Below are positions 1-64,000 of a stretch of DNA of 64,000 bases, in pieces (position 1 is the stretch's first letter; each line of letters begins with the position of its first letter). The stretch comes from a virus: the IMG/VR virus record IMGVR_UViG_3300031857_015429, positions 1-64,000 of that record. One strand, written 5' to 3'. The notes beneath the pieces are model-generated. The model saw only the letters and a list, made by a program, of their open reading frames with translations, had not been told where the DNA came from and searched no databases. Position numbers and translations under genes: made by a program.

Positions 1-22
1 AAATAGTTAACCCCAAAAAATT

Positions 23-208
23 TTACTCTTTTGGGGTACTATCTTCAACTAATTTGTTTATCAGGTATTTTCTCATATATGTCGGAATTTTTAGAAAATC
101 CGAATATGAAATATGTAGGAGTTTTGCTAAATAATAAAATTCGTCAATTAAAATTTTATTATATTCAGAAGAAAGGACGAAAAAATTCCACCCCAAAGGC
201 AATATCAA
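23..208 (-). CDS. Small tail-assembly protein, probably the frameshift extension of the upstream gp26-family gene
   Basis: This 61-residue frame has no ATG near its beginning; only a TTG lies at the 5' limit, two codons after a stop. It overlaps the 3' end of the preceding gene by 44 nt in the +1 (equivalently -2) frame. The overlap contains a run of six T on the minus strand (185-180) followed by C, so Phe codons TTT and TTC are available for slippage. The C-terminal part (ISYSDFLKIPTYMRKYLINKL) has the look of small helical proteins encoded next to tail-assembly genes. Its position just downstream of sheath, tube and a gp26-family protein fits the second frame of a tail assembly chaperone pair (G/GT type). 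An independent TTG start is the alternative. Confidence 0.5.
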   Translation of the reverse strand: MILPLGWNFFVLSSEYNKILIDEFYYLAKLLHISYSDFLKIPTYMRKYLINKLVEDSTPKE

Positions 209-923
209 ATATTACCTCTTCTCCTGACGGGGCGATTGTTCTTCTAGATAAATCTAATGAAGGTTGATTTTCTCTCATAAACGTTCTGATTTCTTTTGAA
301 TCAACAATAGGTAATGTTTCAACAAATTGTGAAATAAAATTTCTATCTTCATTCCCGTCAACTGAATGTATTAATTTATTTAATCTCCATGTTATCTTTG
401 GAGCGATTCTACCTACAGGATATTGGTCCGCCATTCTTTCTAATTCTAAGGAATCGTGGAAAGTTAATGGTCTTAATTTAAGGGTGTTACCTGAACGTGG
501 TAATATCATTGTGTATAAACCATCAGAATCGGGTTGAACTTTTGGTTGTCTAATTGTGATTTCATCTAAAATTTCAGTATGTTCAAAAACTTTATTTGTT
601 TTAGGGTCAATTAATCTCATACCATATTCAGGTCCGAATGAAGTGTTTCTTAAATAAATAAGAATTGCTTCCACATCACCCTCAACCAATTCTTCAGGTC
701 TTAAATCATGTTCATAAACTTTATTTCTTAATAATGTCATTATAATATTTTCTCTACCACTTTGAGATGAACCAATTAAATAGTTCTCATCAGATGCTGT
801 CAAATACCCAACTTTGATAGATTTTTTCTTTGACTTATAAAAAATACCCCCACTAGGTAATGATACGATATCGTGTGGTAAATTAAAATTTTGTTGTCCC
901 GCTTCAAAAACATTTTGTTCCAT
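165..923 (-). CDS. T4 gp26-family baseplate hub / tail assembly protein
   Basis: A 252-residue protein with the blocks typical of the T4 base-plate (gp26) family. These are NLPHDIVSLPSGGIFY (about residues 14-29), KVGYLTASDENYL (about 37-49) and a block around 77-100 containing EGDVEAILIYLRNTSFGPEY. In T4 gp26 takes part in hub assembly. In many other myoviruses proteins of this family occupy the tail assembly chaperone position directly after the tube gene, as here. It follows the tube gene after a terminator-like hairpin, and its last 44 nt overlap a second frame that may be reached by frameshifting. Family assignment is from recognised motifs; the exact role (hub versus chaperone) is inference. 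Confidence 0.75.
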   Translation of the reverse strand: MEQNVFEAGQQNFNLPHDIVSLPSGGIFYKSKKKSIKVGYLTASDENYLIGSSQSGRENIIMTLLRNKVYEHDLRPEELVEGDVEAILIYLRNTSFGPEYGMRLIDPKTNKVFEHTEILDEITIRQPKVQPDSDGLYTMILPRSGNTLKLRPLTFHDSLELERMADQYPVGRIAPKITWRLNKLIHSVDGNEDRNFISQFVETLPIVDSKEIRTFMRENQPSLDLSRRTIAPSGEEVIFDIAFGVEFFRPFF

Positions 924-976
924 ATTATTTACTTTTTATTTTAAATATAGTATGGAAGTATTTTTAATAAACAAAA

Positions 977-1004
977 AATCCACGCAATAACTATTACGTG
1001 GATT
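977..1004 (-). terminator. Intrinsic terminator after the tail tube gene
   Basis: On the minus strand an 8-bp stem AATCCACG/CGTGGATT with a 12-nt loop is followed by six T. It lies between the tube gene and the gp26-family gene, so the abundant tube message probably ends here with partial read-through. Confidence 0.75.
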
Positions 1005-1025
1005 AATAAAATATATTTTTTTATT

Positions 1026-1514
1026 TTAGTATACCAATATACAACGGTCAGGTCTCAAAGTTGCCGTGATGTCAGCAATTGCGTCACTGTTATAAGCCAA
1101 TGAACCAAAGTCAACATTCATTAACCAAGCACCTTCTAATATCCATTTCTCTACAACAACTCCTGTTGGGTCTAACATTTCCAAGTCAACATTTTTCTTA
1201 TAACCAGCAGCATAACCCATACGACCTGTTACAGATTCTGCACATAAACGAACCCATTCCATTAAAGCTTGAGATGCTGAAGGACCAATAGGGTCTCTAA
1301 ATTTAACACTTATCTCACCCCAAGTAAAACGACCAGCAACATATGTAGAAGTGTTTAAGAATTGAATCTCCGTAGAAGCTATCGTTAATTTAGGTCTTGA
1401 TGCTGTTTCAACAAACCACTCGTTAATCCCCAAAGTAGAAGGAAATCTCAAAATAAACCTGTTCTGTCTCTTCGGTTCGTAAGGTATTGGCATTCTCATT
1501 AATAAATCAGCCAT
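1026..1514 (-). CDS. gp19: Tail tube protein, gp19-like
   Basis: A 162-residue protein, close to the length of T4 gp19 (163). It has the family's N-terminal pattern (PYEPKRQNRFILRFP) followed by the WFVETASRPKL strand, then KFRDPIGPSASQALMEWVR and a C-terminal LEGAWLMNVDFGSLAY block. All are characteristic of contractile-tail tube subunits. It forms the inner tube through which DNA passes. It has its own late-type promoter box upstream (1545-1556) and a terminator downstream, as expected for a highly expressed structural gene. The HAD gene lies between it and the sheath gene, which is unusual. Confidence 0.9.
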   Translation of the reverse strand: MADLLMRMPIPYEPKRQNRFILRFPSTLGINEWFVETASRPKLTIASTEIQFLNTSTYVAGRFTWGEISVKFRDPIGPSASQALMEWVRLCAESVTGRMGYAAGYKKNVDLEMLDPTGVVVEKWILEGAWLMNVDFGSLAYNSDAIADITATLRPDRCILVY

Positions 1515-1544
1515 ATCATTTTAATTTAATTTTCGTTTATTTTT

Positions 1545-1556
1545 TTATTATAAATA
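1545..1556 (-). promoter_or_regulatory. Late promoter-like box before the tail tube gene
   Basis: Minus-strand TATTTATAATAA, an exact match to the window-wide consensus TATTTATnnTAA. The TATTTAT core ends 35 nt before the start codon. Confidence 0.6.
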
Positions 1557-1670
1557 TCACTTGAAAAATTTTTCTATTTACTTTCAGATTTTTTAAAATT
1601 ATCATTCCAGTATAACAGTCATTTCTAGTTTTAATTATTATTTATTTTTACTTTTATATTAATAAATATA

Positions 1671-2492
1671 TTAATAAGGTTTTTTAATTCCTCCATGCGT
1701 TGAAATTGTTTTAATAATGTTTTCTGGGTCATCCCCAAAATGTGATTTTACTTTTTCTAAATTCCTTAAATCATCGTCGGAGAATCCTATTTGTGGAACA
1801 AAGTTGTTGCTAATCTCATTTTTAAGGTAAGCCTTCTTGTTTAAGAATTTTGACATCCTTTTTACATAATTAACAAATTCTGTCAGTGCATCAATTTTAC
1901 CTTGTTCAGGGTTAGTTGCGGAACCACTTCCATATGTTACAGGATAAAATTTACATAAATCAAGATATTCTTGAATCATTTCTTTTTTTGATAACGGTTC
2001 GTCACCCGCCAAATCTCTATACTTTTCTAAATTCTTAACTAGTTCATTTGAATCAATTCCTTTATGGTTACTAACAATGAAGTTGTACACCGCATTTTTA
2101 ATAACTGAAGGGGTGTGTCCTCTAGCTGTAACAATAGAAAAAATTGACCCGTTATTAATTGCCTCAACAAAATCAGGCCAAGCTGGACCTAATTTAGCTA
2201 ACATAGAATCAACTATAAAATTTTTATCGCCCTCTACGGTAAAATATCTAAAAGGATTTGATGCAAACCCCACTACAGTGTGACCATTATATTCAAAATC
2301 TTCTTTTTTATCTAACATACCTCTATAGTGTGCAAAATCTTCAGTACTCATTGGTACCTCCTCACCATCTTTATCTTTTAAAATAATTTTGGTTGGCATT
2401 TCTAAAATATTATCGTCCCAATCAAAAGCATAATACTTCATATCAGGAGTTCCCTCCTCATCAAAACCTTCAAAAATTTTTCTTTTTCTCAT
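1671..2492 (-). CDS. HAD-superfamily phosphatase-like protein
   Basis: A 273-residue protein with the four HAD motifs in order. Motif I is FDWDDNI (nucleophile D24, acid D26), motif II is SIVTARG around residue 144, a GKIDAL lysine block serves as motif III, and motif IV is IGFSDDD near 235. This supports a Mg-dependent phosphohydrolase fold. The substrate cannot be read from the sequence; HAD proteins in phages act on DNA ends, nucleotides or sugars. It is odd to find an enzyme gene between tube and sheath. It carries its own late-type box, so it is probably made late and may act in assembly or packaging. Fold is well supported, function unknown. Confidence 0.7.
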   Translation of the reverse strand: MRKRKIFEGFDEEGTPDMKYYAFDWDDNILEMPTKIILKDKDGEEVPMSTEDFAHYRGMLDKKEDFEYNGHTVVGFASNPFRYFTVEGDKNFIVDSMLAKLGPAWPDFVEAINNGSIFSIVTARGHTPSVIKNAVYNFIVSNHKGIDSNELVKNLEKYRDLAGDEPLSKKEMIQEYLDLCKFYPVTYGSGSATNPEQGKIDALTEFVNYVKRMSKFLNKKAYLKNEISNNFVPQIGFSDDDLRNLEKVKSHFGDDPENIIKTISTHGGIKKPY

Positions 2493-2503
2493 TTGTTTTC
2501 TTT

Positions 2504-2515
2504 TATATATAAATA
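2504..2515 (-). promoter_or_regulatory. Late promoter-like box before the HAD gene
   Basis: Minus-strand TATTTATATATA. The core ends 16 nt before the ATG. Its first bases double as the tail of the terminator hairpin that ends the sheath gene. Confidence 0.55.
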
Positions 2516-2544
2516 AGCCGACACTTAAAAAAATGTCGGCTTAT
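2513..2544 (-). terminator. Terminator-like hairpin after the tail sheath gene
   Basis: A perfect 11-bp stem ATAAGCCGACA/TGTCGGCTTAT with a 10-nt loop lies just downstream of the sheath stop codon. The tail on the minus strand is TTATTTATAT rather than a pure T run, so termination may be partial. Confidence 0.65.
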
Positions 2545-2557
2545 CTTATTTCTTATT

Positions 2558-5500
2558 TTAGATATTCTCAAACGAAGCCCCCGTTGGTGTTATATAGAAT
2601 GTTATATCTATAAACTCTAACGATTTGGTTGGTTTGATGTAGATTTTACCTGTCATTTGGTTTCTATCTAAATCAGCCGCATCTGATGATACTGTTACAC
2701 GGAAGTCGTAAAGACCTCTATCTCTTCTGATACCATCTAAGATTGGGTTCACCGCATTTAAGAAATCTTGTCTTACTTTTTGGTCGTTTTGTTCAAACAA
2801 CAATCTTACTGAAACTGCTGAAATCAACTTACGAGCTTGTAGTAACAATCTTCTTACATTAATTCTATCTAATGCCGACTCTCTGATTTGAAGTGTTTTA
2901 TTACCCCAAATAACTGTACCAACATCTGAGAAAGTTGCGATTGGGTTAATTCTACCTTTGTAAAGAGTATCTCTATCTTCTTGAGTTAACTTCTTACGAG
3001 CCTTAATTGAACTAACAATACCACGAGTGTAACCCGCCGCAGCGAACCAAGGGAATGCGATGTTATCTGTCAACGCTAAGTTTTTAGTTACCTCACCTGT
3101 TGGTGGTAAGTAGATTTGTGTATTATTAACAGTATCTCTAACCAAAATCCAAGGGTAATAAGTTGCCGTGTAGTTAGAATCTAAACCAGCCGTCTCCAAA
3201 TTATCAACCGCTTCTTGAGGGTAAATTAAATCAGTAGGGTCACCTAACGAAGGTGTAAACATATTGTAATCAGGTGTTGTTGTGATGTAAACTGAATCCG
3301 CTCTATCAAACTCAATCATCTCAATAGCACTTCCAACCAAATCAGAATTATTCACATAGTCAATTCCTGGTGTTACAAATACATTTATATTAACCGCTTC
3401 AGGATTAGAGAAAGTTTGGATACCTAATAAGTAAGCGTAGTAGTCAGTATTTGCATAATCAACATTATTATCACCAACTGTTATTTGTTTGAATGCTCCC
3501 CATCCTGTTGCCGTAGGGTATTTAAGTGTTGGACAAGAACCCTTCAAGTATCCACTTCTACCTAAAACAAATCTATCACCATTAGTTCTGTATTCTCTAT
3601 ATATATCCCATCCATCAAAACCACCTTGAGCTAATAATGTGAATTTTCTAGCAAATAATCTGTAATATGGATTAGATTCATTATCAGGGTCCGATGTAAA
3701 TTCTGCGTCACCACAAATAAACGCTGGTGTACCACTTGTTACAAATGTATTTGGTATTGTAATACCGCTAGCATTTTTATCCATATGGAAACCTCTCGTC
3801 ATATAAGCCCAATCAGCTCCTGTTACAGCGTCACATATATTATTTGGTAATTGTTTACCTTTGTATGAATAAATGTCAGAATCAATACCAATAGTATCAG
3901 AAATACCTAAGTAAGTTCTTCTAATATTATCACCAGGACTTGTAGTTACCGCATTTGCACCTGTGGATAAACCAAATGGTGGGTCAAACACCACTTCACC
4001 AGGATAGTCGTATTTATTTTTAATTAAACTAAATGGTGAACGAGCCCCCGCATATTCTCTTGTAGAGAAACCTTTAAACCCACAAGGTAAAGCATCAATC
4101 GGGGCGTCCTCATTAAGTTCTACCATAACATATTTAGAGTTCAATTGGTACTCACCATCAGACGTTCCTATTTTTTTAGCTATATAATTGTTGTCACTTG
4201 GGTTCATATTACAATTAGTGAATTTTTCAATTACAACAGGATTATTATCAGTATCAAAATAATCTCTAATCAATACATCAAATGTTCCATTATTAAATGA
4301 GATGTTAGCTATTGAAATTTTAACCTCAGTGTTAGCAGAGTCCCCATCAGAAATAGTTGTAAATTTAAATAAATCATAAACTTTAGAACCTCTCAATTCA
4401 GACACAACCCAAGGAGATGTCGGTGATTGATATTTTTCTAAATAGAACGCTATTGATGTTGGGTCAACACCTTGTCTAGCATCAGGTAATGAAACCAATT
4501 CACAATTTAAACCTCTAATATATCCTTTTCTATAAGCGTAAACTAATAGATTAGGGAAGTTTTCCTCAACAAATACAGGTACTGAATCTTTATCTTTACC
4601 AAAGTTAGATTTACCAAATACTTTAGTTAAGTACTTTGAATCAGATGTTGACAATGAAGTTTCAAAGAATAGAGTTTCACCATCAATTTTAGTTACATTT
4701 AAACCAAATGTTGAGAATGGGTTTTTAGTAACTCCAGAATAACCTCCTGTACAAACCATTTCAACATCAGTCAAACCTGAAACTTCATAAACCGCTCCAT
4801 TGTCATTAGAACCATAAGTTGCTAGCCCTCTTGAACGCATCGTCGCAATAACTAAATCATCATAATCAGTGTAAGCAGTTCCTGAATAAACATATATTCT
4901 ACCAACTAAAGTACCCGTGTAACAATTAACAGGTGCCGCAGTTGTTGTTGTAGTTGTTGTTGTAGGTACAGGTGTAACACAAGGATTAGTTGTTGTTGTA
5001 GTTGTTGTAGGTGCTATTGTTGTAGTTGTTGTTACAGGTATTAAAGTTAAATCAGTAACAATTGACCAAAACGAATAACCTGTATATGCTCCTGAACCAA
5101 CATTATCAAATAATGCGTAATACCAAGAATCATTTTGAGGTGCCGTATAATCAGCGGTTAATGAATCAACACCGTCAACATCAAATACATTAGTTTCACC
5201 TGTAAATGCAGTTAAACCTGAATAATCTGAATAAGGTATTGTACCATAATAATTAATAGAACTCAACTCAGTTGATGGTTCATTTAAAATGTTAAATATT
5301 TGAAGTTTAATGTCAGCATCTAAAGTTGATGTTGAGTTATCAAAATTCTCATATGGTAAATTTAATTTTACTAATATCTCATCAGGAATTTGAGTTGGGT
5401 CTAAGAATGTTATAGTGTCTGTACTATTAGTACAACCTGAGAAATCAATTGCAAAATCAATTGTTTTATAATCAACACATTCTGTAACACAATCAATAGT

Positions 5501-5887
5501 TGTAGCACTTTCACAAAAGAAATCAACTGTTGATTTATCAACATTTGCCTTAGTTAATATTGACCAAGAAGGTCCCGCATCATACCCCGATAATCCTAAC
5601 ACTCTTGTAACGAATAATTGGTTAGATTGTTGTAAATAAGATTTAGCAATGTAAGATGCTTCATATTTCGGTATTTGTGTGTTAACAAATTTTTCAGGTG
5701 ATGTTCCACCGAAATAGGTTGTAAACTCATCAAAATTAGTGATAAAAATAGGTTCAAAAGCTGGACCTTTTAAAGTTTCACCTACAACACCTAATGTAGT
5801 AACACCAACACTTTGAGCTACAAAACTCAAATCAACCTCGGATGTATAAACCCCAGGTGATACGAATACTTTACTGTTTGTCGCCAT
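2558..5887 (-). CDS. gp18: Tail sheath protein, gp18-like, with a large Thr-rich insertion
   Basis: The N-terminus (KVFVSPGVYTSEVDLS, then VGVTTLGVVGETLKGPAF) and the C-terminal third (RLLFEQNDQKVRQDFLNAV, then DRNQMTGKIYIKPTKSLEF) are typical of contractile tail sheaths. The conserved C-terminal part makes inter-subunit contacts. At 1,109 residues it is far longer than T4 gp18 (659). The excess lies mainly between about residues 110 and 600. It includes Cys-containing segments and, at about 284-316, three runs of six to eight Thr separated by Ala/Pro/Cys. Similar Thr runs occur in the fibre-region protein at 18745-19488. I infer an exposed decoration domain on the sheath exterior, possibly glycosylated. 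A late-type box precedes it and a hairpin follows it. Confidence 0.92.
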   Translation of the reverse strand: MATNSKVFVSPGVYTSEVDLSFVAQSVGVTTLGVVGETLKGPAFEPIFITNFDEFTTYFGGTSPEKFVNTQIPKYEASYIAKSYLQQSNQLFVTRVLGLSGYDAGPSWSILTKANVDKSTVDFFCESATTIDCVTECVDYKTIDFAIDFSGCTNSTDTITFLDPTQIPDEILVKLNLPYENFDNSTSTLDADIKLQIFNILNEPSTELSSINYYGTIPYSDYSGLTAFTGETNVFDVDGVDSLTADYTAPQNDSWYYALFDNVGSGAYTGYSFWSIVTDLTLIPVTTTTTIAPTTTTTTTNPCVTPVPTTTTTTTTAAPVNCYTGTLVGRIYVYSGTAYTDYDDLVIATMRSRGLATYGSNDNGAVYEVSGLTDVEMVCTGGYSGVTKNPFSTFGLNVTKIDGETLFFETSLSTSDSKYLTKVFGKSNFGKDKDSVPVFVEENFPNLLVYAYRKGYIRGLNCELVSLPDARQGVDPTSIAFYLEKYQSPTSPWVVSELRGSKVYDLFKFTTISDGDSANTEVKISIANISFNNGTFDVLIRDYFDTDNNPVVIEKFTNCNMNPSDNNYIAKKIGTSDGEYQLNSKYVMVELNEDAPIDALPCGFKGFSTREYAGARSPFSLIKNKYDYPGEVVFDPPFGLSTGANAVTTSPGDNIRRTYLGISDTIGIDSDIYSYKGKQLPNNICDAVTGADWAYMTRGFHMDKNASGITIPNTFVTSGTPAFICGDAEFTSDPDNESNPYYRLFARKFTLLAQGGFDGWDIYREYRTNGDRFVLGRSGYLKGSCPTLKYPTATGWGAFKQITVGDNNVDYANTDYYAYLLGIQTFSNPEAVNINVFVTPGIDYVNNSDLVGSAIEMIEFDRADSVYITTTPDYNMFTPSLGDPTDLIYPQEAVDNLETAGLDSNYTATYYPWILVRDTVNNTQIYLPPTGEVTKNLALTDNIAFPWFAAAGYTRGIVSSIKARKKLTQEDRDTLYKGRINPIATFSDVGTVIWGNKTLQIRESALDRINVRRLLLQARKLISAVSVRLLFEQNDQKVRQDFLNAVNPILDGIRRDRGLYDFRVTVSSDAADLDRNQMTGKIYIKPTKSLEFIDITFYITPTGASFENI

Positions 5888-5922
5888 TATTTTTTTGGTT
5901 TTTTATTTATTTATTTTTATTT

Positions 5923-5934
5923 TATTGATAAATA
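5923..5934 (-). promoter_or_regulatory. Late promoter-like box before the tail sheath gene
   Basis: Minus-strand TATTTATCAATA. The core ends 40 nt before the start codon, a longer leader than at most other sites. Confidence 0.5.
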
Positions 5935-5971
5935 TTCTGAAAAAAACCAAAGTACTTTACTTTGTGGCAAG

Positions 5972-5983
5972 TATTTATAAATT
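5972..5983 (+). promoter_or_regulatory. Late promoter-like box before the 54-residue plus-strand gene
   Basis: Plus-strand TATTTATAAATT, 35 nt before the small gene's ATG. It faces away from the sheath box only 38 nt to the left, making a compact divergent promoter pair. Confidence 0.4.
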
Positions 5984-6013
5984 AGGTAGAATAAATTCTG
6001 CCTTTTTTCTACT

Positions 6014-6178
6014 ATGGAAAATGAAGGTAAAGAGATAAAGAATTTAAAGATTTCAAAAGAGGCTCATGACACTCTAAAAAAGTATTGTGAGAAACGAGGG
6101 ATTAAAATTTATAGATTTATTGAGAAACTTATAATGGAAAAATGTAAGGAGTCTAAAGATATCTACGGTGAAAATTAA
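6014..6178 (+). CDS. Small (54 aa) possible ribbon-helix-helix-type protein
   Basis: An ATG at 6014 opens a 54-codon frame ending in TAA. The segment NLKISKEAHDTLKKYCEKRG followed by an amphipathic helix resembles the beta-strand/helix/helix layout of small ribbon-helix-helix (CopG/Arc-like) regulators. It stands alone on the plus strand, divergent from the sheath gene and convergent with the neighbouring tail gene, overlapping the latter's stop codon by 4 nt. It fills what would otherwise be a 287-nt gap. A regulatory role in switching or tuning late genes is inference; it could instead be an unrelated small helical protein. Confidence 0.55.
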   Translation: MENEGKEIKNLKISKEAHDTLKKYCEKRGIKIYRFIEKLIMEKCKESKDIYGEN

Positions 6179-7212
6179 AGTAATTTATTATTAAACTCTA
6201 TCGTCGCTTCTTTTGTGTCATCATTTTTAGTTATCTCAATTCGTAACCTATCGTTAGTGTTAATTTGTATTAAACTTAAATCACTACCATAATAATCGTC
6301 ATTAATATAAACATCAAAAGATTCAACATTTGAAATATTTCCGATGTTAATATCAACGGTGTAATTGAATAACTCACTCAATACATTATTACCAACCACA
6401 AATAATGCAACCGTTGATAAATTGTCAGGATTTGAATTTTCCTTTTTTCTTTTCTTACTTTTATTTTGTTCCAACTCTAAGACTTGTAACACTCTTGACA
6501 CTGCGGGAGAAACTTCAAATTCGTCTTCATCAATTAAAAATCCTAACATTGTGAATTCGTAACTTTGGACATAATATTTTCTTTTCTCAATGTCATTTAC
6601 AGATTCGTCGGTTATTCCGTTCATTATTATAGGAATATAATGACCTTTAATATTAGTATAAGCCTGTCTTGAGGCAAATTTCTCAATAACAATTTGATTA
6701 AATTTATTTAACTCCCTCATTCTGTTACAAACTATTTTGACTTGGAATGTTATATCAACGGGAACAGGTTGAGGTATTTTATATATGTCAAGTCCGTTTC
6801 TTTGTCCATCCCAAGTTGGTACCTGAGCGTAAAAAAATTGTTTTCTATTTGGTATATTATAAACGGTTGATGGGTTAGTCCCGTATTTAACTTCGGGTAC
6901 TCTAACTACAGTAATAAAAGGGGGTTCCACATTTTTGTCAATGTTTTGAATATCCCAAGTTTGTGCGAATTGAGCCCAATTTTGAGTTGTAATTAAAATA
7001 TCTATCATTGGTATTACTTTTCCAGTGACGACAGTTTTTAAATCGTTCTTAACAAACTCTAACATACCACCATCTAAATCTGCATGAAGAATTGATTTAG
7101 GAAGGTAAGTACCATCTCTATTAATTTTATCTACTAACTCTTGTCTTCTCGGTAAAAGAGTTTTTTGTTCAGTTAGTGGAATGTCTTTTTTTATTTTTTT
7201 TGGTAAAGCCAT
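6175..7212 (-). CDS. Tail completion / sheath terminator protein, gp15-like
   Basis: A 345-residue protein. Features recalling T4 gp15 (tail sheath stabiliser, 272 aa) include IPMIDILITTQNWAQFAQTWD near residue 67 and a central PVDITFQVKIVCNRMRELNKF block followed by QIVIEKFAS. A RKYYVQSYEFTMLGFLID block matches the 'SLTFEV.GW..PP'-like strand of gp15. The last 90 residues, after a Lys-rich linker (KSKKRKKE), look like a small extra beta domain not expected in gp15. It sits 4 nt downstream of the gp14-like gene. In T4 gp13, gp14 and gp15 form the neck and tail terminator. The assignment is from remembered patterns and position and needs a profile search. Confidence 0.5.
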   Translation of the reverse strand: MALPKKIKKDIPLTEQKTLLPRRQELVDKINRDGTYLPKSILHADLDGGMLEFVKNDLKTVVTGKVIPMIDILITTQNWAQFAQTWDIQNIDKNVEPPFITVVRVPEVKYGTNPSTVYNIPNRKQFFYAQVPTWDGQRNGLDIYKIPQPVPVDITFQVKIVCNRMRELNKFNQIVIEKFASRQAYTNIKGHYIPIIMNGITDESVNDIEKRKYYVQSYEFTMLGFLIDEDEFEVSPAVSRVLQVLELEQNKSKKRKKENSNPDNLSTVALFVVGNNVLSELFNYTVDINIGNISNVESFDVYINDDYYGSDLSLIQINTNDRLRIEITKNDDTKEATIEFNNKLL

Positions 7213-7216
7213 TTAA

Positions 7217-7732
7217 TTATAATCCGTTAAATTCATTTGGTCCAACAGGAGACGCAATAATAGTTTTATAAAATGGTTTATAACCACCATATGTGTGTTT
7301 GTTGTCAGAAACAACACGACCATCATTATTAACCGTGTAATATCTAACTCGTGTTTCAGTTTCGTAATAAGCTATATAATCACCAAATTCAATATCAATA
7401 CCTAATTCATCCAAATGTGATTGATAAACCGATACTCTAATATTACCAGGTTCAAATTGTTCTATTTTAGAATTACCCACATTTTTATTTTCAGGAGCCA
7501 TAACCTGTACAAATGCTTTAAATTCTATAGGAGGTAAAAATTTGATACCATCACTAACAGTCTCACCATACACATCATCTGTGACAGTTTTTTTACGGTC
7601 AATTCTATATAATACCAATGTAAAATTCATATCTCCGTGTAACCATTCTTCACCCATAGAGATATCCAAATTAAAATCTTCAGCACCAAAGAATTTACCT
7701 AATCTTGTTATTGGAACTTTATTTTCTGACAT
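7217..7732 (-). CDS. Neck protein, gp14-like
   Basis: A 171-residue protein. The C-terminal half has ELGIDIEFGDYIAYYETET, then a VRYYTV strand, and ends with GGYKPFYKTIIASPVG. This echoes the 'GDLIYFP...FEI..VEP.DPFYQLG' arrangement of T4 gp14 and its cyanophage relatives. It is shorter than T4 gp14 (256). It is the first gene of a two-gene minus-strand unit with the gp15-like gene and is divergent from the helicase. A late-type box ends only 4 nt before its ATG, which would give an almost leaderless message. Moderate confidence; a head-tail connector of another type is the alternative. Confidence 0.5.
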   Translation of the reverse strand: MSENKVPITRLGKFFGAEDFNLDISMGEEWLHGDMNFTLVLYRIDRKKTVTDDVYGETVSDGIKFLPPIEFKAFVQVMAPENKNVGNSKIEQFEPGNIRVSVYQSHLDELGIDIEFGDYIAYYETETRVRYYTVNNDGRVVSDNKHTYGGYKPFYKTIIASPVGPNEFNGL

Positions 7733-7743
7733 ATTGATAAATA
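7732..7743 (-). promoter_or_regulatory. Late promoter-like box abutting the gp14-like start codon
   Basis: Minus-strand TATTTATCAAT runs directly into ATG, with 4 nt between the TATTTAT core and the start codon. If this is a -10 element, transcription would begin at or just inside the start codon. Confidence 0.4.
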
Positions 7744-7759
7744 TCCTAATTATGATTAT

Positions 7760-7771
7760 TATTTATAATTA
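7760..7771 (+). promoter_or_regulatory. Late promoter-like box before the helicase gene
   Basis: Plus-strand TATTTATAATTA. The core ends 15 nt before the TTG start codon. It lies back to back with the gp14-side box in a 49-nt intergenic region. Confidence 0.55.
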
Positions 7772-7781
7772 AACTTTAGTT

Positions 7782-9551
7782 TTGGAAAATAACGAAATAA
7801 AAAGTAATTTTGAAGTTGTTGAAAGAAAGGCTCTTAATATATTGGAAGAATATCAAGGGTCAAATAACTTTTTGATAAATTTAAAGAATAAGTTCTTAAC
7901 GAATAAGAGCTTTGTTCCTACACGCTCACAATCAGATTATATTATAAACTATTCAGGTGTTAATCCTAAAGTCGCCAAAAAATGGGTTGACCTTGACCCT
8001 TATTTTGCTAAAAAAATATCTGATGAAAAACTATATACAACCATACCTGAAAAAATATGGGTTGAGAAATTATTGGTTGAGAAAGACAAGGCTTATCATA
8101 TTTGGGGTAAGGTGTTTGAATCTGAACAACTTCATGACTTTTGGTTACCTAAAAGTGCCATAATAAAAACTCACACCACTGAAAAAGTTGAGATTGATTA
8201 TTCTAAATACGAACATAGACCCCCATTATCACATCAGAAAGAATCTATTGAGAAATTGGTAGGTACTAAAAGATTTATCTTAGCGGATGATATGGGATTA
8301 GGTAAGACCACATCAACAATTATTGCCGCTTTAGAAACAGGAGCAAAAAGAGTTTTGATTATATGTCCTGCATCGTTAAAAATAAATTGGCAAAGAGAAA
8401 TTGCAAACTATACTGACAGAAGTGTTTATATTGCTGAAGGTAAAAACTTTTCATTAGAACATGATTTCCTGATAATTAATTATGATATACTAAAGAACTT
8501 CCACGAATTAAAATCAAAAGAAGAAACATTAATATCTCAATTTAATCCTGAACTAATCATCATTGATGAGGCTCACTACATTCAAAATGGTCAGGCTCAA
8601 AGGACCAAACTTGTAAATAATTTTGCATCAAAAACAAAATATCTTTGGTTGTTAACGGGAACACCAATGACATCACGACCAATGAATTATTATAATTTAT
8701 TAAACTTAATTGAAAGTCCCGTTGCTCAGAATTGGATGGCTTACGCAATTAGATATTGTCAGGGGTATCAATTTAATGCAGGTAAAAGAAAAGTATGGAA
8801 TACATCAGGAGCATCCAACTTAGAGGAATTAAGGGATAGAACATCAAGACAATTTTTAAGGAGATTAAAAACTGATGTGTTAGATTTACCTGACAAGATA
8901 ATCACACCAGTATATCTAAGACTCAAATCAAAAAACTACGAAGGTTTAATGGGTGAGTATTATAATTGGTATGAAAATAAAAAAGAAGAATCTTCATCAT
9001 TAACGATTCAATTTAGTAAGTTGATGAAGGTTAGACAAGTAATTGCCGAAGAAAAAATAAATACCACAATAGAATTAGCTCAAAGTATTATTGACCAAGA
9101 TAAAAAGGTCATCATATTTACAAACTTTACAGACACACTACAAAAAATTTATCAACACTTTGGTAAACAAGCGGTTTATTTAGATGGGTCATGTAGTAAA
9201 CCTCATCGCCAAAATGCCGTTGACCAATTCCAAGAGAACGATAAAATCAAAGTATTTGTTGGGAACCTTAAAGCCGCGGGTGTCGGAATTACTCTCACCG
9301 CTGGTGAGGCATGTATTATGAATGACTTATCATTTGTTCCATCAGACCACCAACAAGCAGAGGACCGAGCTTATAGATTCGGTCAAAAGAATAGTGTGTC
9401 AATTTATTATCCTATATTTGAAAACTCTATTGAGGGAGCAATATATGATATTTTATCAAATAAGAAAAATGTGATTGATACCGTAATGGGAGATAATATT
9501 GATAAGAGTGATGTTGTACAAGAAATAATGAATCGTATACATTCTAAGTGA
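7782..9551 (+). CDS. SNF2-family (superfamily 2) DNA helicase/translocase
   Basis: A 589-residue protein with a full SNF2/SF2 motor. The Q-like region RPPLSHQKESIEKL is near residue 147, Walker A DDMGLGKTT at 169-177 and the DEAH box IIDEAHYIQNG at 260-270. LTGTPMTSRP follows, then VIIFTNFTD in lobe 2, GVGITLTAGE, and the QAEDRAYRFGQ arginine-finger motif near 524. The N-terminal 140 residues are a separate region reminiscent of SMARCAL1-like accessory domains. It may act like T4 UvsW, remodelling forks or recombination intermediates. The start is TTG: an in-frame stop lies three codons upstream and no ATG occurs before the Walker A motif. It leads a plus-strand series with the SOD fusion. 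Confidence 0.9.
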   Translation: MENNEIKSNFEVVERKALNILEEYQGSNNFLINLKNKFLTNKSFVPTRSQSDYIINYSGVNPKVAKKWVDLDPYFAKKISDEKLYTTIPEKIWVEKLLVEKDKAYHIWGKVFESEQLHDFWLPKSAIIKTHTTEKVEIDYSKYEHRPPLSHQKESIEKLVGTKRFILADDMGLGKTTSTIIAALETGAKRVLIICPASLKINWQREIANYTDRSVYIAEGKNFSLEHDFLIINYDILKNFHELKSKEETLISQFNPELIIIDEAHYIQNGQAQRTKLVNNFASKTKYLWLLTGTPMTSRPMNYYNLLNLIESPVAQNWMAYAIRYCQGYQFNAGKRKVWNTSGASNLEELRDRTSRQFLRRLKTDVLDLPDKIITPVYLRLKSKNYEGLMGEYYNWYENKKEESSSLTIQFSKLMKVRQVIAEEKINTTIELAQSIIDQDKKVIIFTNFTDTLQKIYQHFGKQAVYLDGSCSKPHRQNAVDQFQENDKIKVFVGNLKAAGVGITLTAGEACIMNDLSFVPSDHQQAEDRAYRFGQKNSVSIYYPIFENSIEGAIYDILSNKKNVIDTVMGDNIDKSDVVQEIMNRIHSK

Positions 9552-9569
9552 TATTTTGAGGTTTCGGCT

Positions 9570-9581
9570 TATTTATAGTAA
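9570..9581 (+). promoter_or_regulatory. Late promoter-like box before the SOD-fusion gene
   Basis: Plus-strand TATTTATAGTAA, an exact consensus match. The core ends 17 nt before the ATG, giving this gene its own promoter despite following the helicase by only 42 nt. Confidence 0.6.
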
Positions 9582-9593
9582 TATATTAAGAAT

Positions 9594-11123
9594 ATGAAAT
9601 CGTTAGAAGAAAAAGCAAAATTGCTTACTGAAGATATTAAAAAACAATCCGCTAAAAGAACACTTATTAGTGAAGCGAAAAAAATTGGGATTGAGAAATT
9701 GCCGTACGCCTATTCAGCTTTAAAAAATTTCATTGATGCTGAAACAATGGATTTCCATTACAATAAACACTATAAAGGATATGTTAAAAAATTAAATGAC
9801 GCATTATCCAAAAAAGAATATGGTGATGTGGAACTTGAGGATATTATTAAGAAAATCAGTAAGTACAACAAAACAATTAGAAATAATGCTGGTGGAGCAT
9901 TTAATCACGCTTTGTTTTGGAAAATGTTATCACCTAAAGAACAACAATGTGATGGACCGATACTTAAAAAAATAAATCAGTCATTTGGCAGTTTTAAAGA
10001 ATTTAAATCTAAATTTGAGGATATATCTAAAAATAGATTTGGTTCAGGATGGGCTTGGTTAGTCTTAACTAAAAGAGGTACATTAAAAATCATTTCAACA
10101 CCAAACCAAGATAATCCATTGATGAATATTATTAAAAATGGAGGTTACCCTCTATTAGGTTTGGATTTATGGGAGCATGCATATTATTTAAAATACCAAA
10201 ATAAAAGAGATGAATATATCCGTAACTTTTGGAAATGTGTGAATTGGAAATTTGTTAACGAACTGTTGAAGATGAAAACTCAAACTAAAATTAATGAGAA
10301 TATTAAAATGAAATATATCATTACTGAGGGTGTTTCCGATAGGTGTAAGAGGTCCGATGTTGTTAAATACAAAGACATATTTAACACCAACAAGTATGTT
10401 AAAAAGATTTACCGATATGGGATTGAAAAAATATTATCAGATGTATTTCCTGACAACTACTATAAAAAAGATGAGTATGGTGTTGACCAAATGAATGGTA
10501 TCTATGATTTAGAAAAACCTGGTAGGTCTGTATTAAATAAAATTAATACAAACTACGAGGTGTTCTGTGTTTTAATAAATGACATTAACAAAGTATTAAC
10601 AAAATTAAACAGACCAACAATATCATTTGATGGTAAGTCAGTTAAACAACAAATAGACGAATCTAAAAAACTTATTGAGGTTGTTAATGAATTTAAATTT
10701 AGAATTTTTACAATTTCATCTCCGACATTTGAAAACATAATGGCAACATTAGGTAGTACCAACAAAATTGGTGATGCTACTGAAGAGATGGTTGTTACCA
10801 AACTTAAAGAAATCTATGGTGAAGATAATGTAGAAAAAGTGGGAGAACTTGGTAGTTTGGAAGATGCTGTCGGTGGAATTGATTGTAGAGTTAAAATTGA
10901 TAATAACATTTTCACTGCACAAGTAAAACCATATAAAACATTTGACCTATCAAATGGGGAATATACAATGAATGATACTGGTCAAATAAAACAATATACA
11001 ACTGATTGGTTAATTTTTGCAAGTACTAGTGGTAAAATTATGATTTTTGATAATAAAAATGTCAAAATAACTAATGGTAAATATGTTATACCTGACAATA
11101 ACTTAATAAAGGATATTTATTAA
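9594..11123 (+). CDS. Fe/Mn superoxide dismutase fused to a possible PD-(D/E)XK nuclease-like domain
   Basis: Residues about 35-228 are a complete Fe/Mn superoxide dismutase. The metal ligands are all present: H55 (in MDFHYNKHY), H105 (NHALFW), D191 and H195 (GLDLWEHAYY). Gly at 101 and Gln at 172 (STPNQDNPL) are the second-shell residues usual in Mn-type enzymes. The other half (about 239-509) is unrelated to SOD. It begins with an internal MKYIITEG that resembles the start of the next gene. Near the end it holds GDATEEMVVTKLKEIYG, GGID (D430) and AQVK (Q443, K445), a spacing like restriction-type PD-(D/E)XK domains with the E-to-Q variant. The SOD call is strong; the nuclease call is tentative. 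The next gene starts 2 nt downstream. Confidence 0.85.
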   Translation: MKSLEEKAKLLTEDIKKQSAKRTLISEAKKIGIEKLPYAYSALKNFIDAETMDFHYNKHYKGYVKKLNDALSKKEYGDVELEDIIKKISKYNKTIRNNAGGAFNHALFWKMLSPKEQQCDGPILKKINQSFGSFKEFKSKFEDISKNRFGSGWAWLVLTKRGTLKIISTPNQDNPLMNIIKNGGYPLLGLDLWEHAYYLKYQNKRDEYIRNFWKCVNWKFVNELLKMKTQTKINENIKMKYIITEGVSDRCKRSDVVKYKDIFNTNKYVKKIYRYGIEKILSDVFPDNYYKKDEYGVDQMNGIYDLEKPGRSVLNKINTNYEVFCVLINDINKVLTKLNRPTISFDGKSVKQQIDESKKLIEVVNEFKFRIFTISSPTFENIMATLGSTNKIGDATEEMVVTKLKEIYGEDNVEKVGELGSLEDAVGGIDCRVKIDNNIFTAQVKPYKTFDLSNGEYTMNDTGQIKQYTTDWLIFASTSGKIMIFDNKNVKITNGKYVIPDNNLIKDIY

Positions 11124-11124
11124 T

Positions 11125-12285
11125 ATGAAATTCATAATGTCTGAAAGTCAGTACAACCGTATTTTTGAATCTGATGGTGAAGTCGTAACAAATGCGGACA
11201 CCCGTGATTATTTATCTAAACTATGTAAAACGTCAAGAAACATTAACAGTCCATCGTGTAGATTAAAATCATTGAGGGATACTTTAGACGACAAACTTAA
11301 AAAATCATTAAATGATTCTATAAGGTCAATACACAAATTTTTTGGTCATAAAAATGTTGGGTTACTACCTAAGATTTTAGAGTTATCATTACAATATGAA
11401 GATAGAACTATTAGCATACTAAAAACCATTGCAAAATTTATAGATGGTAATGAAGTGGAAAATGTACCTTTAAAAAGAAAACTTAAACAAATAAGTAGAG
11501 AGGGTATTATACCTGATGATTTAGAGGAAATACTTAAAAATGTTCGTCAGACCGAATATACCCAATACGAAAACAGTTTTGTTGGTGAATATTTTGACCC
11601 TAAACGAACTGGGTTAAGTTTAAATTATAAATGTGGTGAAGAAAGTACCGATAAATTTATTGATATTATAGATAAACTTAAACAAACTTCCGATGAGAAT
11701 GAATTCACCGAACTACTAGAAGATATTAAATCTTGTATAGTTGAATCTTTAGAATCATCTAACCCAACTAAAATTGATGTTGTTTCTAAAAAACCTTTAT
11801 ATGTTATTGATGATAATGGTAATGAAGAAATCCTTTTTAGTGCGGGGTCAAAGTTTGAGATAAAAATGATGGATACTAACATTGATAGTTATTTGTCCGA
11901 ATTCTTTTCTATTTTTAAACAAAGCGATTTATCATCTTTTAAACCAACTCATTTAGGAATATATAACCACACCATAGACGCTATATTCAAGTGGGTTGAA
12001 AAGTTACCAATTGCTGAAACTTTCCTTGATAACTTGTCAGGTAATATGGACGGTTTAATATATGATGATTATACTATTATACCGTCAAAATACATTCAAT
12101 TCTATTGGTCTAATTTAGGTCAAAGAGGGTGTAATGAAAAAAGATTATCAATTAGATTTAGAATTAATCCTGACCTTAGAGGTACCTCAATCCCCGCTTA
12201 TGTATTTGACAGAGAATCTGATGTTTTAAAAAAAATTATTTTAAACATCCCTAAAAAAGATACCGACAAAATAATTTGTAGATAA
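11125..12285 (+). CDS. Unknown protein with a SESQY-type N-terminal tag
   Basis: I do not recognise this 386-residue protein. It begins MKFIMSESQYNRIFESDGE, an N-terminal style (short hydrophobic strand, then ESQY and an amphipathic helix) that also resembles the internal start of the second domain of the preceding SOD fusion. The middle is helical and charged. The C-terminal part has aromatic-rich strands (YIQFYWSNLGQRGCNEKRL, then FRINPDLRG). Separated from the SOD fusion by 2 nt, it is almost certainly co-transcribed with it and may be its partner. No catalytic motif was found. Confidence 0.7.
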   Translation: MKFIMSESQYNRIFESDGEVVTNADTRDYLSKLCKTSRNINSPSCRLKSLRDTLDDKLKKSLNDSIRSIHKFFGHKNVGLLPKILELSLQYEDRTISILKTIAKFIDGNEVENVPLKRKLKQISREGIIPDDLEEILKNVRQTEYTQYENSFVGEYFDPKRTGLSLNYKCGEESTDKFIDIIDKLKQTSDENEFTELLEDIKSCIVESLESSNPTKIDVVSKKPLYVIDDNGNEEILFSAGSKFEIKMMDTNIDSYLSEFFSIFKQSDLSSFKPTHLGIYNHTIDAIFKWVEKLPIAETFLDNLSGNMDGLIYDDYTIIPSKYIQFYWSNLGQRGCNEKRLSIRFRINPDLRGTSIPAYVFDRESDVLKKIILNIPKKDTDKIICR

Positions 12286-12301
12286 AAGAGTATCGTCTAG
12301 A

Positions 12302-12313
12302 TATTTATATATA
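12302..12313 (+). promoter_or_regulatory. Late promoter-like box before the gp13-like neck gene
   Basis: Plus-strand TATTTATATATA. The core ends 16 nt before the ATG. Confidence 0.55.
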
Positions 12314-12324
12314 AAAAAATATAT

Positions 12325-13446
12325 ATGTCAGTTATCCCAGAACCAGAAAGAAGTTCCCTATACAAAAAAGTTAGACATTTGTTGGGAGCCCCATTACGTT
12401 CAGTTGAATTAGAGGACGAACAAATGGACACATTATTAGAGTTCTCTATAGGGGAATACTCACAATATGTTCAAGATTGGCTAATTGAATCTCAATGGAC
12501 TTCATTATATAATCTTAATTTAGATACTCAATCTTTATCCCGAGCATTTATTACTAAGAGTTTGGATTATGAAACGAGGTACACATACGCTTATTCTAAA
12601 ATAGTTGGATTACAAGCTGGTGGTGATTGGGAATTAAAAAAAGACTACATTCAGTTACAAGCGAATCAACAAATGTATGAAATTCCCGCTAATAGGGAAA
12701 TCAATGAACTACTATGGTTTACACCTTCAGAATTAAATAATTTACTATTTGACCCTTGGACATTTGGAGCCCTTGGTGGAGCTGGACTTGGTGGACCTGC
12801 GGGTTATTCACAAATGGGTTATTCGGGTTCATATTTTATGATGCCAGCATTTGATATGTTATTGAGAATGCAAGAAATTAATATACAAAGAAGAATTATC
12901 GCTGGTGACCTAACTTACACTATTACGGCATTACCTGATGGTAAAAAGTCAATTAATTTAATGAATACTCCAGGTGGTAAATTTGACTTCGGTAACGCAA
13001 CATTAATGAGAGGTAAAGTGTGGTATCATTATTATGACACAACACAAGGTGGTAGAGATAAATGTCTTAAAGATAATCCTGATATTATCAAATTACCTTC
13101 AGATGTCCCTTTTGAAAACATGAGTTGGACTGAACTTAATAACCCTGCACAACAATGGGTTAGACGTTGGTTTATTGCATATTGTAAAGAAACACTTTCA
13201 AGAGTAAGAGGTAAATATAGCGGTAACTTAAAAACACCCGATTCTGAATTAACAATGGATTATCAATCATTGTCAACTGAAGCCAAAGATGAAAAAACAA
13301 AGTTAATTGAGGAATTAATTGGGGCCGAAGGAAGACTAACAAGATTGAAACCTGAAAAGGTTATGGAACGTGAGGCATTATTAGCTGAGAACTTAAATAA
13401 ACAATTAAAGTTCAGAGCAATGCCAAGACAAATATATGTGATATAA
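12325..13446 (+). CDS. Neck / head-completion protein, gp13-like
   Basis: A 373-residue protein. The N-terminal pattern (KKVRHLLGAPLRSVELEDEQ, then DTLLEFSIGEYSQYVQDW) is a helical block typical of gp13-type and related head-tail adaptor proteins. QQWVRRWFIAYCKETLSRV near 275, followed by RGKYSG, resembles the long helix of gp13 relatives in marine T4-like phages. A Gly-rich loop (about 150-170) is unusual. T4 gp13 (309 aa) joins portal and gp14. It is on the opposite strand from the gp14- and gp15-like genes, so the neck genes are split between two operons. It has its own late-type box. Moderate confidence. Confidence 0.6.
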   Translation: MSVIPEPERSSLYKKVRHLLGAPLRSVELEDEQMDTLLEFSIGEYSQYVQDWLIESQWTSLYNLNLDTQSLSRAFITKSLDYETRYTYAYSKIVGLQAGGDWELKKDYIQLQANQQMYEIPANREINELLWFTPSELNNLLFDPWTFGALGGAGLGGPAGYSQMGYSGSYFMMPAFDMLLRMQEINIQRRIIAGDLTYTITALPDGKKSINLMNTPGGKFDFGNATLMRGKVWYHYYDTTQGGRDKCLKDNPDIIKLPSDVPFENMSWTELNNPAQQWVRRWFIAYCKETLSRVRGKYSGNLKTPDSELTMDYQSLSTEAKDEKTKLIEELIGAEGRLTRLKPEKVMEREALLAENLNKQLKFRAMPRQIYVI

Positions 13447-13447
13447 A

Positions 13448-13807
13448 ATGAAAACGTTAATAAATAAAAAAAGAATTGGTGATAAATTTTATATGACCGA
13501 AACAGTTATTGATGATAGGTCACCTAAAAATAATGAAATTAAAGTTATTTCAAACACTGATTATAGAACCAAAGGAGAAAGTATTTTGGTTGTTAGAGAG
13601 GTTAACTCATCAAGAGTTATGTTGGATTCATCTACAACTAAACATATAAAGATAAAAGCATTAACAAAAGTTTTTATAATACCCATGATTGGTAAAATTG
13701 ATGAAGAATATGATGAAATTTTTATTGATAAAGGGGCATGTGTTGAGTTATTATCAATCAATAACATATGGTATATATTATCTAGTGATGGGTTAAAACA
13801 AGAATAA
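13448..13807 (+). CDS. Small beta-rich protein of unknown function
   Basis: A 119-residue protein predicted by eye to be mostly short beta strands. Its middle (LDSSTTKHIKIKALTKVFII) and end (CVELLSINNIWYILSSDG) have the look of a small receptor or surface-binding fold, such as the C-terminal domains seen in phage decoration proteins. It begins 1 nt after the gp13-like stop codon and is followed by a bidirectional terminator, so it is the last gene of the late unit. I do not recognise the family. Confidence 0.65.
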   Translation: MKTLINKKRIGDKFYMTETVIDDRSPKNNEIKVISNTDYRTKGESILVVREVNSSRVMLDSSTTKHIKIKALTKVFIIPMIGKIDEEYDEIFIDKGACVELLSINNIWYILSSDGLKQE

Positions 13808-13810
13808 AAT

Positions 13811-13833
13811 AAAAGGGACTTTTGGTCCCTTTT
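13811..13833. terminator. Bidirectional terminator between convergent genes
   Basis: A perfect 9-bp stem AAAAGGGAC/GTCCCTTTT with a 5-nt loop and T runs on both strands separates the plus-strand neck unit from the minus-strand polymerase gene. Confidence 0.85.
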
Positions 13834-13836
13834 TTA

Positions 13837-16647
13837 TTATACATACTCTTCGTACCCTTCACTAGCTAACTCGTAGATATAATCAGGCTGAATTCCTACC
13901 TTACCCCAAAATTCCATTTCTTGTTCAGTTATTGTTAACAAATCCTCAATGGTATCTTGGTCTTGTTCATTAAATGGTTTACCATTAATTAATTCACATT
14001 GTTCAGTTGTAAAGAAACCTCTATCTTCTGGGTCAGTAACTAATAACCCATCTCTAACCTCATCTTTAAAGACAATAAGTAAGGGTTCTATTCGTTTGTT
14101 GAATGTCGCAATCGCTCTTGGTACATTATACTCACCTGTCATATTTGGGTCCGATTCAATATCAGAACTTTCTAACATATAACAATTAATCTGTATCATA
14201 GCATCCATTGTCTCTAAAAGTTCTTTACCTGTTTGGTTACGGTATATGTCTTTGTGAGCGTCTTTCCATCCCGTTTTTGGTTTACCCACTTTTTGGACAT
14301 CCCCTTGAGAAGCCTTTGTACCATTATTTACATAATAAATAACATCACCAAGATTCACATTTAATTTATGTTGAATCGCCAACTCCATATGTGCCATGCG
14401 TGACATAGCACCGCCTGACTTAGTTTTTTGGTTTGCTCTTTTATTATAATCATCCAAACTCAATTTAACTTTAGCTCGTTGAGCGATTTTCATAAGTGGA
14501 ATCTCCTGATTAAATATTTTAGTCAGGTATTCATAATACCACTCAACAAAACCTTTACCATCACCCTCAAGTAAAAGTCTAACCGCTTTATCCAAATACT
14601 CCTCAATATAAAGAGGTAGTTTCTTAGATTTAATTGTGTTACCTGTTAATTTAATTTTACCCTTATGTTCTAAGGTTGCATAATTCTTTCTTGCCAAGTT
14701 GATACAAGATTTCCAGGTACCGTCACAGTCAAGTCCCATTGCACCTCTCATAAACAAATCATTAAACTCAGCAACATCAGCATCGTAACCTGTATATTCT
14801 TTACCCTCTTTAACTAACCAATTTAGTCCTTTACCAATATACTTTCTATCATCAACACCACCTTCAGGTAATGAGAAGTTCATACCATCCGTATCACACA
14901 CTAGTGGGGTGTAACCTCGTTTCATAAAGAATCTTAACATCTGACGAAGATATTGTCTTCCCGTACAAGTAATCTGTTCACCTTTGTGCATGTCACCCCA
15001 AGCAAATACTTGTGGAGCGGATAACGCACCGAATAGGGAGTTGATAAAGATTTTAATCGGTAATTGTTTTCGGTCAAACTTAAGTGAGGTTTTCTTATCC
15101 TTACTTTCCCACTCCTTAGCCAAGTTTTTATACATAATACGAGAGTTACGGAAGTAAGCTAACATTCCTTTCATCGCCCCCATAACGTCACATTCAGGGA
15201 ACACATCATGAACCAACTGAATAGATGGATATAGTGAAGAGTAGTCAAGTTTTAATACATCCTTAGAATAACCTGTTTTTAATAATCGTGATAAACCACC
15301 AACAAACGCACCTTTTTCTTGTTTTTGGGGGATTGCTAATTTGTGTTTGTATGACCACGCTAACATAATCATTTTCCATAAAGTTGCGGTACCCATTGTT
15401 GAAACTCGTTCATATGTTGTTGGTACTAAGGATGCTAATAGAAACGTTCCTTGGTTAAATTCCTCATCCACCAATAACGTTTCCTCAAGGTCATCGTCAA
15501 GATAACGCTCAACTAAATCATCACCTGTTGTTTTAATATAAACCTTATTATACTTTTCACAGATAGCATCAACCTTTGGGTCAACACCAACTTTTCTATA
15601 GTTACCATTCTCAATGTTTAACCAAAACTCTTCTTTCTTAGCATAGAATGGACCGATATCTAAGTGGTCAATATATACACGGTCTTTAGCCTCAGCATCA
15701 ATATACTTGGTAATATACTTCAAACCTGCGGACTTAATACTTGAGTTAATTGCTTGTGCTCTACGAACCGCGTGAATGATATCAACAACATTATAACCCC
15801 ACATACCAACTTGGTTATATCTTTCCACCTCATTTGCTAATTTTAAAAGGTTTTCAGACTGTTTTATGGTTGCTTTAGGGTTTAGGGTATGACAAATTTT
15901 TTTAATGTCTATATTCAACATTTTACATCTTTCAAATATCCAATACCAGTCAAAGTTTGCGGAGTTGTACCCACCGATAATAGTTGGTTTAACCTCATCA
16001 ATTATTCTAAAGAACTCAACTAAACCTCTACGTTCTTCATCTTCGTTTGAACATTCAATAACTCTTTGTAATCCTTTATTTGTTTTAACCCCAATCATGA
16101 AAATACGACCGTCTTTTGGTTCTAAAGAGGTCGTCTCAAGGTCAAATACAAACCTCGTGATATCATTATATTCGTCAAACCCTTTGAATAATCTTTTTTC
16201 TTTTGAGATGAGGTATTGTTCAACAGGGGGTAATACAGATATTCTATCTTTGGTTCTTTCACCCCATGGGTCAACACCACCATCACGAAAAAACTGAATT
16301 AAGGAACGGTATCCTTTTAATGATTTAACCATAAATTTTAAACCATTTTCTAATTGTTCATTAGATGTACCATCCTCATGAGTTGTTCTTAACTTCTCAA
16401 TCATAATACCATGTTTGGACATACCTTCTTTTTGAAGAGCCTTAGATGATTGATAGAAATTTAAACCACGTAAATCACCAACCCACGCAAATGCAGTGAA
16501 TGTGTCTTTTTGGATTAACTTACCTTTAATGGGGTCTTCTTTGATTTTGTAGATGGAGTCCGACACATAATCGTACTCAATAGCAACTATAAATTGCTCG
16601 GGGTCATTACCTTCTAGGAAGGTTTTGATTTCTTCTTCGTTTATCAT
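13837..16647 (-). CDS. gp43: Family B DNA polymerase, gp43-like
   Basis: A 936-residue replicative polymerase, slightly longer than T4 gp43 (898). The 3'-5' exonuclease motif I is FDLETTSLEP (D169, E171), with GGYNSANFDWYW for motif II. Polymerase motif A is LKLDYSSLYPSIQL (about 465-478), motif B includes RKQLPIKIFINSLFGALSA, and motif C is VCDTDGMNFSL near 582, with DTDG in place of the more usual DTDS. The KGKIKLTGNTIKSKKLP block corresponds to the primer-binding region. It is a single-gene minus unit between a bidirectional terminator and a short upstream region that lacks the late TATTTAT box, consistent with early or middle expression. Confidence 0.97.
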   Translation of the reverse strand: MINEEEIKTFLEGNDPEQFIVAIEYDYVSDSIYKIKEDPIKGKLIQKDTFTAFAWVGDLRGLNFYQSSKALQKEGMSKHGIMIEKLRTTHEDGTSNEQLENGLKFMVKSLKGYRSLIQFFRDGGVDPWGERTKDRISVLPPVEQYLISKEKRLFKGFDEYNDITRFVFDLETTSLEPKDGRIFMIGVKTNKGLQRVIECSNEDEERRGLVEFFRIIDEVKPTIIGGYNSANFDWYWIFERCKMLNIDIKKICHTLNPKATIKQSENLLKLANEVERYNQVGMWGYNVVDIIHAVRRAQAINSSIKSAGLKYITKYIDAEAKDRVYIDHLDIGPFYAKKEEFWLNIENGNYRKVGVDPKVDAICEKYNKVYIKTTGDDLVERYLDDDLEETLLVDEEFNQGTFLLASLVPTTYERVSTMGTATLWKMIMLAWSYKHKLAIPQKQEKGAFVGGLSRLLKTGYSKDVLKLDYSSLYPSIQLVHDVFPECDVMGAMKGMLAYFRNSRIMYKNLAKEWESKDKKTSLKFDRKQLPIKIFINSLFGALSAPQVFAWGDMHKGEQITCTGRQYLRQMLRFFMKRGYTPLVCDTDGMNFSLPEGGVDDRKYIGKGLNWLVKEGKEYTGYDADVAEFNDLFMRGAMGLDCDGTWKSCINLARKNYATLEHKGKIKLTGNTIKSKKLPLYIEEYLDKAVRLLLEGDGKGFVEWYYEYLTKIFNQEIPLMKIAQRAKVKLSLDDYNKRANQKTKSGGAMSRMAHMELAIQHKLNVNLGDVIYYVNNGTKASQGDVQKVGKPKTGWKDAHKDIYRNQTGKELLETMDAMIQINCYMLESSDIESDPNMTGEYNVPRAIATFNKRIEPLLIVFKDEVRDGLLVTDPEDRGFFTTEQCELINGKPFNEQDQDTIEDLLTITEQEMEFWGKVGIQPDYIYELASEGYEEYV

Positions 16648-16741
16648 ACACTTATAGTTTTAAATGGTTCATTTGCTGCCGTTACAAACGACATTTACCT
16701 TACATCAATAAGTATATTAGTAAATTTGTTTTTTGTCAAAT

Positions 16742-16776
16742 AAAAAAAGAGGGTTTTTGTGACCCCCTTTTTTTTT
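16742..16776 (-). terminator. Terminator after the beta-helix fibre gene
   Basis: On the minus strand AAAAAGGGGGT pairs with ACCCTCTTTTT (one G-T wobble) across a 7-nt loop and is followed by more T. It separates the fibre cluster from the polymerase gene. Confidence 0.75.
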
Positions 16777-16791
16777 ATCTTAAAAAATAAT

Positions 16792-18711
16792 TTAACTTGC
16801 CACATCTGTAATTAACAGTGTATCAGTTGAGTCGTAATATGATAGTCTAAGTTGAGCATCACTTCTTAAAAATATAGTACAATTATAGTTAGCATATACG
16901 TGAGTTGATAAACTAAGATTTACAGAATTTAAACCAAATTTAACTTCGTTTAATTGGAAATCATTACCTATTATATTAAAGTAAAAATTGTCAGCAATAT
17001 TATTATTATAAAAATATTCACCAATATTATTATTATAAAAATAATTACCTATTTTATTACCTTGACTAACACTACCACCAAAACCAAAATCATTATTAAT
17101 GAGATTAGAATAGAAATAATTTCTAATTTCATTATATGAGAAGTTATTAGCGATATTATTAGCATAGAAATCATTACCTATCTCATTATATTGAAAATTA
17201 CCAGAAATAACATTAATATAAAAACTATCCCCTATTCTATTTTTAGAGAAATTGTATGTACCAATAGTTAAATTGGTTCCAATAGTATTAGTTTCAAAAA
17301 CTTGACCAATATTATTTTCGTAGAATAGTGAATATACCGTATTACCATTATATCCGTTACCAATTAAATTACGATTATAAGTTGAGTAACTTTCATTATT
17401 ATTATACCCATTACCAATATCATTATTATAGAAATCGTTATAGATTTTATTATTATTAAATTGGTTTCCTATTTCATTATTTTGAAAATCTCCATTAGTC
17501 CAAACATTATTGTTAAAGTCGTTCCCAATATTATTTCTATAAAAAGAACCACCAATTAGAATATTAAAATCAAAATCACTACCAATTCTATTATTATTAA
17601 AATTAGAGGTGATATAGTTGTTATTAAAATTTTCCCCAATTATATTACCGTCAAAATCATCATTCGTTGAGTTGTTATAAAAACTATCACCTATTTGATT
17701 ATTATCACAATCGTCATTAAATGTGTTATTATAAGAACCGTTACCAATGGTGTTGTTTCTAAATGAACCTATTAAGAATACATTATTTGCAAGTAAAAAA
17801 TCCCCAGTTCCAAATTTTAAATGTAAATTAGAATAGTTACCAATATAGTTATTAACCGCTCCACCATCATCAATAGCATCACCAAATGTTGTGTATTCAA
17901 AAACTTGGTCTTGTCTTACATTAGGTTGGTAATAACTCATTATACCATCATCATTTCCATAATAATAAGGTGAGTCAGTAGTTTCATTTATTGTTACACC
18001 TGATATAATTGCGATAGAATCACTCTCAACTGATATAATTTCGAAAAATGAAGGATTTAAATTTCGTACTGAAACAATTGACCCCGTTGAGAAATTTGAA
18101 AAAAATGTGGTACCTGTATTACCATATAACACGCCTGTTGTTCCTGTTAAACCACTTATCCCAACAAGACCACTTAATGGGTTATTTTCGTTATATGAAT
18201 ACCCATCATATCTTTTAAATAAAATACTTCTGTTATCATAATCAGTTCTATTATTAAAGTTATCAATTCTTTCAGTAATTCTACCTTTTGCAGGACTACT
18301 CGTGATTTCAGTGGTATTCCAAGTTATGTCGTATGTTATTTTATCATTAGTGTATAATGTAGAATATACAGTAGGTGAAAATTCTGTTGTGGATACCGCC
18401 AATAATAAAATTGGTTCTGTTGTTCCTGTTTTATAGTTACCCGTTGTAATAGGGGTTTTAGTGTTATCATAGTTTGGTTGGTCGTAACACGTTTGGAAGT
18501 CAGTCATTAAGTAATAACTTCCAGCGGTTAGTGTTCCACCTGTGGCGAATGAATATAACTCATCGTAAGTTCCTTCGTTATAGTTTGAATTAGTGAATGC
18601 TGAATAGGGTATATGGTAAGTATCGCCACTTAATTCTACGGGAAATAATGTATCCCTTGTTACTCCCGAAAGATATGTTAGTTGTCCAATTGTTTTACCA
18701 GTTAGTGTCAT
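16792..18711 (-). CDS. Fibre/decoration protein with Asn-rich right-handed beta-helix repeats
   Basis: The 639-residue protein starts with a short conserved-looking head (TLTGKTIGQLTYLSGVTRD) of the kind that anchors phage fibres. Residues about 120-300 are a mixed beta region. From about 317 to 594 it is built of near-identical rungs, roughly 9-10 residues each, of the form N-x-IGN-x-F-x-N-N. This regular Asn/Ile/Phe stacking is what a right-handed beta-helix looks like. The last 45 residues form a different cap. It is the most downstream gene of the fibre cluster and ends at a strong terminator. A fibre, spike or decoration role is inferred from repeats and position; no enzymatic residues were identified. 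Confidence 0.7.
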   Translation of the reverse strand: MTLTGKTIGQLTYLSGVTRDTLFPVELSGDTYHIPYSAFTNSNYNEGTYDELYSFATGGTLTAGSYYLMTDFQTCYDQPNYDNTKTPITTGNYKTGTTEPILLLAVSTTEFSPTVYSTLYTNDKITYDITWNTTEITSSPAKGRITERIDNFNNRTDYDNRSILFKRYDGYSYNENNPLSGLVGISGLTGTTGVLYGNTGTTFFSNFSTGSIVSVRNLNPSFFEIISVESDSIAIISGVTINETTDSPYYYGNDDGIMSYYQPNVRQDQVFEYTTFGDAIDDGGAVNNYIGNYSNLHLKFGTGDFLLANNVFLIGSFRNNTIGNGSYNNTFNDDCDNNQIGDSFYNNSTNDDFDGNIIGENFNNNYITSNFNNNRIGSDFDFNILIGGSFYRNNIGNDFNNNVWTNGDFQNNEIGNQFNNNKIYNDFYNNDIGNGYNNNESYSTYNRNLIGNGYNGNTVYSLFYENNIGQVFETNTIGTNLTIGTYNFSKNRIGDSFYINVISGNFQYNEIGNDFYANNIANNFSYNEIRNYFYSNLINNDFGFGGSVSQGNKIGNYFYNNNIGEYFYNNNIADNFYFNIIGNDFQLNEVKFGLNSVNLSLSTHVYANYNCTIFLRSDAQLRLSYYDSTDTLLITDVAS

Positions 18712-18744
18712 AGTTTTTTTATTTTATAAATTTTATATAGAATA

Positions 18745-19488
18745 TTAAAATTCTAAGTATTCGTTATTTCCAATTATTATATACACACCACCCTCAGTTA
18801 TTATAGGGTTAATTAATACATCAACAGGTGGTGTTTGAGTTGGAGTTAAGGTCGGAGTTGGTGTTGGTGTATTAGTCGGTGTAGAAGATGGTGTTGGTGT
18901 ATTAGTCGGTGTAGAAGATGGTGTATGAGTTGTTGTTGTGGTAGTTGTTACGGGAATATGTGTTGTTGTTGTTGTTGTTACAGGATTGTATGTTGTTGTT
19001 GTTGTTGTTACAGGTGGACATGGGGGACACGTCGGGCAAGGTGTTGTAGTTGTAGTTGTAGTATAAGGTCCGTTAACACAACAAGGAAATTCGGAAACAT
19101 AACAACTTTCATAAGGTAATTCGTCACTTATAAAAGACTCTTGTACATTTATAAATAAATTTTCTCTTATTGGTAAAATTAAAACACCATCATCATTACG
19201 TAACATGAATTGTCCTTCATAACGTCCTACTCTATTTGTGTCTTTATTTGTGAATTGGTAATAGATGTAATATTCAGGTTCCGCATTAGGGTCTTCAAAA
19301 AGTTTTTCAACAAACCCCGCAGGTCTACTACTTATTTTTGGAACCCCTGTCTCAACATCAACCATAGAAAAGAATATTGTGGACAACTCTATGGTATTCA
19401 TAAAGTTATTATAATCACTTCTACCGTCCTTAACTACTTGTAATTTTAATACTGGTAATGTTGCGTTTTTTTTAATAAAAAACTCCAT
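18745..19488 (-). CDS. Virion surface protein with poly-Thr and Thr/Pro linkers
   Basis: The N-terminal 135 residues form a compact domain (starting MEFFIKKNATLPVLKLQVVK, later DTNRVGRYEGQFML). They are followed by poly-Thr runs (several of six to seven Thr) interrupted by PCPTCPPCPP, then Thr/Pro/Ser repeats (TPTPSSTPTN). A 20-residue hydrophobic tail ends the protein. The Thr runs match those inserted in the tail sheath. The layout suggests an anchoring domain holding a stalk that could be O-glycosylated. A consensus late box precedes it. The neighbouring upstream gene is a glycosyltransferase. Function not recognised beyond this. Confidence 0.65.
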   Translation of the reverse strand: MEFFIKKNATLPVLKLQVVKDGRSDYNNFMNTIELSTIFFSMVDVETGVPKISSRPAGFVEKLFEDPNAEPEYYIYYQFTNKDTNRVGRYEGQFMLRNDDGVLILPIRENLFINVQESFISDELPYESCYVSEFPCCVNGPYTTTTTTTPCPTCPPCPPVTTTTTTYNPVTTTTTTHIPVTTTTTTTHTPSSTPTNTPTPSSTPTNTPTPTPTLTPTQTPPVDVLINPIITEGGVYIIIGNNEYLEF

Positions 19489-19498
19489 CTATTATTTT

Positions 19499-19510
19499 TT
19501 ACTATAAATA
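19499..19510 (-). promoter_or_regulatory. Late promoter-like box before the poly-Thr protein gene
   Basis: Minus-strand TATTTATAGTAA, an exact consensus match. The core ends 15 nt before the start codon. Confidence 0.6.
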
Positions 19511-19528
19511 CTTTATAATATAAAATAA

Positions 19529-21214
19529 TTAACTTTCCTTTCTTAATTCACGCGAATAATGGTCAAACCTGTTATGTTCAGTTGGTGTCATTAATAATAA
19601 ACCACCACTAATTCTACCTTTCTTAGTCTCTTGGAATATGTGACTCATCCAAGTTTGTTCATATGGGTGTGCCCAAGTTGTTTCTAAAAACATTTTTCTA
19701 TTACCTTCTTTTGAAACTACTTGTGGCCAATTACAGTAATAAACATCACCTGTAACATATGGTACACCTTCATAACTTCTAACACTAGTATATTTCGCCT
19801 TAGGTGCGTTTTCTGAAGTACCTAATTCAGGTAATTTTTGATTGTCAGGCCAATACTCTTCTCTAACAGTTTGTGGTACGTTATACCAACTCCATTGTAC
19901 ACTATTATCACCAAAGAATTCACTAAAATTTAACTTAAGGAAATCAAATTTTTCTTTCTGTATTATTGAAAGGGATTTAATAAATAAATTAGGTGCAAAT
20001 CTATTAAACCCATTTCTACATACCTCACCTTTATTTGGGTAAAAGAACATATCATCCTCAAAAAAATACATATAATCCATACCTGACTTCTCAAAGTGTT
20101 CCGCAACCCATTGTCTTCCACCACATATTCCTAAATTATCTTTTTTTATGTGTTCAAATCCATAATTAGAACATATTTCAGAATATATTGGGGTTGTCGT
20201 AAAATCCGTTGAGTTATCTAAAAGAATTTTACGTGGTTTTTTAATAAAATCTTCATCATATACCAACATAGATTCTATTAAAGTTTTGAGTTGGTTTGGA
20301 CTATTGAACCCAATAACATATAACCCGACACTATCTTTGGATGGTGGTGTAAATGATAATTCGTTTGAAGGTTTGATAACCTCTTGTTTAGAATTTAAAG
20401 TTTCATTTTTTAAATCCTCAAAAAACTTACCTATAAGACCGTTATATTCAATTTCAAAATAAGACACCTTATCTGGATGTTTGTAAGTTATTACTGAAAA
20501 TAAACTTTCTTCAGTCCCCATTAAAGATTTTGATAACGAATCAATTAGTAATTGATAGTATATTCCATTAATCTCAGATATGGATTCCTTTGGCCCCCCA
20601 AAAAATCCACCTCTTGACACTAACTTGACTTCGGTACCTGCATACTTATTTAATTCGGTCAGATTAAACCCATGAATTTCATTCGCACCCTCATATGGAA
20701 ATGATATAAACGAAAATTTATCAACAAATTTATCAACTTTTGACAATACTTTATCATGGGTAAAATACCCAGGATGAACAGTATTAGTAATTCCCGCATC
20801 AATCCAAAACAGATAATCAGAATTAAACTTATCCATAATACGAGCATCGTTTAGTAAAAACACTTTACTCATTACTAAAGGGTTATAGTATTCTAATCTT
20901 GCCTGTGTTGATTCTCTTAACCAACCTACTTGATTTAACCACTCATCACTGGTTCTAATTTTTTGTATTAAATCAAAATAAGTGTTATCTTTAAACCAAT
21001 CTAAATTTCTTATGATAAATTGAGTATTAGAAATAGACCTATGTTCCATGACAAATTTTTGTAGGTTTTCATCCCCAAAAATTATCATGTTTTCCTCAAT
21101 TTTTAGTAGTTCTTTGAGTTTATTAAGGTAGTGTTCCATAGACCTGGCCCAATCATTAGTTAGACTATTTCTACCTATATCCCATAATCCAGTTACAATT
21201 GTTGTTTTATTCAT
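19529..21214 (-). CDS. Two-domain glycosyltransferase: HtrL/YibB-like plus GT-A domain
   Basis: The start is placed at MNKTTIVTGLWDIG because an upstream extension would run far into the previous gene; this ATG overlaps that gene's stop by 8 nt. Residues 1-270 resemble the HtrL/YibB family (YNPLVMSKVFLLND, then FWIDAGITNTVHPG, then SRGGFFGGP). From about 290 a second domain looks like a family-2-type transferase: LYVIGFNSPNQLKTLIESML, then LGICGGRQWVAEHF, then the acidic metal-binding motif FFEDDMFF near 383. It would transfer sugars in the phage-infected cytoplasm. It is the last of six overlapping or tightly packed sugar genes. Acceptor and donor are unknown. Confidence 0.8.
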   Translation of the reverse strand: MNKTTIVTGLWDIGRNSLTNDWARSMEHYLNKLKELLKIEENMIIFGDENLQKFVMEHRSISNTQFIIRNLDWFKDNTYFDLIQKIRTSDEWLNQVGWLRESTQARLEYYNPLVMSKVFLLNDARIMDKFNSDYLFWIDAGITNTVHPGYFTHDKVLSKVDKFVDKFSFISFPYEGANEIHGFNLTELNKYAGTEVKLVSRGGFFGGPKESISEINGIYYQLLIDSLSKSLMGTEESLFSVITYKHPDKVSYFEIEYNGLIGKFFEDLKNETLNSKQEVIKPSNELSFTPPSKDSVGLYVIGFNSPNQLKTLIESMLVYDEDFIKKPRKILLDNSTDFTTTPIYSEICSNYGFEHIKKDNLGICGGRQWVAEHFEKSGMDYMYFFEDDMFFYPNKGEVCRNGFNRFAPNLFIKSLSIIQKEKFDFLKLNFSEFFGDNSVQWSWYNVPQTVREEYWPDNQKLPELGTSENAPKAKYTSVRSYEGVPYVTGDVYYCNWPQVVSKEGNRKMFLETTWAHPYEQTWMSHIFQETKKGRISGGLLLMTPTEHNRFDHYSRELRKES

Positions 21215-21929
21215 TTTCAAATCTTTGATTATATAATTTATTACCCCAATCAGAAAAATGGGGTAAATGAAATGGTGCAAAATTTCTAACAGGTTTAAAT
21301 GAGTGTGGTATTTGAGATGACCATATCCTATCTAACATATCACCATCTTCACCACCCCAACCAACATATTTTTCATTAAAACCACCTAATTTTATTAATA
21401 AGTTTGTATCACATATATATACCCCACCTAAACCACCTAAATAACCATTAAGAGGTCCATTATTTCTGTTACCTGAATATGCATATGACCAATCGGCCTT
21501 TTCTATTTGAAATTCTCCGTCTATAATATACTCACTAACTCTATCTTCTAATTTAGCCAAATCAAAGGTCACAACATCTCCGTCATTTAAAAATTTAAAT
21601 ATTTCTAAAAATTTGTTATAGTCGTCTTTATGAAAAAACGCATCGCAATCAACCATCATAAAAAAATCATAATTTTTTTGGTCGTTTAAGATTATGTTAG
21701 TCTTTTCCGCCTTTTTATAAACACCTAAAGGGTAAGATATATGTATAGAATCCTCAGTTACTCTATCTACTGAAAAATCATATAAATTACATACCGCATT
21801 TATATCATTATCTTTTAAAAACGATGTAAATTTTTTTATTTCACCCCAAGAAAAATTTACATTTCTAATTCTAGTTGAGTTTGGTTGTCCATCATCCCAA
21901 AACTTCATGTTAATTGATAGAGATTTCAT
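21207..21929 (-). CDS. GT-A glycosyltransferase with galactosyltransferase-type C-terminus
   Basis: A 240-residue protein with MMVDCDAFFHKDD (DxD-type metal site near residue 92) and a C-terminal GGFNEKYVGWGGEDGDMLDR block. The latter is the hallmark of the beta-galactosyltransferase C-terminal (Glyco_transf_7C) region. Two starts are possible: the ATG used here, overlapping the preceding gene by 20 nt, or an in-frame ATG at 21908 one base after that gene's stop. The second would give a protein beginning MKFWDDGQPN and makes a tidier junction. It probably adds a hexose to the same glycan as its neighbours; specificity cannot be read. Confidence 0.82.
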   Translation of the reverse strand: MKSLSINMKFWDDGQPNSTRIRNVNFSWGEIKKFTSFLKDNDINAVCNLYDFSVDRVTEDSIHISYPLGVYKKAEKTNIILNDQKNYDFFMMVDCDAFFHKDDYNKFLEIFKFLNDGDVVTFDLAKLEDRVSEYIIDGEFQIEKADWSYAYSGNRNNGPLNGYLGGLGGVYICDTNLLIKLGGFNEKYVGWGGEDGDMLDRIWSSQIPHSFKPVRNFAPFHLPHFSDWGNKLYNQRFENE

Positions 21930-22803
21930 TTAGTTCCTCAAATATTTTATAAAAACTTTTTCTAGTTTTTGTGTATTCATGTAAATCAAGTCCAGGGATT
22001 CTATCTTCTTCATGCCACCAAATATCAAAATACTTTGGGTTAAATAACCCATTATGATTATAATACATTAATGACATAATGTTTTCTTCATAATAAAGTT
22101 TATTTTCATTATCCAAAAGTTTGTTTACATATTCTAAAAATAGTTTACAATAATCTCTCATTTTTTCTTTTTTTCCACCAAAAAAACCTCCAATTATATG
22201 TCGTTCCATACAGTGTTCTTTATAGTATTCATATGGTACGGTTCCTGACCAAAAATTATTAACATTTTCTTTGGCACATAAAACTATTTTATCATCCGCA
22301 AAATCAATTAGATTGTTTAGACACTCATTATTGAATAAAGTTGATTCATAATTTTGTTCCCAATATCCAATATTGTTCATGTGTTTTGGGGGAAACAATC
22401 CGCTATGTGACAACCCAGCATCAAACCAATATACGTTATCGTAATTACCAATTTCTAGTTCATCCAATGACCATATAAATTTACAATACTGCACCTCAAC
22501 ACAACGGTCAGATTGTTTAGTCTCATTAACATTTTTAATTTTATTTATTTTTTCAGTTAGACTAAAATTTTTTAAATCAAACGTTTTGATAATTAATCTA
22601 TCTTCACTAATTTTGTTTTGTACATAGAAAAACTCTTTTAAACTTTCAAGTTCGTCTTCTGAAGTGTAACAAACAAAATCAGCGTCAGTCATTTTTAAAA
22701 TAGTTCTTAGTGAATATCTATAATGACCTCCTCTACTAGGTCTCCCACCTAATTCTGTTCCGTGTAAATTAGAATAAATGGCTGTTACTATTTTAGTACT
22801 CAT
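21910..22803 (-). CDS. HtrL/YibB-like putative glycosyltransferase
   Basis: A 297-residue protein related in layout to the N-terminal half of the neighbouring two-domain transferase. It has SDRCVEVQYCKFIWSLDEL, NVYWFDAGLSHSG near residue 126, then RHIIGGFFGGKKEKM, and a long helical C-terminus with IMSLMYYN. The 'WFDAG...GGFFGG' combination is what I associate with the HtrL/YibB family, whose members occur in surface polysaccharide clusters. It overlaps the GT10 gene by 11 nt and the next gene by 20 nt, so translation is probably coupled. The exact reaction is unknown. Confidence 0.68.
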   Translation of the reverse strand: MSTKIVTAIYSNLHGTELGGRPSRGGHYRYSLRTILKMTDADFVCYTSEDELESLKEFFYVQNKISEDRLIIKTFDLKNFSLTEKINKIKNVNETKQSDRCVEVQYCKFIWSLDELEIGNYDNVYWFDAGLSHSGLFPPKHMNNIGYWEQNYESTLFNNECLNNLIDFADDKIVLCAKENVNNFWSGTVPYEYYKEHCMERHIIGGFFGGKKEKMRDYCKLFLEYVNKLLDNENKLYYEENIMSLMYYNHNGLFNPKYFDIWWHEEDRIPGLDLHEYTKTRKSFYKIFEELNEISIN

Positions 22804-23731
22804 ATTTTTTTATCGTTTCTTTTATTTTTTCCCAAAGGTTAAAATTTGGGTCCTTAAAAAAATTAGATTTTAATTTTAAAATATCATTTTTTTTTGAATT
22901 ATAAATAAAATCGTAATCATTAATTATGGATTCTACCACATTTGTAATTTCATCATTATTTAAGTCACTAATATTAATATAACAATTGTCGGGTATGTAT
23001 TCATTAATGTTAACACAACCTAAATAAATTGGAACTCCGTCTGTTAATATAACGTCCCAAAATTTTTCACTTATATAATTTTTTTGTATTGAGTTTTCAC
23101 AAGATACTGAAAAGTTGTAATCATCAACCCCTACATGTTTATTCCACGCCTCACCTTTTATGTTTTTACCATTTGACTCCCAATACGTCCCAAATATATC
23201 AATATTTTCATTATCTGATAACTTTATACCTAAGTCAGTTCTTTGTATATAGTTAATTTTAGAAGTTATGGGATTTGATAGGTGATTGTAATGTGTTGAA
23301 TAATCTTTCCTCACAACCATTGAGATAGGTTTTGTTTTATTAAAGTTCTTATATAGAATATTCTTTGACCAATCCCATTCTTCTCTGTGGTCAATATCTC
23401 CTCTACCACCGTAGAACATTGGTAATAATGTCTCAATGTACTCACCTCTATTAGGGTATTCTCGTTTATCGGCAATAAAAATTTTAGAACAAAATTCATG
23501 TATACCATCTTTGGGTTCATTAGGTGACCATAATGGTTCTTGAGAGAAATAAAAAGTTTTTTCTTTAGGAGTTTCTATATTTTCCCAATCGGTTCTACCA
23601 AACACCACCGTATAATCAGGATTATTAGTGACAAATTCAAATTCATCTTGGTCAAATACAAATTGTTTAATAAATCGGTTGTTTAATGAATTAGTATCTG
23701 TCCACCAACACTCTAGTTTAATTTTAATCAT
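22793..23731 (-). CDS. GT10 family fucosyltransferase-like protein
   Basis: A 312-residue protein with the conserved alpha-1,3/4-fucosyltransferase motif. DDYNFSVSCENSIQ and KNYISEKFWDVIL lie at about residues 203-226, then GVPIYLGCVNINEYIPDNC. In GT10 enzymes this region binds GDP-fucose (consensus F-x-FEN-S...Y-x-TEK...PV-x-G). The N-terminal half (VVFGRTDWENIE, FYFSQEPLWSP) corresponds to the acceptor-binding domain. The same phage encodes GDP-mannose dehydratase and GDP-fucose synthase about 26 kb away, which would supply its donor. This pairing makes a fucosylated product likely. Family assignment is confident; acceptor unknown. Confidence 0.85.
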   Translation of the reverse strand: MIKIKLECWWTDTNSLNNRFIKQFVFDQDEFEFVTNNPDYTVVFGRTDWENIETPKEKTFYFSQEPLWSPNEPKDGIHEFCSKIFIADKREYPNRGEYIETLLPMFYGGRGDIDHREEWDWSKNILYKNFNKTKPISMVVRKDYSTHYNHLSNPITSKINYIQRTDLGIKLSDNENIDIFGTYWESNGKNIKGEAWNKHVGVDDYNFSVSCENSIQKNYISEKFWDVILTDGVPIYLGCVNINEYIPDNCYINISDLNNDEITNVVESIINDYDFIYNSKKNDILKLKSNFFKDPNFNLWEKIKETIKKYEY

Positions 23732-23734
23732 ACT

Positions 23735-24487
23735 TTAAAGTTTATCTTTATTTTCTTTAAAGAATTTTTCATACGGATATTGTTTTAAATCCTCAATATT
23801 TTTTTTCATATGTTGACCAAATAGTCCTGTAATACCTTCAGATACTGGAACATATTTACAAGGGTCATCAACAAAACAAAAATGTCGGTTAAATTGAGAG
23901 TATTTTCCTACCCCAGGTTTTATATTTTCATCTCTAATATCTATCACCAAATTATTAAATCCGTGAACCCAAGCTTCTTGTATCCATTGATTATACGTCT
24001 CAATATATCTATAAAAAATATCACCATCTTCTTCACCAAAACCCAATAACCTCTCATCAAAATAACCTATTTCATCTAAACAATCTTTATGTATTAAAAA
24101 ATGCGAGAAAGAACCGTTAATTCTTCGTAAATCAGGTTTGTCCCCTAAACCAGGTATTGTAAGTTTAAATACCTCATCGTTGTCTAATTCAACATCATCG
24201 TTTAATACTAAACACCAATCTTGTTTACTGTGAACCACCAAAGTATTCCACAACTTAGATAAACCTCTTTGTTCTGGAAAAAATATTGGGAACACGTTAT
24301 CAAATTTTAAACATAATTCTAAAATTTGTTTTCGGTAATCATTGTTAAAATCTTGTTTATAATCACCATTGACCGCAATTAATATATCGCAGTTAGTTAA
24401 TTCCCTAACTTGGGTCACTAATTTTTCCACATACGAATACCTTCTTGAGAAGGTAGTTATACAAACTGAATAGTTAATATCTTCCAT
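23735..24487 (-). CDS. GT2-type glycosyltransferase
   Basis: A 250-residue single-domain GT-A enzyme. The N-terminal strand is YSVCITTFSRRYSYVEKLV. It is followed by CDILIAVNGDYKQDF, RGLSKLWNTLV, and the metal/nucleotide motif CLVLNDDVELDND near residue 93. A LGFGEEDGDIFYR block near 146 is the acceptor/base region with its ED pair. It lies 3 nt upstream of the GT10 gene and 4 nt downstream of the GlcNAc-transferase-like gene. Donor unknown. Confidence 0.8.
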   Translation of the reverse strand: MEDINYSVCITTFSRRYSYVEKLVTQVRELTNCDILIAVNGDYKQDFNNDYRKQILELCLKFDNVFPIFFPEQRGLSKLWNTLVVHSKQDWCLVLNDDVELDNDEVFKLTIPGLGDKPDLRRINGSFSHFLIHKDCLDEIGYFDERLLGFGEEDGDIFYRYIETYNQWIQEAWVHGFNNLVIDIRDENIKPGVGKYSQFNRHFCFVDDPCKYVPVSEGITGLFGQHMKKNIEDLKQYPYEKFFKENKDKL

Positions 24488-24491
24488 TAAA

Positions 24492-25739
24492 TTATAAATT
24501 TCCTGTTAATCGGTCACACCATCCTTTAGACTTGGAATACGGCCAAACAACCCAATAAGATGGTTTATGTGTTGTTTGAAACTGCCTCCACACTTTACAA
24601 TAACCATCAGGGTCATTTTTCATTCTTTGGATTTCTCCTGGGTCGGCATCTTGTCTATAGATAGTTTCATCATTTTCATCGTGGAAGGCAACCACCCAAA
24701 AATCATAATCATCTTCAGGTACACTATCATAACCAATATCAATACAATGTTTGAATATTGTTGCAAAACTACTCAACCACTCTTCTTCAGTTTCATAAAT
24801 GTGTGGGTTAGGTGGATATTGTTTATCTAAAGTATATTGTTGCACTGCTCTTCTTGAAAACAAAAGTCCTGAATATATTTCATAATCTCTTAAAGTTCTT
24901 TCGGTTCCAAAACCATAGTTTCCGAAATCAATGGTTACCTCTTCACCATCCATAGCAAATAATTGTCTGTTTTTTGCGTGAGACACATTATTTTTAGTAC
25001 CCCAATCTTTATCATCATCCCATTGTTTTACACGACCTTTTCTTGTATACTCGTGCCAAATAACTACTTTATGAGGGTGAAACAAATCATATCCGTGAGT
25101 ATATGCTCTTGCCGCTATTGAAATCTCTTCTCCGTGAAAATAAAACTCAGGGTCGTGTTGTACCTCTTCACTAAACTTACCTAATGTAAACGCAAAATGA
25201 GCGGAATAAAATCTTGCAGGGATTGGTTCCTTTAATTTATCCCAGCCAGGTATTGTCTCAGGTAAGAAAAATACCGCACCTTCAGGTATAAATCTATCAA
25301 ACACCATTCGCCAAGGTTCTCTTATTCTTTCCGCGGGGTCATTCTCAGGATTAAATGATGAAACATATCCCGTTAGTAAAGGTTTTTCGAACCCTTTCTT
25401 TTGAAGTTGTTTAACCATCTTAATTAGAGTGTCGTCCCAATCCTTTTCAAATCTCATATGGGAATCTATCTGAAGAGTGTATTCTTCACCACCATATAAT
25501 TGTTGGACTTGATTTCTCGCCCAACAAACACCTTTAGATTCTGAATATAAAACATCAACAACTCTAAATCGTTTATCTTTTGAATATTCCTCCAAAGAAT
25601 CAAAACCATCTTCAGGGTGATATTGTCTACAAATACCAATAACCAAGTTTTTTGGTCGTTTAGCATTTTCAATCATACTTTTAATTGTAGGGATAAGTTG
25701 GGGGTCTCTATATGAGGCAATCTGAACAAATATTTTCAT
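24492..25739 (-). CDS. Glycosyltransferase of the GlcNAc-transferase type (Skp1-GnT-like family)
   Basis: A 415-residue protein beginning MKIFVQIASYRDPQLIPTIK. It is followed by CRQYHPEDGFDSLEEY, SKGVCWARNQVQQLY and YTLQIDSHMRFEKDWD near residue 86. This series matches the 'glycosyltransferase (GlcNAc)' family named after the Dictyostelium Skp1 enzyme, in which the D-x-H/DSH site binds metal. Members can add GlcNAc directly to a hydroxyl-bearing residue. As the first gene of the six-gene sugar block it could initiate the glycan on Thr-rich fibres; that is inference. It follows the Thr/Pro-repeat genes and precedes the GT2 gene by 4 nt. Confidence 0.85.
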   Translation of the reverse strand: MKIFVQIASYRDPQLIPTIKSMIENAKRPKNLVIGICRQYHPEDGFDSLEEYSKDKRFRVVDVLYSESKGVCWARNQVQQLYGGEEYTLQIDSHMRFEKDWDDTLIKMVKQLQKKGFEKPLLTGYVSSFNPENDPAERIREPWRMVFDRFIPEGAVFFLPETIPGWDKLKEPIPARFYSAHFAFTLGKFSEEVQHDPEFYFHGEEISIAARAYTHGYDLFHPHKVVIWHEYTRKGRVKQWDDDKDWGTKNNVSHAKNRQLFAMDGEEVTIDFGNYGFGTERTLRDYEIYSGLLFSRRAVQQYTLDKQYPPNPHIYETEEEWLSSFATIFKHCIDIGYDSVPEDDYDFWVVAFHDENDETIYRQDADPGEIQRMKNDPDGYCKVWRQFQTTHKPSYWVVWPYSKSKGWCDRLTGNL

Positions 25740-25775
25740 AGTTAACTTTTTATGAAAAAAATAACCTTACAAATT

Positions 25776-25787
25776 AAAAAATAAATA
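25776..25787 (-). promoter_or_regulatory. Possible weak late promoter-like box before the minus-strand glycosyltransferase block
   Basis: Minus-strand TATTTATTTTTT, with the core ending 41 nt before the start codon. Its flank does not match the nnTAA extension, so it may be chance in AT-rich DNA. Confidence 0.25.
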
Positions 25788-25800
25788 TAATTTCACTTAT

Positions 25801-27228
25801 TTAAGCACATCCCCCTACACTTGAAACTGACATAAAATCAGAAGGTGAATTAATGTTATCCCAATTAGGATATGACGGGGAGAATGAACAACAATACGGG
25901 TAGAATAATCCCCCATTATTTAATGTATCTAAAGTAATACCACCACCTAATAAAGTTGACCAAATCCATAAAGATGTGCCAATATCAAACCAAACAAAAC
26001 CATAAGTTAAAGTGTAGTAAGGTTTAGAGTTATAGTATCCTGTTTGATAAATTGTGTCAGAATCACCTAAAAATGTTGAGTAAGTATACTGGAAACAAAC
26101 CACTAATAATGGTGTTGATGTAACAGTGTTAGTCGGCGTATTAGTAGGTGTTGGGGTATTAGTTGGCGTCTCGGTTGGTGTTGGTGTTGGTGTTGGGCAA
26201 GTAATACAAGATTCACAATCACCGTAGCTTGTTCCATCCCAAATTATATTAGCACTTGCTGGTGTTGTTACTAATAAAGTATAACAATTACCATTAGTTG
26301 CTTTTACAATATCACCTGACGTTAAATATGAAGGTACGCTGATGACTTTACCCTCCATAGTACAACAATCTAATGCGACTCTTTTAACAAAAATAACACT
26401 ATTAGTTGGTGTAGGTGTTGGTGTTGACGTTACAGTTGGGGTGTTAGTAGGTGTTGGTGTAGATGTAGGACATAAAACATCAGGGTGAGATATATCACAA
26501 AAATAACAATCGGGTTGGGAACCTATTAATGAACATACGTATATATTTGTTGATGTCGTTGTTGGTATATATGTTGCGCATCCTTGAAACCCTGAACTAA
26601 CAATATAATAAACTCCCGATAATGGATAATGATAATATGGTATATTACTAACTTTAAATTCTATATTTGAGTCGCAACAGCTAACAAATGAACCGATTAT
26701 ACCTGGTATAGTCGGTGTTGGTGTTTGAGTTGCGGTCGGTGTTGGTGTTGGTTGTGGACATACGTTCCCAACACAATAAGACCCAATAGTTACCTCAACT
26801 CCTGAGTCATAAACAGGGTTTGAACCACATACATATATGATAGTTAAAGGGTTAATTGTAAAACTAACCACTCCATTATCACAATTAGTATAACTAAACC
26901 CTAATGTACTCAAGGTTGGGTTTGTAAACGTTAAACAAACACAATTAGCATTTGTTGGTGTTATTGTTGGTGTTATAGTCAGTGTTGGGGTTGGAGTTGG
27001 TGTCGGCGGACATTCCACAAATTGGATTTCTTCACATCCTAACGAATCAACTATTTTCACAATTACACTTTGGGAACCATACAATTCTATTGGTAAATTA
27101 ACATACAATGTTGGGGGGATTGAAACTACTCCAGTGTCTGCAGTATAACAATACGTATATGTTATATCACATATAATAATATCATAAGGTGAAGTTCCTG
27201 TAACACTTGTGATTTCAATAATTTGCAT
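25801..27228 (-). CDS. Modular surface protein: beta domains joined by Thr/Pro linkers
   Basis: The 475-residue protein has an N-terminal beta domain, then four linkers of the (TP)n type at about residues 74-92, 158-172, 254-275 and 343-372. They separate small Cys-containing beta domains of roughly 70-85 residues (for example CVCLTFTNPTLSTLGFSYTN; CCDSNIEFKVSNIPYYHYP; DCCTMEGKVISVP). Such bead-on-string layouts occur in surface adhesins and fibres. No signal peptide is seen, as expected for a virion protein. It is the first gene downstream of the other repeat proteins and directly precedes the glycosyltransferases. A host-binding or decoration role is inferred. Confidence 0.68.
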   Translation of the reverse strand: MQIIEITSVTGTSPYDIIICDITYTYCYTADTGVVSIPPTLYVNLPIELYGSQSVIVKIVDSLGCEEIQFVECPPTPTPTPTLTITPTITPTNANCVCLTFTNPTLSTLGFSYTNCDNGVVSFTINPLTIIYVCGSNPVYDSGVEVTIGSYCVGNVCPQPTPTPTATQTPTPTIPGIIGSFVSCCDSNIEFKVSNIPYYHYPLSGVYYIVSSGFQGCATYIPTTTSTNIYVCSLIGSQPDCYFCDISHPDVLCPTSTPTPTNTPTVTSTPTPTPTNSVIFVKRVALDCCTMEGKVISVPSYLTSGDIVKATNGNCYTLLVTTPASANIIWDGTSYGDCESCITCPTPTPTPTETPTNTPTPTNTPTNTVTSTPLLVVCFQYTYSTFLGDSDTIYQTGYYNSKPYYTLTYGFVWFDIGTSLWIWSTLLGGGITLDTLNNGGLFYPYCCSFSPSYPNWDNINSPSDFMSVSSVGGCA

Positions 27229-27234
27229 AGTCCT

Positions 27235-27246
27235 ATTAGATAAATA
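27235..27246 (-). promoter_or_regulatory. Late promoter-like box before the modular Thr/Pro protein gene
   Basis: Minus-strand TATTTATCTAAT. The core ends 11 nt before the start codon. Confidence 0.45.
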
Positions 27247-27275
27247 TAGTAGTCATAATTTTATGGTATAGACTA

Positions 27276-28607
27276 TTATAAACTAAACTGTAATTTAATT
27301 CCTCCCGAACCGTCTTGTAGTGTTATAGGACTACCATCTTGTAATAATAATAAGCTAGCGACTTGTGTTGGAGTTACTGTCATTGTTGGGGTAACACTAG
27401 GTGTTGGTGTATTAGTAGGTGTTTCAGTCGGGGTTGGTGTTATTGACGAGCTAGGTGTATTAGTAGGTGTTTCTGTTGGTGTTGGTGTAGGAGTATTAGT
27501 TGGTGTTTCAGTTGGTGTAGGTGTTATTGACGAGCTAGGTGTATTAGTAGGGGTTTCGGTAGGAGTGTTAGTAGGAGTATTAGTTGGTGTTTCAGTTGGT
27601 GTAGGTGTTATTGACGAGCTAGGTGTATTAGTAGGGGTTTCGGTAGGAGTATTAGTTGGGGTTTCAGTTGGTGTTTCAGTTGGTGTAGGTGTTATTGACG
27701 AGCTAGGTGTATTAGTAGGGGTTTCGGTAGGAGTGTTAGTAGGAGTATTAGTTGGTGTTTCAGTCGGGGTTGGCGTGTTTGTCGGAGTTTCTGTTGGTGT
27801 ACTAGTAGGAGTTTCAGTAGGTGTATTAGTAGGGGTTTCTGTCGGTGTATTGGTAGGGGTATTAGTTGGTGTTTCAGTAGGAGTATTGGTAGGGGTTTCG
27901 GTAGGAGTATTAGTTGGCGTTTCAGTTGGTGTATTAGTTGGAGTATTGGTAGGGGTTTCGGTAGGAGTATTAGTTGGCGTTTCAGTTGGCGTTTCAGTTG
28001 GTGTTTCAGTAGGAGTATTAGTTGGCGTTTCAGTTGGTGTATTAGTTGGTGTATTGGTAGGGGTTTCGGTAGGAGTATTAGTTGGCGTTTCAGTTGGCGT
28101 TTCAGTTGGTGTTTCAGTAGGAGTGGGTGTTAGAGTTTCTGTAGGAGTATTGGTTGGAGTTTCTGTAGGGGTATTGGTCGGCGTTTCTGTAGGGGTGTTA
28201 GTAGGAGTGTTAGTTGGCGTTTCAGTTGGTGTGCTAGTCGGAGTTTCAGTAGGTGTACTAGTAGGTGTTTCGGTGGGCGTATTAGTTGGTGTTTCAGTTG
28301 GTGTATTGGTAGGAGTATTAGTCGGAGTTTCTGTTGGAGTATTAGTTGGGGTTTCAGTAGGAGTATTGGTAGGGGTTTCAGTAGGAGTATTGGTAGGTGT
28401 GGGTGTTGGTGGAATTATTGTTGACGAACAAGTTTTATTGTAAAAAGAAAAATAGATATCATATGTTCCATATGGATAGTCAGTAAAATAAGTATACGGT
28501 ATAGTTTGAAGACCTATATTTATAGTCCCACCAGTTAAAGGATAAAAAGTAATATCCCCAACCTGTCCGTTGTAATTAACACTTGATATGATTATTGAAA
28601 ATGACAT
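27276..28607 (-). CDS. Mucin-like Thr/Pro repeat surface protein
   Basis: The 443-residue protein has a head of about 65 residues ([20 protein letters not shown] core), nearly identical to the head of the next upstream fibre gene. About 340 residues (67-406) then consist almost only of TPTNTPTE-type repeats with occasional PSSSITP. A 37-residue tail ends with [18 protein letters not shown]. Roughly half of the repeat residues are Thr or Ser. This is the composition of a densely O-glycosylated mucin stalk, and the sugar genes lie just downstream. The repeat is also a DNA minisatellite. The long open frame on the opposite strand (Val/Gly repeats) is a shadow. Confidence 0.72.
27400..28412. repeat. 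Degenerate minisatellite encoding the Thr/Pro stalk
   Basis: About 1 kb of tandem 12-, 18- and 24-nt variants. On the plus strand units read like GTTGGTGTTTCAGTAGGAGT, with silent third-position differences between copies. Larger blocks (for example around [11 protein letters not shown]) recur three to four times, indicating duplication by slippage or unequal recombination. The reading frame is kept throughout. Confidence 0.9.
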
Positions 28608-28611
28608 ATTA

Positions 28612-30432
28612 TTATAAACCGTATTTTGTTTTATCTACATTAAAGTTTTGTAACACTTGAGAGGACGATAAAGCAGTGTTATATATTCTCACTATTGAAA
28701 CTGTTCCCTTGAAAAATATCTCACCTGTCCCATCGGTTTTAAGTCTACACGAAATACCAACCGAACTTGTATTACTTACTTGTCCTATACCCACTAAACT
28801 GGCGGTGCCTCCCGATACACCATTTCTATAAAGTGTGAAGACATCTGTTGTGAAGTTGAAAACCCCCACGACTTGTGCCCACGTATTTGTTGGGAATCCT
28901 GTTAAGTTTATATTTCTAAAAGTAGTACCATCATAAACTGCCGCGGTTACCGTACCAGTATTTTCGGCGTATCTAAAAACATATGGATACCTCAATTGAT
29001 TAGTCTGATTCCATTTCTCTAATATTTCGGCTTCAGCAGTATTTGCTTGACCCGACGATGGGTTAAACCAAATTTCAACAGTATACTCACTGGTATTTGT
29101 AAAGTTCGTTACACCATCAACACTTGGTATTCTACCATATTGAGTAGTTCCATTAAATGTAAACCCACTTAATATATTATAAGTTGGACTACCCGATAAA
29201 ATCGCATCTGTAGTCCCAACAGTTGTATCCCAAACAGTTCCTGAGCCAATATAACTACTTGGTGATAATTGTAGTTGTAAGTTTGATGTTACGATACTAG
29301 GTGTTGCCGATGGTGTTGAGGTTTTTGTTGTAGTTGGTGTGTTAGTTGGGGTAACTGTTGGTGTTGGTGTGGGTAATATATATTTAGCACTATCATAATT
29401 ATAGTTTTGTAACACTTGAGCCCCCGATAAACCAATGTTGTAAATTTGAACCGCACCTAATCTATAAGAACAAGCGGAAGTTGTTGTTGTCAAATCCGTA
29501 GTGGATGGGTATCCGAAATTGAAATACATCGGTAAACTAGGCCCTAAATTGTATGGTGTGTCTCTCGAATAGGTTGATATTCCAACCATTGTTCCGTTTA
29601 CATACGCAGTAAGTGTGGTCCCATTATATGTCCAACCAACATAATACCAATTATTCAGAGAGTGAGTAATGGATGATGTTATTGGTGCAGGACCATTGAT
29701 AGTGTATGGCCAAACTCCGAATAAAAATCTATCACTAGAATCCCTTTGAATTTGAACATCGAACCAACCAAAGTCAGGTGAAAGAGAGCCTTGTTCAGAA
29801 TAAATTATACCATTAGATGTTGGGTAAATCCAAAGGAAAGTAGATTGAGCCGTTCCTGTATTTACAGGTGATAAGTATGGGTTAATATTTGATGTGTATA
29901 TATACTCAGATACTCCACCATCAATAGTTAGATATTTCGGAGAATCGTTTGTGTATGAAATAACACCTGTCATTGTCCCATTTATATTACCTTGTAAGTC
30001 AGTTATTATTGACCCACTACCACTATAAGAACTTGTGTTTTGAATATCCCAATTCATTATCAATCCTGATGATACTATAGAGTTAGTTGGTGTTTGAGTA
30101 TTTGTTGGGGTAGAAGTAGGAGTTGGAGTTTCAGTAGGTGTGTTGGTTGGTGTTTCTGTAGGAGTATTTGTAGGAGTTTCTGTAGGAGTATTTGTAGGAG
30201 TTTCAGTTGGTGTATTAGTTGGGGTTGGTGTTGGAGGTGCTATTGAAACTGAACAAGTTATATCATATGATGAAACATAAATATCATACACCCCATATGG
30301 GTAATCTGTGAAATAAACATACGGTATTGTTTGTGGTCCGATGTTTATCGTACCACCAGTAAGTGGGTAAAAAGTGATATCCCCAACTTGTCCGTTGTAA
30401 TTAATACTTGCTATGGTTATTGATAATGACAT
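28612..30432 (-). CDS. Fibre protein with Thr/Pro stalk and two LamG/concanavalin-like domains
   Basis: The 606-residue protein begins with the same 65-residue head as its downstream neighbour ([17 protein letters not shown]). A stalk of TPTNTPTE repeats follows (about 67-118). Two beta-sandwich domains of LamG type come next, at about 120-352 and 385-606, joined by a second TPT linker. Each domain ends with the same signature ([24 protein letters not shown]). Both contain the [19 protein letters not shown] or [21 protein letters not shown] strand pair typical of LamG folds. These are usually carbohydrate-binding, so a receptor-binding fibre is likely. It overlaps the next gene by 1 nt. Confidence 0.8.
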
Positions 30433-30659
30433 TATAAAGGGTTAGTTATTTTAATATTTAATTCTGAAGGTTCACCTAATACATTTTTTAATGTATCACC
30501 ATAAACTATGTAATAAAAATCATCCGTCTCATAATACTCGTATTCACACCAACTTTTAGATAAACAACCTTCTTTAGGGTATCCATAAAATTGGTCACAT
30601 AATTTAGTGGCTTCTTTAGCCTCATTTTCAGTTGTATATTTATAACCTAATACTATCAT
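30432..30659 (-). CDS. Small fibre-associated protein of unknown function
   Basis: A 75-residue protein with three Cys and many aromatic residues (LCDQFYGYPKEGCLS; WCEYEYYETDDFYYIVYGD; NVLGEPSEL). I have an impression of similar small proteins in fibre regions of Bacteroidota phages, but I cannot name a family. It is squeezed between two fibre genes (1-nt overlap with the LamG gene's start and 1 nt from the upstream stop), so it is co-expressed with them. It might be a fibre chaperone or minor subunit. Function unknown. Confidence 0.6.
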   Translation of the reverse strand: MIVLGYKYTTENEAKEATKLCDQFYGYPKEGCLSKSWCEYEYYETDDFYYIVYGDTLKNVLGEPSELNIKITNPL

Positions 30660-30660
30660 A

Positions 30661-32439
30661 TTAATATGTGTTATAAAAATTGTTTATGTTGGTCTCAATA
30701 CCTACTTTATTTACCGATTGGTCTGTATTATAGAACACAAATTCATTAACCCCACCTCTAAAATATAATGCACTTGACCCAGTTCTACCCGCGATATGAG
30801 TAAGATTAATTGGTGTCAACGACGCCCCCAAATCTTGTGAAGGTGCACCATCTTTAGAAATTAACATTCTACCCGTTGAGAAGTCAAAATAACCTAAGTG
30901 AGATAATAAATCTTCGCCCGTTAAACTAAATGCCAATACTCCGTCAAAGAATCCAAGTCCTTGAGCATCAACGAAAGAACCGTTATACCAAGCTCCACCG
31001 ATTGACCCGCTAGACCCGAAGAATATGTAGTTAATATTATTTTGAGAAAATACTTGACCTAAAGTAAATGCTGCGGTTATTTGTATATTTGTTGTTAAAC
31101 TTAATGGGGCTTTTGCCATTGATTCAAAAAAAGAGTGTAAGTAAGGGGTTATTTGATAATTACCATCTTTATCTAATAGTGCCGTTCTAGTCCCATTTAT
31201 AACAACACCTTGTTGTTGATTTGGGGTATATTGATAAGCATGGTTGTCATTACCTGATTGGTCATACCAAACAACAACATAACCAGTACCATTAACTCCT
31301 TGATATAAACCACCTGTAAAAGACCAAGAACCATAAGGACCTGTTACAAAATCCATTAATGCTGGTGAATCTAAAACCACTTTACCATTTATTGTGGTAA
31401 AACCAATGTCTAATTCGGTATTATCAAAATTTCTTCTCACTCTCATGCAAGGACCTGAATATGTTGATGATAATTTTCTAGCCGAAAAAGCCGCAACTGA
31501 ATTAGGGTAATTATCTAATAAAAATGGTGACGGAGTTGTTGGAGTGTTTGTTGGTGTGTTAGTAACTGTCGGTGTTGGTGTTTCTACTGGAAAGTTAATC
31601 TGTAAAGTAAAATCACATTGGGGTGATGGTGTTTTAGTTGGGGTTTGTGTGACAGTAGGTGTCGGTGTTATTGGTATTATAGTTAAAAGAATGTCGCACT
31701 CAGGTGCTGAAGTTTGTGTTGGAGTTGATGTTATTGTTGGTGTTGTTGTATTCGTTGGTGTTTGAGTTGGTGTTTGAGTTGGGGTTTCTGTGTTGGTTGG
31801 CGTTTGAGTATTAGTTGGCGTATTAGTCGGAGTTTCAGTTGGGGTTTCTGTGTTGGTTGGTGTATTAGTAGGTGTATTAGTTGGGGTTTGAGTATTGGTA
31901 TTAGTTTGAGTTTGAGTATTAGTCGGGGTTGAGGTATTAGCTGGGGTTTTAGTCGGTGTTGGGGTTTTAGTTGATGTAATACTAGGTGTTGGGGTTTTAG
32001 TTGATGTAATACTAGGTGTTGGGGTTTTAGTTAATAAACATGGGTCAATTGTTTTAGTTGGGGTTTTAGTCGGTGTTGGGGTTTTAGTATTTGTTGGTGT
32101 TACTGTCGGGGTTTTAGTTACTAAACAAGGATTAAATGTAGGTGTTGATGTTTGGGTTTTAGTATTTGTAGGTGTAGGAGTTTTAGTATTTGTGGGTGTA
32201 GGAGTAACGGTAGGTGTTGGTCTATACACATTCAATATATTAGGACAATCCGCATCTTCAACTAAGATGGTATATGTACCGTACACCTCTCTTGGGGGAA
32301 TTAACAAAGAAGGTTCAAAATCAAAGGGTAATGTTACCTCACCTAAATTAATTGTAACTATATCATTATCAGGTTTAAATAATATGGTTGCTAATTCACC
32401 ATCATAATTTATACTACTTATAGTTATTTTTAATGACAT
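30661..32439 (-). CDS. Fibre protein with long Thr/Pro stalk and C-terminal concanavalin/AbfB-like domain
   Basis: The 592-residue protein has a diverged copy of the shared head (ISSINYDGELATILFKPDND). A stalk from about residue 76 to 300 is rich in TPT, TKTPTP and TQTPTNT, with a few Cys-containing breaks. The C-terminal domain is about 285 residues (about 306-592). It contains GPCMRVRRNFDNTELDIGF and VVWYDQSGNDNHAYQ, the pattern seen in phage and bacterial concanavalin-like domains related to the arabinofuranosidase B N-terminal domain. This fold binds sugars. The role is probably receptor recognition. It lies 15 nt downstream of the protease-bearing tail protein gene. Confidence 0.78.
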   Translation of the reverse strand: MSLKITISSINYDGELATILFKPDNDIVTINLGEVTLPFDFEPSLLIPPREVYGTYTILVEDADCPNILNVYRPTPTVTPTPTNTKTPTPTNTKTQTSTPTFNPCLVTKTPTVTPTNTKTPTPTKTPTKTIDPCLLTKTPTPSITSTKTPTPSITSTKTPTPTKTPANTSTPTNTQTQTNTNTQTPTNTPTNTPTNTETPTETPTNTPTNTQTPTNTETPTQTPTQTPTNTTTPTITSTPTQTSAPECDILLTIIPITPTPTVTQTPTKTPSPQCDFTLQINFPVETPTPTVTNTPTNTPTTPSPFLLDNYPNSVAAFSARKLSSTYSGPCMRVRRNFDNTELDIGFTTINGKVVLDSPALMDFVTGPYGSWSFTGGLYQGVNGTGYVVVWYDQSGNDNHAYQYTPNQQQGVVINGTRTALLDKDGNYQITPYLHSFFESMAKAPLSLTTNIQITAAFTLGQVFSQNNINYIFFGSSGSIGGAWYNGSFVDAQGLGFFDGVLAFSLTGEDLLSHLGYFDFSTGRMLISKDGAPSQDLGASLTPINLTHIAGRTGSSALYFRGGVNEFVFYNTDQSVNKVGIETNINNFYNTY

Positions 32440-32454
32440 TATCCATTTTTAAAA

Positions 32455-35295
32455 TTAAAATTTATTCTCTATCGCTAAACAAACTTCACCATTTTGTTTA
32501 ATTAACTTTTCCATATCACTAAATGATATGAATGCGTGACCTGATTTTCCCCAATTTTTCCCCCAACTATTTTTAATTCTAAATAATTTTTTATTTTTAT
32601 CCACCCCATTAATTACATAAGCATGTCCGCCAGTTAATTTACCAGTGACCCTCATTAAACCATTCTTATCAGGGAAAAACATTGACCTATACCAATTAGT
32701 TCCCACAACTACAGGGCCTTTAGTTAAAACAGTATCTATTAATACGTTAATATTATAAGTCCATAAATATGACGAAATCTTATTTGTATTTTTCAAGTAC
32801 TTAGCGCCACCTCTAACTGATGTACCATTATAATTTTCACCAACCCACTCATCTAATTTTTGAGCTTCTTTATAAATTAAGGTTGGATTGATGATTGGGG
32901 ATATACCCTCATGTTTAACTGGTCCGTCCTCAATCCAATGAGCCCAAGCATATCCAACACATTGAGGGGTGTTTTCTTGATTGCCCCACCATTCATCGGC
33001 GTCCCAATACTTAGTTGTTAATATTGTGTTTTTAAGTTTTAACTTATCCTCAATTAAATAATTTTTGTCTCTTTCGTCAGGAATATATACTCTTCCTAAT
33101 GGATGAGGTATTTCAATTGATTCTTCAAGTATATCATTTGTATCAGTAATAACGTAAGTAAAATCATTAATTTCACATACCTTTGTTGAGCAATCAGGGC
33201 AATCAGGATTAAACATTTCAAATTTCTGATTTAGAATTTTGAAGTTGTGTTTAATTTCAGGGGCGGATAACGGAGACGTGTACATTCTAAATTGAGATAT
33301 AGCACCTTCAAATGTTCCAGCAAAATTTTGCTCTATTAATATATTAGTTTTTAGACCATTAAATGTTGTTCCTGTTAAATCGTTAATTGGAAAACATTCA
33401 GGGTCTTGTATATAAGGCCCAAATGGTAACGTTGTTGATGAAAATGTTAAGTTTTCTCGTAATCCTTGAGTACCCCCACCCCACGAGATGTTAAATGGAA
33501 CCCCAACTTGTTTTTCTTTATCAGTATCTAAAGCTCTGGGAATTAATTCCTCAAAATTCTCAATTGTATAAAATATTTTACCATTAATATATATTTTTAA
33601 CCTACCTTCTCGGTAATTTTTTTCACTTATCCATCTATCATTTAACTTAACAATTTCAATTTGTTCAGCAGTTTTTCCGTCAACTTTAGTATAAGGTACA
33701 TTAACCAAAGAAACCGTGTTATTAGCCAATGATTCTAAATAAAGTTTTTCAGTTATTGTATCTAAACCACCTCTAAATAATAAATCACATTCATCTAACC
33801 AATTGTATCTTTCCCACACAATATTAACTTGGAACCAATGTTCTTCCTCTAACCAAGCAGGATTTTCTTGTTCACATCTTGGGTATATAGGTGGGGTACA
33901 ATAATCAACTATCGTATACCCTGTCGTGAATGTAACACCAGTGTTTTCACAAGAGCCCGTTGTTTGACAATCACCTGTAATTGATAACATTCTAACCCCT
34001 ATTTGAGGGTTTTTAGGGTCACCGCATAATCTGAACGATATTGCGTTGGATAATGAATCAAACAATGGGTCCACCTCGCAAGTATTCTCAACTGATGTAA
34101 ATCCTGTTGTTGAGCATTTACAATCATCGCAAGTATCACATTTAGTACATGTTGGTGTGCAAGTTGGTATTATAACACAATTGTCAGGTGTGGGTGTAGG
34201 TGTGGGCGATGGAGTTGGGGTAGGTGTTATTATAGTGTCACACTTATGTTCAAAACATTCCCATCCACACGTTTCACAAGTATAATCTTTACAGTCACAT
34301 CCACAAGTTATTTTTTTCTCTCGGTTACCATTACATAAATTACAACCATAATTAACGTGTGGGTCGTGAATATTATTTACCGACCTAGGAGGGTAAACAT
34401 ATATACAACGACTATCCGTTATTGTTTTATTACAGCAAGCACAGGTAGTTAATCCCGTTAAAGGTGTTGTTACTCTTGTGTACCCTGTAAAACAATTTGG
34501 GGTACCATCAGCGTGATGATAAAATTTATTTTCCGCTCTAGTCCCAAAATAAAAGAATGTATTTTTATTATTAGGGTAAATTTCGTTTAAAGTTGTTTCA
34601 TTGGGGCCAGGAAAATATTCATCAATTAATCTAGGTTTTAGAATCATCTCAACTGACCAACCTTTATTCATTCTTTCAGGTAAAATATCATAATCATACC
34701 CAAATAATTTATAGAACCCTTGATAAAACCCTCCATATAGTTCGTGGTATTTACCGACAAAAGGGTCGTTTTTACTTACAACTTCATATAATATAGTTTT
34801 ATCAAAACCTGAAAATCTAATGTTAGGTGAACTAGTGTATCCTGTGGTTTGAAATAGTTTAAGTCTCCTATCAAAATTAAGTCGTGTAAACTTTAATGAG
34901 TCATTAATTAACCCATTAGTAAAATTTATGGTTTGTCCCGTCATTTCAGATACTAAACCATTATCAATACCTGTTAAACCAATATCACAAGAAGAATGAC
35001 CTGTAAAACAATTTAAATCTAAATCATTAGTTTCATAATAGTTTTGAGAAACAAATATATTATTAAGATTATAATTTTTATATGTTAAGTTTAAACCTTG
35101 AGATGTTAGAGGATTATCAATATCAAAATAAACGGGTAATTTATTACCATATGTTTGAGCAATCAAATATGGTGAGAAAACAACCTCTTGATTGTACCCT
35201 TGTTCGTCAGACGTTAACGACATATCATATGACTCATTAACGAGTTTTACGCCCCAATTTGGATAAACATATTGATTTATATTTTGACCCGCCAT
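32455..35295 (-). CDS. Tail/fibre protein with LamG-like domain and C-terminal papain-like (C1) protease
   Basis: A 946-residue multidomain protein. Residues about 1-260 are a unique beta-rich region. About 272-400 is a Cys-rich stretch with many CxxC pairs (CACC, CNLCNG, CGCDCK, CETCGWEC, CDTCDDCKC) broken by a TPTPTPSP linker, suggesting metal binding or disulfides. About 480-680 is a concanavalin-like domain ending in AISQFRMYTSPLSAPEIKHNF. The last 190 residues form a C1-type cysteine protease: Gln six residues before Cys in NQENTPQCVGYAWAHW (Cys near 778), His in GGHAYVINGVD (near 892) and Asn in KNSWGKNWGKSGHAF (near 908). A virion-borne protease could cleave host surface protein or process the fibre. 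The gene opens the minus-strand fibre operon. Confidence 0.85.
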   Translation of the reverse strand: MAGQNINQYVYPNWGVKLVNESYDMSLTSDEQGYNQEVVFSPYLIAQTYGNKLPVYFDIDNPLTSQGLNLTYKNYNLNNIFVSQNYYETNDLDLNCFTGHSSCDIGLTGIDNGLVSEMTGQTINFTNGLINDSLKFTRLNFDRRLKLFQTTGYTSSPNIRFSGFDKTILYEVVSKNDPFVGKYHELYGGFYQGFYKLFGYDYDILPERMNKGWSVEMILKPRLIDEYFPGPNETTLNEIYPNNKNTFFYFGTRAENKFYHHADGTPNCFTGYTRVTTPLTGLTTCACCNKTITDSRCIYVYPPRSVNNIHDPHVNYGCNLCNGNREKKITCGCDCKDYTCETCGWECFEHKCDTIITPTPTPSPTPTPTPDNCVIIPTCTPTCTKCDTCDDCKCSTTGFTSVENTCEVDPLFDSLSNAISFRLCGDPKNPQIGVRMLSITGDCQTTGSCENTGVTFTTGYTIVDYCTPPIYPRCEQENPAWLEEEHWFQVNIVWERYNWLDECDLLFRGGLDTITEKLYLESLANNTVSLVNVPYTKVDGKTAEQIEIVKLNDRWISEKNYREGRLKIYINGKIFYTIENFEELIPRALDTDKEKQVGVPFNISWGGGTQGLRENLTFSSTTLPFGPYIQDPECFPINDLTGTTFNGLKTNILIEQNFAGTFEGAISQFRMYTSPLSAPEIKHNFKILNQKFEMFNPDCPDCSTKVCEINDFTYVITDTNDILEESIEIPHPLGRVYIPDERDKNYLIEDKLKLKNTILTTKYWDADEWWGNQENTPQCVGYAWAHWIEDGPVKHEGISPIINPTLIYKEAQKLDEWVGENYNGTSVRGGAKYLKNTNKISSYLWTYNINVLIDTVLTKGPVVVGTNWYRSMFFPDKNGLMRVTGKLTGGHAYVINGVDKNKKLFRIKNSWGKNWGKSGHAFISFSDMEKLIKQNGEVCLAIENKF

Positions 35296-35300
35296 CTTTT

Positions 35301-35312
35301 TTAAGATAAATA
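35301..35312 (-). promoter_or_regulatory. Late promoter-like box before the fibre operon
   Basis: Minus-strand TATTTATCTTAA, an exact consensus match. The core ends 10 nt before the ATG of the protease-bearing tail protein. It forms a divergent pair with the plus-strand box 14 nt away. Confidence 0.6.
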
Positions 35313-35325
35313 CTCTAAAACGAAG

Positions 35326-35337
35326 TATTTATTATAA
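35326..35337 (+). promoter_or_regulatory. Late promoter-like box before the 284-residue gene
   Basis: Plus-strand TATTTATTATAA. The core ends 16 nt before the ATG. Confidence 0.55.
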
Positions 35338-35348
35338 AAAAAAGTGAT

Positions 35349-36203
35349 ATGATAGAATATAATAAAGAATATTTCAGTAATAATTATTATTTCCTTTTAA
35401 AAGAAGGTTATGATAAAATATCGTTATTCTATTCTGTGGCCGAAACTTTAACTGAATCAAGAAAAAAAGACAAAAAAATAGTTTTAAGTAAAAAGAATGA
35501 AAAAAGTATTAAAGATTTGGTTGGTAAGTTTTTAAAAACAAAGAAGAAATTAAACCCAAAACAGATTGAAAAAAAATTCAAAGACTTAGATTCTGAAGGA
35601 GAAATTGAGGAATTGGTTGATGCTGATGGTACTATGTTAGGTTCTAATTCACCAATTCTTAATCAAAAGTTAACACCTAAAAAAACTATGGACCAAACTG
35701 TTGCAATGTCCAGAGTAACTAATGACCCTGTTACAAGAGGTTACCGTGTGTATTGGGGTGAGAGTGAAGATGAACAAGATAATGTTGTATCTGAGGTTGA
35801 TTATTCTGATGCTTTTGGGTATGAGGAAACTAAAGATATGGATTTTGAAGATACTGTAGAGACTCTTGAAGATATGGGTGTTGATAATGGCGAGGAAAGA
35901 GCTGAGGAAATGGGTAAAGACCCTAAGTTAGAAAAGAAAAAAGTTAAAGGAGCCTTCATTAGACAGCGTTTAGTTGAAAAAGAACCGATTGAAGAAATAC
36001 AAAGACAAAAAATGGTTAAGATGGTTGAAGACATTTTAACTAAAAAATCAAAAAAAGATGGTGATGTAGTTAAAACAGACTCCAACTCAAACCAAACAAT
36101 AAGTAAATTTTTAAAGAGGAATTTAAAATCAATAAAGAAACTAGCCGAAAAAGAGGGGATTAGTTTAGACCAATTGATTAAAACTTTAAAATACGATGAA
36201 TAA
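35349..36203 (+). CDS. Charged, mostly helical protein of unknown function
   Basis: A 284-residue protein very rich in Lys, Glu and Asp. The start (FSNNYYFLLKEGYDKIS, then SVAETLTESRKK) could be a processed N-terminal tag. A central part includes MSRVTNDPVTRGYRVYWGESE and a long acidic segment (about 155-195). The basic C-terminus (SKFLKRNLKSIKKLAEKEG, then ISLDQLIKTLK) looks like a small helical nucleic acid-binding tail. Charge segregation of this kind is common in prohead core or internal virion proteins, but there is no specific match. It leads a late plus-strand unit of five small genes. Confidence 0.7.
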   Translation: MIEYNKEYFSNNYYFLLKEGYDKISLFYSVAETLTESRKKDKKIVLSKKNEKSIKDLVGKFLKTKKKLNPKQIEKKFKDLDSEGEIEELVDADGTMLGSNSPILNQKLTPKKTMDQTVAMSRVTNDPVTRGYRVYWGESEDEQDNVVSEVDYSDAFGYEETKDMDFEDTVETLEDMGVDNGEERAEEMGKDPKLEKKKVKGAFIRQRLVEKEPIEEIQRQKMVKMVEDILTKKSKKDGDVVKTDSNSNQTISKFLKRNLKSIKKLAEKEGISLDQLIKTLKYDE

Positions 36204-36666
36204 AGATTTATACGGACATACAGTTCCATTACCTGAAGACGTTGTTGGTTATTTAGACCAATGCTTTAATTCTGCCAATGGTGCTGATGAAACAACTGAA
36301 GGTTATAAACGAAATAAAGACCTAAGAGATAAAAAAGAAATTACGTATCAACAATTAAAAAGAATGAAAAATTGGTTTGACAATTTTAATGGTCATGAAA
36401 ACGATTTATCATTTATATTAAATGGAGGTCATTACGTAAAAGAGTGGGTTGACAATACTCTGAACTCAATGAGAGAAAATTCTCGTTTACCAAAGGAAGT
36501 TAAATCAACTGTACTCCCAAATCAATTTATTCAACCTCACGAAAAAAATAACGTGAATAATATGAATAGACCGACTAAATCACATAAATCGGCAACAGAA
36601 AGATATGATACGGCAATAACCGAAAACTTAAAAAGAATAAACGATTTAATCAATAAAATAATATAA
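36196..36666 (+). CDS. Unknown helical phage protein
   Basis: A 156-residue protein beginning MNKDLYGHTVPLPEDVVGYL, with NKDLRDKKEITYQQLKRMKN and LNGGHYVKEWVDNTLNSM. It ends in a coiled-coil-like helix (ATERYDTAITENLKRINDL). The start overlaps the preceding gene's stop by 8 nt. The look is that of a virion-associated protein, but I cannot assign a function. Confidence 0.72.
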   Translation: MNKDLYGHTVPLPEDVVGYLDQCFNSANGADETTEGYKRNKDLRDKKEITYQQLKRMKNWFDNFNGHENDLSFILNGGHYVKEWVDNTLNSMRENSRLPKEVKSTVLPNQFIQPHEKNNVNNMNRPTKSHKSATERYDTAITENLKRINDLINKII

Positions 36667-36668
36667 TT

Positions 36669-36962
36669 ATGGCAGTTAACGAACCATTAGATTTCAGTCA
36701 ACCTAAAAACTCATTATCTGAAATCGCAGAATCGGAAAGAAAAAAATTGTTCCCTAAAAATGATTACAAAACAGAAAACCAATACTCGGCAGTTAATCCA
36801 GATGCGTTAGCGGATGGAGATGCTCAAGGTAAAGGAACTGGTCAGTTTTTAGATACAGGAAACCAAAATGCGGGAGGTATTCAAGACATAATTGAAAGGA
36901 AAGCAGAATTGGTAATAAATAAATATAAAATACAAAACCCTTACACAACTCCAAGTGCATAA
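36669..36962 (+). CDS. Small hydrophilic protein of unknown function
   Basis: A 97-residue, low-hydrophobicity, probably largely disordered protein (ENQYSAVNPDALADGDAQGK). It has one predicted helix near the end (GIQDIIERKAELVINKYKI). It is 2 nt after the previous gene and its stop overlaps the next start by 1 nt (TAATG), so it is part of the same transcript. No family recognised. Confidence 0.65.
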   Translation: MAVNEPLDFSQPKNSLSEIAESERKKLFPKNDYKTENQYSAVNPDALADGDAQGKGTGQFLDTGNQNAGGIQDIIERKAELVINKYKIQNPYTTPSA

Positions 36963-37366
36963 TGAAATTAATAGATACATTTAAGTCGGTATTATTAGAA
37001 GTCGCATCAATAGAATCATTAAGTGATGCAATTAATAAACGACGCAAAGTTATTATTTATTATGATGGTGATGAACCAGGAGGTAAAGGTTTACGTGAAA
37101 TTGAGCCTGTTTGTTTTGGGTATAGTAAAGCAGATAACCCAGTATTAAGGGCTTGGGATAATTCGGGAGCGTCTCATACAGGATATAAAGGTGAACAACC
37201 ATTACCTGGGTGGAGATTATTTAGAGTTGATAAAATCCTATCATTTAAACCAACAGGTGAGACATTTAATGAACCAAAACCAGGATTTAATCCTAATGGT
37301 GATAAAGGAATGGTGAGAGTTATTAGCTTAGTCACATTTGATAATACAGAAGAGAACATTGCTTAA
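36962..37366 (+). CDS. WYL-domain-like protein
   Basis: A 134-residue protein. After a 25-residue helix, the block RRKVIIYYDGDEPGGKGLR, IEPVCFGYSKADNPVLRAWD and PGWRLFRVDKILSFKPTGE follows the beta-strand order of WYL domains. These are small SH3-like barrels that bind nucleic acid or nucleotide ligands and regulate transcription or defence functions. Here the domain stands alone without a helix-turn-helix. A role in sensing nucleotides or acting on host regulators is speculative. It belongs to the late unit starting at the 284-residue protein. Confidence 0.65.
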   Translation: MKLIDTFKSVLLEVASIESLSDAINKRRKVIIYYDGDEPGGKGLREIEPVCFGYSKADNPVLRAWDNSGASHTGYKGEQPLPGWRLFRVDKILSFKPTGETFNEPKPGFNPNGDKGMVRVISLVTFDNTEENIA

Positions 37367-37419
37367 CAGTTAACTTTACTGTTATATTTTATCACATATT
37401 TTTTATAAAACATATTATT

Positions 37420-38034
37420 ATGACAAACGAAAATGATTTAATACAAAAACTTATGGTGTCTAAAAAAATTATGGAACGACACGATACTATGGGTAGAGGT
37501 AATAATGGAATAAATAATTTTTCCACACCACAGGTAGAAAATTACGAAGCGCCTCAAGCAACTTACAATTTACCTAATGATATTTTAAATGAAAGTGAAT
37601 TTCATACAACTAGTACTGTTAGTAAACCTCAACAACCAGTAACTAAAGATAGAATTATGTCATCAAAATTACCTGATGAAATAAAACAATTAATGATGGA
37701 ACATCCAATTGTTCAACCAAATAACCCATTAACTGGTGGTAGTAGTATTTCATCTGAGTTAGCTGAAAAAGCTGCAAGATTAATGAACGTTAACGCAAAA
37801 GGAGAACCATTACCAAACACACAACAACGTAGACCGATTGTTAATGAGAGCATTTCAAATGGTATTTCCGCTGATGATATTAGAAGTATTGTAAGGGAGA
37901 CTGTTGAAGAGGTACTAAAAGAAAATGGTCTTATGGTTGAGTCCACAAAAAAATCTAACGATGTTTTTAAATTTAGAGTGGGTCAACATATGTTTGAGGG
38001 TAAAGTTACTAAGGTTAGAAAAATTTCGGAATAA
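37420..38034 (+). CDS. Virion-associated protein of unknown function
   Basis: A 204-residue protein with a disordered N-terminal half rich in Asn, Pro and Gln. A helix follows (SSELAEKAARLMNVNAKG), then a strongly predicted amphipathic helix (ISADDIRSIVRETVEEVLKE). A small basic C-terminal beta hairpin ends it (VFKFRVGQHMFEGKVTKVRK). This layout is common in prohead-associated proteins of T4-like phages from Bacteroidota, but that is an impression rather than a homology statement. A clear terminator follows, making it the last gene of its unit. Confidence 0.7.
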   Translation: MTNENDLIQKLMVSKKIMERHDTMGRGNNGINNFSTPQVENYEAPQATYNLPNDILNESEFHTTSTVSKPQQPVTKDRIMSSKLPDEIKQLMMEHPIVQPNNPLTGGSSISSELAEKAARLMNVNAKGEPLPNTQQRRPIVNESISNGISADDIRSIVRETVEEVLKENGLMVESTKKSNDVFKFRVGQHMFEGKVTKVRKISE

Positions 38035-38067
38035 CACGCACCCCTTTGTATTTTATTACATTGGTCA

Positions 38068-38094
38068 AACCTCCATTAATCGTGGGGGTTTTTT
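38068..38094 (+). terminator. Intrinsic terminator before the sugar gene cluster
   Basis: AACCTCCA pairs with TGGGGGTT (one T-G wobble) across a 7-nt loop, followed by a T run. It ends the late unit at 35.3-38.0 kb; the sugar cluster starts about 60 nt later. Confidence 0.8.
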
Positions 38095-38155
38095 GTTTTC
38101 TATATTGATATAATGAAAATGGTCTATTATATTTTAGTTTATATAATTAAAAAAT

Positions 38156-39373
38156 ATGAAAGAAAAAATTAATGTGTTAGTCTTACCAAGCGATAAAACT
38201 GGTGTCGGAAAGTTTCGCTCAGTTGACCCCCATGTAATGTTACAAAATATGTATCCTAATGATTTTTATGTGGATATTGATTTTGAACCTAAAGTAAATG
38301 ACCCTAATTATTGGAAAAAATATCAAATTGTTCATATCCATAGAAATGTTGGTTCATCTTATGAGGGGACTCAACAGTTGATTAACTACTTAAAATCCCA
38401 AGGAATTAAAGTTATTGTTGATTTAGATGATTATTGGTTACCAACAAAAGAACACCCAATCCACTCATTAATTGTTCAAAACAAAATACATGAAAAAATT
38501 GTTGCTAATCTAAAATTAGCGGATTATGTAACAACAACTACAGAAATTTTTGCCGATGAAATTAGAAAATACAATAAAAATGTGGTTGTTTTTCCAAATG
38601 CAATAAATCCAGATGAACCTCAGTTCAAACAACCAACATTAGAATCTGAAAGAATTAGAGTTGGTTGGTTAGGGGGGTCATCTCATTTACATGATTTAAA
38701 ATTATTGGATGGATTTGTTCAAAAAAACTCAAGTATTAATGATAAAATCCAATATGTGTTATGTGGATTTGATATTCGTGGGACCGTAACTGAAGTTAAT
38801 CAACAGACAGGTGAACAAAAACAAAGACCAATTAAACCTAGCGAAACCGTTTGGGTTAAGTATGAAGAGATTTTTACAAATAACTATAAAATTATTGACG
38901 GTAAATACAAAGATTACTTATTTGAATTTAAAGAAGATGAATACAAAAGTGATATTATATTACCATACCAAAGAGTTTGGACAAAACCTGTAACATCTTA
39001 CGCTATGAATTACTCTAAATTTGATATTTCTTTAGCACCAATTAAAAACCATATTTTTAACAGGGTTAAATCTCAACTTAAAGTTATTGAGGCGGGGTTT
39101 TACAAAAAAGCGTTAATCGCATCTAACGTTGGTCCTTATACAATTGACTTGAAACATTCACTTAAAAATGGTAATTTTGTTGATGGTAATGCTTTGTTAG
39201 TTGACGAAACTAAAAATCATAGTGATTGGTCAAAGTTTATTAAAAAACTTGTTGAGAACCCTAATATGATTACCGATATGGGTGAAAGATTGTATGAAAC
39301 TGTTAAAGACAAATACAATTTACAAAATGTAACCATTTTGCGAAAAGAATTTTACGAATCAATTATAAAATAA
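38156..39373 (+). CDS. GT-B glycosyltransferase (GT4-like)
   Basis: A 405-residue protein with two Rossmann-like halves. The N-terminal half has INVLVLPSDKTGVGKFRSV (a start typical of phage GT4-like enzymes), YQIVHIHRNVG and IKVIVDLDDYWLP. The C-terminal half opens with RIRVGWLGGSSHLHDL and has FDISLAPIKNHIFNRVKSQL followed by KVIEAGFYKKALIASNVGP. The last corresponds to the donor-binding E-x7-E-type helix. It is the first gene of the plus-strand sugar cluster and has no late-type box, so the cluster is probably expressed earlier than structural genes. Confidence 0.85.
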   Translation: MKEKINVLVLPSDKTGVGKFRSVDPHVMLQNMYPNDFYVDIDFEPKVNDPNYWKKYQIVHIHRNVGSSYEGTQQLINYLKSQGIKVIVDLDDYWLPTKEHPIHSLIVQNKIHEKIVANLKLADYVTTTTEIFADEIRKYNKNVVVFPNAINPDEPQFKQPTLESERIRVGWLGGSSHLHDLKLLDGFVQKNSSINDKIQYVLCGFDIRGTVTEVNQQTGEQKQRPIKPSETVWVKYEEIFTNNYKIIDGKYKDYLFEFKEDEYKSDIILPYQRVWTKPVTSYAMNYSKFDISLAPIKNHIFNRVKSQLKVIEAGFYKKALIASNVGPYTIDLKHSLKNGNFVDGNALLVDETKNHSDWSKFIKKLVENPNMITDMGERLYETVKDKYNLQNVTILRKEFYESIIK

Positions 39374-39376
39374 GAT

Positions 39377-40078
39377 ATGATTAATATTCCAATTACTAAA
39401 ATTTTATTCTTAGACATTGAGACTGTTGGGGGTTGTCCTGATTACGAATCTTGTCAAAAATTTAGTCCCGAACTTGCGGACCAATTCAGTAAGTACTTTG
39501 ATTGGTTTCAAAAAAGATTTCCAGAAGACGTAGGACTTGTTCCTGATGATGTTTTTATAAAACGGGGGGCATTGGTCCCCGAATTTGCAAAAATTGTTTG
39601 TGTGTCAATGGCATTTGTTATGGATAATGGTGATGTTAAAAAACAAACATTTTCAGGTGAAGATGAAAAGGAACTTTTAATCCAAGTTAGAAATCTTTTA
39701 GATAGATGTCATAAACTTGATTTTTATCTATGTGGTCACAATTTAAAGAATTTTGATATTCCTATGTTGGCTAAGCGTATGATTATTAATGGGATTATGC
39801 CATCCAAGATTCTTCCATCATATGATACAAAGCCATGGGAAGTTAAAGCGATTGACACTAAAGAAATATGGCAATACGGGGCTTATACCGCAATTGGGTC
39901 CCTTGATTTACTTTGCTCTTGTTTGGGGATTGAATCACCAAAAGGTGGTGAGGTGTCTGGGGCAAATGTCCACGATTCTTATTGGAATAAGAATATGATA
40001 AAAGAAATTGCCGAATATTGTGAGAAGGATGTGGAGGTATTAATAGAAGCTATAAAAAAATTAAAAGAACTAAAATGA
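39377..40078 (+). CDS. 3'-5' exonuclease, PolB-type DEDD fold
   Basis: A 233-residue protein with the DEDD exonuclease motifs: ILFLDIETVGG (DxE, residues about 13-15), CGHNLKNFDIPMLAKRM near 118 (second Asp) and EYCEKDVEVLIEAI near 212 (third Asp). The arrangement matches the family of predicted 3'-5' exonucleases related to the proofreading domain of family B polymerases. It likely trims DNA ends in repair or recombination, independently of gp43, which has its own exonuclease domain. Its stop overlaps the dUTPase start (ATGA), so the two are translationally coupled. Confidence 0.87.
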   Translation: MINIPITKILFLDIETVGGCPDYESCQKFSPELADQFSKYFDWFQKRFPEDVGLVPDDVFIKRGALVPEFAKIVCVSMAFVMDNGDVKKQTFSGEDEKELLIQVRNLLDRCHKLDFYLCGHNLKNFDIPMLAKRMIINGIMPSKILPSYDTKPWEVKAIDTKEIWQYGAYTAIGSLDLLCSCLGIESPKGGEVSGANVHDSYWNKNMIKEIAEYCEKDVEVLIEAIKKLKELK

Positions 40079-40680
40079 CAAATCCTGAAAATTACAATTT
40101 CTACAACGAAAAAATGAAAGAAATTGATGAGATTATGAAATTAACTAAAGATGATGACGTTGGAGATTTTGACTCAATAATGGACGAATTTGGTGTTGAT
40201 TTTAGTGAAATTGAAAAGGCATTTAATGAATATGAACCAACACTTGATTTAGGGTATACTAAGTTAAATGAAAATGCAATTGACCCGTTCTATAATTATT
40301 CAAGTGATTCTGGATTTGATTTATATTCAACCGAGGAAATAGAAATACCTTCTTTTGGTAGAGTTTTAGTTCCGACAGGTCTTTCATTTGATATTAAAGA
40401 TGGGTACGAAATTCAAGTTAGGTCTAAAAGCGGCTTAGCGATTAAACAAGGACTAATGGTTCTTAACTCACCAGGAACTGTTGACAATGGATATACAGGT
40501 GAAGTTCAAGTAATTGTATTTAACACAAATAATCACCCTGTAACGATAACTAAAGGTATGAAGGTTGCTCAAGCAGTTCTTTGCCCTGTTGTTAATGGAA
40601 AGTGGGTTAATTTGGTTGAAAAAGAAAAAATAAACGAAAAAGAAAGAGGTGATAACGGATTTGGAAGTACAGGGATATGA
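40075..40680 (+). CDS. dut: dUTP diphosphatase
   Basis: All five trimeric dUTPase motifs are present in order: SDSGFDLYS, RSKSGLAIKQG, SPGTVDNGYTGEV, KGMKVAQAVLCPV and RGDNGFGSTG. The enzyme hydrolyses dUTP to dUMP, protecting the phage from uracil incorporation and feeding dTMP synthesis. At 201 residues it carries an extra N-terminal region of about 60 residues (helical and acidic) absent from typical enzymes of about 150. It overlaps both neighbours by 3-4 nt. Confidence 0.95.
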   Translation: MTNPENYNFYNEKMKEIDEIMKLTKDDDVGDFDSIMDEFGVDFSEIEKAFNEYEPTLDLGYTKLNENAIDPFYNYSSDSGFDLYSTEEIEIPSFGRVLVPTGLSFDIKDGYEIQVRSKSGLAIKQGLMVLNSPGTVDNGYTGEVQVIVFNTNNHPVTITKGMKVAQAVLCPVVNGKWVNLVEKEKINEKERGDNGFGSTGI

Positions 40681-40847
40681 AAAGTAAAAAAGAAATAGAG
40701 TGTGAGATTGAAAAGGTGAAGTCTGAAATTGCCATGTCAAATATGAATGATGGGTGGTGGAATGGGTATATGACAGAAAAATTAGATAAGTTAAAGAAAT
40801 TATTAGAAGAAAACGAAGATGATAACAATAATTTACTCAACACATAA
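40677..40847 (+). CDS. Small charged coiled-coil-like protein
   Basis: An ATG overlapping the dUTPase stop (ATGA) opens a 56-codon frame. It contains two Lys/Glu-rich helices separated by MNDGWWNGYM, a helical hairpin layout. Its end overlaps the next glycosyltransferase by 29 nt. The start-stop coupling and composition support a real gene. Function unknown. Confidence 0.6.
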   Translation: MKSKKEIECEIEKVKSEIAMSNMNDGWWNGYMTEKLDKLKKLLEENEDDNNNLLNT

Positions 40848-42327
40848 AGATAAAGAATACAACGATAAGTTTAATGACCATCTTGTGTTAACATCAGGAC
40901 TTCAATGGGTACAGGTTTTACCTTACGTAAACCATAACGAATACTCATTATCCGAACTTTACAATAAAGGAATAAAAGATGCCAAGTATGATATTGTTGT
41001 ATGTTGTCATAACGATATTAAACTTGAAAAAAATTGGGGTAAAAAATTGTTAGAGGATTTTTCTAACAACCCTGAATTCGGTATAATTGGTAAGGCTGGT
41101 AGTTGTTATTTTCCTGAGTCGGGTGTGTATTGGGAAAGATTAAAACAAACTATGGTTGGTCAAGTTTATCATCATCCTGACGGTCATAAAAAGTTTTTAA
41201 GTAAATACTCACCAAAATTACCATTCTTAGTTCCTGTCGTAAGTATTGATGGTTTATTTATGGCATTTGACAAAACAAAGATAATACATAAATTTGATGA
41301 GACCATGGGACGTTTCCATTTTTATGACCATAGTTTTTGTTTACCTAATTATGTTGATGGTGTTAAGATAGGTGTTACCTCATCATTTGAAATAACCCAC
41401 CAATCGGTTGGGAAACCGAATCAAGAATTTTATGAAACCAAAGAAAAATTTATTAATAAATTCAGGTCAATTTTACCGTTAGATTTAAAACCTGAATCAA
41501 TATATGTTCCTGAAATTAAAGAAAAACAAATTAAAAATGTTGGTAAAGTTGCGGTCATCATCCCAACAAAAAGTAAATTAAATTTATTATTTGATTGTGT
41601 TGATTCATTTCACGAACACTGTAATACATTGTTATATGATATTTTTATTGCCGATACAGGTTCGTCAGTTGAAGAAAAGGAATTAATTAAAATAAGGTAT
41701 GAAAATACAAATGTTAAATTAATAGAATTTGATTATTATAATTTTGCTAAGATAAATAATGAAGTAGTAAAACATCATATTGGAAATGAATATGAATTTA
41801 TCCTATTCTGTAACAATGACATTAAGTTGTTGAACAATGCGATTTATGGTATGTTGAAAGTTTTTAAAGAAAAAACTAAGGTCGGAACTGTTGGGGGTAG
41901 ACTTCATTTTGAAAATAAAACCATTCAGCATGATGGAATTATACTTTTTGTTGATAAAAGTGGTAATATCCGATTGAGTCATAAAAATTTAACAAATTAT
42001 TATAATTATTCTACAACCCTAACTAAGGAAACGGGTAATACAGGTGGGTTATTGATGATTAAGAAAGACATTTTTGAAAAATGTGGGTATTTTAATGAAA
42101 ACTATATTAGTTGTTTAGAAGATGTTGAGTTAAATTTAAAATGTGTGACATTGGGGTTGACAAATTATTGTGATGGAAACATTGTTGCATATCATTATGA
42201 AAGTCAAACAAGGAACGAGGATAGTGATAATTTAAAAAAATTACAACAAGATTACCATAACAATTTATTACCGTTTATGTTAGATAATTTCGACAAAATT
42301 AAAGAATGTTTTTTAAATATGAATTAA
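40819..42327 (+). CDS. Tandem-domain GT2-type glycosyltransferase
   Basis: A 502-residue protein with two GT-A domains. The first (about 1-220) has IVVCCHNDIKLEKNW near residue 65 and a PVVSIDGLFMAFDK block. The second (about 244-500) has VAVIIPTKSKLNLLFDCVDS, then FILFCNNDIKLLNN near 330. It then has KETGNTGGLLMIKKDIFEKC and a YISCLEDVELNLKC acceptor motif, as in rhamnosyl-/family-2 transferases. The second domain looks catalytically complete; the first keeps the N-D pair. Such double enzymes add two sugars or work as polymerases. It may elongate the same glycan as neighbouring genes. Confidence 0.87.
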   Translation: MITIIYSTHKDKEYNDKFNDHLVLTSGLQWVQVLPYVNHNEYSLSELYNKGIKDAKYDIVVCCHNDIKLEKNWGKKLLEDFSNNPEFGIIGKAGSCYFPESGVYWERLKQTMVGQVYHHPDGHKKFLSKYSPKLPFLVPVVSIDGLFMAFDKTKIIHKFDETMGRFHFYDHSFCLPNYVDGVKIGVTSSFEITHQSVGKPNQEFYETKEKFINKFRSILPLDLKPESIYVPEIKEKQIKNVGKVAVIIPTKSKLNLLFDCVDSFHEHCNTLLYDIFIADTGSSVEEKELIKIRYENTNVKLIEFDYYNFAKINNEVVKHHIGNEYEFILFCNNDIKLLNNAIYGMLKVFKEKTKVGTVGGRLHFENKTIQHDGIILFVDKSGNIRLSHKNLTNYYNYSTTLTKETGNTGGLLMIKKDIFEKCGYFNENYISCLEDVELNLKCVTLGLTNYCDGNIVAYHYESQTRNEDSDNLKKLQQDYHNNLLPFMLDNFDKIKECFLNMN

Positions 42328-42328
42328 A

Positions 42329-42583
42329 ATGGAAACAATAGGAAACTTAATAGATAAATTAACTGTGACCAATATTAGAATTTGGATGGCTGAGGATATT
42401 AAACGAAATGTTAACGCTACTGATTCTGAAATATCTAACGCAACCAAAATAACTAATATTGCTAACCAACAAAGAAATGATTTAATACAAGAAATTGATG
42501 AAATGATTAACGATATTGTAATAAATCAAAAACCTCAAAAATTATATAAACAAGGCAGTAACAAAATGTATGGAAAAAATTAA
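42329..42583 (+). CDS. Small helical protein of sugar clusters (DUF4254-like look)
   Basis: An 84-residue protein with the pattern TIGNLIDKLTVTNIRIWMAE, later an Asn-Gln-Gln-Arg-Asn-Asp block followed by an acidic helix. I associate this with small proteins (resembling DUF4254) that accompany glycosyltransferases in polysaccharide clusters. The name is tentative. It begins 1 nt after the GT2 stop and overlaps the next gene by 14 nt. It could be a partner subunit of one of the transferases. Confidence 0.62.
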   Translation: METIGNLIDKLTVTNIRIWMAEDIKRNVNATDSEISNATKITNIANQQRNDLIQEIDEMINDIVINQKPQKLYKQGSNKMYGKN

Positions 42584-43343
42584 TTTTATATGTGGGGGAA
42601 AAACGGGTGACTTATTACATAACCTAATGGTTATAAAATTAATATGCGAAAAAAATAACAAAAAAGGTGTTTTATATATAACAAACTTATCCGAATATGG
42701 TGGGGATGGGTTTCATTTTGATATGCACAGTACATATTATGATTTAGAACCATTTATAATGTCTCAAATTTATATTAATTCATTCCACTTACTAAGAGAA
42801 GGGGATGTTGTTGAGGATTATATAAACTTAAATCAATGGAGGTGGTCCAAATTGTTCTTCAAATCTAACTGGATTGATATGCTTTGTGATAACTATAATT
42901 TAGAACCTCCTAAAACACCCTGGGTTCAATCTGATAAAATTGAGGGTCTTGAGGATTCTATTCTAATCCACAGAAGTTTACACAGACATACAGTCCTTTT
43001 TCCTTGGGAAAAATTAGTAAACGAAAATAAATGTAAATTTATTACTAATATTAACACGCTACATGAATATGAGTCATTCCCATATAAAGATAAGGTTGAA
43101 TTGATTCACTGTAATTCATTTAATGAACTTGTACAATCAATTAATTCGTGTAAATTTTTTATAGGTAATATGTCAACCCCATTAGCAATTGCCCACTGTT
43201 TGGGGAAACCTCATTTGGGTGAACTAATCATACCCGATGAAACTCATTATATTGGGGATGAGAAATATATTAATGATTATTATTATATAACCTATGGGGG
43301 TTATAAACATTTAAATGGTATTGAAAAGTTCATTAATATATGA
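42570..43343 (+). CDS. GT9/heptosyltransferase-like glycosyltransferase
   Basis: A 257-residue protein beginning INFICGGKTGDLLHNLMVI, the 'G-x-x-GD-x-x' start typical of GT9-like GT-B enzymes. It ends with KFFIGNMSTPLAIAHCLGKP, the region where such enzymes read a Gly-x-x-Ser/Thr-x-x-x-H-x-A donor motif. It is short for the family (heptosyltransferases are usually over 320). Linked to the epimerase-like gene by an ATGA overlap. Donor unknown. Confidence 0.72.
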   Translation: MEKINFICGGKTGDLLHNLMVIKLICEKNNKKGVLYITNLSEYGGDGFHFDMHSTYYDLEPFIMSQIYINSFHLLREGDVVEDYINLNQWRWSKLFFKSNWIDMLCDNYNLEPPKTPWVQSDKIEGLEDSILIHRSLHRHTVLFPWEKLVNENKCKFITNINTLHEYESFPYKDKVELIHCNSFNELVQSINSCKFFIGNMSTPLAIAHCLGKPHLGELIIPDETHYIGDEKYINDYYYITYGGYKHLNGIEKFINI

Positions 43344-44281
43344 TTAAAATACTAATAACAGGCCCTTTAGGTCAGGATGGTATATTGTTAACCGAAATAA
43401 TTCAAGAAGATTATGAATTGCACGGGGTTTGTAGAATGATGACCCCGATTGAGAGGTTAAAAGAACATAATAAAAAATTCAATATTAATTTATGTTTATC
43501 AGAATTGTCAGATTTTAATTATGTAAATCAATTAATAAAAACAATTAAACCAGATGTGGTTGTTAATTTTGCAGGAGAAACTGATGTTATAAATCCATGG
43601 GAAGACACTTACAGAACATTTGAACATAATTACATTATTCCCTCAAATATATTAAATTCAATTGTTAAACAAAATAAAGATATTTTTTTCTTTCAGGCAT
43701 CTTCATCATTAATGTATGGAAGGTCAAATGAAAAAATAATTACCGAAGAAAGTAAAACATCTCCAATGTACCCTTATGGGATTTCAAAATTAGCGGTCCA
43801 TAATTTAATGTCCGAATATAGAATTAAATACGGTATTAAATGTTCTTCAGGTATATTTTTTAATCATGAATCCTATTATAGAAGTGATAAATTTGTTAGT
43901 AAAAAAATATCATCATTAGTTGGTCAAATAATTAAGGGAGAAAACAAAAAAATAAAATTATACGGTTTAAATTTTAATAGAGATATTAGCCATGCTAAAG
44001 ATTTTATGAGTGGAGTTAAATTAATTATTGACAATAAAATCAATGACGATTTTGTTTTTAGTAGTGGTGTATCAACTAATATGTTTGAGTTTGCTAAAAA
44101 ATTTTTTACCCTACATAATTTAAATTTTTATGACTATATTGATTATGAAGAATCAAAAAATTTATCTATTGATTATAATATAATTGGTAATAATTTTAAA
44201 CTTAAATCAATTGGGTGGGAACCAAAATATAATGTTGATGAGTTAATAATTGACATGATAAAAAAAGAATTAAAAAAATAA
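43340..44281 (+). CDS. NAD(P)-dependent sugar-nucleotide dehydratase/reductase, GMD-related
   Basis: A 313-residue extended short-chain dehydrogenase. The cofactor loop is ITGPLGQDGILLTEII and the catalytic region is FQASSSLMYG, with a YPYGISK Tyr-x3-Lys pair near 145. Then come SGIFFNHESYY and NRDISHAKDFM, blocks shared with GDP-mannose 4,6-dehydratase (for example NHESP.R and RDWGHA). It is clearly a diverged relative of the second dehydratase in this cluster. It lacks the Arg and Thr residues after NHES that GMD uses for its tetramer/NADP site. It may be a GDP-4-keto-6-deoxymannose reductase or epimerase giving a second deoxysugar. Exact reaction undetermined. Confidence 0.8.
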   Translation: MIKILITGPLGQDGILLTEIIQEDYELHGVCRMMTPIERLKEHNKKFNINLCLSELSDFNYVNQLIKTIKPDVVVNFAGETDVINPWEDTYRTFEHNYIIPSNILNSIVKQNKDIFFFQASSSLMYGRSNEKIITEESKTSPMYPYGISKLAVHNLMSEYRIKYGIKCSSGIFFNHESYYRSDKFVSKKISSLVGQIIKGENKKIKLYGLNFNRDISHAKDFMSGVKLIIDNKINDDFVFSSGVSTNMFEFAKKFFTLHNLNFYDYIDYEESKNLSIDYNIIGNNFKLKSIGWEPKYNVDELIIDMIKKELKK

Positions 44282-44283
44282 AA

Positions 44284-45216
44284 ATGAGTATATTATATAT
44301 CAATCATTCAAAATCACAGTGTGGTGTATATGAAATTGGTAAGAGGATTTATGACCTTTTAGATAAAAACATTTTACCTGTTAAGTATTTTGAAACCCCT
44401 GTAAATGGGGAATCGGAATATAGGTCAATTATGGAAAATGAAAAACCTAATTATGTATTGTATAATTATTACCTAAGTACATTACCATATATACATAAAG
44501 GTCTTTTTAATGAGTATCCCAATGCTAAACATATCGGTATAATCCATGACCCACTAACTCCTGAAATGGTTAGTTTTTACAACACAACTTTTGATTGTTG
44601 GGTGATTCATGACGATACTAATCAAACTATAAGTGATAATAAATTTACGACTATTAGACCAATAAGAAGGTTTACAAAACAAAAAAATGAAAACAATATT
44701 TTAAATATAGGTTCTCATGGTTTTAGTGTTTCCCCTTGGAAAATGTTTGACAGGATGATTGAACTAATACACGACGAATTTGATGAGGTAAATATTAATA
44801 TGAATATAACTCAAGCTACTTTTGGTGGTGGTGATGATACATATAAATTTAATTTATGGAAAAATATTATTAATAAGAAAAACGTTAATTTAAATATTAC
44901 TAACACTTATTTTGAATCTGAGGATGAGGTTATTAATTTCTTATCTAAAAATGATTTAAATATGTACTTTTATAATCCCCCTCACCCGTTTATCGGGGTT
45001 GGTGGAAGTGCTGATTTGGCGGTAAGTTCGCAATCTAGTTTAGTGGTTAATAATACCTATATGTACCGACATTTTCATAATCACATAGGTTTTTTTGAAC
45101 AAAAAAATAATTTAAAGTCGTTTTTAAAAAACAATACAAAAGTAAAAGAGTTGTACTACTTGTGGTCACCTGAAAGAATGACAAATGATTATAAAAGAAT
45201 GATAGAATCGTTATGA
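44284..45216 (+). CDS. GT-B glycosyltransferase-like protein
   Basis: A 310-residue protein with ILYINHSKSQCGVYEIGKRI at the start. A HIGIIHDPLTPEMV block and NNILNIGSHGFSVSPWKMF follow, the second opening the C-terminal half. Near the end GVGGSADLAVSSQSSLVVNN occupies the donor-binding site of GT4-like enzymes. It is a paralogue of the next gene, with which it overlaps by 4 nt (ATGA). Both begin with a Cys-Gly-Val (Q/N-CGV) motif. The pair may act sequentially or as a heterodimer. Confidence 0.72.
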   Translation: MSILYINHSKSQCGVYEIGKRIYDLLDKNILPVKYFETPVNGESEYRSIMENEKPNYVLYNYYLSTLPYIHKGLFNEYPNAKHIGIIHDPLTPEMVSFYNTTFDCWVIHDDTNQTISDNKFTTIRPIRRFTKQKNENNILNIGSHGFSVSPWKMFDRMIELIHDEFDEVNINMNITQATFGGGDDTYKFNLWKNIINKKNVNLNITNTYFESEDEVINFLSKNDLNMYFYNPPHPFIGVGGSADLAVSSQSSLVVNNTYMYRHFHNHIGFFEQKNNLKSFLKNNTKVKELYYLWSPERMTNDYKRMIESL

Positions 45217-46127
45217 AAGATATTTTAATTGTTAATAGACAAACAACTAATTGTGGTGTTCATCAATATGGGTTAAACATATATGAAAGTCTTAAAAAAA
45301 GTAAAAACAACAATTACTATTACTTAGAAACTAATGACGTTACAACTTTAAATAATTTTTTAAATAATAATAAAATAGATATTATTGTTTTTAATTACAT
45401 TATATGGGTTATGGGATGGATAACAGATGAGATAGTTAATCAATTATCGTCACAATATAATTGTTATTTTATTTATCACGATGGTGATTTAAAGTTTTCT
45501 AGTATAAAAGGAATACTATACAATGACCCAACAAAAATTGTTGATAATGTTACTGAACATAATATTAACCGGTGTTTATTTGATTTTAAACCAAGTAAAA
45601 ATAAACAAAATAACGAAAGACCAATTATTTCTTCATTTGGGTTTGGGTTTCCGGATAAAGGATTTCACAATTTAATTAATAAAATTAATGAAGAATATAC
45701 CGATTCTTTAATTAGATTCCATATTCCAAATGCAAATGTTGACATAAATAACCATTTGAAAACCGAAACTTTAAAATTATGTGAGAATATGTTAAATAAT
45801 AAAAATGAATTTATTATTACAGACCATTACATGAGTAATTATGAGTTATTGGAGTGGTTAAATGAAAGTAGTGTGAATTGTTTCTATTATGATAAAAAAC
45901 CATCTAAAGGTATCTCATCTGTTATTGATTACGCATTATCAGTTGATGTACCAATTGCGGTCACTAATTGTAATATGATGAGACATATATTTTGTGATGA
46001 AATTTCTATTGAGAAAAATAAAATTACTGATATAATCAGTGGTGGTTGTTCTCCTTTACTAGAACATAAACTAAAATGGTCAAATGAAAATTTTATAAAT
46101 AATTTTGACAAAATAATGGAACTGTGA
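45213..46127 (+). CDS. GT-B glycosyltransferase-like protein, paralogue of the preceding gene
   Basis: A 304-residue protein with ILIVNRQTTNCGVHQYGLNI at the start, CYFIYHDGDLKF, then PIISSFGFGFPDKGFHNLI opening the second half and PSKGISSVIDYALSVDVP near the end. The arrangement mirrors its neighbour, and the second-half helix matches the donor-binding region of GT4-like enzymes. Tandem duplication followed by divergence is the likely origin. It ends the first part of the cluster; 58 nt of non-coding AT-rich DNA follow. Confidence 0.72.
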   Translation: MKDILIVNRQTTNCGVHQYGLNIYESLKKSKNNNYYYLETNDVTTLNNFLNNNKIDIIVFNYIIWVMGWITDEIVNQLSSQYNCYFIYHDGDLKFSSIKGILYNDPTKIVDNVTEHNINRCLFDFKPSKNKQNNERPIISSFGFGFPDKGFHNLINKINEEYTDSLIRFHIPNANVDINNHLKTETLKLCENMLNNKNEFIITDHYMSNYELLEWLNESSVNCFYYDKKPSKGISSVIDYALSVDVPIAVTNCNMMRHIFCDEISIEKNKITDIISGGCSPLLEHKLKWSNENFINNFDKIMEL

Positions 46128-46185
46128 TTTATTAATTAATAATAATATTACCCTAACAATAATTTAAATAATAAAAAAATGGAAT

Positions 46186-46821
46186 ATGGAGTTTTACGCT
46201 GAATATGATACTGATAAAATAATTAGAGAAAAATATTTTTCAGATTACGAATATAAAGGATTAATCGTTGAGGTTGGGGGTGCGACTCCTGAGTTTTTAT
46301 CAATGTCAAAACACTTTAAAGATAACGGTTGGAGGTCAATTATAATTGAACCTAACCCTACTTTTGTAGAACAACATAAAGAGGTTGGTAACGAAGTGTA
46401 TGAATTTGCATGTTCTTATGAAGATAGAGATGGTGAATTTACTATAGTTCATCAAGAGGTAAACGCGTATGGGGGAGTTGTAACCGACCACTCATTTTCT
46501 TCTATTGACGTTAAAGAAAGTTATCTAAATAACACTAATTTTATTTTAACAGATAAAAATAGTGAAAAAATAAAAGTCAAAATAAAAAAACTAGACACGA
46601 TATTAGGTGAACTCAATATTAATAAGGTTGATATCTTATCAATTGATGTTGAAGGTTGGGAAATTGAGGTTATGAGAGGTCTAAATACTAAAAATATTGA
46701 TTGTAAATTAATTGTCGTTGAAAATTTTTTAAATGATGATTCATATAAGAATTATTTTGAAAGTATTGGGTATTATCTATCCGACATCGTTGATTATAAT
46801 CAAATATATATAAAAAAGTAA
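46186..46821 (+). CDS. FkbM-family methyltransferase
   Basis: A 211-residue protein with the SAM-binding loop LIVEVGGATPEFLSM, then IIIEPNPTFVEQHK and ILSIDVEGWEIEVMRGL (the family's D-x-E-G motif). FkbM enzymes O-methylate sugars or other hydroxyls. The start is the ATG at 46186; another ATG 6 nt upstream is out of frame. Next to a second FkbM gene and a C-methyltransferase, it probably decorates the phage-made glycan. Acceptor unknown. Confidence 0.85.
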   Translation: MEFYAEYDTDKIIREKYFSDYEYKGLIVEVGGATPEFLSMSKHFKDNGWRSIIIEPNPTFVEQHKEVGNEVYEFACSYEDRDGEFTIVHQEVNAYGGVVTDHSFSSIDVKESYLNNTNFILTDKNSEKIKVKIKKLDTILGELNINKVDILSIDVEGWEIEVMRGLNTKNIDCKLIVVENFLNDDSYKNYFESIGYYLSDIVDYNQIYIKK

Positions 46822-46823
46822 AA

Positions 46824-47432
46824 ATGTATTATTCACAATCTAATCAAGACAAATGGGTCGCAGAATTTTTAGAATTCAAAAAAAATGGGTACTTTATTGA
46901 GGTTGGTGCTTATGATGGAATTCAAACAAGTAATACTTATTTTTTTGAGAAAAATTTTAATTGGTCAGGAATATGTATTGAAGCTAATCCGTCAGTTTTT
47001 AATTCATTGATTAAAAACAGGAAATCGGTAAACGTCAACAAGGCGGTAACTGATTATAAAGGTACTTGTAATTTTAATGCTAATGAATATAAAATAACTA
47101 ATGAAGGTATCAGTATTGATTGTGACACTCTTTTAAATATATTAGACGAAAATAATGCACCAAACGTTATTGATTATTTATCTATAGATATTGAAGGTTA
47201 CGAATATATCGCATTAAAAGAGTTTGATTTTATCAAATATGAGATTGGTCTGATTACTGTAGAACATAATCTTTATTGTGATGGTGATACTCGTAAAAAT
47301 CAAATTTTTGAACTTTTAACTAAAAACGGGTTTTCTAGAGTTGTTGATAACGCTCCGTGTTTAGACCCAAATCCTGAATGGTATAACAAACCATATGAAG
47401 ATTGGTATGTTAATAATAAATTATTAAAATAA
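46824..47432 (+). CDS. FkbM-family methyltransferase (second copy)
   Basis: A 202-residue protein. It has the start YYSQSNQDKWVAEFL (the S-Q-x-x-QD motif common in this family), GYFIEVGAYDGIQTSNTYFF, ICIEANPSVF and YLSIDIEGYEYIALKEF. It is more typical of the family than its neighbour, from which it is separated by 2 nt. It probably methylates a sugar hydroxyl. Confidence 0.88.
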   Translation: MYYSQSNQDKWVAEFLEFKKNGYFIEVGAYDGIQTSNTYFFEKNFNWSGICIEANPSVFNSLIKNRKSVNVNKAVTDYKGTCNFNANEYKITNEGISIDCDTLLNILDENNAPNVIDYLSIDIEGYEYIALKEFDFIKYEIGLITVEHNLYCDGDTRKNQIFELLTKNGFSRVVDNAPCLDPNPEWYNKPYEDWYVNNKLLK

Positions 47433-47440
47433 TAAAACTT

Positions 47441-48661
47441 ATGAAAGAATTATTTACACTAGGAGATTTATATGTTTCTGACTTTTTAAAAGATGGTGAA
47501 TCCCCAAGAGGTGGTTCAGTAGAGATGAAAATGATGTTAGAACCTGAAACGGGTGCGGTTAGATTAGAAAAAATAGCACCTTTAGATACTATGTATGGAA
47601 AATATTGGTATAGGTCAGGAATTAATAATACCATGAAAAAAGAATTAAAATCAATTGTTAATTCAATAACTGACATTGTTAAATTAAACGAAAATGATTT
47701 ATGGGTGGATATCGCATGTAATGATGGTACATTATTGAGTAATGTACCCGATAACTTAATTAAAGTCGGTATAGACCCAGTTGATGATTCATTTAAAAGA
47801 GAATCCGAAAAACATGCCAATTTAATTATTCAGGATTATTTCACGTCAAAGGTTTTTAAAGAAAGTAAATTTGGAAAATTAAAGGCAAAGGTTATAACTA
47901 CCATTGCAATGTTTTATGATTTAGAAGACCCTAAAAGTTTTGTAAATGATATCGTTGAAATTTTGGACGATAATGGAGTATGGGTATTACAATTATCATA
48001 CACACCATTGATGATTGAGCAATTAGCCTTTGATAACATTTGCCATGAACATGTATATTACTATTCATTGTTTAATATCCAAAAAATATTTAAAGAATGT
48101 GGTATTGATATAGTTGATATACAACTTAATGACACTAACGGAGGGTCTTTTAGAATTTATTGTATGAAAGAAAATTCCGATAAAACTAAATTCGGAACTC
48201 AGCCTTATCGTGATATTTGTAATTTCAGATTAAAATCTACGTTAGAATATGAAAGAACATTAGGTTTAGATAAAGAAGAGGTTTGGTTAAAATTTTTTGA
48301 TAGGATTAACGATTTAAAAGAAAAAACAATCTCCTTTATTAAGGAAGAAAAATCCAAAGGAAAAACAATTTGGGGCTATGGGGCATCAACTAAAGGTAAT
48401 ACTCTTTTACAATATTTTGGATTAGACCATACTTTGATTGACGGTATTGCTGAAAGAAGTATATACAAGTTCGGACTTAAAACAGTCGGTACTAACATTC
48501 CTATTTATTCTGAAGATGAAATGAGAAAGGCTAAACCTGATTATTTGTTAGTACTACCTTGGCATTTTATAAATGAGTTTGTTGAAAGAGAGTCAGAATT
48601 TTTAAAAAGTGGGGGTAAATTTATTGTTCCTTGCCCCACTTTTGAAATTATTGGGATGTGA
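47441..48661 (+). CDS. Sugar C-methyltransferase (TylC3/NovU type) lacking the N-terminal zinc cysteines
   Basis: A 406-residue protein with the SAM site WVDIACNDGTLLSNV near 88 and the catalytic His/Tyr block ICHEHVYYYSLFNIQKIF near 200. A C-terminal Rossmann-like half opens with IWGYGASTKGNTLLQYFG near 310. These are the marks of NDP-sugar C-methyltransferases that build branched deoxysugars. Family members usually start with a four-Cys zinc domain. Here the protein begins at the LGDLYVSDFL part of that domain with no Cys, so the zinc site is missing. The stop overlaps the GDP-fucose synthase ATG by 1 nt. The substrate could be the 4-keto-6-deoxy intermediate made by the dehydratase next door. 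Confidence 0.83.
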   Translation: MKELFTLGDLYVSDFLKDGESPRGGSVEMKMMLEPETGAVRLEKIAPLDTMYGKYWYRSGINNTMKKELKSIVNSITDIVKLNENDLWVDIACNDGTLLSNVPDNLIKVGIDPVDDSFKRESEKHANLIIQDYFTSKVFKESKFGKLKAKVITTIAMFYDLEDPKSFVNDIVEILDDNGVWVLQLSYTPLMIEQLAFDNICHEHVYYYSLFNIQKIFKECGIDIVDIQLNDTNGGSFRIYCMKENSDKTKFGTQPYRDICNFRLKSTLEYERTLGLDKEEVWLKFFDRINDLKEKTISFIKEEKSKGKTIWGYGASTKGNTLLQYFGLDHTLIDGIAERSIYKFGLKTVGTNIPIYSEDEMRKAKPDYLLVLPWHFINEFVERESEFLKSGGKFIVPCPTFEIIGM

Positions 48662-49572
48662 TGGGAAATATTTTAGTAACAGGGGGTTATGGTCTTGTTG
48701 GTTCTGAATTTAATGGGGATAATTATACCCCATTATCGTCAAGTAAATGTGATTTAAGAAATAGAACCGAAATTGACGAGGTGTTAAATAAGATAAAATT
48801 TGACTCCATAATTCATTGTGCTGGTAGAGTTGGGGGTGTTGGTGGAAATATGAACTATAAAGGTGAATTTTTTCACGATAATATAATGATGAATACGAAT
48901 GTTATTGAATCAGCAAGGGTTCACGGTATTAAAAATCTTGTTGCTTTTTTATCCACATGTGTATTCCCCGACAATATAGAATATCCTTTAACTGAGAATA
49001 AAATACATTTAGGACCACCTCATTTTTCAAACGACGCATATGCATATGCCAAAAGAATGACAGATATTCAGATACGAGCATATAGAGAACAATACGGATT
49101 AAATTATAAATCGGTTATACCCACTAATATCTATGGTCCAAATGACAACTACAATATTGAAAATGGTCATGTCATACCTTCATTAATTCATAAATGTTAT
49201 TTAGCCAAAAAAAATAACACTCCGTTTGAAATTTGGGGGTCAGGAAATTCATTAAGGGAGTTCATTTTTAGTGAAGATGTTGCAAAATTAACTGAATGGG
49301 TTTTATATAACTACACTGAATCCGAACCAATTATTTTATCAACTTCACAAGAAATATCAATTAAAGAAGTTGTCAGTATCATAACTGAAATTATGGAATT
49401 TGAGGGTAAGGTATATTTCAACGTCAATAAACCAGATGGTCAATATAGAAAACCATCAGATAATTCAAAATTAAAAAATTATTTACCCGATTTTAATTTT
49501 ACCCCACTATATGATGGATTAAAAAAAACTATAAAGTACTTTATTAAAAATTATGAGAACGTTAGAAAATAA
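48661..49572 (+). CDS. fcl: GDP-L-fucose synthase
   Basis: A 303-residue short-chain dehydrogenase. The cofactor loop is ILVTGGYGLVGSEF. It continues with IIHCAGRVGGVGGN (the family's A-x-x-VGG signature) and LSTCVFPDNIEYP (catalytic Ser). DAYAYAKRMTDIQ supplies the Tyr-x3-Lys pair, and TNIYGPNDNYN completes the set. These are diagnostic of GDP-4-keto-6-deoxymannose 3,5-epimerase/4-reductase, which makes GDP-L-fucose. The start is taken at the ATG in TGATG; a GTG one codon upstream is also in frame. It overlaps the GDP-mannose dehydratase gene by 20 nt, so the two consecutive pathway steps are coupled. Confidence 0.9.
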   Translation: MGNILVTGGYGLVGSEFNGDNYTPLSSSKCDLRNRTEIDEVLNKIKFDSIIHCAGRVGGVGGNMNYKGEFFHDNIMMNTNVIESARVHGIKNLVAFLSTCVFPDNIEYPLTENKIHLGPPHFSNDAYAYAKRMTDIQIRAYREQYGLNYKSVIPTNIYGPNDNYNIENGHVIPSLIHKCYLAKKNNTPFEIWGSGNSLREFIFSEDVAKLTEWVLYNYTESEPIILSTSQEISIKEVVSIITEIMEFEGKVYFNVNKPDGQYRKPSDNSKLKNYLPDFNFTPLYDGLKKTIKYFIKNYENVRK

Positions 49573-50536
49573 AATCGCATTAATTACAGGTATAAACGGA
49601 CAAGACGGTTCATACCTAACAGAATTTTTACTTGACAAGGGTTATGAGGTACACGGGACTTTAAAACGAAACTCAGTTTCTGAAAATCAAACTTCAAGAT
49701 TAGACTCGGTATACGAAAAAATTAAACTACACTATGCCGATATGACAGATTTGTCATCATTAATTCGTGTCATTCAAGAAGTTAGACCCGTTGAAATTTA
49801 CAATTTAGCGGCTCAATCACATGTTAGAATTTCATTTGACCAACCATTATACACGGCAAATGTTACTGGTGTTGGGACATTAAATCTTTTAGAGGCGGTT
49901 AAATTAATTGACCCATCTATAAAAATTTATCAAGCATCATCTTCAGAGATGTTTGGTAATTGTATTGACCAAGATGGGTATCAAAGAGAAACAACTCCAA
50001 TGAATCCTGTATCACCATACGGATGTGCAAAAGTATTCTCATATAACATTTGTAGAAATTATAGAAACTCATATGACATGTTTGTTTCTAATGGGATATT
50101 GTTTAATCACGAATCACCAAGAAGAGGTACTAATTTTGTTACGAATAAAGTATGTAAAGAAGCTGTTAAAATTAAATTAGGTTTATCTAATCAATTAAAA
50201 CTTGGTAATCTTGACGCCACTAGAGATTGGGGCCACGCTAAAGATTATGTTGAGGCGATGTGGATGATTTTACAACAAGATAAACCCGATGATTTTGTTT
50301 GTTCAACGGGTATATCACATTCTGTTAAAGATTTATGTGAATATGTCTTTAATAAGTTAGAATTAGATTTTAGAGAATATGTTACAATTGATGAAAAATT
50401 TTATCGTCCTGAAGAACTTTACGATTTGAAGGGTGATAGTACAAAACTAAAATCAATGACAGGTTGGAGACCAAATTATACTTTTGAATCTATGTTAGAT
50501 GAGATGATTGAATATTGGCTTGAATATTATAAATAA
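49553..50536 (+). CDS. gmd: GDP-mannose 4,6-dehydratase
   Basis: A 327-residue enzyme with ALITGINGQDGSYLTEFL, then EVHGTLKRNS, YNLAAQSHVRISFDQP, IYQASSSEMFG and SPYGCAK (Tyr-x3-Lys). ILFNHESPRRGTNFVT and LDATRDWGHAKDYVEAMW follow. All are canonical for Gmd, including the Arg residues of the tetramer/NADP-binding loop. It converts GDP-mannose to GDP-4-keto-6-deoxymannose, the substrate of the neighbouring fucose synthase. Slightly short of the usual ~370 residues. It ends the coupled sugar-nucleotide block; PhoH follows after 38 nt. Confidence 0.95.
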   Translation: MRTLENKIALITGINGQDGSYLTEFLLDKGYEVHGTLKRNSVSENQTSRLDSVYEKIKLHYADMTDLSSLIRVIQEVRPVEIYNLAAQSHVRISFDQPLYTANVTGVGTLNLLEAVKLIDPSIKIYQASSSEMFGNCIDQDGYQRETTPMNPVSPYGCAKVFSYNICRNYRNSYDMFVSNGILFNHESPRRGTNFVTNKVCKEAVKIKLGLSNQLKLGNLDATRDWGHAKDYVEAMWMILQQDKPDDFVCSTGISHSVKDLCEYVFNKLELDFREYVTIDEKFYRPEELYDLKGDSTKLKSMTGWRPNYTFESMLDEMIEYWLEYYK

Positions 50537-50574
50537 TGGAGTATTATTTAGTTATAAAATTTAATTAAAATAAT

Positions 50575-51315
50575 ATGTCACAAAGAAAAAAACCATCTCC
50601 GCAAGCAACGCCTTCGGTGAGTGAGGAACCTTCAAGACCTCTAAATAAAAAAGACATCATTGGTAAAATCTTAAAAAAGAAGCCCAAAGAGAAGTTTTTA
50701 ACAGAAAATCAAAGAAAATATTTTGAGACATTAAAACATAACCAAATAACTATTTGTACGGGTCCTGCAGGTGTTGGTAAGAGTTTTGTGGCTATGAGCG
50801 CAGCTCTTAATTTATTATACGACCCTGATAATCAGTATGAAAAAATTATTATTGTTAGACCTGCGGTTGAGGCAGAAGAAAAGTTGGGAGCATTACCTGG
50901 TAACGTTGAGGAAAAATTAGACCCTTACATTTTCCCATCTTACTATCTGATGAATAAAATTATTGGTAAGGATGCTAGAGAAAAATTAAAAGAACTTGAG
51001 TTTGTTGAGGTGTTTGCCTTGGCCTATATGAGAGGTATGAACATTGACAATTCAATTTTAATATTTGAGGAAGCTCAAAACTCAACACCTAATCAAATGA
51101 AATTACTATTAACAAGGATTGGTTATAATAGTAAATTTTTCATATCGGGTGACTTGGAGCAGACTGACCGATACAAAGATAAGAAACAAACGGGTCTTTG
51201 GGATGCAATTCAAAAACTTAAGAATGTTAGTGAGATAGGAGTTTTTGAATTTGGTATGGAAGATGTTGTTCGTAACCCGTTAATCACTAAAATCTTAAAC
51301 AGATACGAGGAATGA
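50575..51315 (+). CDS. phoH: PhoH-like ATPase
   Basis: A 246-residue protein with a Lys/Pro-rich N-terminal tail (1-45). The PhoH ATPase core follows: FLTENQRKYFETLK, Walker A CTGPAGVGKSF (about 60-70), IIVRPAVEAEEKLGALPG, and the Walker B-like ILIFEEAQNSTPNQMK near 162. It ends with ISGDLEQTD. PhoH proteins are common in T4-like phages; their role (RNA/DNA helicase-like, often linked to phosphate stress) is uncertain. It overlaps the next gene by 4 nt (ATGA). Confidence 0.93.
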   Translation: MSQRKKPSPQATPSVSEEPSRPLNKKDIIGKILKKKPKEKFLTENQRKYFETLKHNQITICTGPAGVGKSFVAMSAALNLLYDPDNQYEKIIIVRPAVEAEEKLGALPGNVEEKLDPYIFPSYYLMNKIIGKDAREKLKELEFVEVFALAYMRGMNIDNSILIFEEAQNSTPNQMKLLLTRIGYNSKFFISGDLEQTDRYKDKKQTGLWDAIQKLKNVSEIGVFEFGMEDVVRNPLITKILNRYEE

Positions 51316-51905
51316 GATTTGGGATTGAGATAAATGGTGTGTTAAGAAATACATTAGGTAAGATAGAACAAACCTATCAAAAATTCTATATTGATAAGAC
51401 CGAAGGTATTGAGGATGAGGATTCGTTTGAATACAAAATAACCACACCAATAAATTCGTTAGAACTTAAAAATCATTTTGAATTCCAAAGTGACGAAGAG
51501 GTGTATTCATTTTTATATGAGGAATTCCCAATGGAAATATTTGGGCATTCTCAATCAACTGAATATACTACATTCAATGATTTAAATGATATATATGTCA
51601 ATTACAGAGATTACTTTGATTTCTTAATTGTTTCAGATGAAATTGGTAGGTCAAAACCCGCATCATTATTCTTCCTTTCAAAATTTGGGTGTCAATTAGA
51701 AAAAGTTAAATTCTATAGTAATTTAACAATTAATTCAATGTGGGATGAGGTGGATATTTTACTTACATCAAATCCCGCCTTATTATTAGATTATCCTGAT
51801 GGTAAAATTATAATAAAATATGAGACGGAGTATAACAAAGATATTCCTTGCATTCATACAATTAGCTCAATAAAAGAGTTGGAAAATAAAATTAAAGAAT
51901 TGTAA
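51312..51905 (+). CDS. HAD-like fold protein, probably catalytically altered
   Basis: A 197-residue protein whose start (RFGIEINGVLRNTLGKIEQ) aligns by eye with HAD motif I (usually D-x-D-G), but the two Asp appear as Glu and Asn. FLIVSDEIGRSKPASLFFL would correspond to motifs II/III. The motif IV acidic pair may be DEVDILLTSNP. Loss of the nucleophile suggests a binding rather than phosphatase role. It is coupled to PhoH by overlap. Function unknown. Confidence 0.62.
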   Translation: MRFGIEINGVLRNTLGKIEQTYQKFYIDKTEGIEDEDSFEYKITTPINSLELKNHFEFQSDEEVYSFLYEEFPMEIFGHSQSTEYTTFNDLNDIYVNYRDYFDFLIVSDEIGRSKPASLFFLSKFGCQLEKVKFYSNLTINSMWDEVDILLTSNPALLLDYPDGKIIIKYETEYNKDIPCIHTISSIKELENKIKEL

Positions 51906-51907
51906 CT

Positions 51908-52174
51908 ATGTTAAAAATTTTAAATGAACATTATTATCTTGATTTAGATAAAATGGAGGAATTGGTTAATCTACCAAACTACTCAGAGTCTGGAAGTACA
52001 GAACAACATATCAGTGTGGTAAAATATGATATGTTAAAAATTATGGTTGATGTTCTATTAAGTGAAAGTGAAGATGTTGACGAAACATTAGGACCAAAAA
52101 GTTCTGAAATATCAATACCTTTTAAATTAGCATTTAATACACTAATAAACAAAAAAATAATAAATAAATATTAA
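51908..52174 (+). CDS. Small protein of unknown function
   Basis: An 88-residue, acidic, helical protein (YYLDLDKMEELVNLPNYSES; KYDMLKIMVDVLLSESEDVD). The C-terminal helix is FKLAFNTLINKKIINKY. It is packed 2 nt after the HAD-like gene and 4 nt before a glycosyltransferase. Nothing in it identifies a family. Confidence 0.66.
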   Translation: MLKILNEHYYLDLDKMEELVNLPNYSESGSTEQHISVVKYDMLKIMVDVLLSESEDVDETLGPKSSEISIPFKLAFNTLINKKIINKY

Positions 52175-52178
52175 ACAT

Positions 52179-53243
52179 ATGAATCAAGAACAAATTTCAA
52201 AATTAGAGAGGTCTATCCAAAATATGAAGGATAAAAAATCTAAAATTTATCTTTTGGCTCAAGATACTAAAGGTAACGCCAAAGCATCTATTTCATACAT
52301 TTATAGGTTAGGATTAACGTTAATTAATTCTGGTTATAATGTAATTATGTTACACGAAAAACCCGATTATACAGGTGTTGGTGAGTGGTTGGGTAATGAG
52401 TACATGGAAAAAATACCTCATCAATCAATTGAGGGTCAAAACTTAGAAGTTTCACCCGAAGATTTTATTGTAGTACCTGAACTTTATGGGTTTGTAATGA
52501 GCCAAATCACAAAATTACCTTGTGGTAAAATTGTTTTATGCCAAGCTTATGACCATATTCTTGAGACATTACAGCCAGGTCAAACTTGGGGTCAATTAGG
52601 GTTCCATAAATGTATTACAACATCAGAAGAACAAAAAGAATACATTTCATCATTGATGAAGAATGTTTCAGTTGATGTTTTAGAACCTTATATTCCTGAA
52701 AAATTTTCTAAACCAAGTTTACCATCAAAACCAATAATCGCAATTAACACAAGAGAGCAAAGAGATTCTATTAACTTAGTTAAAAACTTCTATATTAAAT
52801 ACCCCCAATATAGATGGATTACTTTTCGTGATATGAGAGGATTAACTGAGAAACAGTTTGCGGATGGACTGAAAGATACTTGTTTATCAGTATGGATTGA
52901 TGAGACAAGTTCTTACGGTACATTCCCATTAGAATCAATGAAAACGGGTGTTCCTGTTATGGGATTAGTTCCTAACTTATTACCTAAGTGGTTGAATGAA
53001 AAAAATGGTTTGTGGGCTAATAATAAAATACAGATGGTTGATTTTATTGCGGACTATATCCAAAGTTGGCTTGAGGATAATATTGATGAAAATATTTTTT
53101 CTGAAATGGATAAAACTGTTTCTGAATTATCAACTCAAGAGCAGTTTGAAAGTACCGTTTTATCTTTATTTGAATCATACATCTCGGTGAGATTAGAGTC
53201 ATTTGAAGGTCAATTAATAAAAACAGAAACAATTGATGAATAA
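52179..53243 (+). CDS. GT-B glycosyltransferase-like protein
   Basis: A 354-residue protein. The first Rossmann half (KIYLLAQDTKGNAKASISYI; YNVIMLHEKPDYTGVGEWLG) is followed by a hinge and a second half with PIIAINTREQRDSINLVKNF. WIDETSSYGTFPLESMKTGV then carries the acidic donor-binding helix of GT4-like enzymes. A short Thr/Ser-rich tail ends the protein. It overlaps the next GT2-like gene by 8 nt. Likely transfers a sugar from a nucleotide donor; specificity unknown. Confidence 0.75.
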   Translation: MNQEQISKLERSIQNMKDKKSKIYLLAQDTKGNAKASISYIYRLGLTLINSGYNVIMLHEKPDYTGVGEWLGNEYMEKIPHQSIEGQNLEVSPEDFIVVPELYGFVMSQITKLPCGKIVLCQAYDHILETLQPGQTWGQLGFHKCITTSEEQKEYISSLMKNVSVDVLEPYIPEKFSKPSLPSKPIIAINTREQRDSINLVKNFYIKYPQYRWITFRDMRGLTEKQFADGLKDTCLSVWIDETSSYGTFPLESMKTGVPVMGLVPNLLPKWLNEKNGLWANNKIQMVDFIADYIQSWLEDNIDENIFSEMDKTVSELSTQEQFESTVLSLFESYISVRLESFEGQLIKTETIDE

Positions 53244-54057
53244 TATGGAAAATGTAGAAAAATTTGATGTATCGGTTATTTTACCGATTAAAACCAGTAA
53301 GGTACTTGGTTTTGAAGATTACTTTAAAAAATGTGTTGAGTCGTTGAAAATTCAAAATACTCAAATAAACGAACTTGTAATTGTTTACTGTAATGAAACT
53401 TCTCTTACCGAATATTTAAACGGATTTGATTTTGGTTTGTTAAATGTTAAAAAACTTGAGTGGACTGAAGAACCTAATTATGCCTCACAAATTAATTACG
53501 GTATTAAATCTTCAGAATCAAAATGGGTTTCTCTTTTTGAGTTTGATGATGAATACTCCACAATTTGGTTTAAGAATGTTAAAAAATATTCTGAATCATA
53601 TCCAGATGTTGATGCGTTTTTACCAATAGTTGTTGATACCGATGAAAAGGGATTATTTGCGGGATTTACAAATGAAGCGACATTTGCCGCTAACTTCTCA
53701 TCTGAAATGGGTATATTAACTAATGAAACTTTACAAGACTACCAAAATTTCCAAATGTCGGGAATGGTCATTAGAAAAAGTTCTTTCAGTGATTACGACT
53801 TAATTAAACCTTCATTTAAACTAACTTTTGGTTATGAAATGTTTTTAAGACTTACTCAAAAATCAGTTAAAATTATGTCAATTCCAAGAATTGGTTACAA
53901 ACACGTTAATTTAAGAAACGGCTCAATCTTTTGGAATTACAAAAATGGTAATGAACCATTAACTAATGATGAGATTAGGTTTTGGGTTGAGTCAGCAAAA
54001 AAAGAATACTTATTTGATGCCGATAGAAACATAAAGTATGAATCTCAAATTGTTTAA
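53236..54057 (+). CDS. GT2-type glycosyltransferase
   Basis: A 273-residue GT-A protein. FDVSVILPIKTSKVLGFEDY opens the fold, and WVSLFEFDDEYSTIWFKN carries the acidic metal site near residue 98. Then come FQMSGMVIRKSSFSDYD and a C-terminal KPSFKLTFGYEMFLRLTQ acceptor block. The ATG at 53236 overlaps the preceding stop by 8 nt; a second in-frame ATG at 53245 is possible. It is the last enzyme of the plus-strand sugar cluster; its stop overlaps the sigma factor start by 1 nt. Confidence 0.82.
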   Translation: MNNMENVEKFDVSVILPIKTSKVLGFEDYFKKCVESLKIQNTQINELVIVYCNETSLTEYLNGFDFGLLNVKKLEWTEEPNYASQINYGIKSSESKWVSLFEFDDEYSTIWFKNVKKYSESYPDVDAFLPIVVDTDEKGLFAGFTNEATFAANFSSEMGILTNETLQDYQNFQMSGMVIRKSSFSDYDLIKPSFKLTFGYEMFLRLTQKSVKIMSIPRIGYKHVNLRNGSIFWNYKNGNEPLTNDEIRFWVESAKKEYLFDADRNIKYESQIV

Positions 54058-54803
54058 TGAGCGAAAAAAATGAACTGTCAGAACAATCAAATGAGGTAAA
54101 AAAGAAAGGTAGAAAACCAAAACAATCAAATTATTTTGATGTACAGGAAGAAATGGCGGTTATAGATTTTTTAACCGCCAAAACTTACGAAGAAAAAAAC
54201 AAAATTTATAATGATTTTTTGAGAAAACCTTTAGATAAAATGATATCGTCAATTATTAGACGGTATAAGTTATACAGAAAAGATATGGATTTCTATGAAA
54301 TACATATAGATACCCATTCATTTTTAATGACTAAAATTGAGAAATTTAAACCTTCTAAAGAAAAAAAGGCCTATTCTTATTTTGGTACCATATGTAAAAA
54401 CTATTTAATGGGTCAAATCATAAAGGACCAAAAGGAAACAAATAGAAAAATTTCATATGAAGACATTTCAAGTGACTTAGAAAATAGTGAACAGTTTTCT
54501 TATTCCCTTGATAAGGATACTATAGATTATAGCAGTGTTATTAATAAATTTTTAATTGAATTGGATTTATTCATTAAAAATGAAAAATTGTCGGAGAACG
54601 AGCATAAATTAGGAATGGCCCTATATGATTTGTTTGATAATTATGAAAGTATTTTTATTGGGAATGATAATAATAAATTTAATAAAAACATTGTTTTATT
54701 ATCTCTTAGAGAAATGACAAATTTATCAACAAAAGAAATAAGAAGTTCAATGAAAAAATTCAAGGTTATTTATTTAAACCTAATCCAAAATATGGTTAAA
54801 TAA
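54057..54803 (+). CDS. Late-transcription sigma factor, gp55-like
   Basis: A 248-residue protein. The block around residues 80-130 matches the sigma region 2 pattern of T4 gp55: a helix, then KIEKFKPSKEKKAYSYFGTI, then IIKDQKETNRKISYED. This region binds RNA polymerase and the -10 element. The C-terminal part (LSLREMTNLSTKEIRSSMKK) looks like a helix-turn-helix and would be an extra region 4-like element, since T4 gp55 (185 aa) lacks one. The N-terminal tail is Lys-rich (KKKGRKPKQ). It is a good candidate for the factor that reads the TATTTAT boxes. It lies directly before the baseplate genes. Confidence 0.7.
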   Translation: MSEKNELSEQSNEVKKKGRKPKQSNYFDVQEEMAVIDFLTAKTYEEKNKIYNDFLRKPLDKMISSIIRRYKLYRKDMDFYEIHIDTHSFLMTKIEKFKPSKEKKAYSYFGTICKNYLMGQIIKDQKETNRKISYEDISSDLENSEQFSYSLDKDTIDYSSVINKFLIELDLFIKNEKLSENEHKLGMALYDLFDNYESIFIGNDNNKFNKNIVLLSLREMTNLSTKEIRSSMKKFKVIYLNLIQNMVK

Positions 54804-54817
54804 AATTTTTAGATAAA

Positions 54818-54829
54818 TATTTATATACT
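54818..54829 (+). promoter_or_regulatory. Late promoter-like box abutting the 123-residue gene
   Basis: Plus-strand TATTTATATACT runs into ATG; 5 nt separate the TATTTAT core from the start codon. It follows the sigma factor gene and opens the spike/fibre unit. Confidence 0.45.
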
Positions 54830-55201
54830 ATGGGAAGACCACCAAAAAAAGAAATTAATTTAACCAAAGAATCAATTTTGTCATTGATGCAAGAAATTTA
54901 CAATGAACTTGTAGAACAGAGAAATACTGCCATCAGAATTCAAAATAAAATGTTAACAATGATGAAGGACCCTGAAGATATGACTTTAATAGGTCCTGTT
55001 ATTGAAAAACAACAAAAAATTATCAATGACTGTGTGGAAAAAAAATTATCCTTATCTAAGTTACAAGCAAGTATTTGGGAGAAATCAAATAACACTAGTG
55101 AAAGTTTTTCATTGTCAGATATTGATATGGATGATGAGATGATTAAAAGTTTAATTGACAAGGATGTTAATACTGGTGGAGGGTCATATAAAATGAAATA
55201 A
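54830..55201 (+). CDS. Small helical protein, first gene of the spike unit
   Basis: A 123-residue protein with a basic N-terminus (GRPPKKEINLTKESILSLMQ). Two long helices carry charged heptads (EQRNTAIRIQNKMLTMMKD; EKQQKIINDCVEKKLSLSKL), and an acidic, disordered tail ends in GGGSYKMK. A helical hairpin suggests an assembly or scaffolding role. It is followed after 8 nt by the 638-residue structural protein. No family recognised. Confidence 0.7.
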   Translation: MGRPPKKEINLTKESILSLMQEIYNELVEQRNTAIRIQNKMLTMMKDPEDMTLIGPVIEKQQKIINDCVEKKLSLSKLQASIWEKSNNTSESFSLSDIDMDDEMIKSLIDKDVNTGGGSYKMK

Positions 55202-55209
55202 TTTAAATT

Positions 55210-57126
55210 ATGGCGTCTATTGACATTAGTGCTGATTACGAAAAATTACAAACTGAGGTTGAGTCCACTAAAGCGTACAAAAACCTAAAAAAAAGGTATG
55301 ATGATGCATCTAAAAAATATGGGTCTTCTTTTGAAAAAAGAAAGGACTCTATTACAGGTCCTTTAGACTCATTTTCCGCCAAGACTAAATCTTTTCAGAG
55401 AAAAGTCAAATCTCAATTTGACCATTTATTAGATATAAATGAAGTAACGGGGTCTAATTCATTACAATACGTTAAAAAAAAATTAATACAAACAGTTAAA
55501 ACTATTGAACCTAAAATTTTAGAAATTTTATTTGAAGAAATTTTAACTGCGGTGGGTTGTGACCAACAACAAACTTACGTTGCGGAAAGTCCAATATTAA
55601 TCAGTGTTGCCTCAATAGATTTAGGGGGCATTTTAAAAATTGACCCTAATAGTAAAGTTGGTAAATTAATTTACGAAAAAAATAGTGTTGTTATTCAAAA
55701 CAAACCATTTGCGATGAATAAAGAACTGTATAACGTGACTCAAAACACAAACCCGTATTCGGTTGTTCATTCTCAATTTTATAAAGGAGATTCAAAACAA
55801 AATTTGTTTGACATTGAATTTTTAGAAATTAACCCTATAACAGGGATTGGTGGTGGATGGTTTAAAGTAACCCCAAAAGCTAGAATTGCGAATATTAACG
55901 CAGTTGATGTTAATCAAAATTTAGTTGGTCAGTTTGTTCAGGATTATTTAAACACAATCAAACTATTTGACGGTCACAATGTTTATGCTTGGTTAATAGA
56001 TTTTTTAACAGGTGCAATTTCAATAAAGAAAAAAGATAGTGACTCTCAAATAGGAGACAAATCTTGGCTTAGTTTAAAAGTCCAACGAATGTTAGGTTTA
56101 TGTTTTGATAATAGGACTGAAATTGATGTTAGTGGTAATGCTAAGATTTCACAATCTGACGGTATTGATAATTCTTTTTTTGAGTTGGATGATATAGAGT
56201 TAAGGGAAATCGCTCAAAAAATTTCTAATGTAAAAAATGGAGTGATTGAGTTTGAGGATTGTGATAATGTTAAGGTACCAGTTAACACTGAAGGGTTATT
56301 AGATGAATTAGATAAGTTAACCTATGTCCAAGATGAGGATTTTATTAACACTGCCGATAGTTTGAGTGATATGGTAGTTTCACCAACAAGTGATAATAAA
56401 CCAGGGTATGATATAATTGATAAAGATTTCATAAAACAACTATTAGCTGGTTTAGTGGGAGCATTGTTATCCCCAAAAATTTTACTACCAATATATACTA
56501 TGATTAAAGCTATTGGTAAAACAATTGACGATACTATAGACAGTTTTGAGAAATTTTGTAAATTTTTTAAGAATTTCTCTATTAATTTAATCACCAAAAT
56601 AGGGGCGGTATTTGTTGAGGAGCTTTTTAATATTATTAAAAGAGATATTAAAAATTTAATTTTAAGTGTAATTAAAGACATTACAAAAGAAAAACTAGAT
56701 AAAAGAACTAAAATGATTCTAAGATTAGTTAAAATACTTTTAACCGTTGCTGATTTAGTAAAACTTATTTCTGATTGGAGGAAATGTAAAAGTGTGGTTG
56801 ATGAACTTCTAAGTATTATTCAAACGTGGACTACGGGAGTTCAATTAATACCATTCCCAATTTTATACACGGCAAGGCTTTTGGATGGTTATTCGGAAAC
56901 AAGAGCATTTATTGGGACAATTAGTGAATTACAAAAGATTGGAATACCGACAGGCGATATGCCAGATGGTAGTCCTAATTTAACTGTATTATCAATGTTC
57001 TCACAATTAAAAGCATCATCAAATGAAGAAAATGAAAATGGTAAGGTACAAGTTGCTTTAGGTCCGTTAACTATAACACCCGCAGGATTTACTGTACCAG
57101 CAAGTGCATTTGGAAAAAAAATATAA
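55210..57126 (+). CDS. Large baseplate/tail structural protein, unassigned
   Basis: A 638-residue protein. The N-terminal 90 residues are a coiled-coil-like region (SADYEKLQTEVESTKAYKNL). The middle is mixed alpha/beta. Around residues 400-530 is a long series of amphipathic and hydrophobic helices (KQLLAGLVGALLSPKILLPI; LILSVIKDITKEKLDK). The C-terminus is a short beta segment (VALGPLTITPAGFTVPASAF). It immediately precedes the gp5-like spike gene, so a baseplate hub or wedge role is likely, but I cannot equate it with a T4 protein. A membrane-interacting role for the helices is possible. Confidence 0.62.
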   Translation: MASIDISADYEKLQTEVESTKAYKNLKKRYDDASKKYGSSFEKRKDSITGPLDSFSAKTKSFQRKVKSQFDHLLDINEVTGSNSLQYVKKKLIQTVKTIEPKILEILFEEILTAVGCDQQQTYVAESPILISVASIDLGGILKIDPNSKVGKLIYEKNSVVIQNKPFAMNKELYNVTQNTNPYSVVHSQFYKGDSKQNLFDIEFLEINPITGIGGGWFKVTPKARIANINAVDVNQNLVGQFVQDYLNTIKLFDGHNVYAWLIDFLTGAISIKKKDSDSQIGDKSWLSLKVQRMLGLCFDNRTEIDVSGNAKISQSDGIDNSFFELDDIELREIAQKISNVKNGVIEFEDCDNVKVPVNTEGLLDELDKLTYVQDEDFINTADSLSDMVVSPTSDNKPGYDIIDKDFIKQLLAGLVGALLSPKILLPIYTMIKAIGKTIDDTIDSFEKFCKFFKNFSINLITKIGAVFVEELFNIIKRDIKNLILSVIKDITKEKLDKRTKMILRLVKILLTVADLVKLISDWRKCKSVVDELLSIIQTWTTGVQLIPFPILYTARLLDGYSETRAFIGTISELQKIGIPTGDMPDGSPNLTVLSMFSQLKASSNEENENGKVQVALGPLTITPAGFTVPASAFGKKI

Positions 57127-57128
57127 TT

Positions 57129-57341
57129 ATGGTAACAACTAAAGATACTGAAAAATTATTAGAAATCATTAAAGACCTTAATAATCATTCAAATAAGGAT
57201 TTAATTTTTGCTATGGATTTACTAAACAAAGATTTTACACATACTAAAGATACGTTAATAAAATTAACATATCATTTAGATAAGTTAGAAGAAACCTATA
57301 ATGTTGTATTAAAGGAATATCAAAAAAGAACCAATACTTAA
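57129..57341 (+). CDS. Small coiled-coil protein
   Basis: A 70-residue, almost entirely helical protein with heptad-like spacing (DTEKLLEIIKDLNNHSNKD; TLIKLTYHLDKLEETYNVVL). It sits 2 nt after the large baseplate-type gene and 6 nt before the gp5-like gene. It may be a chaperone or minor baseplate component. No family recognised. Confidence 0.68.
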   Translation: MVTTKDTEKLLEIIKDLNNHSNKDLIFAMDLLNKDFTHTKDTLIKLTYHLDKLEETYNVVLKEYQKRTNT

Positions 57342-57347
57342 TAAAAA

Positions 57348-58982
57348 ATGGATACTAGTCAAATAGAAAAAATAGTCTCAAATTATTTGAGAAAACTTAA
57401 TTTAAGTCAAATTATTTTTCCTGGTATTGTTTACGATGACCAAGACCCAATGATGTTAGGTAGGTTACGAGTTGTTCCTGAAACAAAGGCATATAGAGAT
57501 ATTATTGACTCTATTGCTGATTGGGATGAAGAAAAAGATAAATGGACATCAAAAGACCCAGTTTTATTTTTACCATTATTACCATTTTTTATTAGTCAAA
57601 CCCCTAAAAAAAATGAATACGTACACATAATGTACTATAATAAGGAGTTCCCTTATACCAACCAATTCTATATTCAAGGACCATTTTCGTCACCAATGAC
57701 ATCACCGTTTGAGAATTTTCAGGGCGCTAAAAAGTTTTTGGGTACTGGTGATAGAATACAAGACAGTATATCCATTAAAAATCAAGATGGTACATATAAA
57801 CAAGATTTTAGTAAAGGCGTATTTCCTGAGCCAGGTGATAACTCTTTATTAGGTCGTGGGACTGCGGATATTATTGTTAAAGAAAATGATGTTTTAATTA
57901 GAGCGGGTAAAACAAAAAAATTAAGTAAAACTGAATTACCTGTTGCCAACACTAAAAGAGCGTTTTTACAATTGTCAACATTTGGTCAAGAAAAAGTGGC
58001 TCAACCAGAAGAAAAAGTTGCATCATTTATTGAGGTTCCGAAAGTTGTGAAAAAAATGGTTGTATGGGACATATCTAATTTAGAGAATACTCAAAACGCA
58101 TTTAATGGTTCTGTTAGTATCTATAACGTACTACCAAGTAAAGAAGTTAACACCCAAAATTTTAAATACGATACTATTACTAAAATATCTATTGGAACTA
58201 ATTATGTTGGTCCTATAGAAAAATTTGAATTTAACGCTAAAGGGATTGATGAAATAACGACAATAATAAATAACGTGATACAAGGAGTTGTTATTGGTAA
58301 TTTAAACATTTCAGGATATACCACAAACTCTCAAACAAATGTTGACCCTAAAGAATCTTTCCCATTTATAGTAACACCTTCTAAACTAACTTACGAAACG
58401 GGATGGGGTCAAAGATTTACTGTCATAAGTACTAATCAAGATATAAATGAAATAAAGAATTACACTAATTTTATACAAAAAATAAAGCCAATAACTGATG
58501 ACACAAAAAAAGGTTTTTTCTTAGTTTGGGATAACAAACAAGGTCAACCTGTTATTGGTGTACAACAGGAATTAAAAATTGGTAAGGTGACACCATTTGA
58601 GACTTTGAATAGGGATGTTACTTATGGGGTCTTAGGGGGTCAAAAATTATACTTACTATCTCACGATTCAACAGGACCTAAAGGTACTATTGACTTACAA
58701 AATACTCTTTATGGTATACCTCAAGACAATTTTATTGGGGGTACGGGTTCTAGTGGTACTGAGAATAGTATCTTCCAAAAAACGTACCCAACAGTAAGGG
58801 GTGATGAGTTAATGAAATTATTAATGAAAATTTTTGATTTTGTCACAGGTCACGTACATCCTATTGCAACAATGCCACCAGTTCCTGTTTCATCAGGTAA
58901 TGGCCAAACAACTGCGGAGATACTTGCAATATTGGCGGATTCACAAAATACTATCTTAAATCAAAATATTAGAATTAATTGA
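57348..58982 (+). CDS. Baseplate spike protein with gp5-like OB domain
   Basis: A 544-residue protein. After a short helix, [20 protein letters not shown] is the opening of the gp5/VgrG-type OB fold (D-x-DP-x-x-LGR-x-x-V), continuing with [20 protein letters not shown]. The end, a [12 protein letters not shown] block followed by Pro-rich sequence, recalls the H-x-HP segment of spike proteins. No T4-type lysozyme domain is visible; the middle is several hundred residues of beta-rich sequence instead. It probably forms the membrane-puncturing device at the tail tip. Assignment rests on the OB motif and position. Confidence 0.72.
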
Positions 58983-58994
58983 TATTTATATATA
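58983..58994 (+). promoter_or_regulatory. Late promoter-like box before the 486-residue fibre gene
   Basis: Plus-strand TATTTATATATA, directly after the spike gene's stop codon. The core ends 15 nt before the ATG. Confidence 0.55.
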
Positions 58995-59004
58995 AAACGT
59001 ATAA

Positions 59005-60465
59005 ATGTCAATCAACAATTCATTCTTCAGTAGAAACAATACTATAATTTACAACAGTTTTGTTAATACAGGTAGAAACCCTGTAACAGAACTTTTTTAT
59101 GGTTCAGTAATCTCAACTCAGTATCCTAACAATTATAGTCGTTTTATATTTGATTTGGATTTGACTCTTTTAAAAGAAAAAATTGCTGATGGTACGATAT
59201 CAACAACTTGTACTGACGATATCAAACATACTTTAAGAATGGTTAATACCTCAACATTCAACGACCTATTAAATACAACAACATCTCAAAGTAGAATGAG
59301 AGCAACATCTTTTGATTTGATTTTGTTTAGAATCCCATTTATAAATGATGACCCTAATTTACCACAATTATGGGATGAAGGTGTGGGTTACGATTATGCG
59401 GACCTAATTTACGAAATTAAAAATGATAAAAATTTTTCAGACAGACCATCCAATTGGTATCAAACAACAACTATTGGGGTTTGGACTGAACCAGGTATTT
59501 ACAATAACAAAAATAATGGTAATGTGAATTATTCAGGTTTAACTATTGTTGATATACAACATTTTGAATTTGGTAATGAGAACATCAGTTTTGATATGAC
59601 TGATGAGATAAACTCAATATTAAATGGTTCATTAAATAATATTTCAGGATGGGGGGTCGCCTTTAAACCTCAAGTTGAAAATTTAACGGGTTTAACAGAA
59701 AATTATGAGGTTCAATTTTTTACTCGCCATACTCAAACATTTTATGAGCCATATTTAGAAACTTCTTATAATGATTTAATTGAAGATGATAGGAATTTAT
59801 TTTCTCTTGGTAAAACAAATAAACTTTATCTTTATTTATTTGATAATGGAAATCCAATTAACTTGGATTTTACTCCAAATGTTGATATTCATGACTCTTC
59901 TGGTAACCCAATTGATGGGTTAACGGGATTAACAACTTGTCAAAAAACCAAAGGTGTTTATGAGGTTATAATACCTCCACTTATAGGTTATAAAACACCA
60001 TGTACATTTACCGATAAGTGGTACAATTTAAAACTTAATGGTTTTACTTTACCGACTATCTTTAATGAATTTACACTATTACCATTAAAAAGTTCAATCC
60101 AAATTGGTACCTCCTCAGTTGACCCTAAATTATATGGGTTTGATTTTTATGGTATTAAACAAGATGAAAAAATATTTAACACTGATGTTAGAAAAGTTGG
60201 TGTAATTATTAAACAGGCGTACTCAACTAAAAAATTATTACAACATATTGATGCTAGTTATAGGGTTTATGTTAGGGAAGGTCAAACCGAAGTTCAAGTT
60301 CAGGGTTGGACCTCAATTAATAGAGCGCCAAATGAATATTATTTCATTTTTGACACAAGAGATAAAATACCTAACGAATATTATATTGATATAAAAGTGA
60401 TTAGTAGTGGTGAAGTTAATACTTATAAACAACAAATAAAATTTCAAATAATAAACTATAAATAA
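59005..60465 (+). CDS. Tail fibre/structural protein with jelly-roll-like N-terminal half
   Basis: A 486-residue beta-rich protein. The N-terminal half (YSRFIFDLDLTLLKEKIADG; ISFDMTDEINSILNG; ISGWGVAFKPQVENLTG) has the strand pattern of DNRLRE-type jelly-roll domains. The second half contains repeated Ig-like strands (VYEVIIPPLIGYKTPC; KVGVIIKQAYSTKKLLQHID; YYFIFDTRDKIPNEYYIDI). It has its own late box. Located between the spike and beta-propeller genes, it is probably a baseplate-proximal fibre or adaptor. Not matched to a T4 gene. Confidence 0.65.
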   Translation: MSINNSFFSRNNTIIYNSFVNTGRNPVTELFYGSVISTQYPNNYSRFIFDLDLTLLKEKIADGTISTTCTDDIKHTLRMVNTSTFNDLLNTTTSQSRMRATSFDLILFRIPFINDDPNLPQLWDEGVGYDYADLIYEIKNDKNFSDRPSNWYQTTTIGVWTEPGIYNNKNNGNVNYSGLTIVDIQHFEFGNENISFDMTDEINSILNGSLNNISGWGVAFKPQVENLTGLTENYEVQFFTRHTQTFYEPYLETSYNDLIEDDRNLFSLGKTNKLYLYLFDNGNPINLDFTPNVDIHDSSGNPIDGLTGLTTCQKTKGVYEVIIPPLIGYKTPCTFTDKWYNLKLNGFTLPTIFNEFTLLPLKSSIQIGTSSVDPKLYGFDFYGIKQDEKIFNTDVRKVGVIIKQAYSTKKLLQHIDASYRVYVREGQTEVQVQGWTSINRAPNEYYFIFDTRDKIPNEYYIDIKVISSGEVNTYKQQIKFQIINYK

Positions 60466-60474
60466 GAAAATAAA

Positions 60475-61062
60475 ATGCCAAATTATAATATAGAAAATTG
60501 TGCTTCAGGTGATACTTACGTAGTTAGTGCAACATCATTATCGGTAGGTGAAGTTGTTTCATTTTTTATTGGTGAAACTTCGTTATGTGGTACTGTATTA
60601 GGGGTGACTTCAGACCCTATTACACCATTGAGTTTGTATAACGTTAGTCATACTGACTGTTTAAATTGTTACCAAGAAAATGATAAATCATTTTTAGTGA
60701 GAGCTTGTACCAATCCTGAATTAGAAGGACCAGTAAACGCGATTTATTTTTCACAAAACCCTATAGGTAGATTCTCAACTATTGAAGGTCCGTTTTGGGA
60801 AGGTTCTTTATGTTTTGAAATTTTAGGGGTGTTGGATACCTTGTTTGAAGCGACATTTATTGTGAGTGGTTATTATGATGATTGTGGTTGTCAAGATAGA
60901 ACCCCAAGAAGCGCAAATACTGAAACGGTAATATGTGTTATATGTAGCGGAGAAACAAGTACTGTAACTCCCCCACATGCGGTTTATACCGATGCTCAAG
61001 GTATTGCGGTTACCCAAATGAATACGGTCGTTTTAGGAGGACCCGATGGTTTAAATAGTTAA
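60475..61062 (+). CDS. Fibre-region protein with shared C-terminal Cys module
   Basis: A 195-residue protein, Cys-rich in its first 75 residues, with a beta-rich middle. A C-terminal 50-residue module has the form SANTE-x3-C-x2-CSGETS, then PHAVYTDAQG, then NTVVLGGPDGL. The next gene ends with the same module. Such shared ends often serve for attachment to, or trimerisation on, a common fibre or baseplate. The function of the rest is unknown. Confidence 0.7.
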   Translation: MPNYNIENCASGDTYVVSATSLSVGEVVSFFIGETSLCGTVLGVTSDPITPLSLYNVSHTDCLNCYQENDKSFLVRACTNPELEGPVNAIYFSQNPIGRFSTIEGPFWEGSLCFEILGVLDTLFEATFIVSGYYDDCGCQDRTPRSANTETVICVICSGETSTVTPPHAVYTDAQGIAVTQMNTVVLGGPDGLNS

Positions 61063-61066
61063 TATT

Positions 61067-62380
61067 ATGTCAACTGCTGGATTATTAGATAATACATTCC
61101 CCCAAGGGGTTAATTACGGTTTTGATAAAGACGTACATGACATTAAAATTCAAAGTGATAGTAAAATACTTGTTTCTGGTGATTTTGAGCATTATGATTA
61201 TGAAGGAACATTATATGTGTCCCCATATCTTTTAAGATTAAATTCGGATGGGACTTTTGACCCTACTTTTGATATTACAGTTGGTAGTTCAGGTTTTAAT
61301 GAGAGCGTAAGAACTATTCATATTCAGACTGATGGTAAAATATTAGTCGGTGGATTTTTTACTCAATTAACAAGAGATAGTATAACCTATAATGTTGGTC
61401 GTATTATTAGATTTAATTCTGATGGTACGGTTGATAATACTTTTAGTGGTGGTACAGGATTTAATGATGAGGTCTATAAAATAGAAGTCCAAGATGATGG
61501 AAAAATAGTTGTTGGGGGTAAATTTACTCAATACGATGGTCAATCATATAATAGAATAATAAGGTTATATTCTGATGGTACTATTGACCCCACATTTGTG
61601 ATAGGTAATGGAATAGAGGATGGTGGACCTGCGGTTTACGTGTTAGATGTTTTAAAACAACCTGATGGTAAATTAATCGCAGTAGGTCTTTTTGATACAT
61701 ATGATGGGAACTCATCACCAAATGTTGTTAGAATTTTAACAGGTGGCGGCTTTGATTCTTCTTTTAATGTTGGTACTGGTACAAACGCATTAGTAACCAC
61801 AGTGGGTTTACAATCAACGGGTAAAATAATTCTTGGCGGTAATTTTACCGATTACAATGGTAATGATTTATCATTTGGTAAGTTAGTAAGAATAAATAGT
61901 GACGGGTCTTTTTCAAATTCATTTTCATTTGGGTTAGACTCACAAGTAAGTTCTTTAATAATCCAATCAGATGATAAAATTATTGTAGGTGGTTCATTCA
62001 CAAAATACTATACGTCCTTAGTTGATTTTATTACGGCAAATAAATTAATTAAGTTTTTAAGTAATACTTCATTAGACAATTCTTTTTATTTAAACCCTAA
62101 TTATGATGATGTATTTTTAGCTTTCGCGTTAACACCTAACGATGGGTTTTTATTTTTAGGTGGTGATAGTAATTACCCACCATTTAATCATTTTGGTAAA
62201 TTAATAAATGAAGCGTTAGTCCCTATAAGCGCCAATACCGAATATTTTATGTGTTTGGTATGTTCAGGTGAAACAAGTTCTATTTCAGTCCCTCATGCAA
62301 TATATAGTGATGGGAGTGGTAGAGATGTAATACAATTAAACACGGTCGCTTTAGGCGGTCCAAATGGATTATATAATTAA
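61067..62380 (+). CDS. Delta-60-repeat beta-propeller fibre protein
   Basis: A 437-residue protein with seven or so repeats of about 55 residues. Each has a core like IQTDGKILVGGFFTQ and ends with FNSDGTVDNTF-type strands. This is the delta-60 repeat (DUF5122-type propeller). The final 50 residues are the shared Cys module (SANTEYFMCLVCSGETS, then NTVALGGPNGL) also found on the preceding protein. In phages such propellers occur on receptor-binding fibres. The gene follows its neighbour by 4 nt. Confidence 0.85.
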   Translation: MSTAGLLDNTFPQGVNYGFDKDVHDIKIQSDSKILVSGDFEHYDYEGTLYVSPYLLRLNSDGTFDPTFDITVGSSGFNESVRTIHIQTDGKILVGGFFTQLTRDSITYNVGRIIRFNSDGTVDNTFSGGTGFNDEVYKIEVQDDGKIVVGGKFTQYDGQSYNRIIRLYSDGTIDPTFVIGNGIEDGGPAVYVLDVLKQPDGKLIAVGLFDTYDGNSSPNVVRILTGGGFDSSFNVGTGTNALVTTVGLQSTGKIILGGNFTDYNGNDLSFGKLVRINSDGSFSNSFSFGLDSQVSSLIIQSDDKIIVGGSFTKYYTSLVDFITANKLIKFLSNTSLDNSFYLNPNYDDVFLAFALTPNDGFLFLGGDSNYPPFNHFGKLINEALVPISANTEYFMCLVCSGETSSISVPHAIYSDGSGRDVIQLNTVALGGPNGLYN

Positions 62381-62382
62381 TT

Positions 62383-62922
62383 ATGAAAAAAGTTGTTAGA
62401 TTAAACGAAAATGAATTAAGTTTTTTAATTAAAAGAGTAATTAAAGAACAAGAGAATAGTAGATATATGTTCTTTTCTAATTTAGAACAAATTAAAAGAC
62501 AATGTGAAATTCTTTTAGACATGGACGAAGAAGAAATTAGTTCTATTTTAGAGAATGGTCACGATTGGGCTCAAGACCATATTGCTGAAGCCAAAAACAA
62601 TATGGACCAAGTGTTTGATTTTTTAATGAATGAAACAAAAAGAGACAACTCTGAAATGGAGATGTATGAAGACGACAATACTCAAGAAGACGAGGCATTG
62701 GCGATTAGTATGACTAATCCTGATTTAGGTTTAGCAATGTCAGTTAATGAAATGGATGAAATAACTGAGAAAACTAAAAAAAACAAACCTACAAACCCTA
62801 AACTATGGCAACAATGTTTATCTTGGGCAAGGGCACGATATAAAGTTTGCCCAAGTGCTTATTGTAATGGGGCCGCCGCCAAACGATATAAGTCCAAGGG
62901 GGGTAAATGGAAAAGAGTTTAA
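62383..62922 (+). CDS. Protein with RVIKE-type N-terminal tag and conserved Cys/Arg C-terminus
   Basis: A 179-residue protein. The N-terminus (KKVVRLNENELSFLIKRVIK, then E) is a short amphipathic segment seen, as I recall, at the start of many proteins in this phage type. It resembles the T4 capsid-targeting idea (cleavage after an aliphatic-x-E site). The middle is acidic; the end (WQQCLSWARARYKVCPSAYC, then NGAAAKRYKSKGGKW) is a conserved-looking basic module. An internal virion protein is possible. It is the last gene of the fibre unit before a strong terminator. Confidence 0.7.
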   Translation: MKKVVRLNENELSFLIKRVIKEQENSRYMFFSNLEQIKRQCEILLDMDEEEISSILENGHDWAQDHIAEAKNNMDQVFDFLMNETKRDNSEMEMYEDDNTQEDEALAISMTNPDLGLAMSVNEMDEITEKTKKNKPTNPKLWQQCLSWARARYKVCPSAYCNGAAAKRYKSKGGKWKRV

Positions 62923-62931
62923 CAAATTTTT

Positions 62932-62959
62932 AAAAAGGAGATTAATTCTCCTTTTTTTT
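62932..62959 (+). terminator. Strong intrinsic terminator
   Basis: A perfect 10-bp stem AAAAAGGAGA/TCTCCTTTTT with a 5-nt loop is followed by T residues, ending the spike/fibre unit. Confidence 0.88.
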
Positions 62960-62980
62960 ATTCTTTTATGTTTATCCATA

Positions 62981-62992
62981 TATTTATTGTTA
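62981..62992 (+). promoter_or_regulatory. Possible late-type box before the HNH-like gene
   Basis: TATTTATTGTTA runs into ATG, with 4 nt between core and start codon, like the boxes at the gp14-like and 123-residue genes. Confidence 0.35.
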
Positions 62993-63477
62993 TGGATAAA
63001 CAATGTAGTAAATGTGGTGTTATAAAAAATATTAATGATTTTTACAAATCACAAAGAGGAACTAAATGTAGAGAATGTACTTTACAAATCGGAAGAGAAT
63101 ATAAAAAAAACAAACGTATGGTTCCTGAATTTAGGAAAAATGAAAGTAAAAAACAAAAAGAACGTAGAGTAAGGTTATGGCAAAATACTTTACTTAATGA
63201 TTCTAATAAAAGAAATGTCATACGTGAAATTGATGTTGATTTTATAAATGAATTATATGAAAAACAGAATGGTTTATGTTATTGGTTTAAAATACCTTTA
63301 ACACCTTCTACTGGTAAAAAACACCCTCAACAACCTTCCCTTGATAGGTTAGATAGAAATAAAGGGTATACTAAAGATAATGTTGTTTTAACTTGCTATG
63401 CTGCCAATATTGGTAGAAATGAGAATGATGTGGAAACATGGTCTGAATTCCTAAACGTTTTATTTCAAAAAAAATAG
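62992..63477 (+). CDS. HNH-type endonuclease with N-terminal zinc ribbon
   Basis: The start is set at MDKQCSKCGV; an upstream in-frame ATG would add eight hydrophobic residues and place the late-type box inside the gene. Residues 1-30 carry two CxxC pairs (CSKCG, CRECT), a zinc ribbon common in phage HNH proteins. After a basic linker the C-terminal domain has GLCYWFKIPLTPST, then HPQQPSLDRLDRNKGYTKDN and VVLTCYAANIGRNENDVETW. The DR-x-D-x-x-KGYT-x-DNV block is typical of a branch of HNH nucleases. It may be a homing endonuclease or a packaging/host-degradation nuclease; its isolation between a terminator and an unknown gene favours a mobile origin. Confidence 0.75.
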   Translation: MDKQCSKCGVIKNINDFYKSQRGTKCRECTLQIGREYKKNKRMVPEFRKNESKKQKERRVRLWQNTLLNDSNKRNVIREIDVDFINELYEKQNGLCYWFKIPLTPSTGKKHPQQPSLDRLDRNKGYTKDNVVLTCYAANIGRNENDVETWSEFLNVLFQKK

Positions 63478-63533
63478 TTTAATTTATACCCTATTTAAAA
63501 AAACATTCATATATTTGTTTTAAATAGATTAAT

Positions 63534-63968
63534 ATGTTAGAACGATTACGAACTTTGATTAAAAGACAATATGTTAAATATCTTATATGGGCAAGATATA
63601 GACATTTTAACAGCGCATTTGGTAAAGAAGTCCAAAAACTAAATTATAATGAACGAATTTGTAAATCAATTTGTCATAAATTGATTAATCAAGATGACTC
63701 TAAATTTTTGATTGCACCTATCTCAGGTAAACGTTATATAAAAAATACAAGATTAGGTTTATTTATTATTCTTGATGAAAGAAGGATTAGTATCACAAAT
63801 CACGTATACCATTATGATGTAGTTCTAAACGAAAGAGATTGGGATAGAATTACAGGTATGTATGATAATAAGACCGAAAAAATTAGACAGGAGTTTGAAG
63901 ACGAGATGATTTCACAAATTAAAAGTTCACTAAGTAGTATTTTAGAAAAAGTTAGTAAAAAATATTAA
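63534..63968 (+). CDS. Unknown protein
   Basis: A 144-residue basic protein. It has an N-terminal helix (RLRTLIKRQYVKYLIWARYR), a central beta hairpin (RLGLFIILDERRISITNHVY) and a C-terminal coiled coil (EFEDEMISQIKSSLSSILEK). No late box is evident in the 56-nt upstream region. Function not recognised. Confidence 0.65.
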   Translation: MLERLRTLIKRQYVKYLIWARYRHFNSAFGKEVQKLNYNERICKSICHKLINQDDSKFLIAPISGKRYIKNTRLGLFIILDERRISITNHVYHYDVVLNERDWDRITGMYDNKTEKIRQEFEDEMISQIKSSLSSILEKVSKKY

Positions 63969-64000
63969 CCTTTATTTTTAATAAACTCTAATAGATAGTT

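Follow-up and report, generated by a model that had tools for sequence, protein, structure and literature searches.

Enzymatic tips on phage tails mostly cut polysaccharide or peptidoglycan. In depolymerase tailspikes an exchangeable enzymatic tip stands on a common anchor, acts on polysaccharide and has a demonstrated virion location. The NlpC/P60 tail hydrolases of jumbo phages have a papain-like fold and are at times carried on tails (PMC7824862); they belong to another family, that of peptidoglycan hydrolases. Within the papain family itself, C1A proteases of the xylellain type are already known from tailed phages, since they have been acquired by Myoviridae and Siphoviridae according to a study of the evolution of the family (PMC10380794). 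The nearest homologue in a studied isolate is the C1 peptidase ORF382 of phage XacN1, a potential lytic enzyme that is absent from those reported in the virion proteome (PMC5852040).

The C1 domain described here lies at the end of a long protein of a freshwater virus of bacteria and was analysed in a window of 64,000 nucleotides, the whole stretch of DNA studied. Its homologues match 64 phage records, and in each of the ten regions inspected the gene stands alone. It is found between the endolysin and holin genes in Gordonia phages Cafasso, BlueNGold, GMA2 and Lilbeanie and adjoins the holin in Arthrobacter phage Mufasa8, but it is outside lysis cassettes in BillNye, Thonko, Sycamore, XacN1 and RAS14, in the last two near ribonucleotide reductase genes. 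The peptidases of XacN1 and Stenotrophomonas phage RAS14 (PHROG 16701) belong to one family with it along almost the entire domain, at about 40-41% identity, and Cafasso gp30, BlueNGold gp110 and Mufasa8 gp26 share the C1 domain with about 31-34% identity; all of them differ from our protein in being stand-alone, the latter three inside or adjoining lysis cassettes. A large phage protein with a C1 domain has also been deposited already (A0A6J5LAR6, uncultured Caudovirales Peptidase_C1 protein, 829 aa), but its identity to the query domain in a fold alignment is 17%, and we know of no function or shuffling for it. The sequence-only reading had called virion-attached C1 proteases unusual in tailed phages. 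Given the 64 phage records and the evolutionary study (PMC10380794), the presence of the enzyme is not novel, whereas the way in which many freshwater phages fuse it to putative virion proteins and swap it between them appears to be new. No description of such fusion and shuffling was found in a literature search covering few subscription journals, and articles dealing with Far-T4 and with large freshwater phages mention no such protease in their main text.

The C1A domain and its catalytic residues

The open reading frame at 32455..35295 (minus strand) encodes 946 amino acids and its C-terminus is a C1A (papain-family) domain of 213 residues. Its features are the following.

33097..35295, minus strand: NINQY carrier region, residues 1-733
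32455..33096, minus strand: C1A papain-like protease domain (residues 734-946), with the conserved segment GRxYIPDxRDxNYLI in its N-terminal part
32977..32979, minus strand: Gln773, oxyanion-hole position, 6 residues before Cys; Q in 67/67 homologues, a conservation partly selected because one search pattern included that Gln
32959..32961, minus strand: Cys779, position of the catalytic nucleophile, in register with the xylellain Cys; C in 67/67 homologues
32623..32625, minus strand: His891, catalytic position, in GGHAY; H in 66/66 homologues reaching it
32569..32571, minus strand: Asn909, catalytic position, in KNSWGKNWG; N in 66/66 homologues reaching it

The assignment to the C1 peptidases, proposed from the letters alone, was borne out by profiles, PDB matches, the predicted fold and the full signature. 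Pfam PF00112 (Peptidase_C1) matched with E=1.1e-6 and 29.3 bits against a cut-off of 20.7, the best match covering profile positions 111-203 only, and the last 213 residues matched PHROG 16701, named peptidase, with E=1.4e-56. Among PDB sequences the domain found xylellain and cathepsins S and B first, and the xylellain profile match had E=2.9e-11. An AlphaFold2 model of the domain, built from a 46-sequence alignment, reached pLDDT 87 and pTM 0.85; with this model Foldseek returned xylellain of Xylella fastidiosa (3ois) at the top (E=1.8e-10, probability 1.00) and enzymes of the papain family next, and the TM-score was 0.69 against 3ois and about 0.6-0.65 against cathepsins. The model thus predicts a papain fold, and the agreement of PF00112, PHROG 16701, AlphaFold and Foldseek strongly supports a C1 protease. 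PF00112 was the sole Pfam match at E<=0.01 in the protein; no match to NlpC/P60 or CHAP, to the I29 inhibitor prodomain or to the S77 profile was obtained there, and the identity of an NlpC/P60-type peptidoglycan hydrolase was rejected for this lack of a profile match. Xylellain is the closest solved structure, with all four residues (Gln773, Cys779, His891 and Asn909) in register in the profile alignment, but the identity over the fold alignment is about 18-20%, and xylellain is a stand-alone enzyme while the C1 domain here is fused to 733 further residues. We therefore place the domain in C1A and do not file it as the short single-domain xylellain-type form.

The Gln six residues before the Cys, the Cys, the His and the Asn had been noticed beforehand in the order of C1 peptidases, and they are there with the papain spacing, the Gln exactly six residues before the Cys. 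The bare order (Q-x5-C...H...N) is weak evidence because 3 of the 56 long ORFs of the window have it; the full signature (Q-x5-C, [GD]HA, NSWG) is unique among them to ORF 32455..35295. A chance match of four residues was rejected, as signature, profiles and fold agree. The extent of the domain had to be corrected: it had been taken as the last 190 residues (to 33030), a range that is too short because it cuts off the conserved GRxYIPDxRDxNYLI segment, whose D, R and D are invariant among homologues, and the start is at about residue 734 (33096).

Conservation was evaluated in 67 distinct proteins, two isolate phages included, one of which proteins is cut off before the His and Asn. A first scan of IMG/VR gave 17 relatives and an alignment-based one 144, of which 80 were kept; the Cys, His and Asn were absent from the search patterns of this larger scan. 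The dN/dS of the domain was 0.03-0.26 in 14 near pairs, which indicates strong purifying selection. Invariant residues together with these ratios make the pattern expected of a working enzyme, so the domain is predicted to be a catalytically competent, xylellain-like C1A endopeptidase. Catalytically dead C1 relatives exist elsewhere, yet the same selection and the invariance of Q, C, H and N in every homologue reaching them make a dead papain-fold binding module very improbable.

Carriers of the domain and their place in the genome

By its sequence, the window is assigned to a T4-like phage. The genes that bear on the carrier are listed here.

165-923: T4 baseplate protein
2558-5887, minus strand: tail sheath, closest among isolates to Microcystis phage Mel-JY01 and Flavobacterium phages
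13837-16647: DNA polymerase B
18745..19488, minus strand: IKKN-module protein of 247 aa without protease; in relatives this module bears C1 near DNA polymerase B
27276..28607, minus strand: ITFYP module with a long mucin-like TPTNTPTET repeat
28612..30432, minus strand: ITFYP module, TPT repeats and Laminin_G_3; C1 is found on such modules in relatives
30661..32439, minus strand: 592 aa with a divergent ITFYP-like N-terminus and TPT repeats; the C-terminal domain matches a PHROG named virion structural protein
35349..36203, plus strand: conserved divergent neighbour that marks the position of the NINQY gene in relatives

All three recurring carrier types (IKKN, ITFYP and NINQY) are thus present in the window, and the protease is on the NINQY protein only. 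In the region of 733 residues that precedes the protease, an N-terminal part is followed by LamG-like parts, which are split by a Cys-rich and TPTPTP stretch, and by a short linker. The Cys-rich region attributed to the protein was confirmed. The LamG-like domain is less clear: it is weak in the protein itself (E=0.14) and was matched by 3 of 8 homologues, the best with 7.8e-4.

In the 63 distinct IMG/VR proteins the C1 domain is always C-terminal. Its carriers are NINQY in 38, IKKN in 8, ITFYP in 6 and different short N-termini in 5, and in 6 it is alone; one row of this tally (L092, mislabelled and of IKKN type) was reassigned by hand on inspection. The IKKN module opens with MEFxIKKNxTLPxLK, the NINQY/LamG proteins bearing C1 are about 900-1736 aa long, and the linkers before C1 are TPTPTP or TTTTT. 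The tree of the domain requires 13 carrier changes, about 12 after the correction of L092, with a bootstrap that is not fully settled. One pair, L056 and L060, has C1 domains that are 94% identical and N-termini that are unrelated (29%). Three proteins with IKKN carriers (L010, L011 and L013) gave a dS of 0.45-0.53 in C1 against 0.15-0.17 in the N-terminal module, about a threefold gap, which points to recombination at the border of the domain.

Each of the 28 related virus records searched has exactly one copy of C1; one record gave a further short match, which belongs to the same ORF. The NINQY carrier was found in 23 of these records, in one case by a very short match; as the records are fragments, counts per genome are lower bounds. 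When a different protein carries C1, the NINQY protein is without it and either stops early or bears another tip, such as BspA-like repeats (L195), a LamG-like end (L199) or, behind TPT linkers, a small domain (L196, L197 and L198). Among 48 distinct NINQY proteins (from the best 80 of 425), C1 forms the end of 21, another 25 are complete proteins lacking it, and 2 are truncated. The alternative ends and this tally indicate that C1 is an optional tip where adhesin-like modules or nothing otherwise stand, and from the compared sequences we describe it as a mobile C-terminal cassette in the relatives.

It had been proposed that the protease ends a tail protein, and this is likely, considering the domain shuffling, the neighbours and the LamG-like sequence. 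The genes beside ORF 32455..35295 have LamG or matches to PHROGs named virion structural protein. The N-terminal 712 aa had no homologue among 50,697 phage records (tblastn, isolate phages) and the profile of the NINQY carrier had no match in a PDB search, so that we infer the virion status of the carrier from its context. The full-length AlphaFold model (pLDDT 46, pTM 0.40) was too poor for the carrier domains to be placed on it. A PDB search with the IKKN module found no significant relative, and its match to the profile of the baseplate anchor BppU_N (E=0.091) is below the cut-off. It was counted against a display on the particle that 11 of the 63 C1 proteins (about one sixth) are alone or on a small N-terminus without a known anchor, and that XacN1 ORF382 does not figure among the lytic enzymes reported from the virion proteome. 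The carriers probably sit on the virion surface, as tail or baseplate decoration.

Other genes of the window were also noted. The tail sheath (2558-5887, minus strand) has 1109 aa, of which the usual sheath profile covers only about the last 290. Three neighbouring proteins (27276-32439, minus strand) have long mucin-like Thr/Pro repeats, and their genes are adjoined by a strong GlcNAc-type glycosyltransferase (PF11397, E=3e-72, 24492-25739, minus strand), which is near the mucin-like genes in several relatives as well; possibly the phage O-glycosylates its own stalks. A run of glycosyltransferase, methyltransferase and apparent sugar-nucleotide genes at 38156-53243 (plus strand) suggests a phage-encoded sugar pathway. 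A 509-aa protein at 9594-11123 (plus strand) contains a full Fe/Mn superoxide dismutase with both Pfam domains, and near the right end, at 61067-62380 (plus strand), a protein of 437 aa has six DUF5122 beta-propeller repeats and is possibly another surface protein.

Possible functions of the protease

Three roles had been suggested for the domain: digestion of host surface proteins, release of the phage and maturation of the fibre. Of these, the evidence favours surface digestion most, release still competes with it, and maturation has the lowest probability. The movement of the same enzyme between surface-type proteins suggests, short of proof, that it is used outside the cell against a host-surface protein. 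We propose that the xylellain-like C1A domain is an optional, exchangeable tip cassette of this group of T4-like freshwater phages, present in one copy per genome and attached to one of several carriers that probably decorate the tail or baseplate; at adsorption it would cut protein outside the host cell, which may be surface or S-layer proteins, adhesins or a protein matrix. Its role would be comparable to that of the enzymatic tips of depolymerase tailspikes; the analogy is functional only, and the folds differ. On balance we lean towards this exchangeable, probably virion-displayed protease tip acting on host-surface protein during adsorption.

The main rival is an enzyme of lysis or release, made late, that would cut envelope proteins, peptides or debris when the infection ends, and so aid lysis or free the progeny from proteinaceous debris; its fusion to surface proteins would hold it on the progeny particles. 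It has this rank because of the actinophage homologues in lysis cassettes (between endolysin and holin in the four Gordonia phages, beside the holin in Mufasa8) and of the stand-alone forms within the same phage group, and the single copy per genome is also in line with it. Even so we consider it unlikely. The homologues of BillNye, Thonko, Sycamore, XacN1 and RAS14 are outside lysis cassettes, the identity between groups is about 28-42% only, and in the group of the window C1 is not beside recognised lysis genes and replaces adhesin-like tips on putative surface proteins.

A role in virion maturation, in which the protease would trim the carrier it sits on or further virion proteins, would agree with the frequent self-processing of C1 peptidases and with the single copy per genome, and the conserved N-terminal GRxYIPDxRD segment could serve as a cleavage or inhibitory segment. 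This role is improbable because 10 of the 13 large relatives encode the usual S77 prohead protease in a gene of its own, a result on which the reading as head maturation protease was rejected; furthermore, C1 is optional on the NINQY protein and the carriers change freely, with no common substrate apparent. A shade less probable still is an intracellular effector of host takeover or counter-defence, fused to structural genes by recombination and with no need of the virion. Stand-alone copies beside DNA polymerase B, and near ribonucleotide reductase genes in XacN1 and RAS14, would agree with an effector, but in 52 of the 63 distinct proteins the domain is joined to one of the three recurring carriers, which have LamG-like sequence or linkers, and adhesin-like alternative tips stand at the same place.

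Searches for a host covered 395 genomes from the class that includes a Ferruginibacter MAG and 291 from the class to which the cyanobacterium Stenomitos belongs, and gave no match, a result that shows little since the search had no positive control. A scan of genome contigs identified no host: apart from two closer matches (48% and 42%) on MAG contigs, it returned for the most part cellular C1 peptidases that are only distantly related.

Meaning for freshwater T4-like phages

Returning to the protease tip that acts at adsorption, it is possible, and we put it forward tentatively, that such tips on virion-surface carriers, swapped against adhesin-like ones, cut host surface protein and help to set the host range. 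If so, many lake phages would contend with a layer of protein on their hosts, and the tips would offer a route toward finding those hosts and receptors. They would be the proteolytic counterpart of depolymerase tailspikes in a large group of freshwater T4-like phages, and the phage C1 peptidases, scattered until now as stand-alone "cysteine protease" annotations, would gain a definite and testable protein context.
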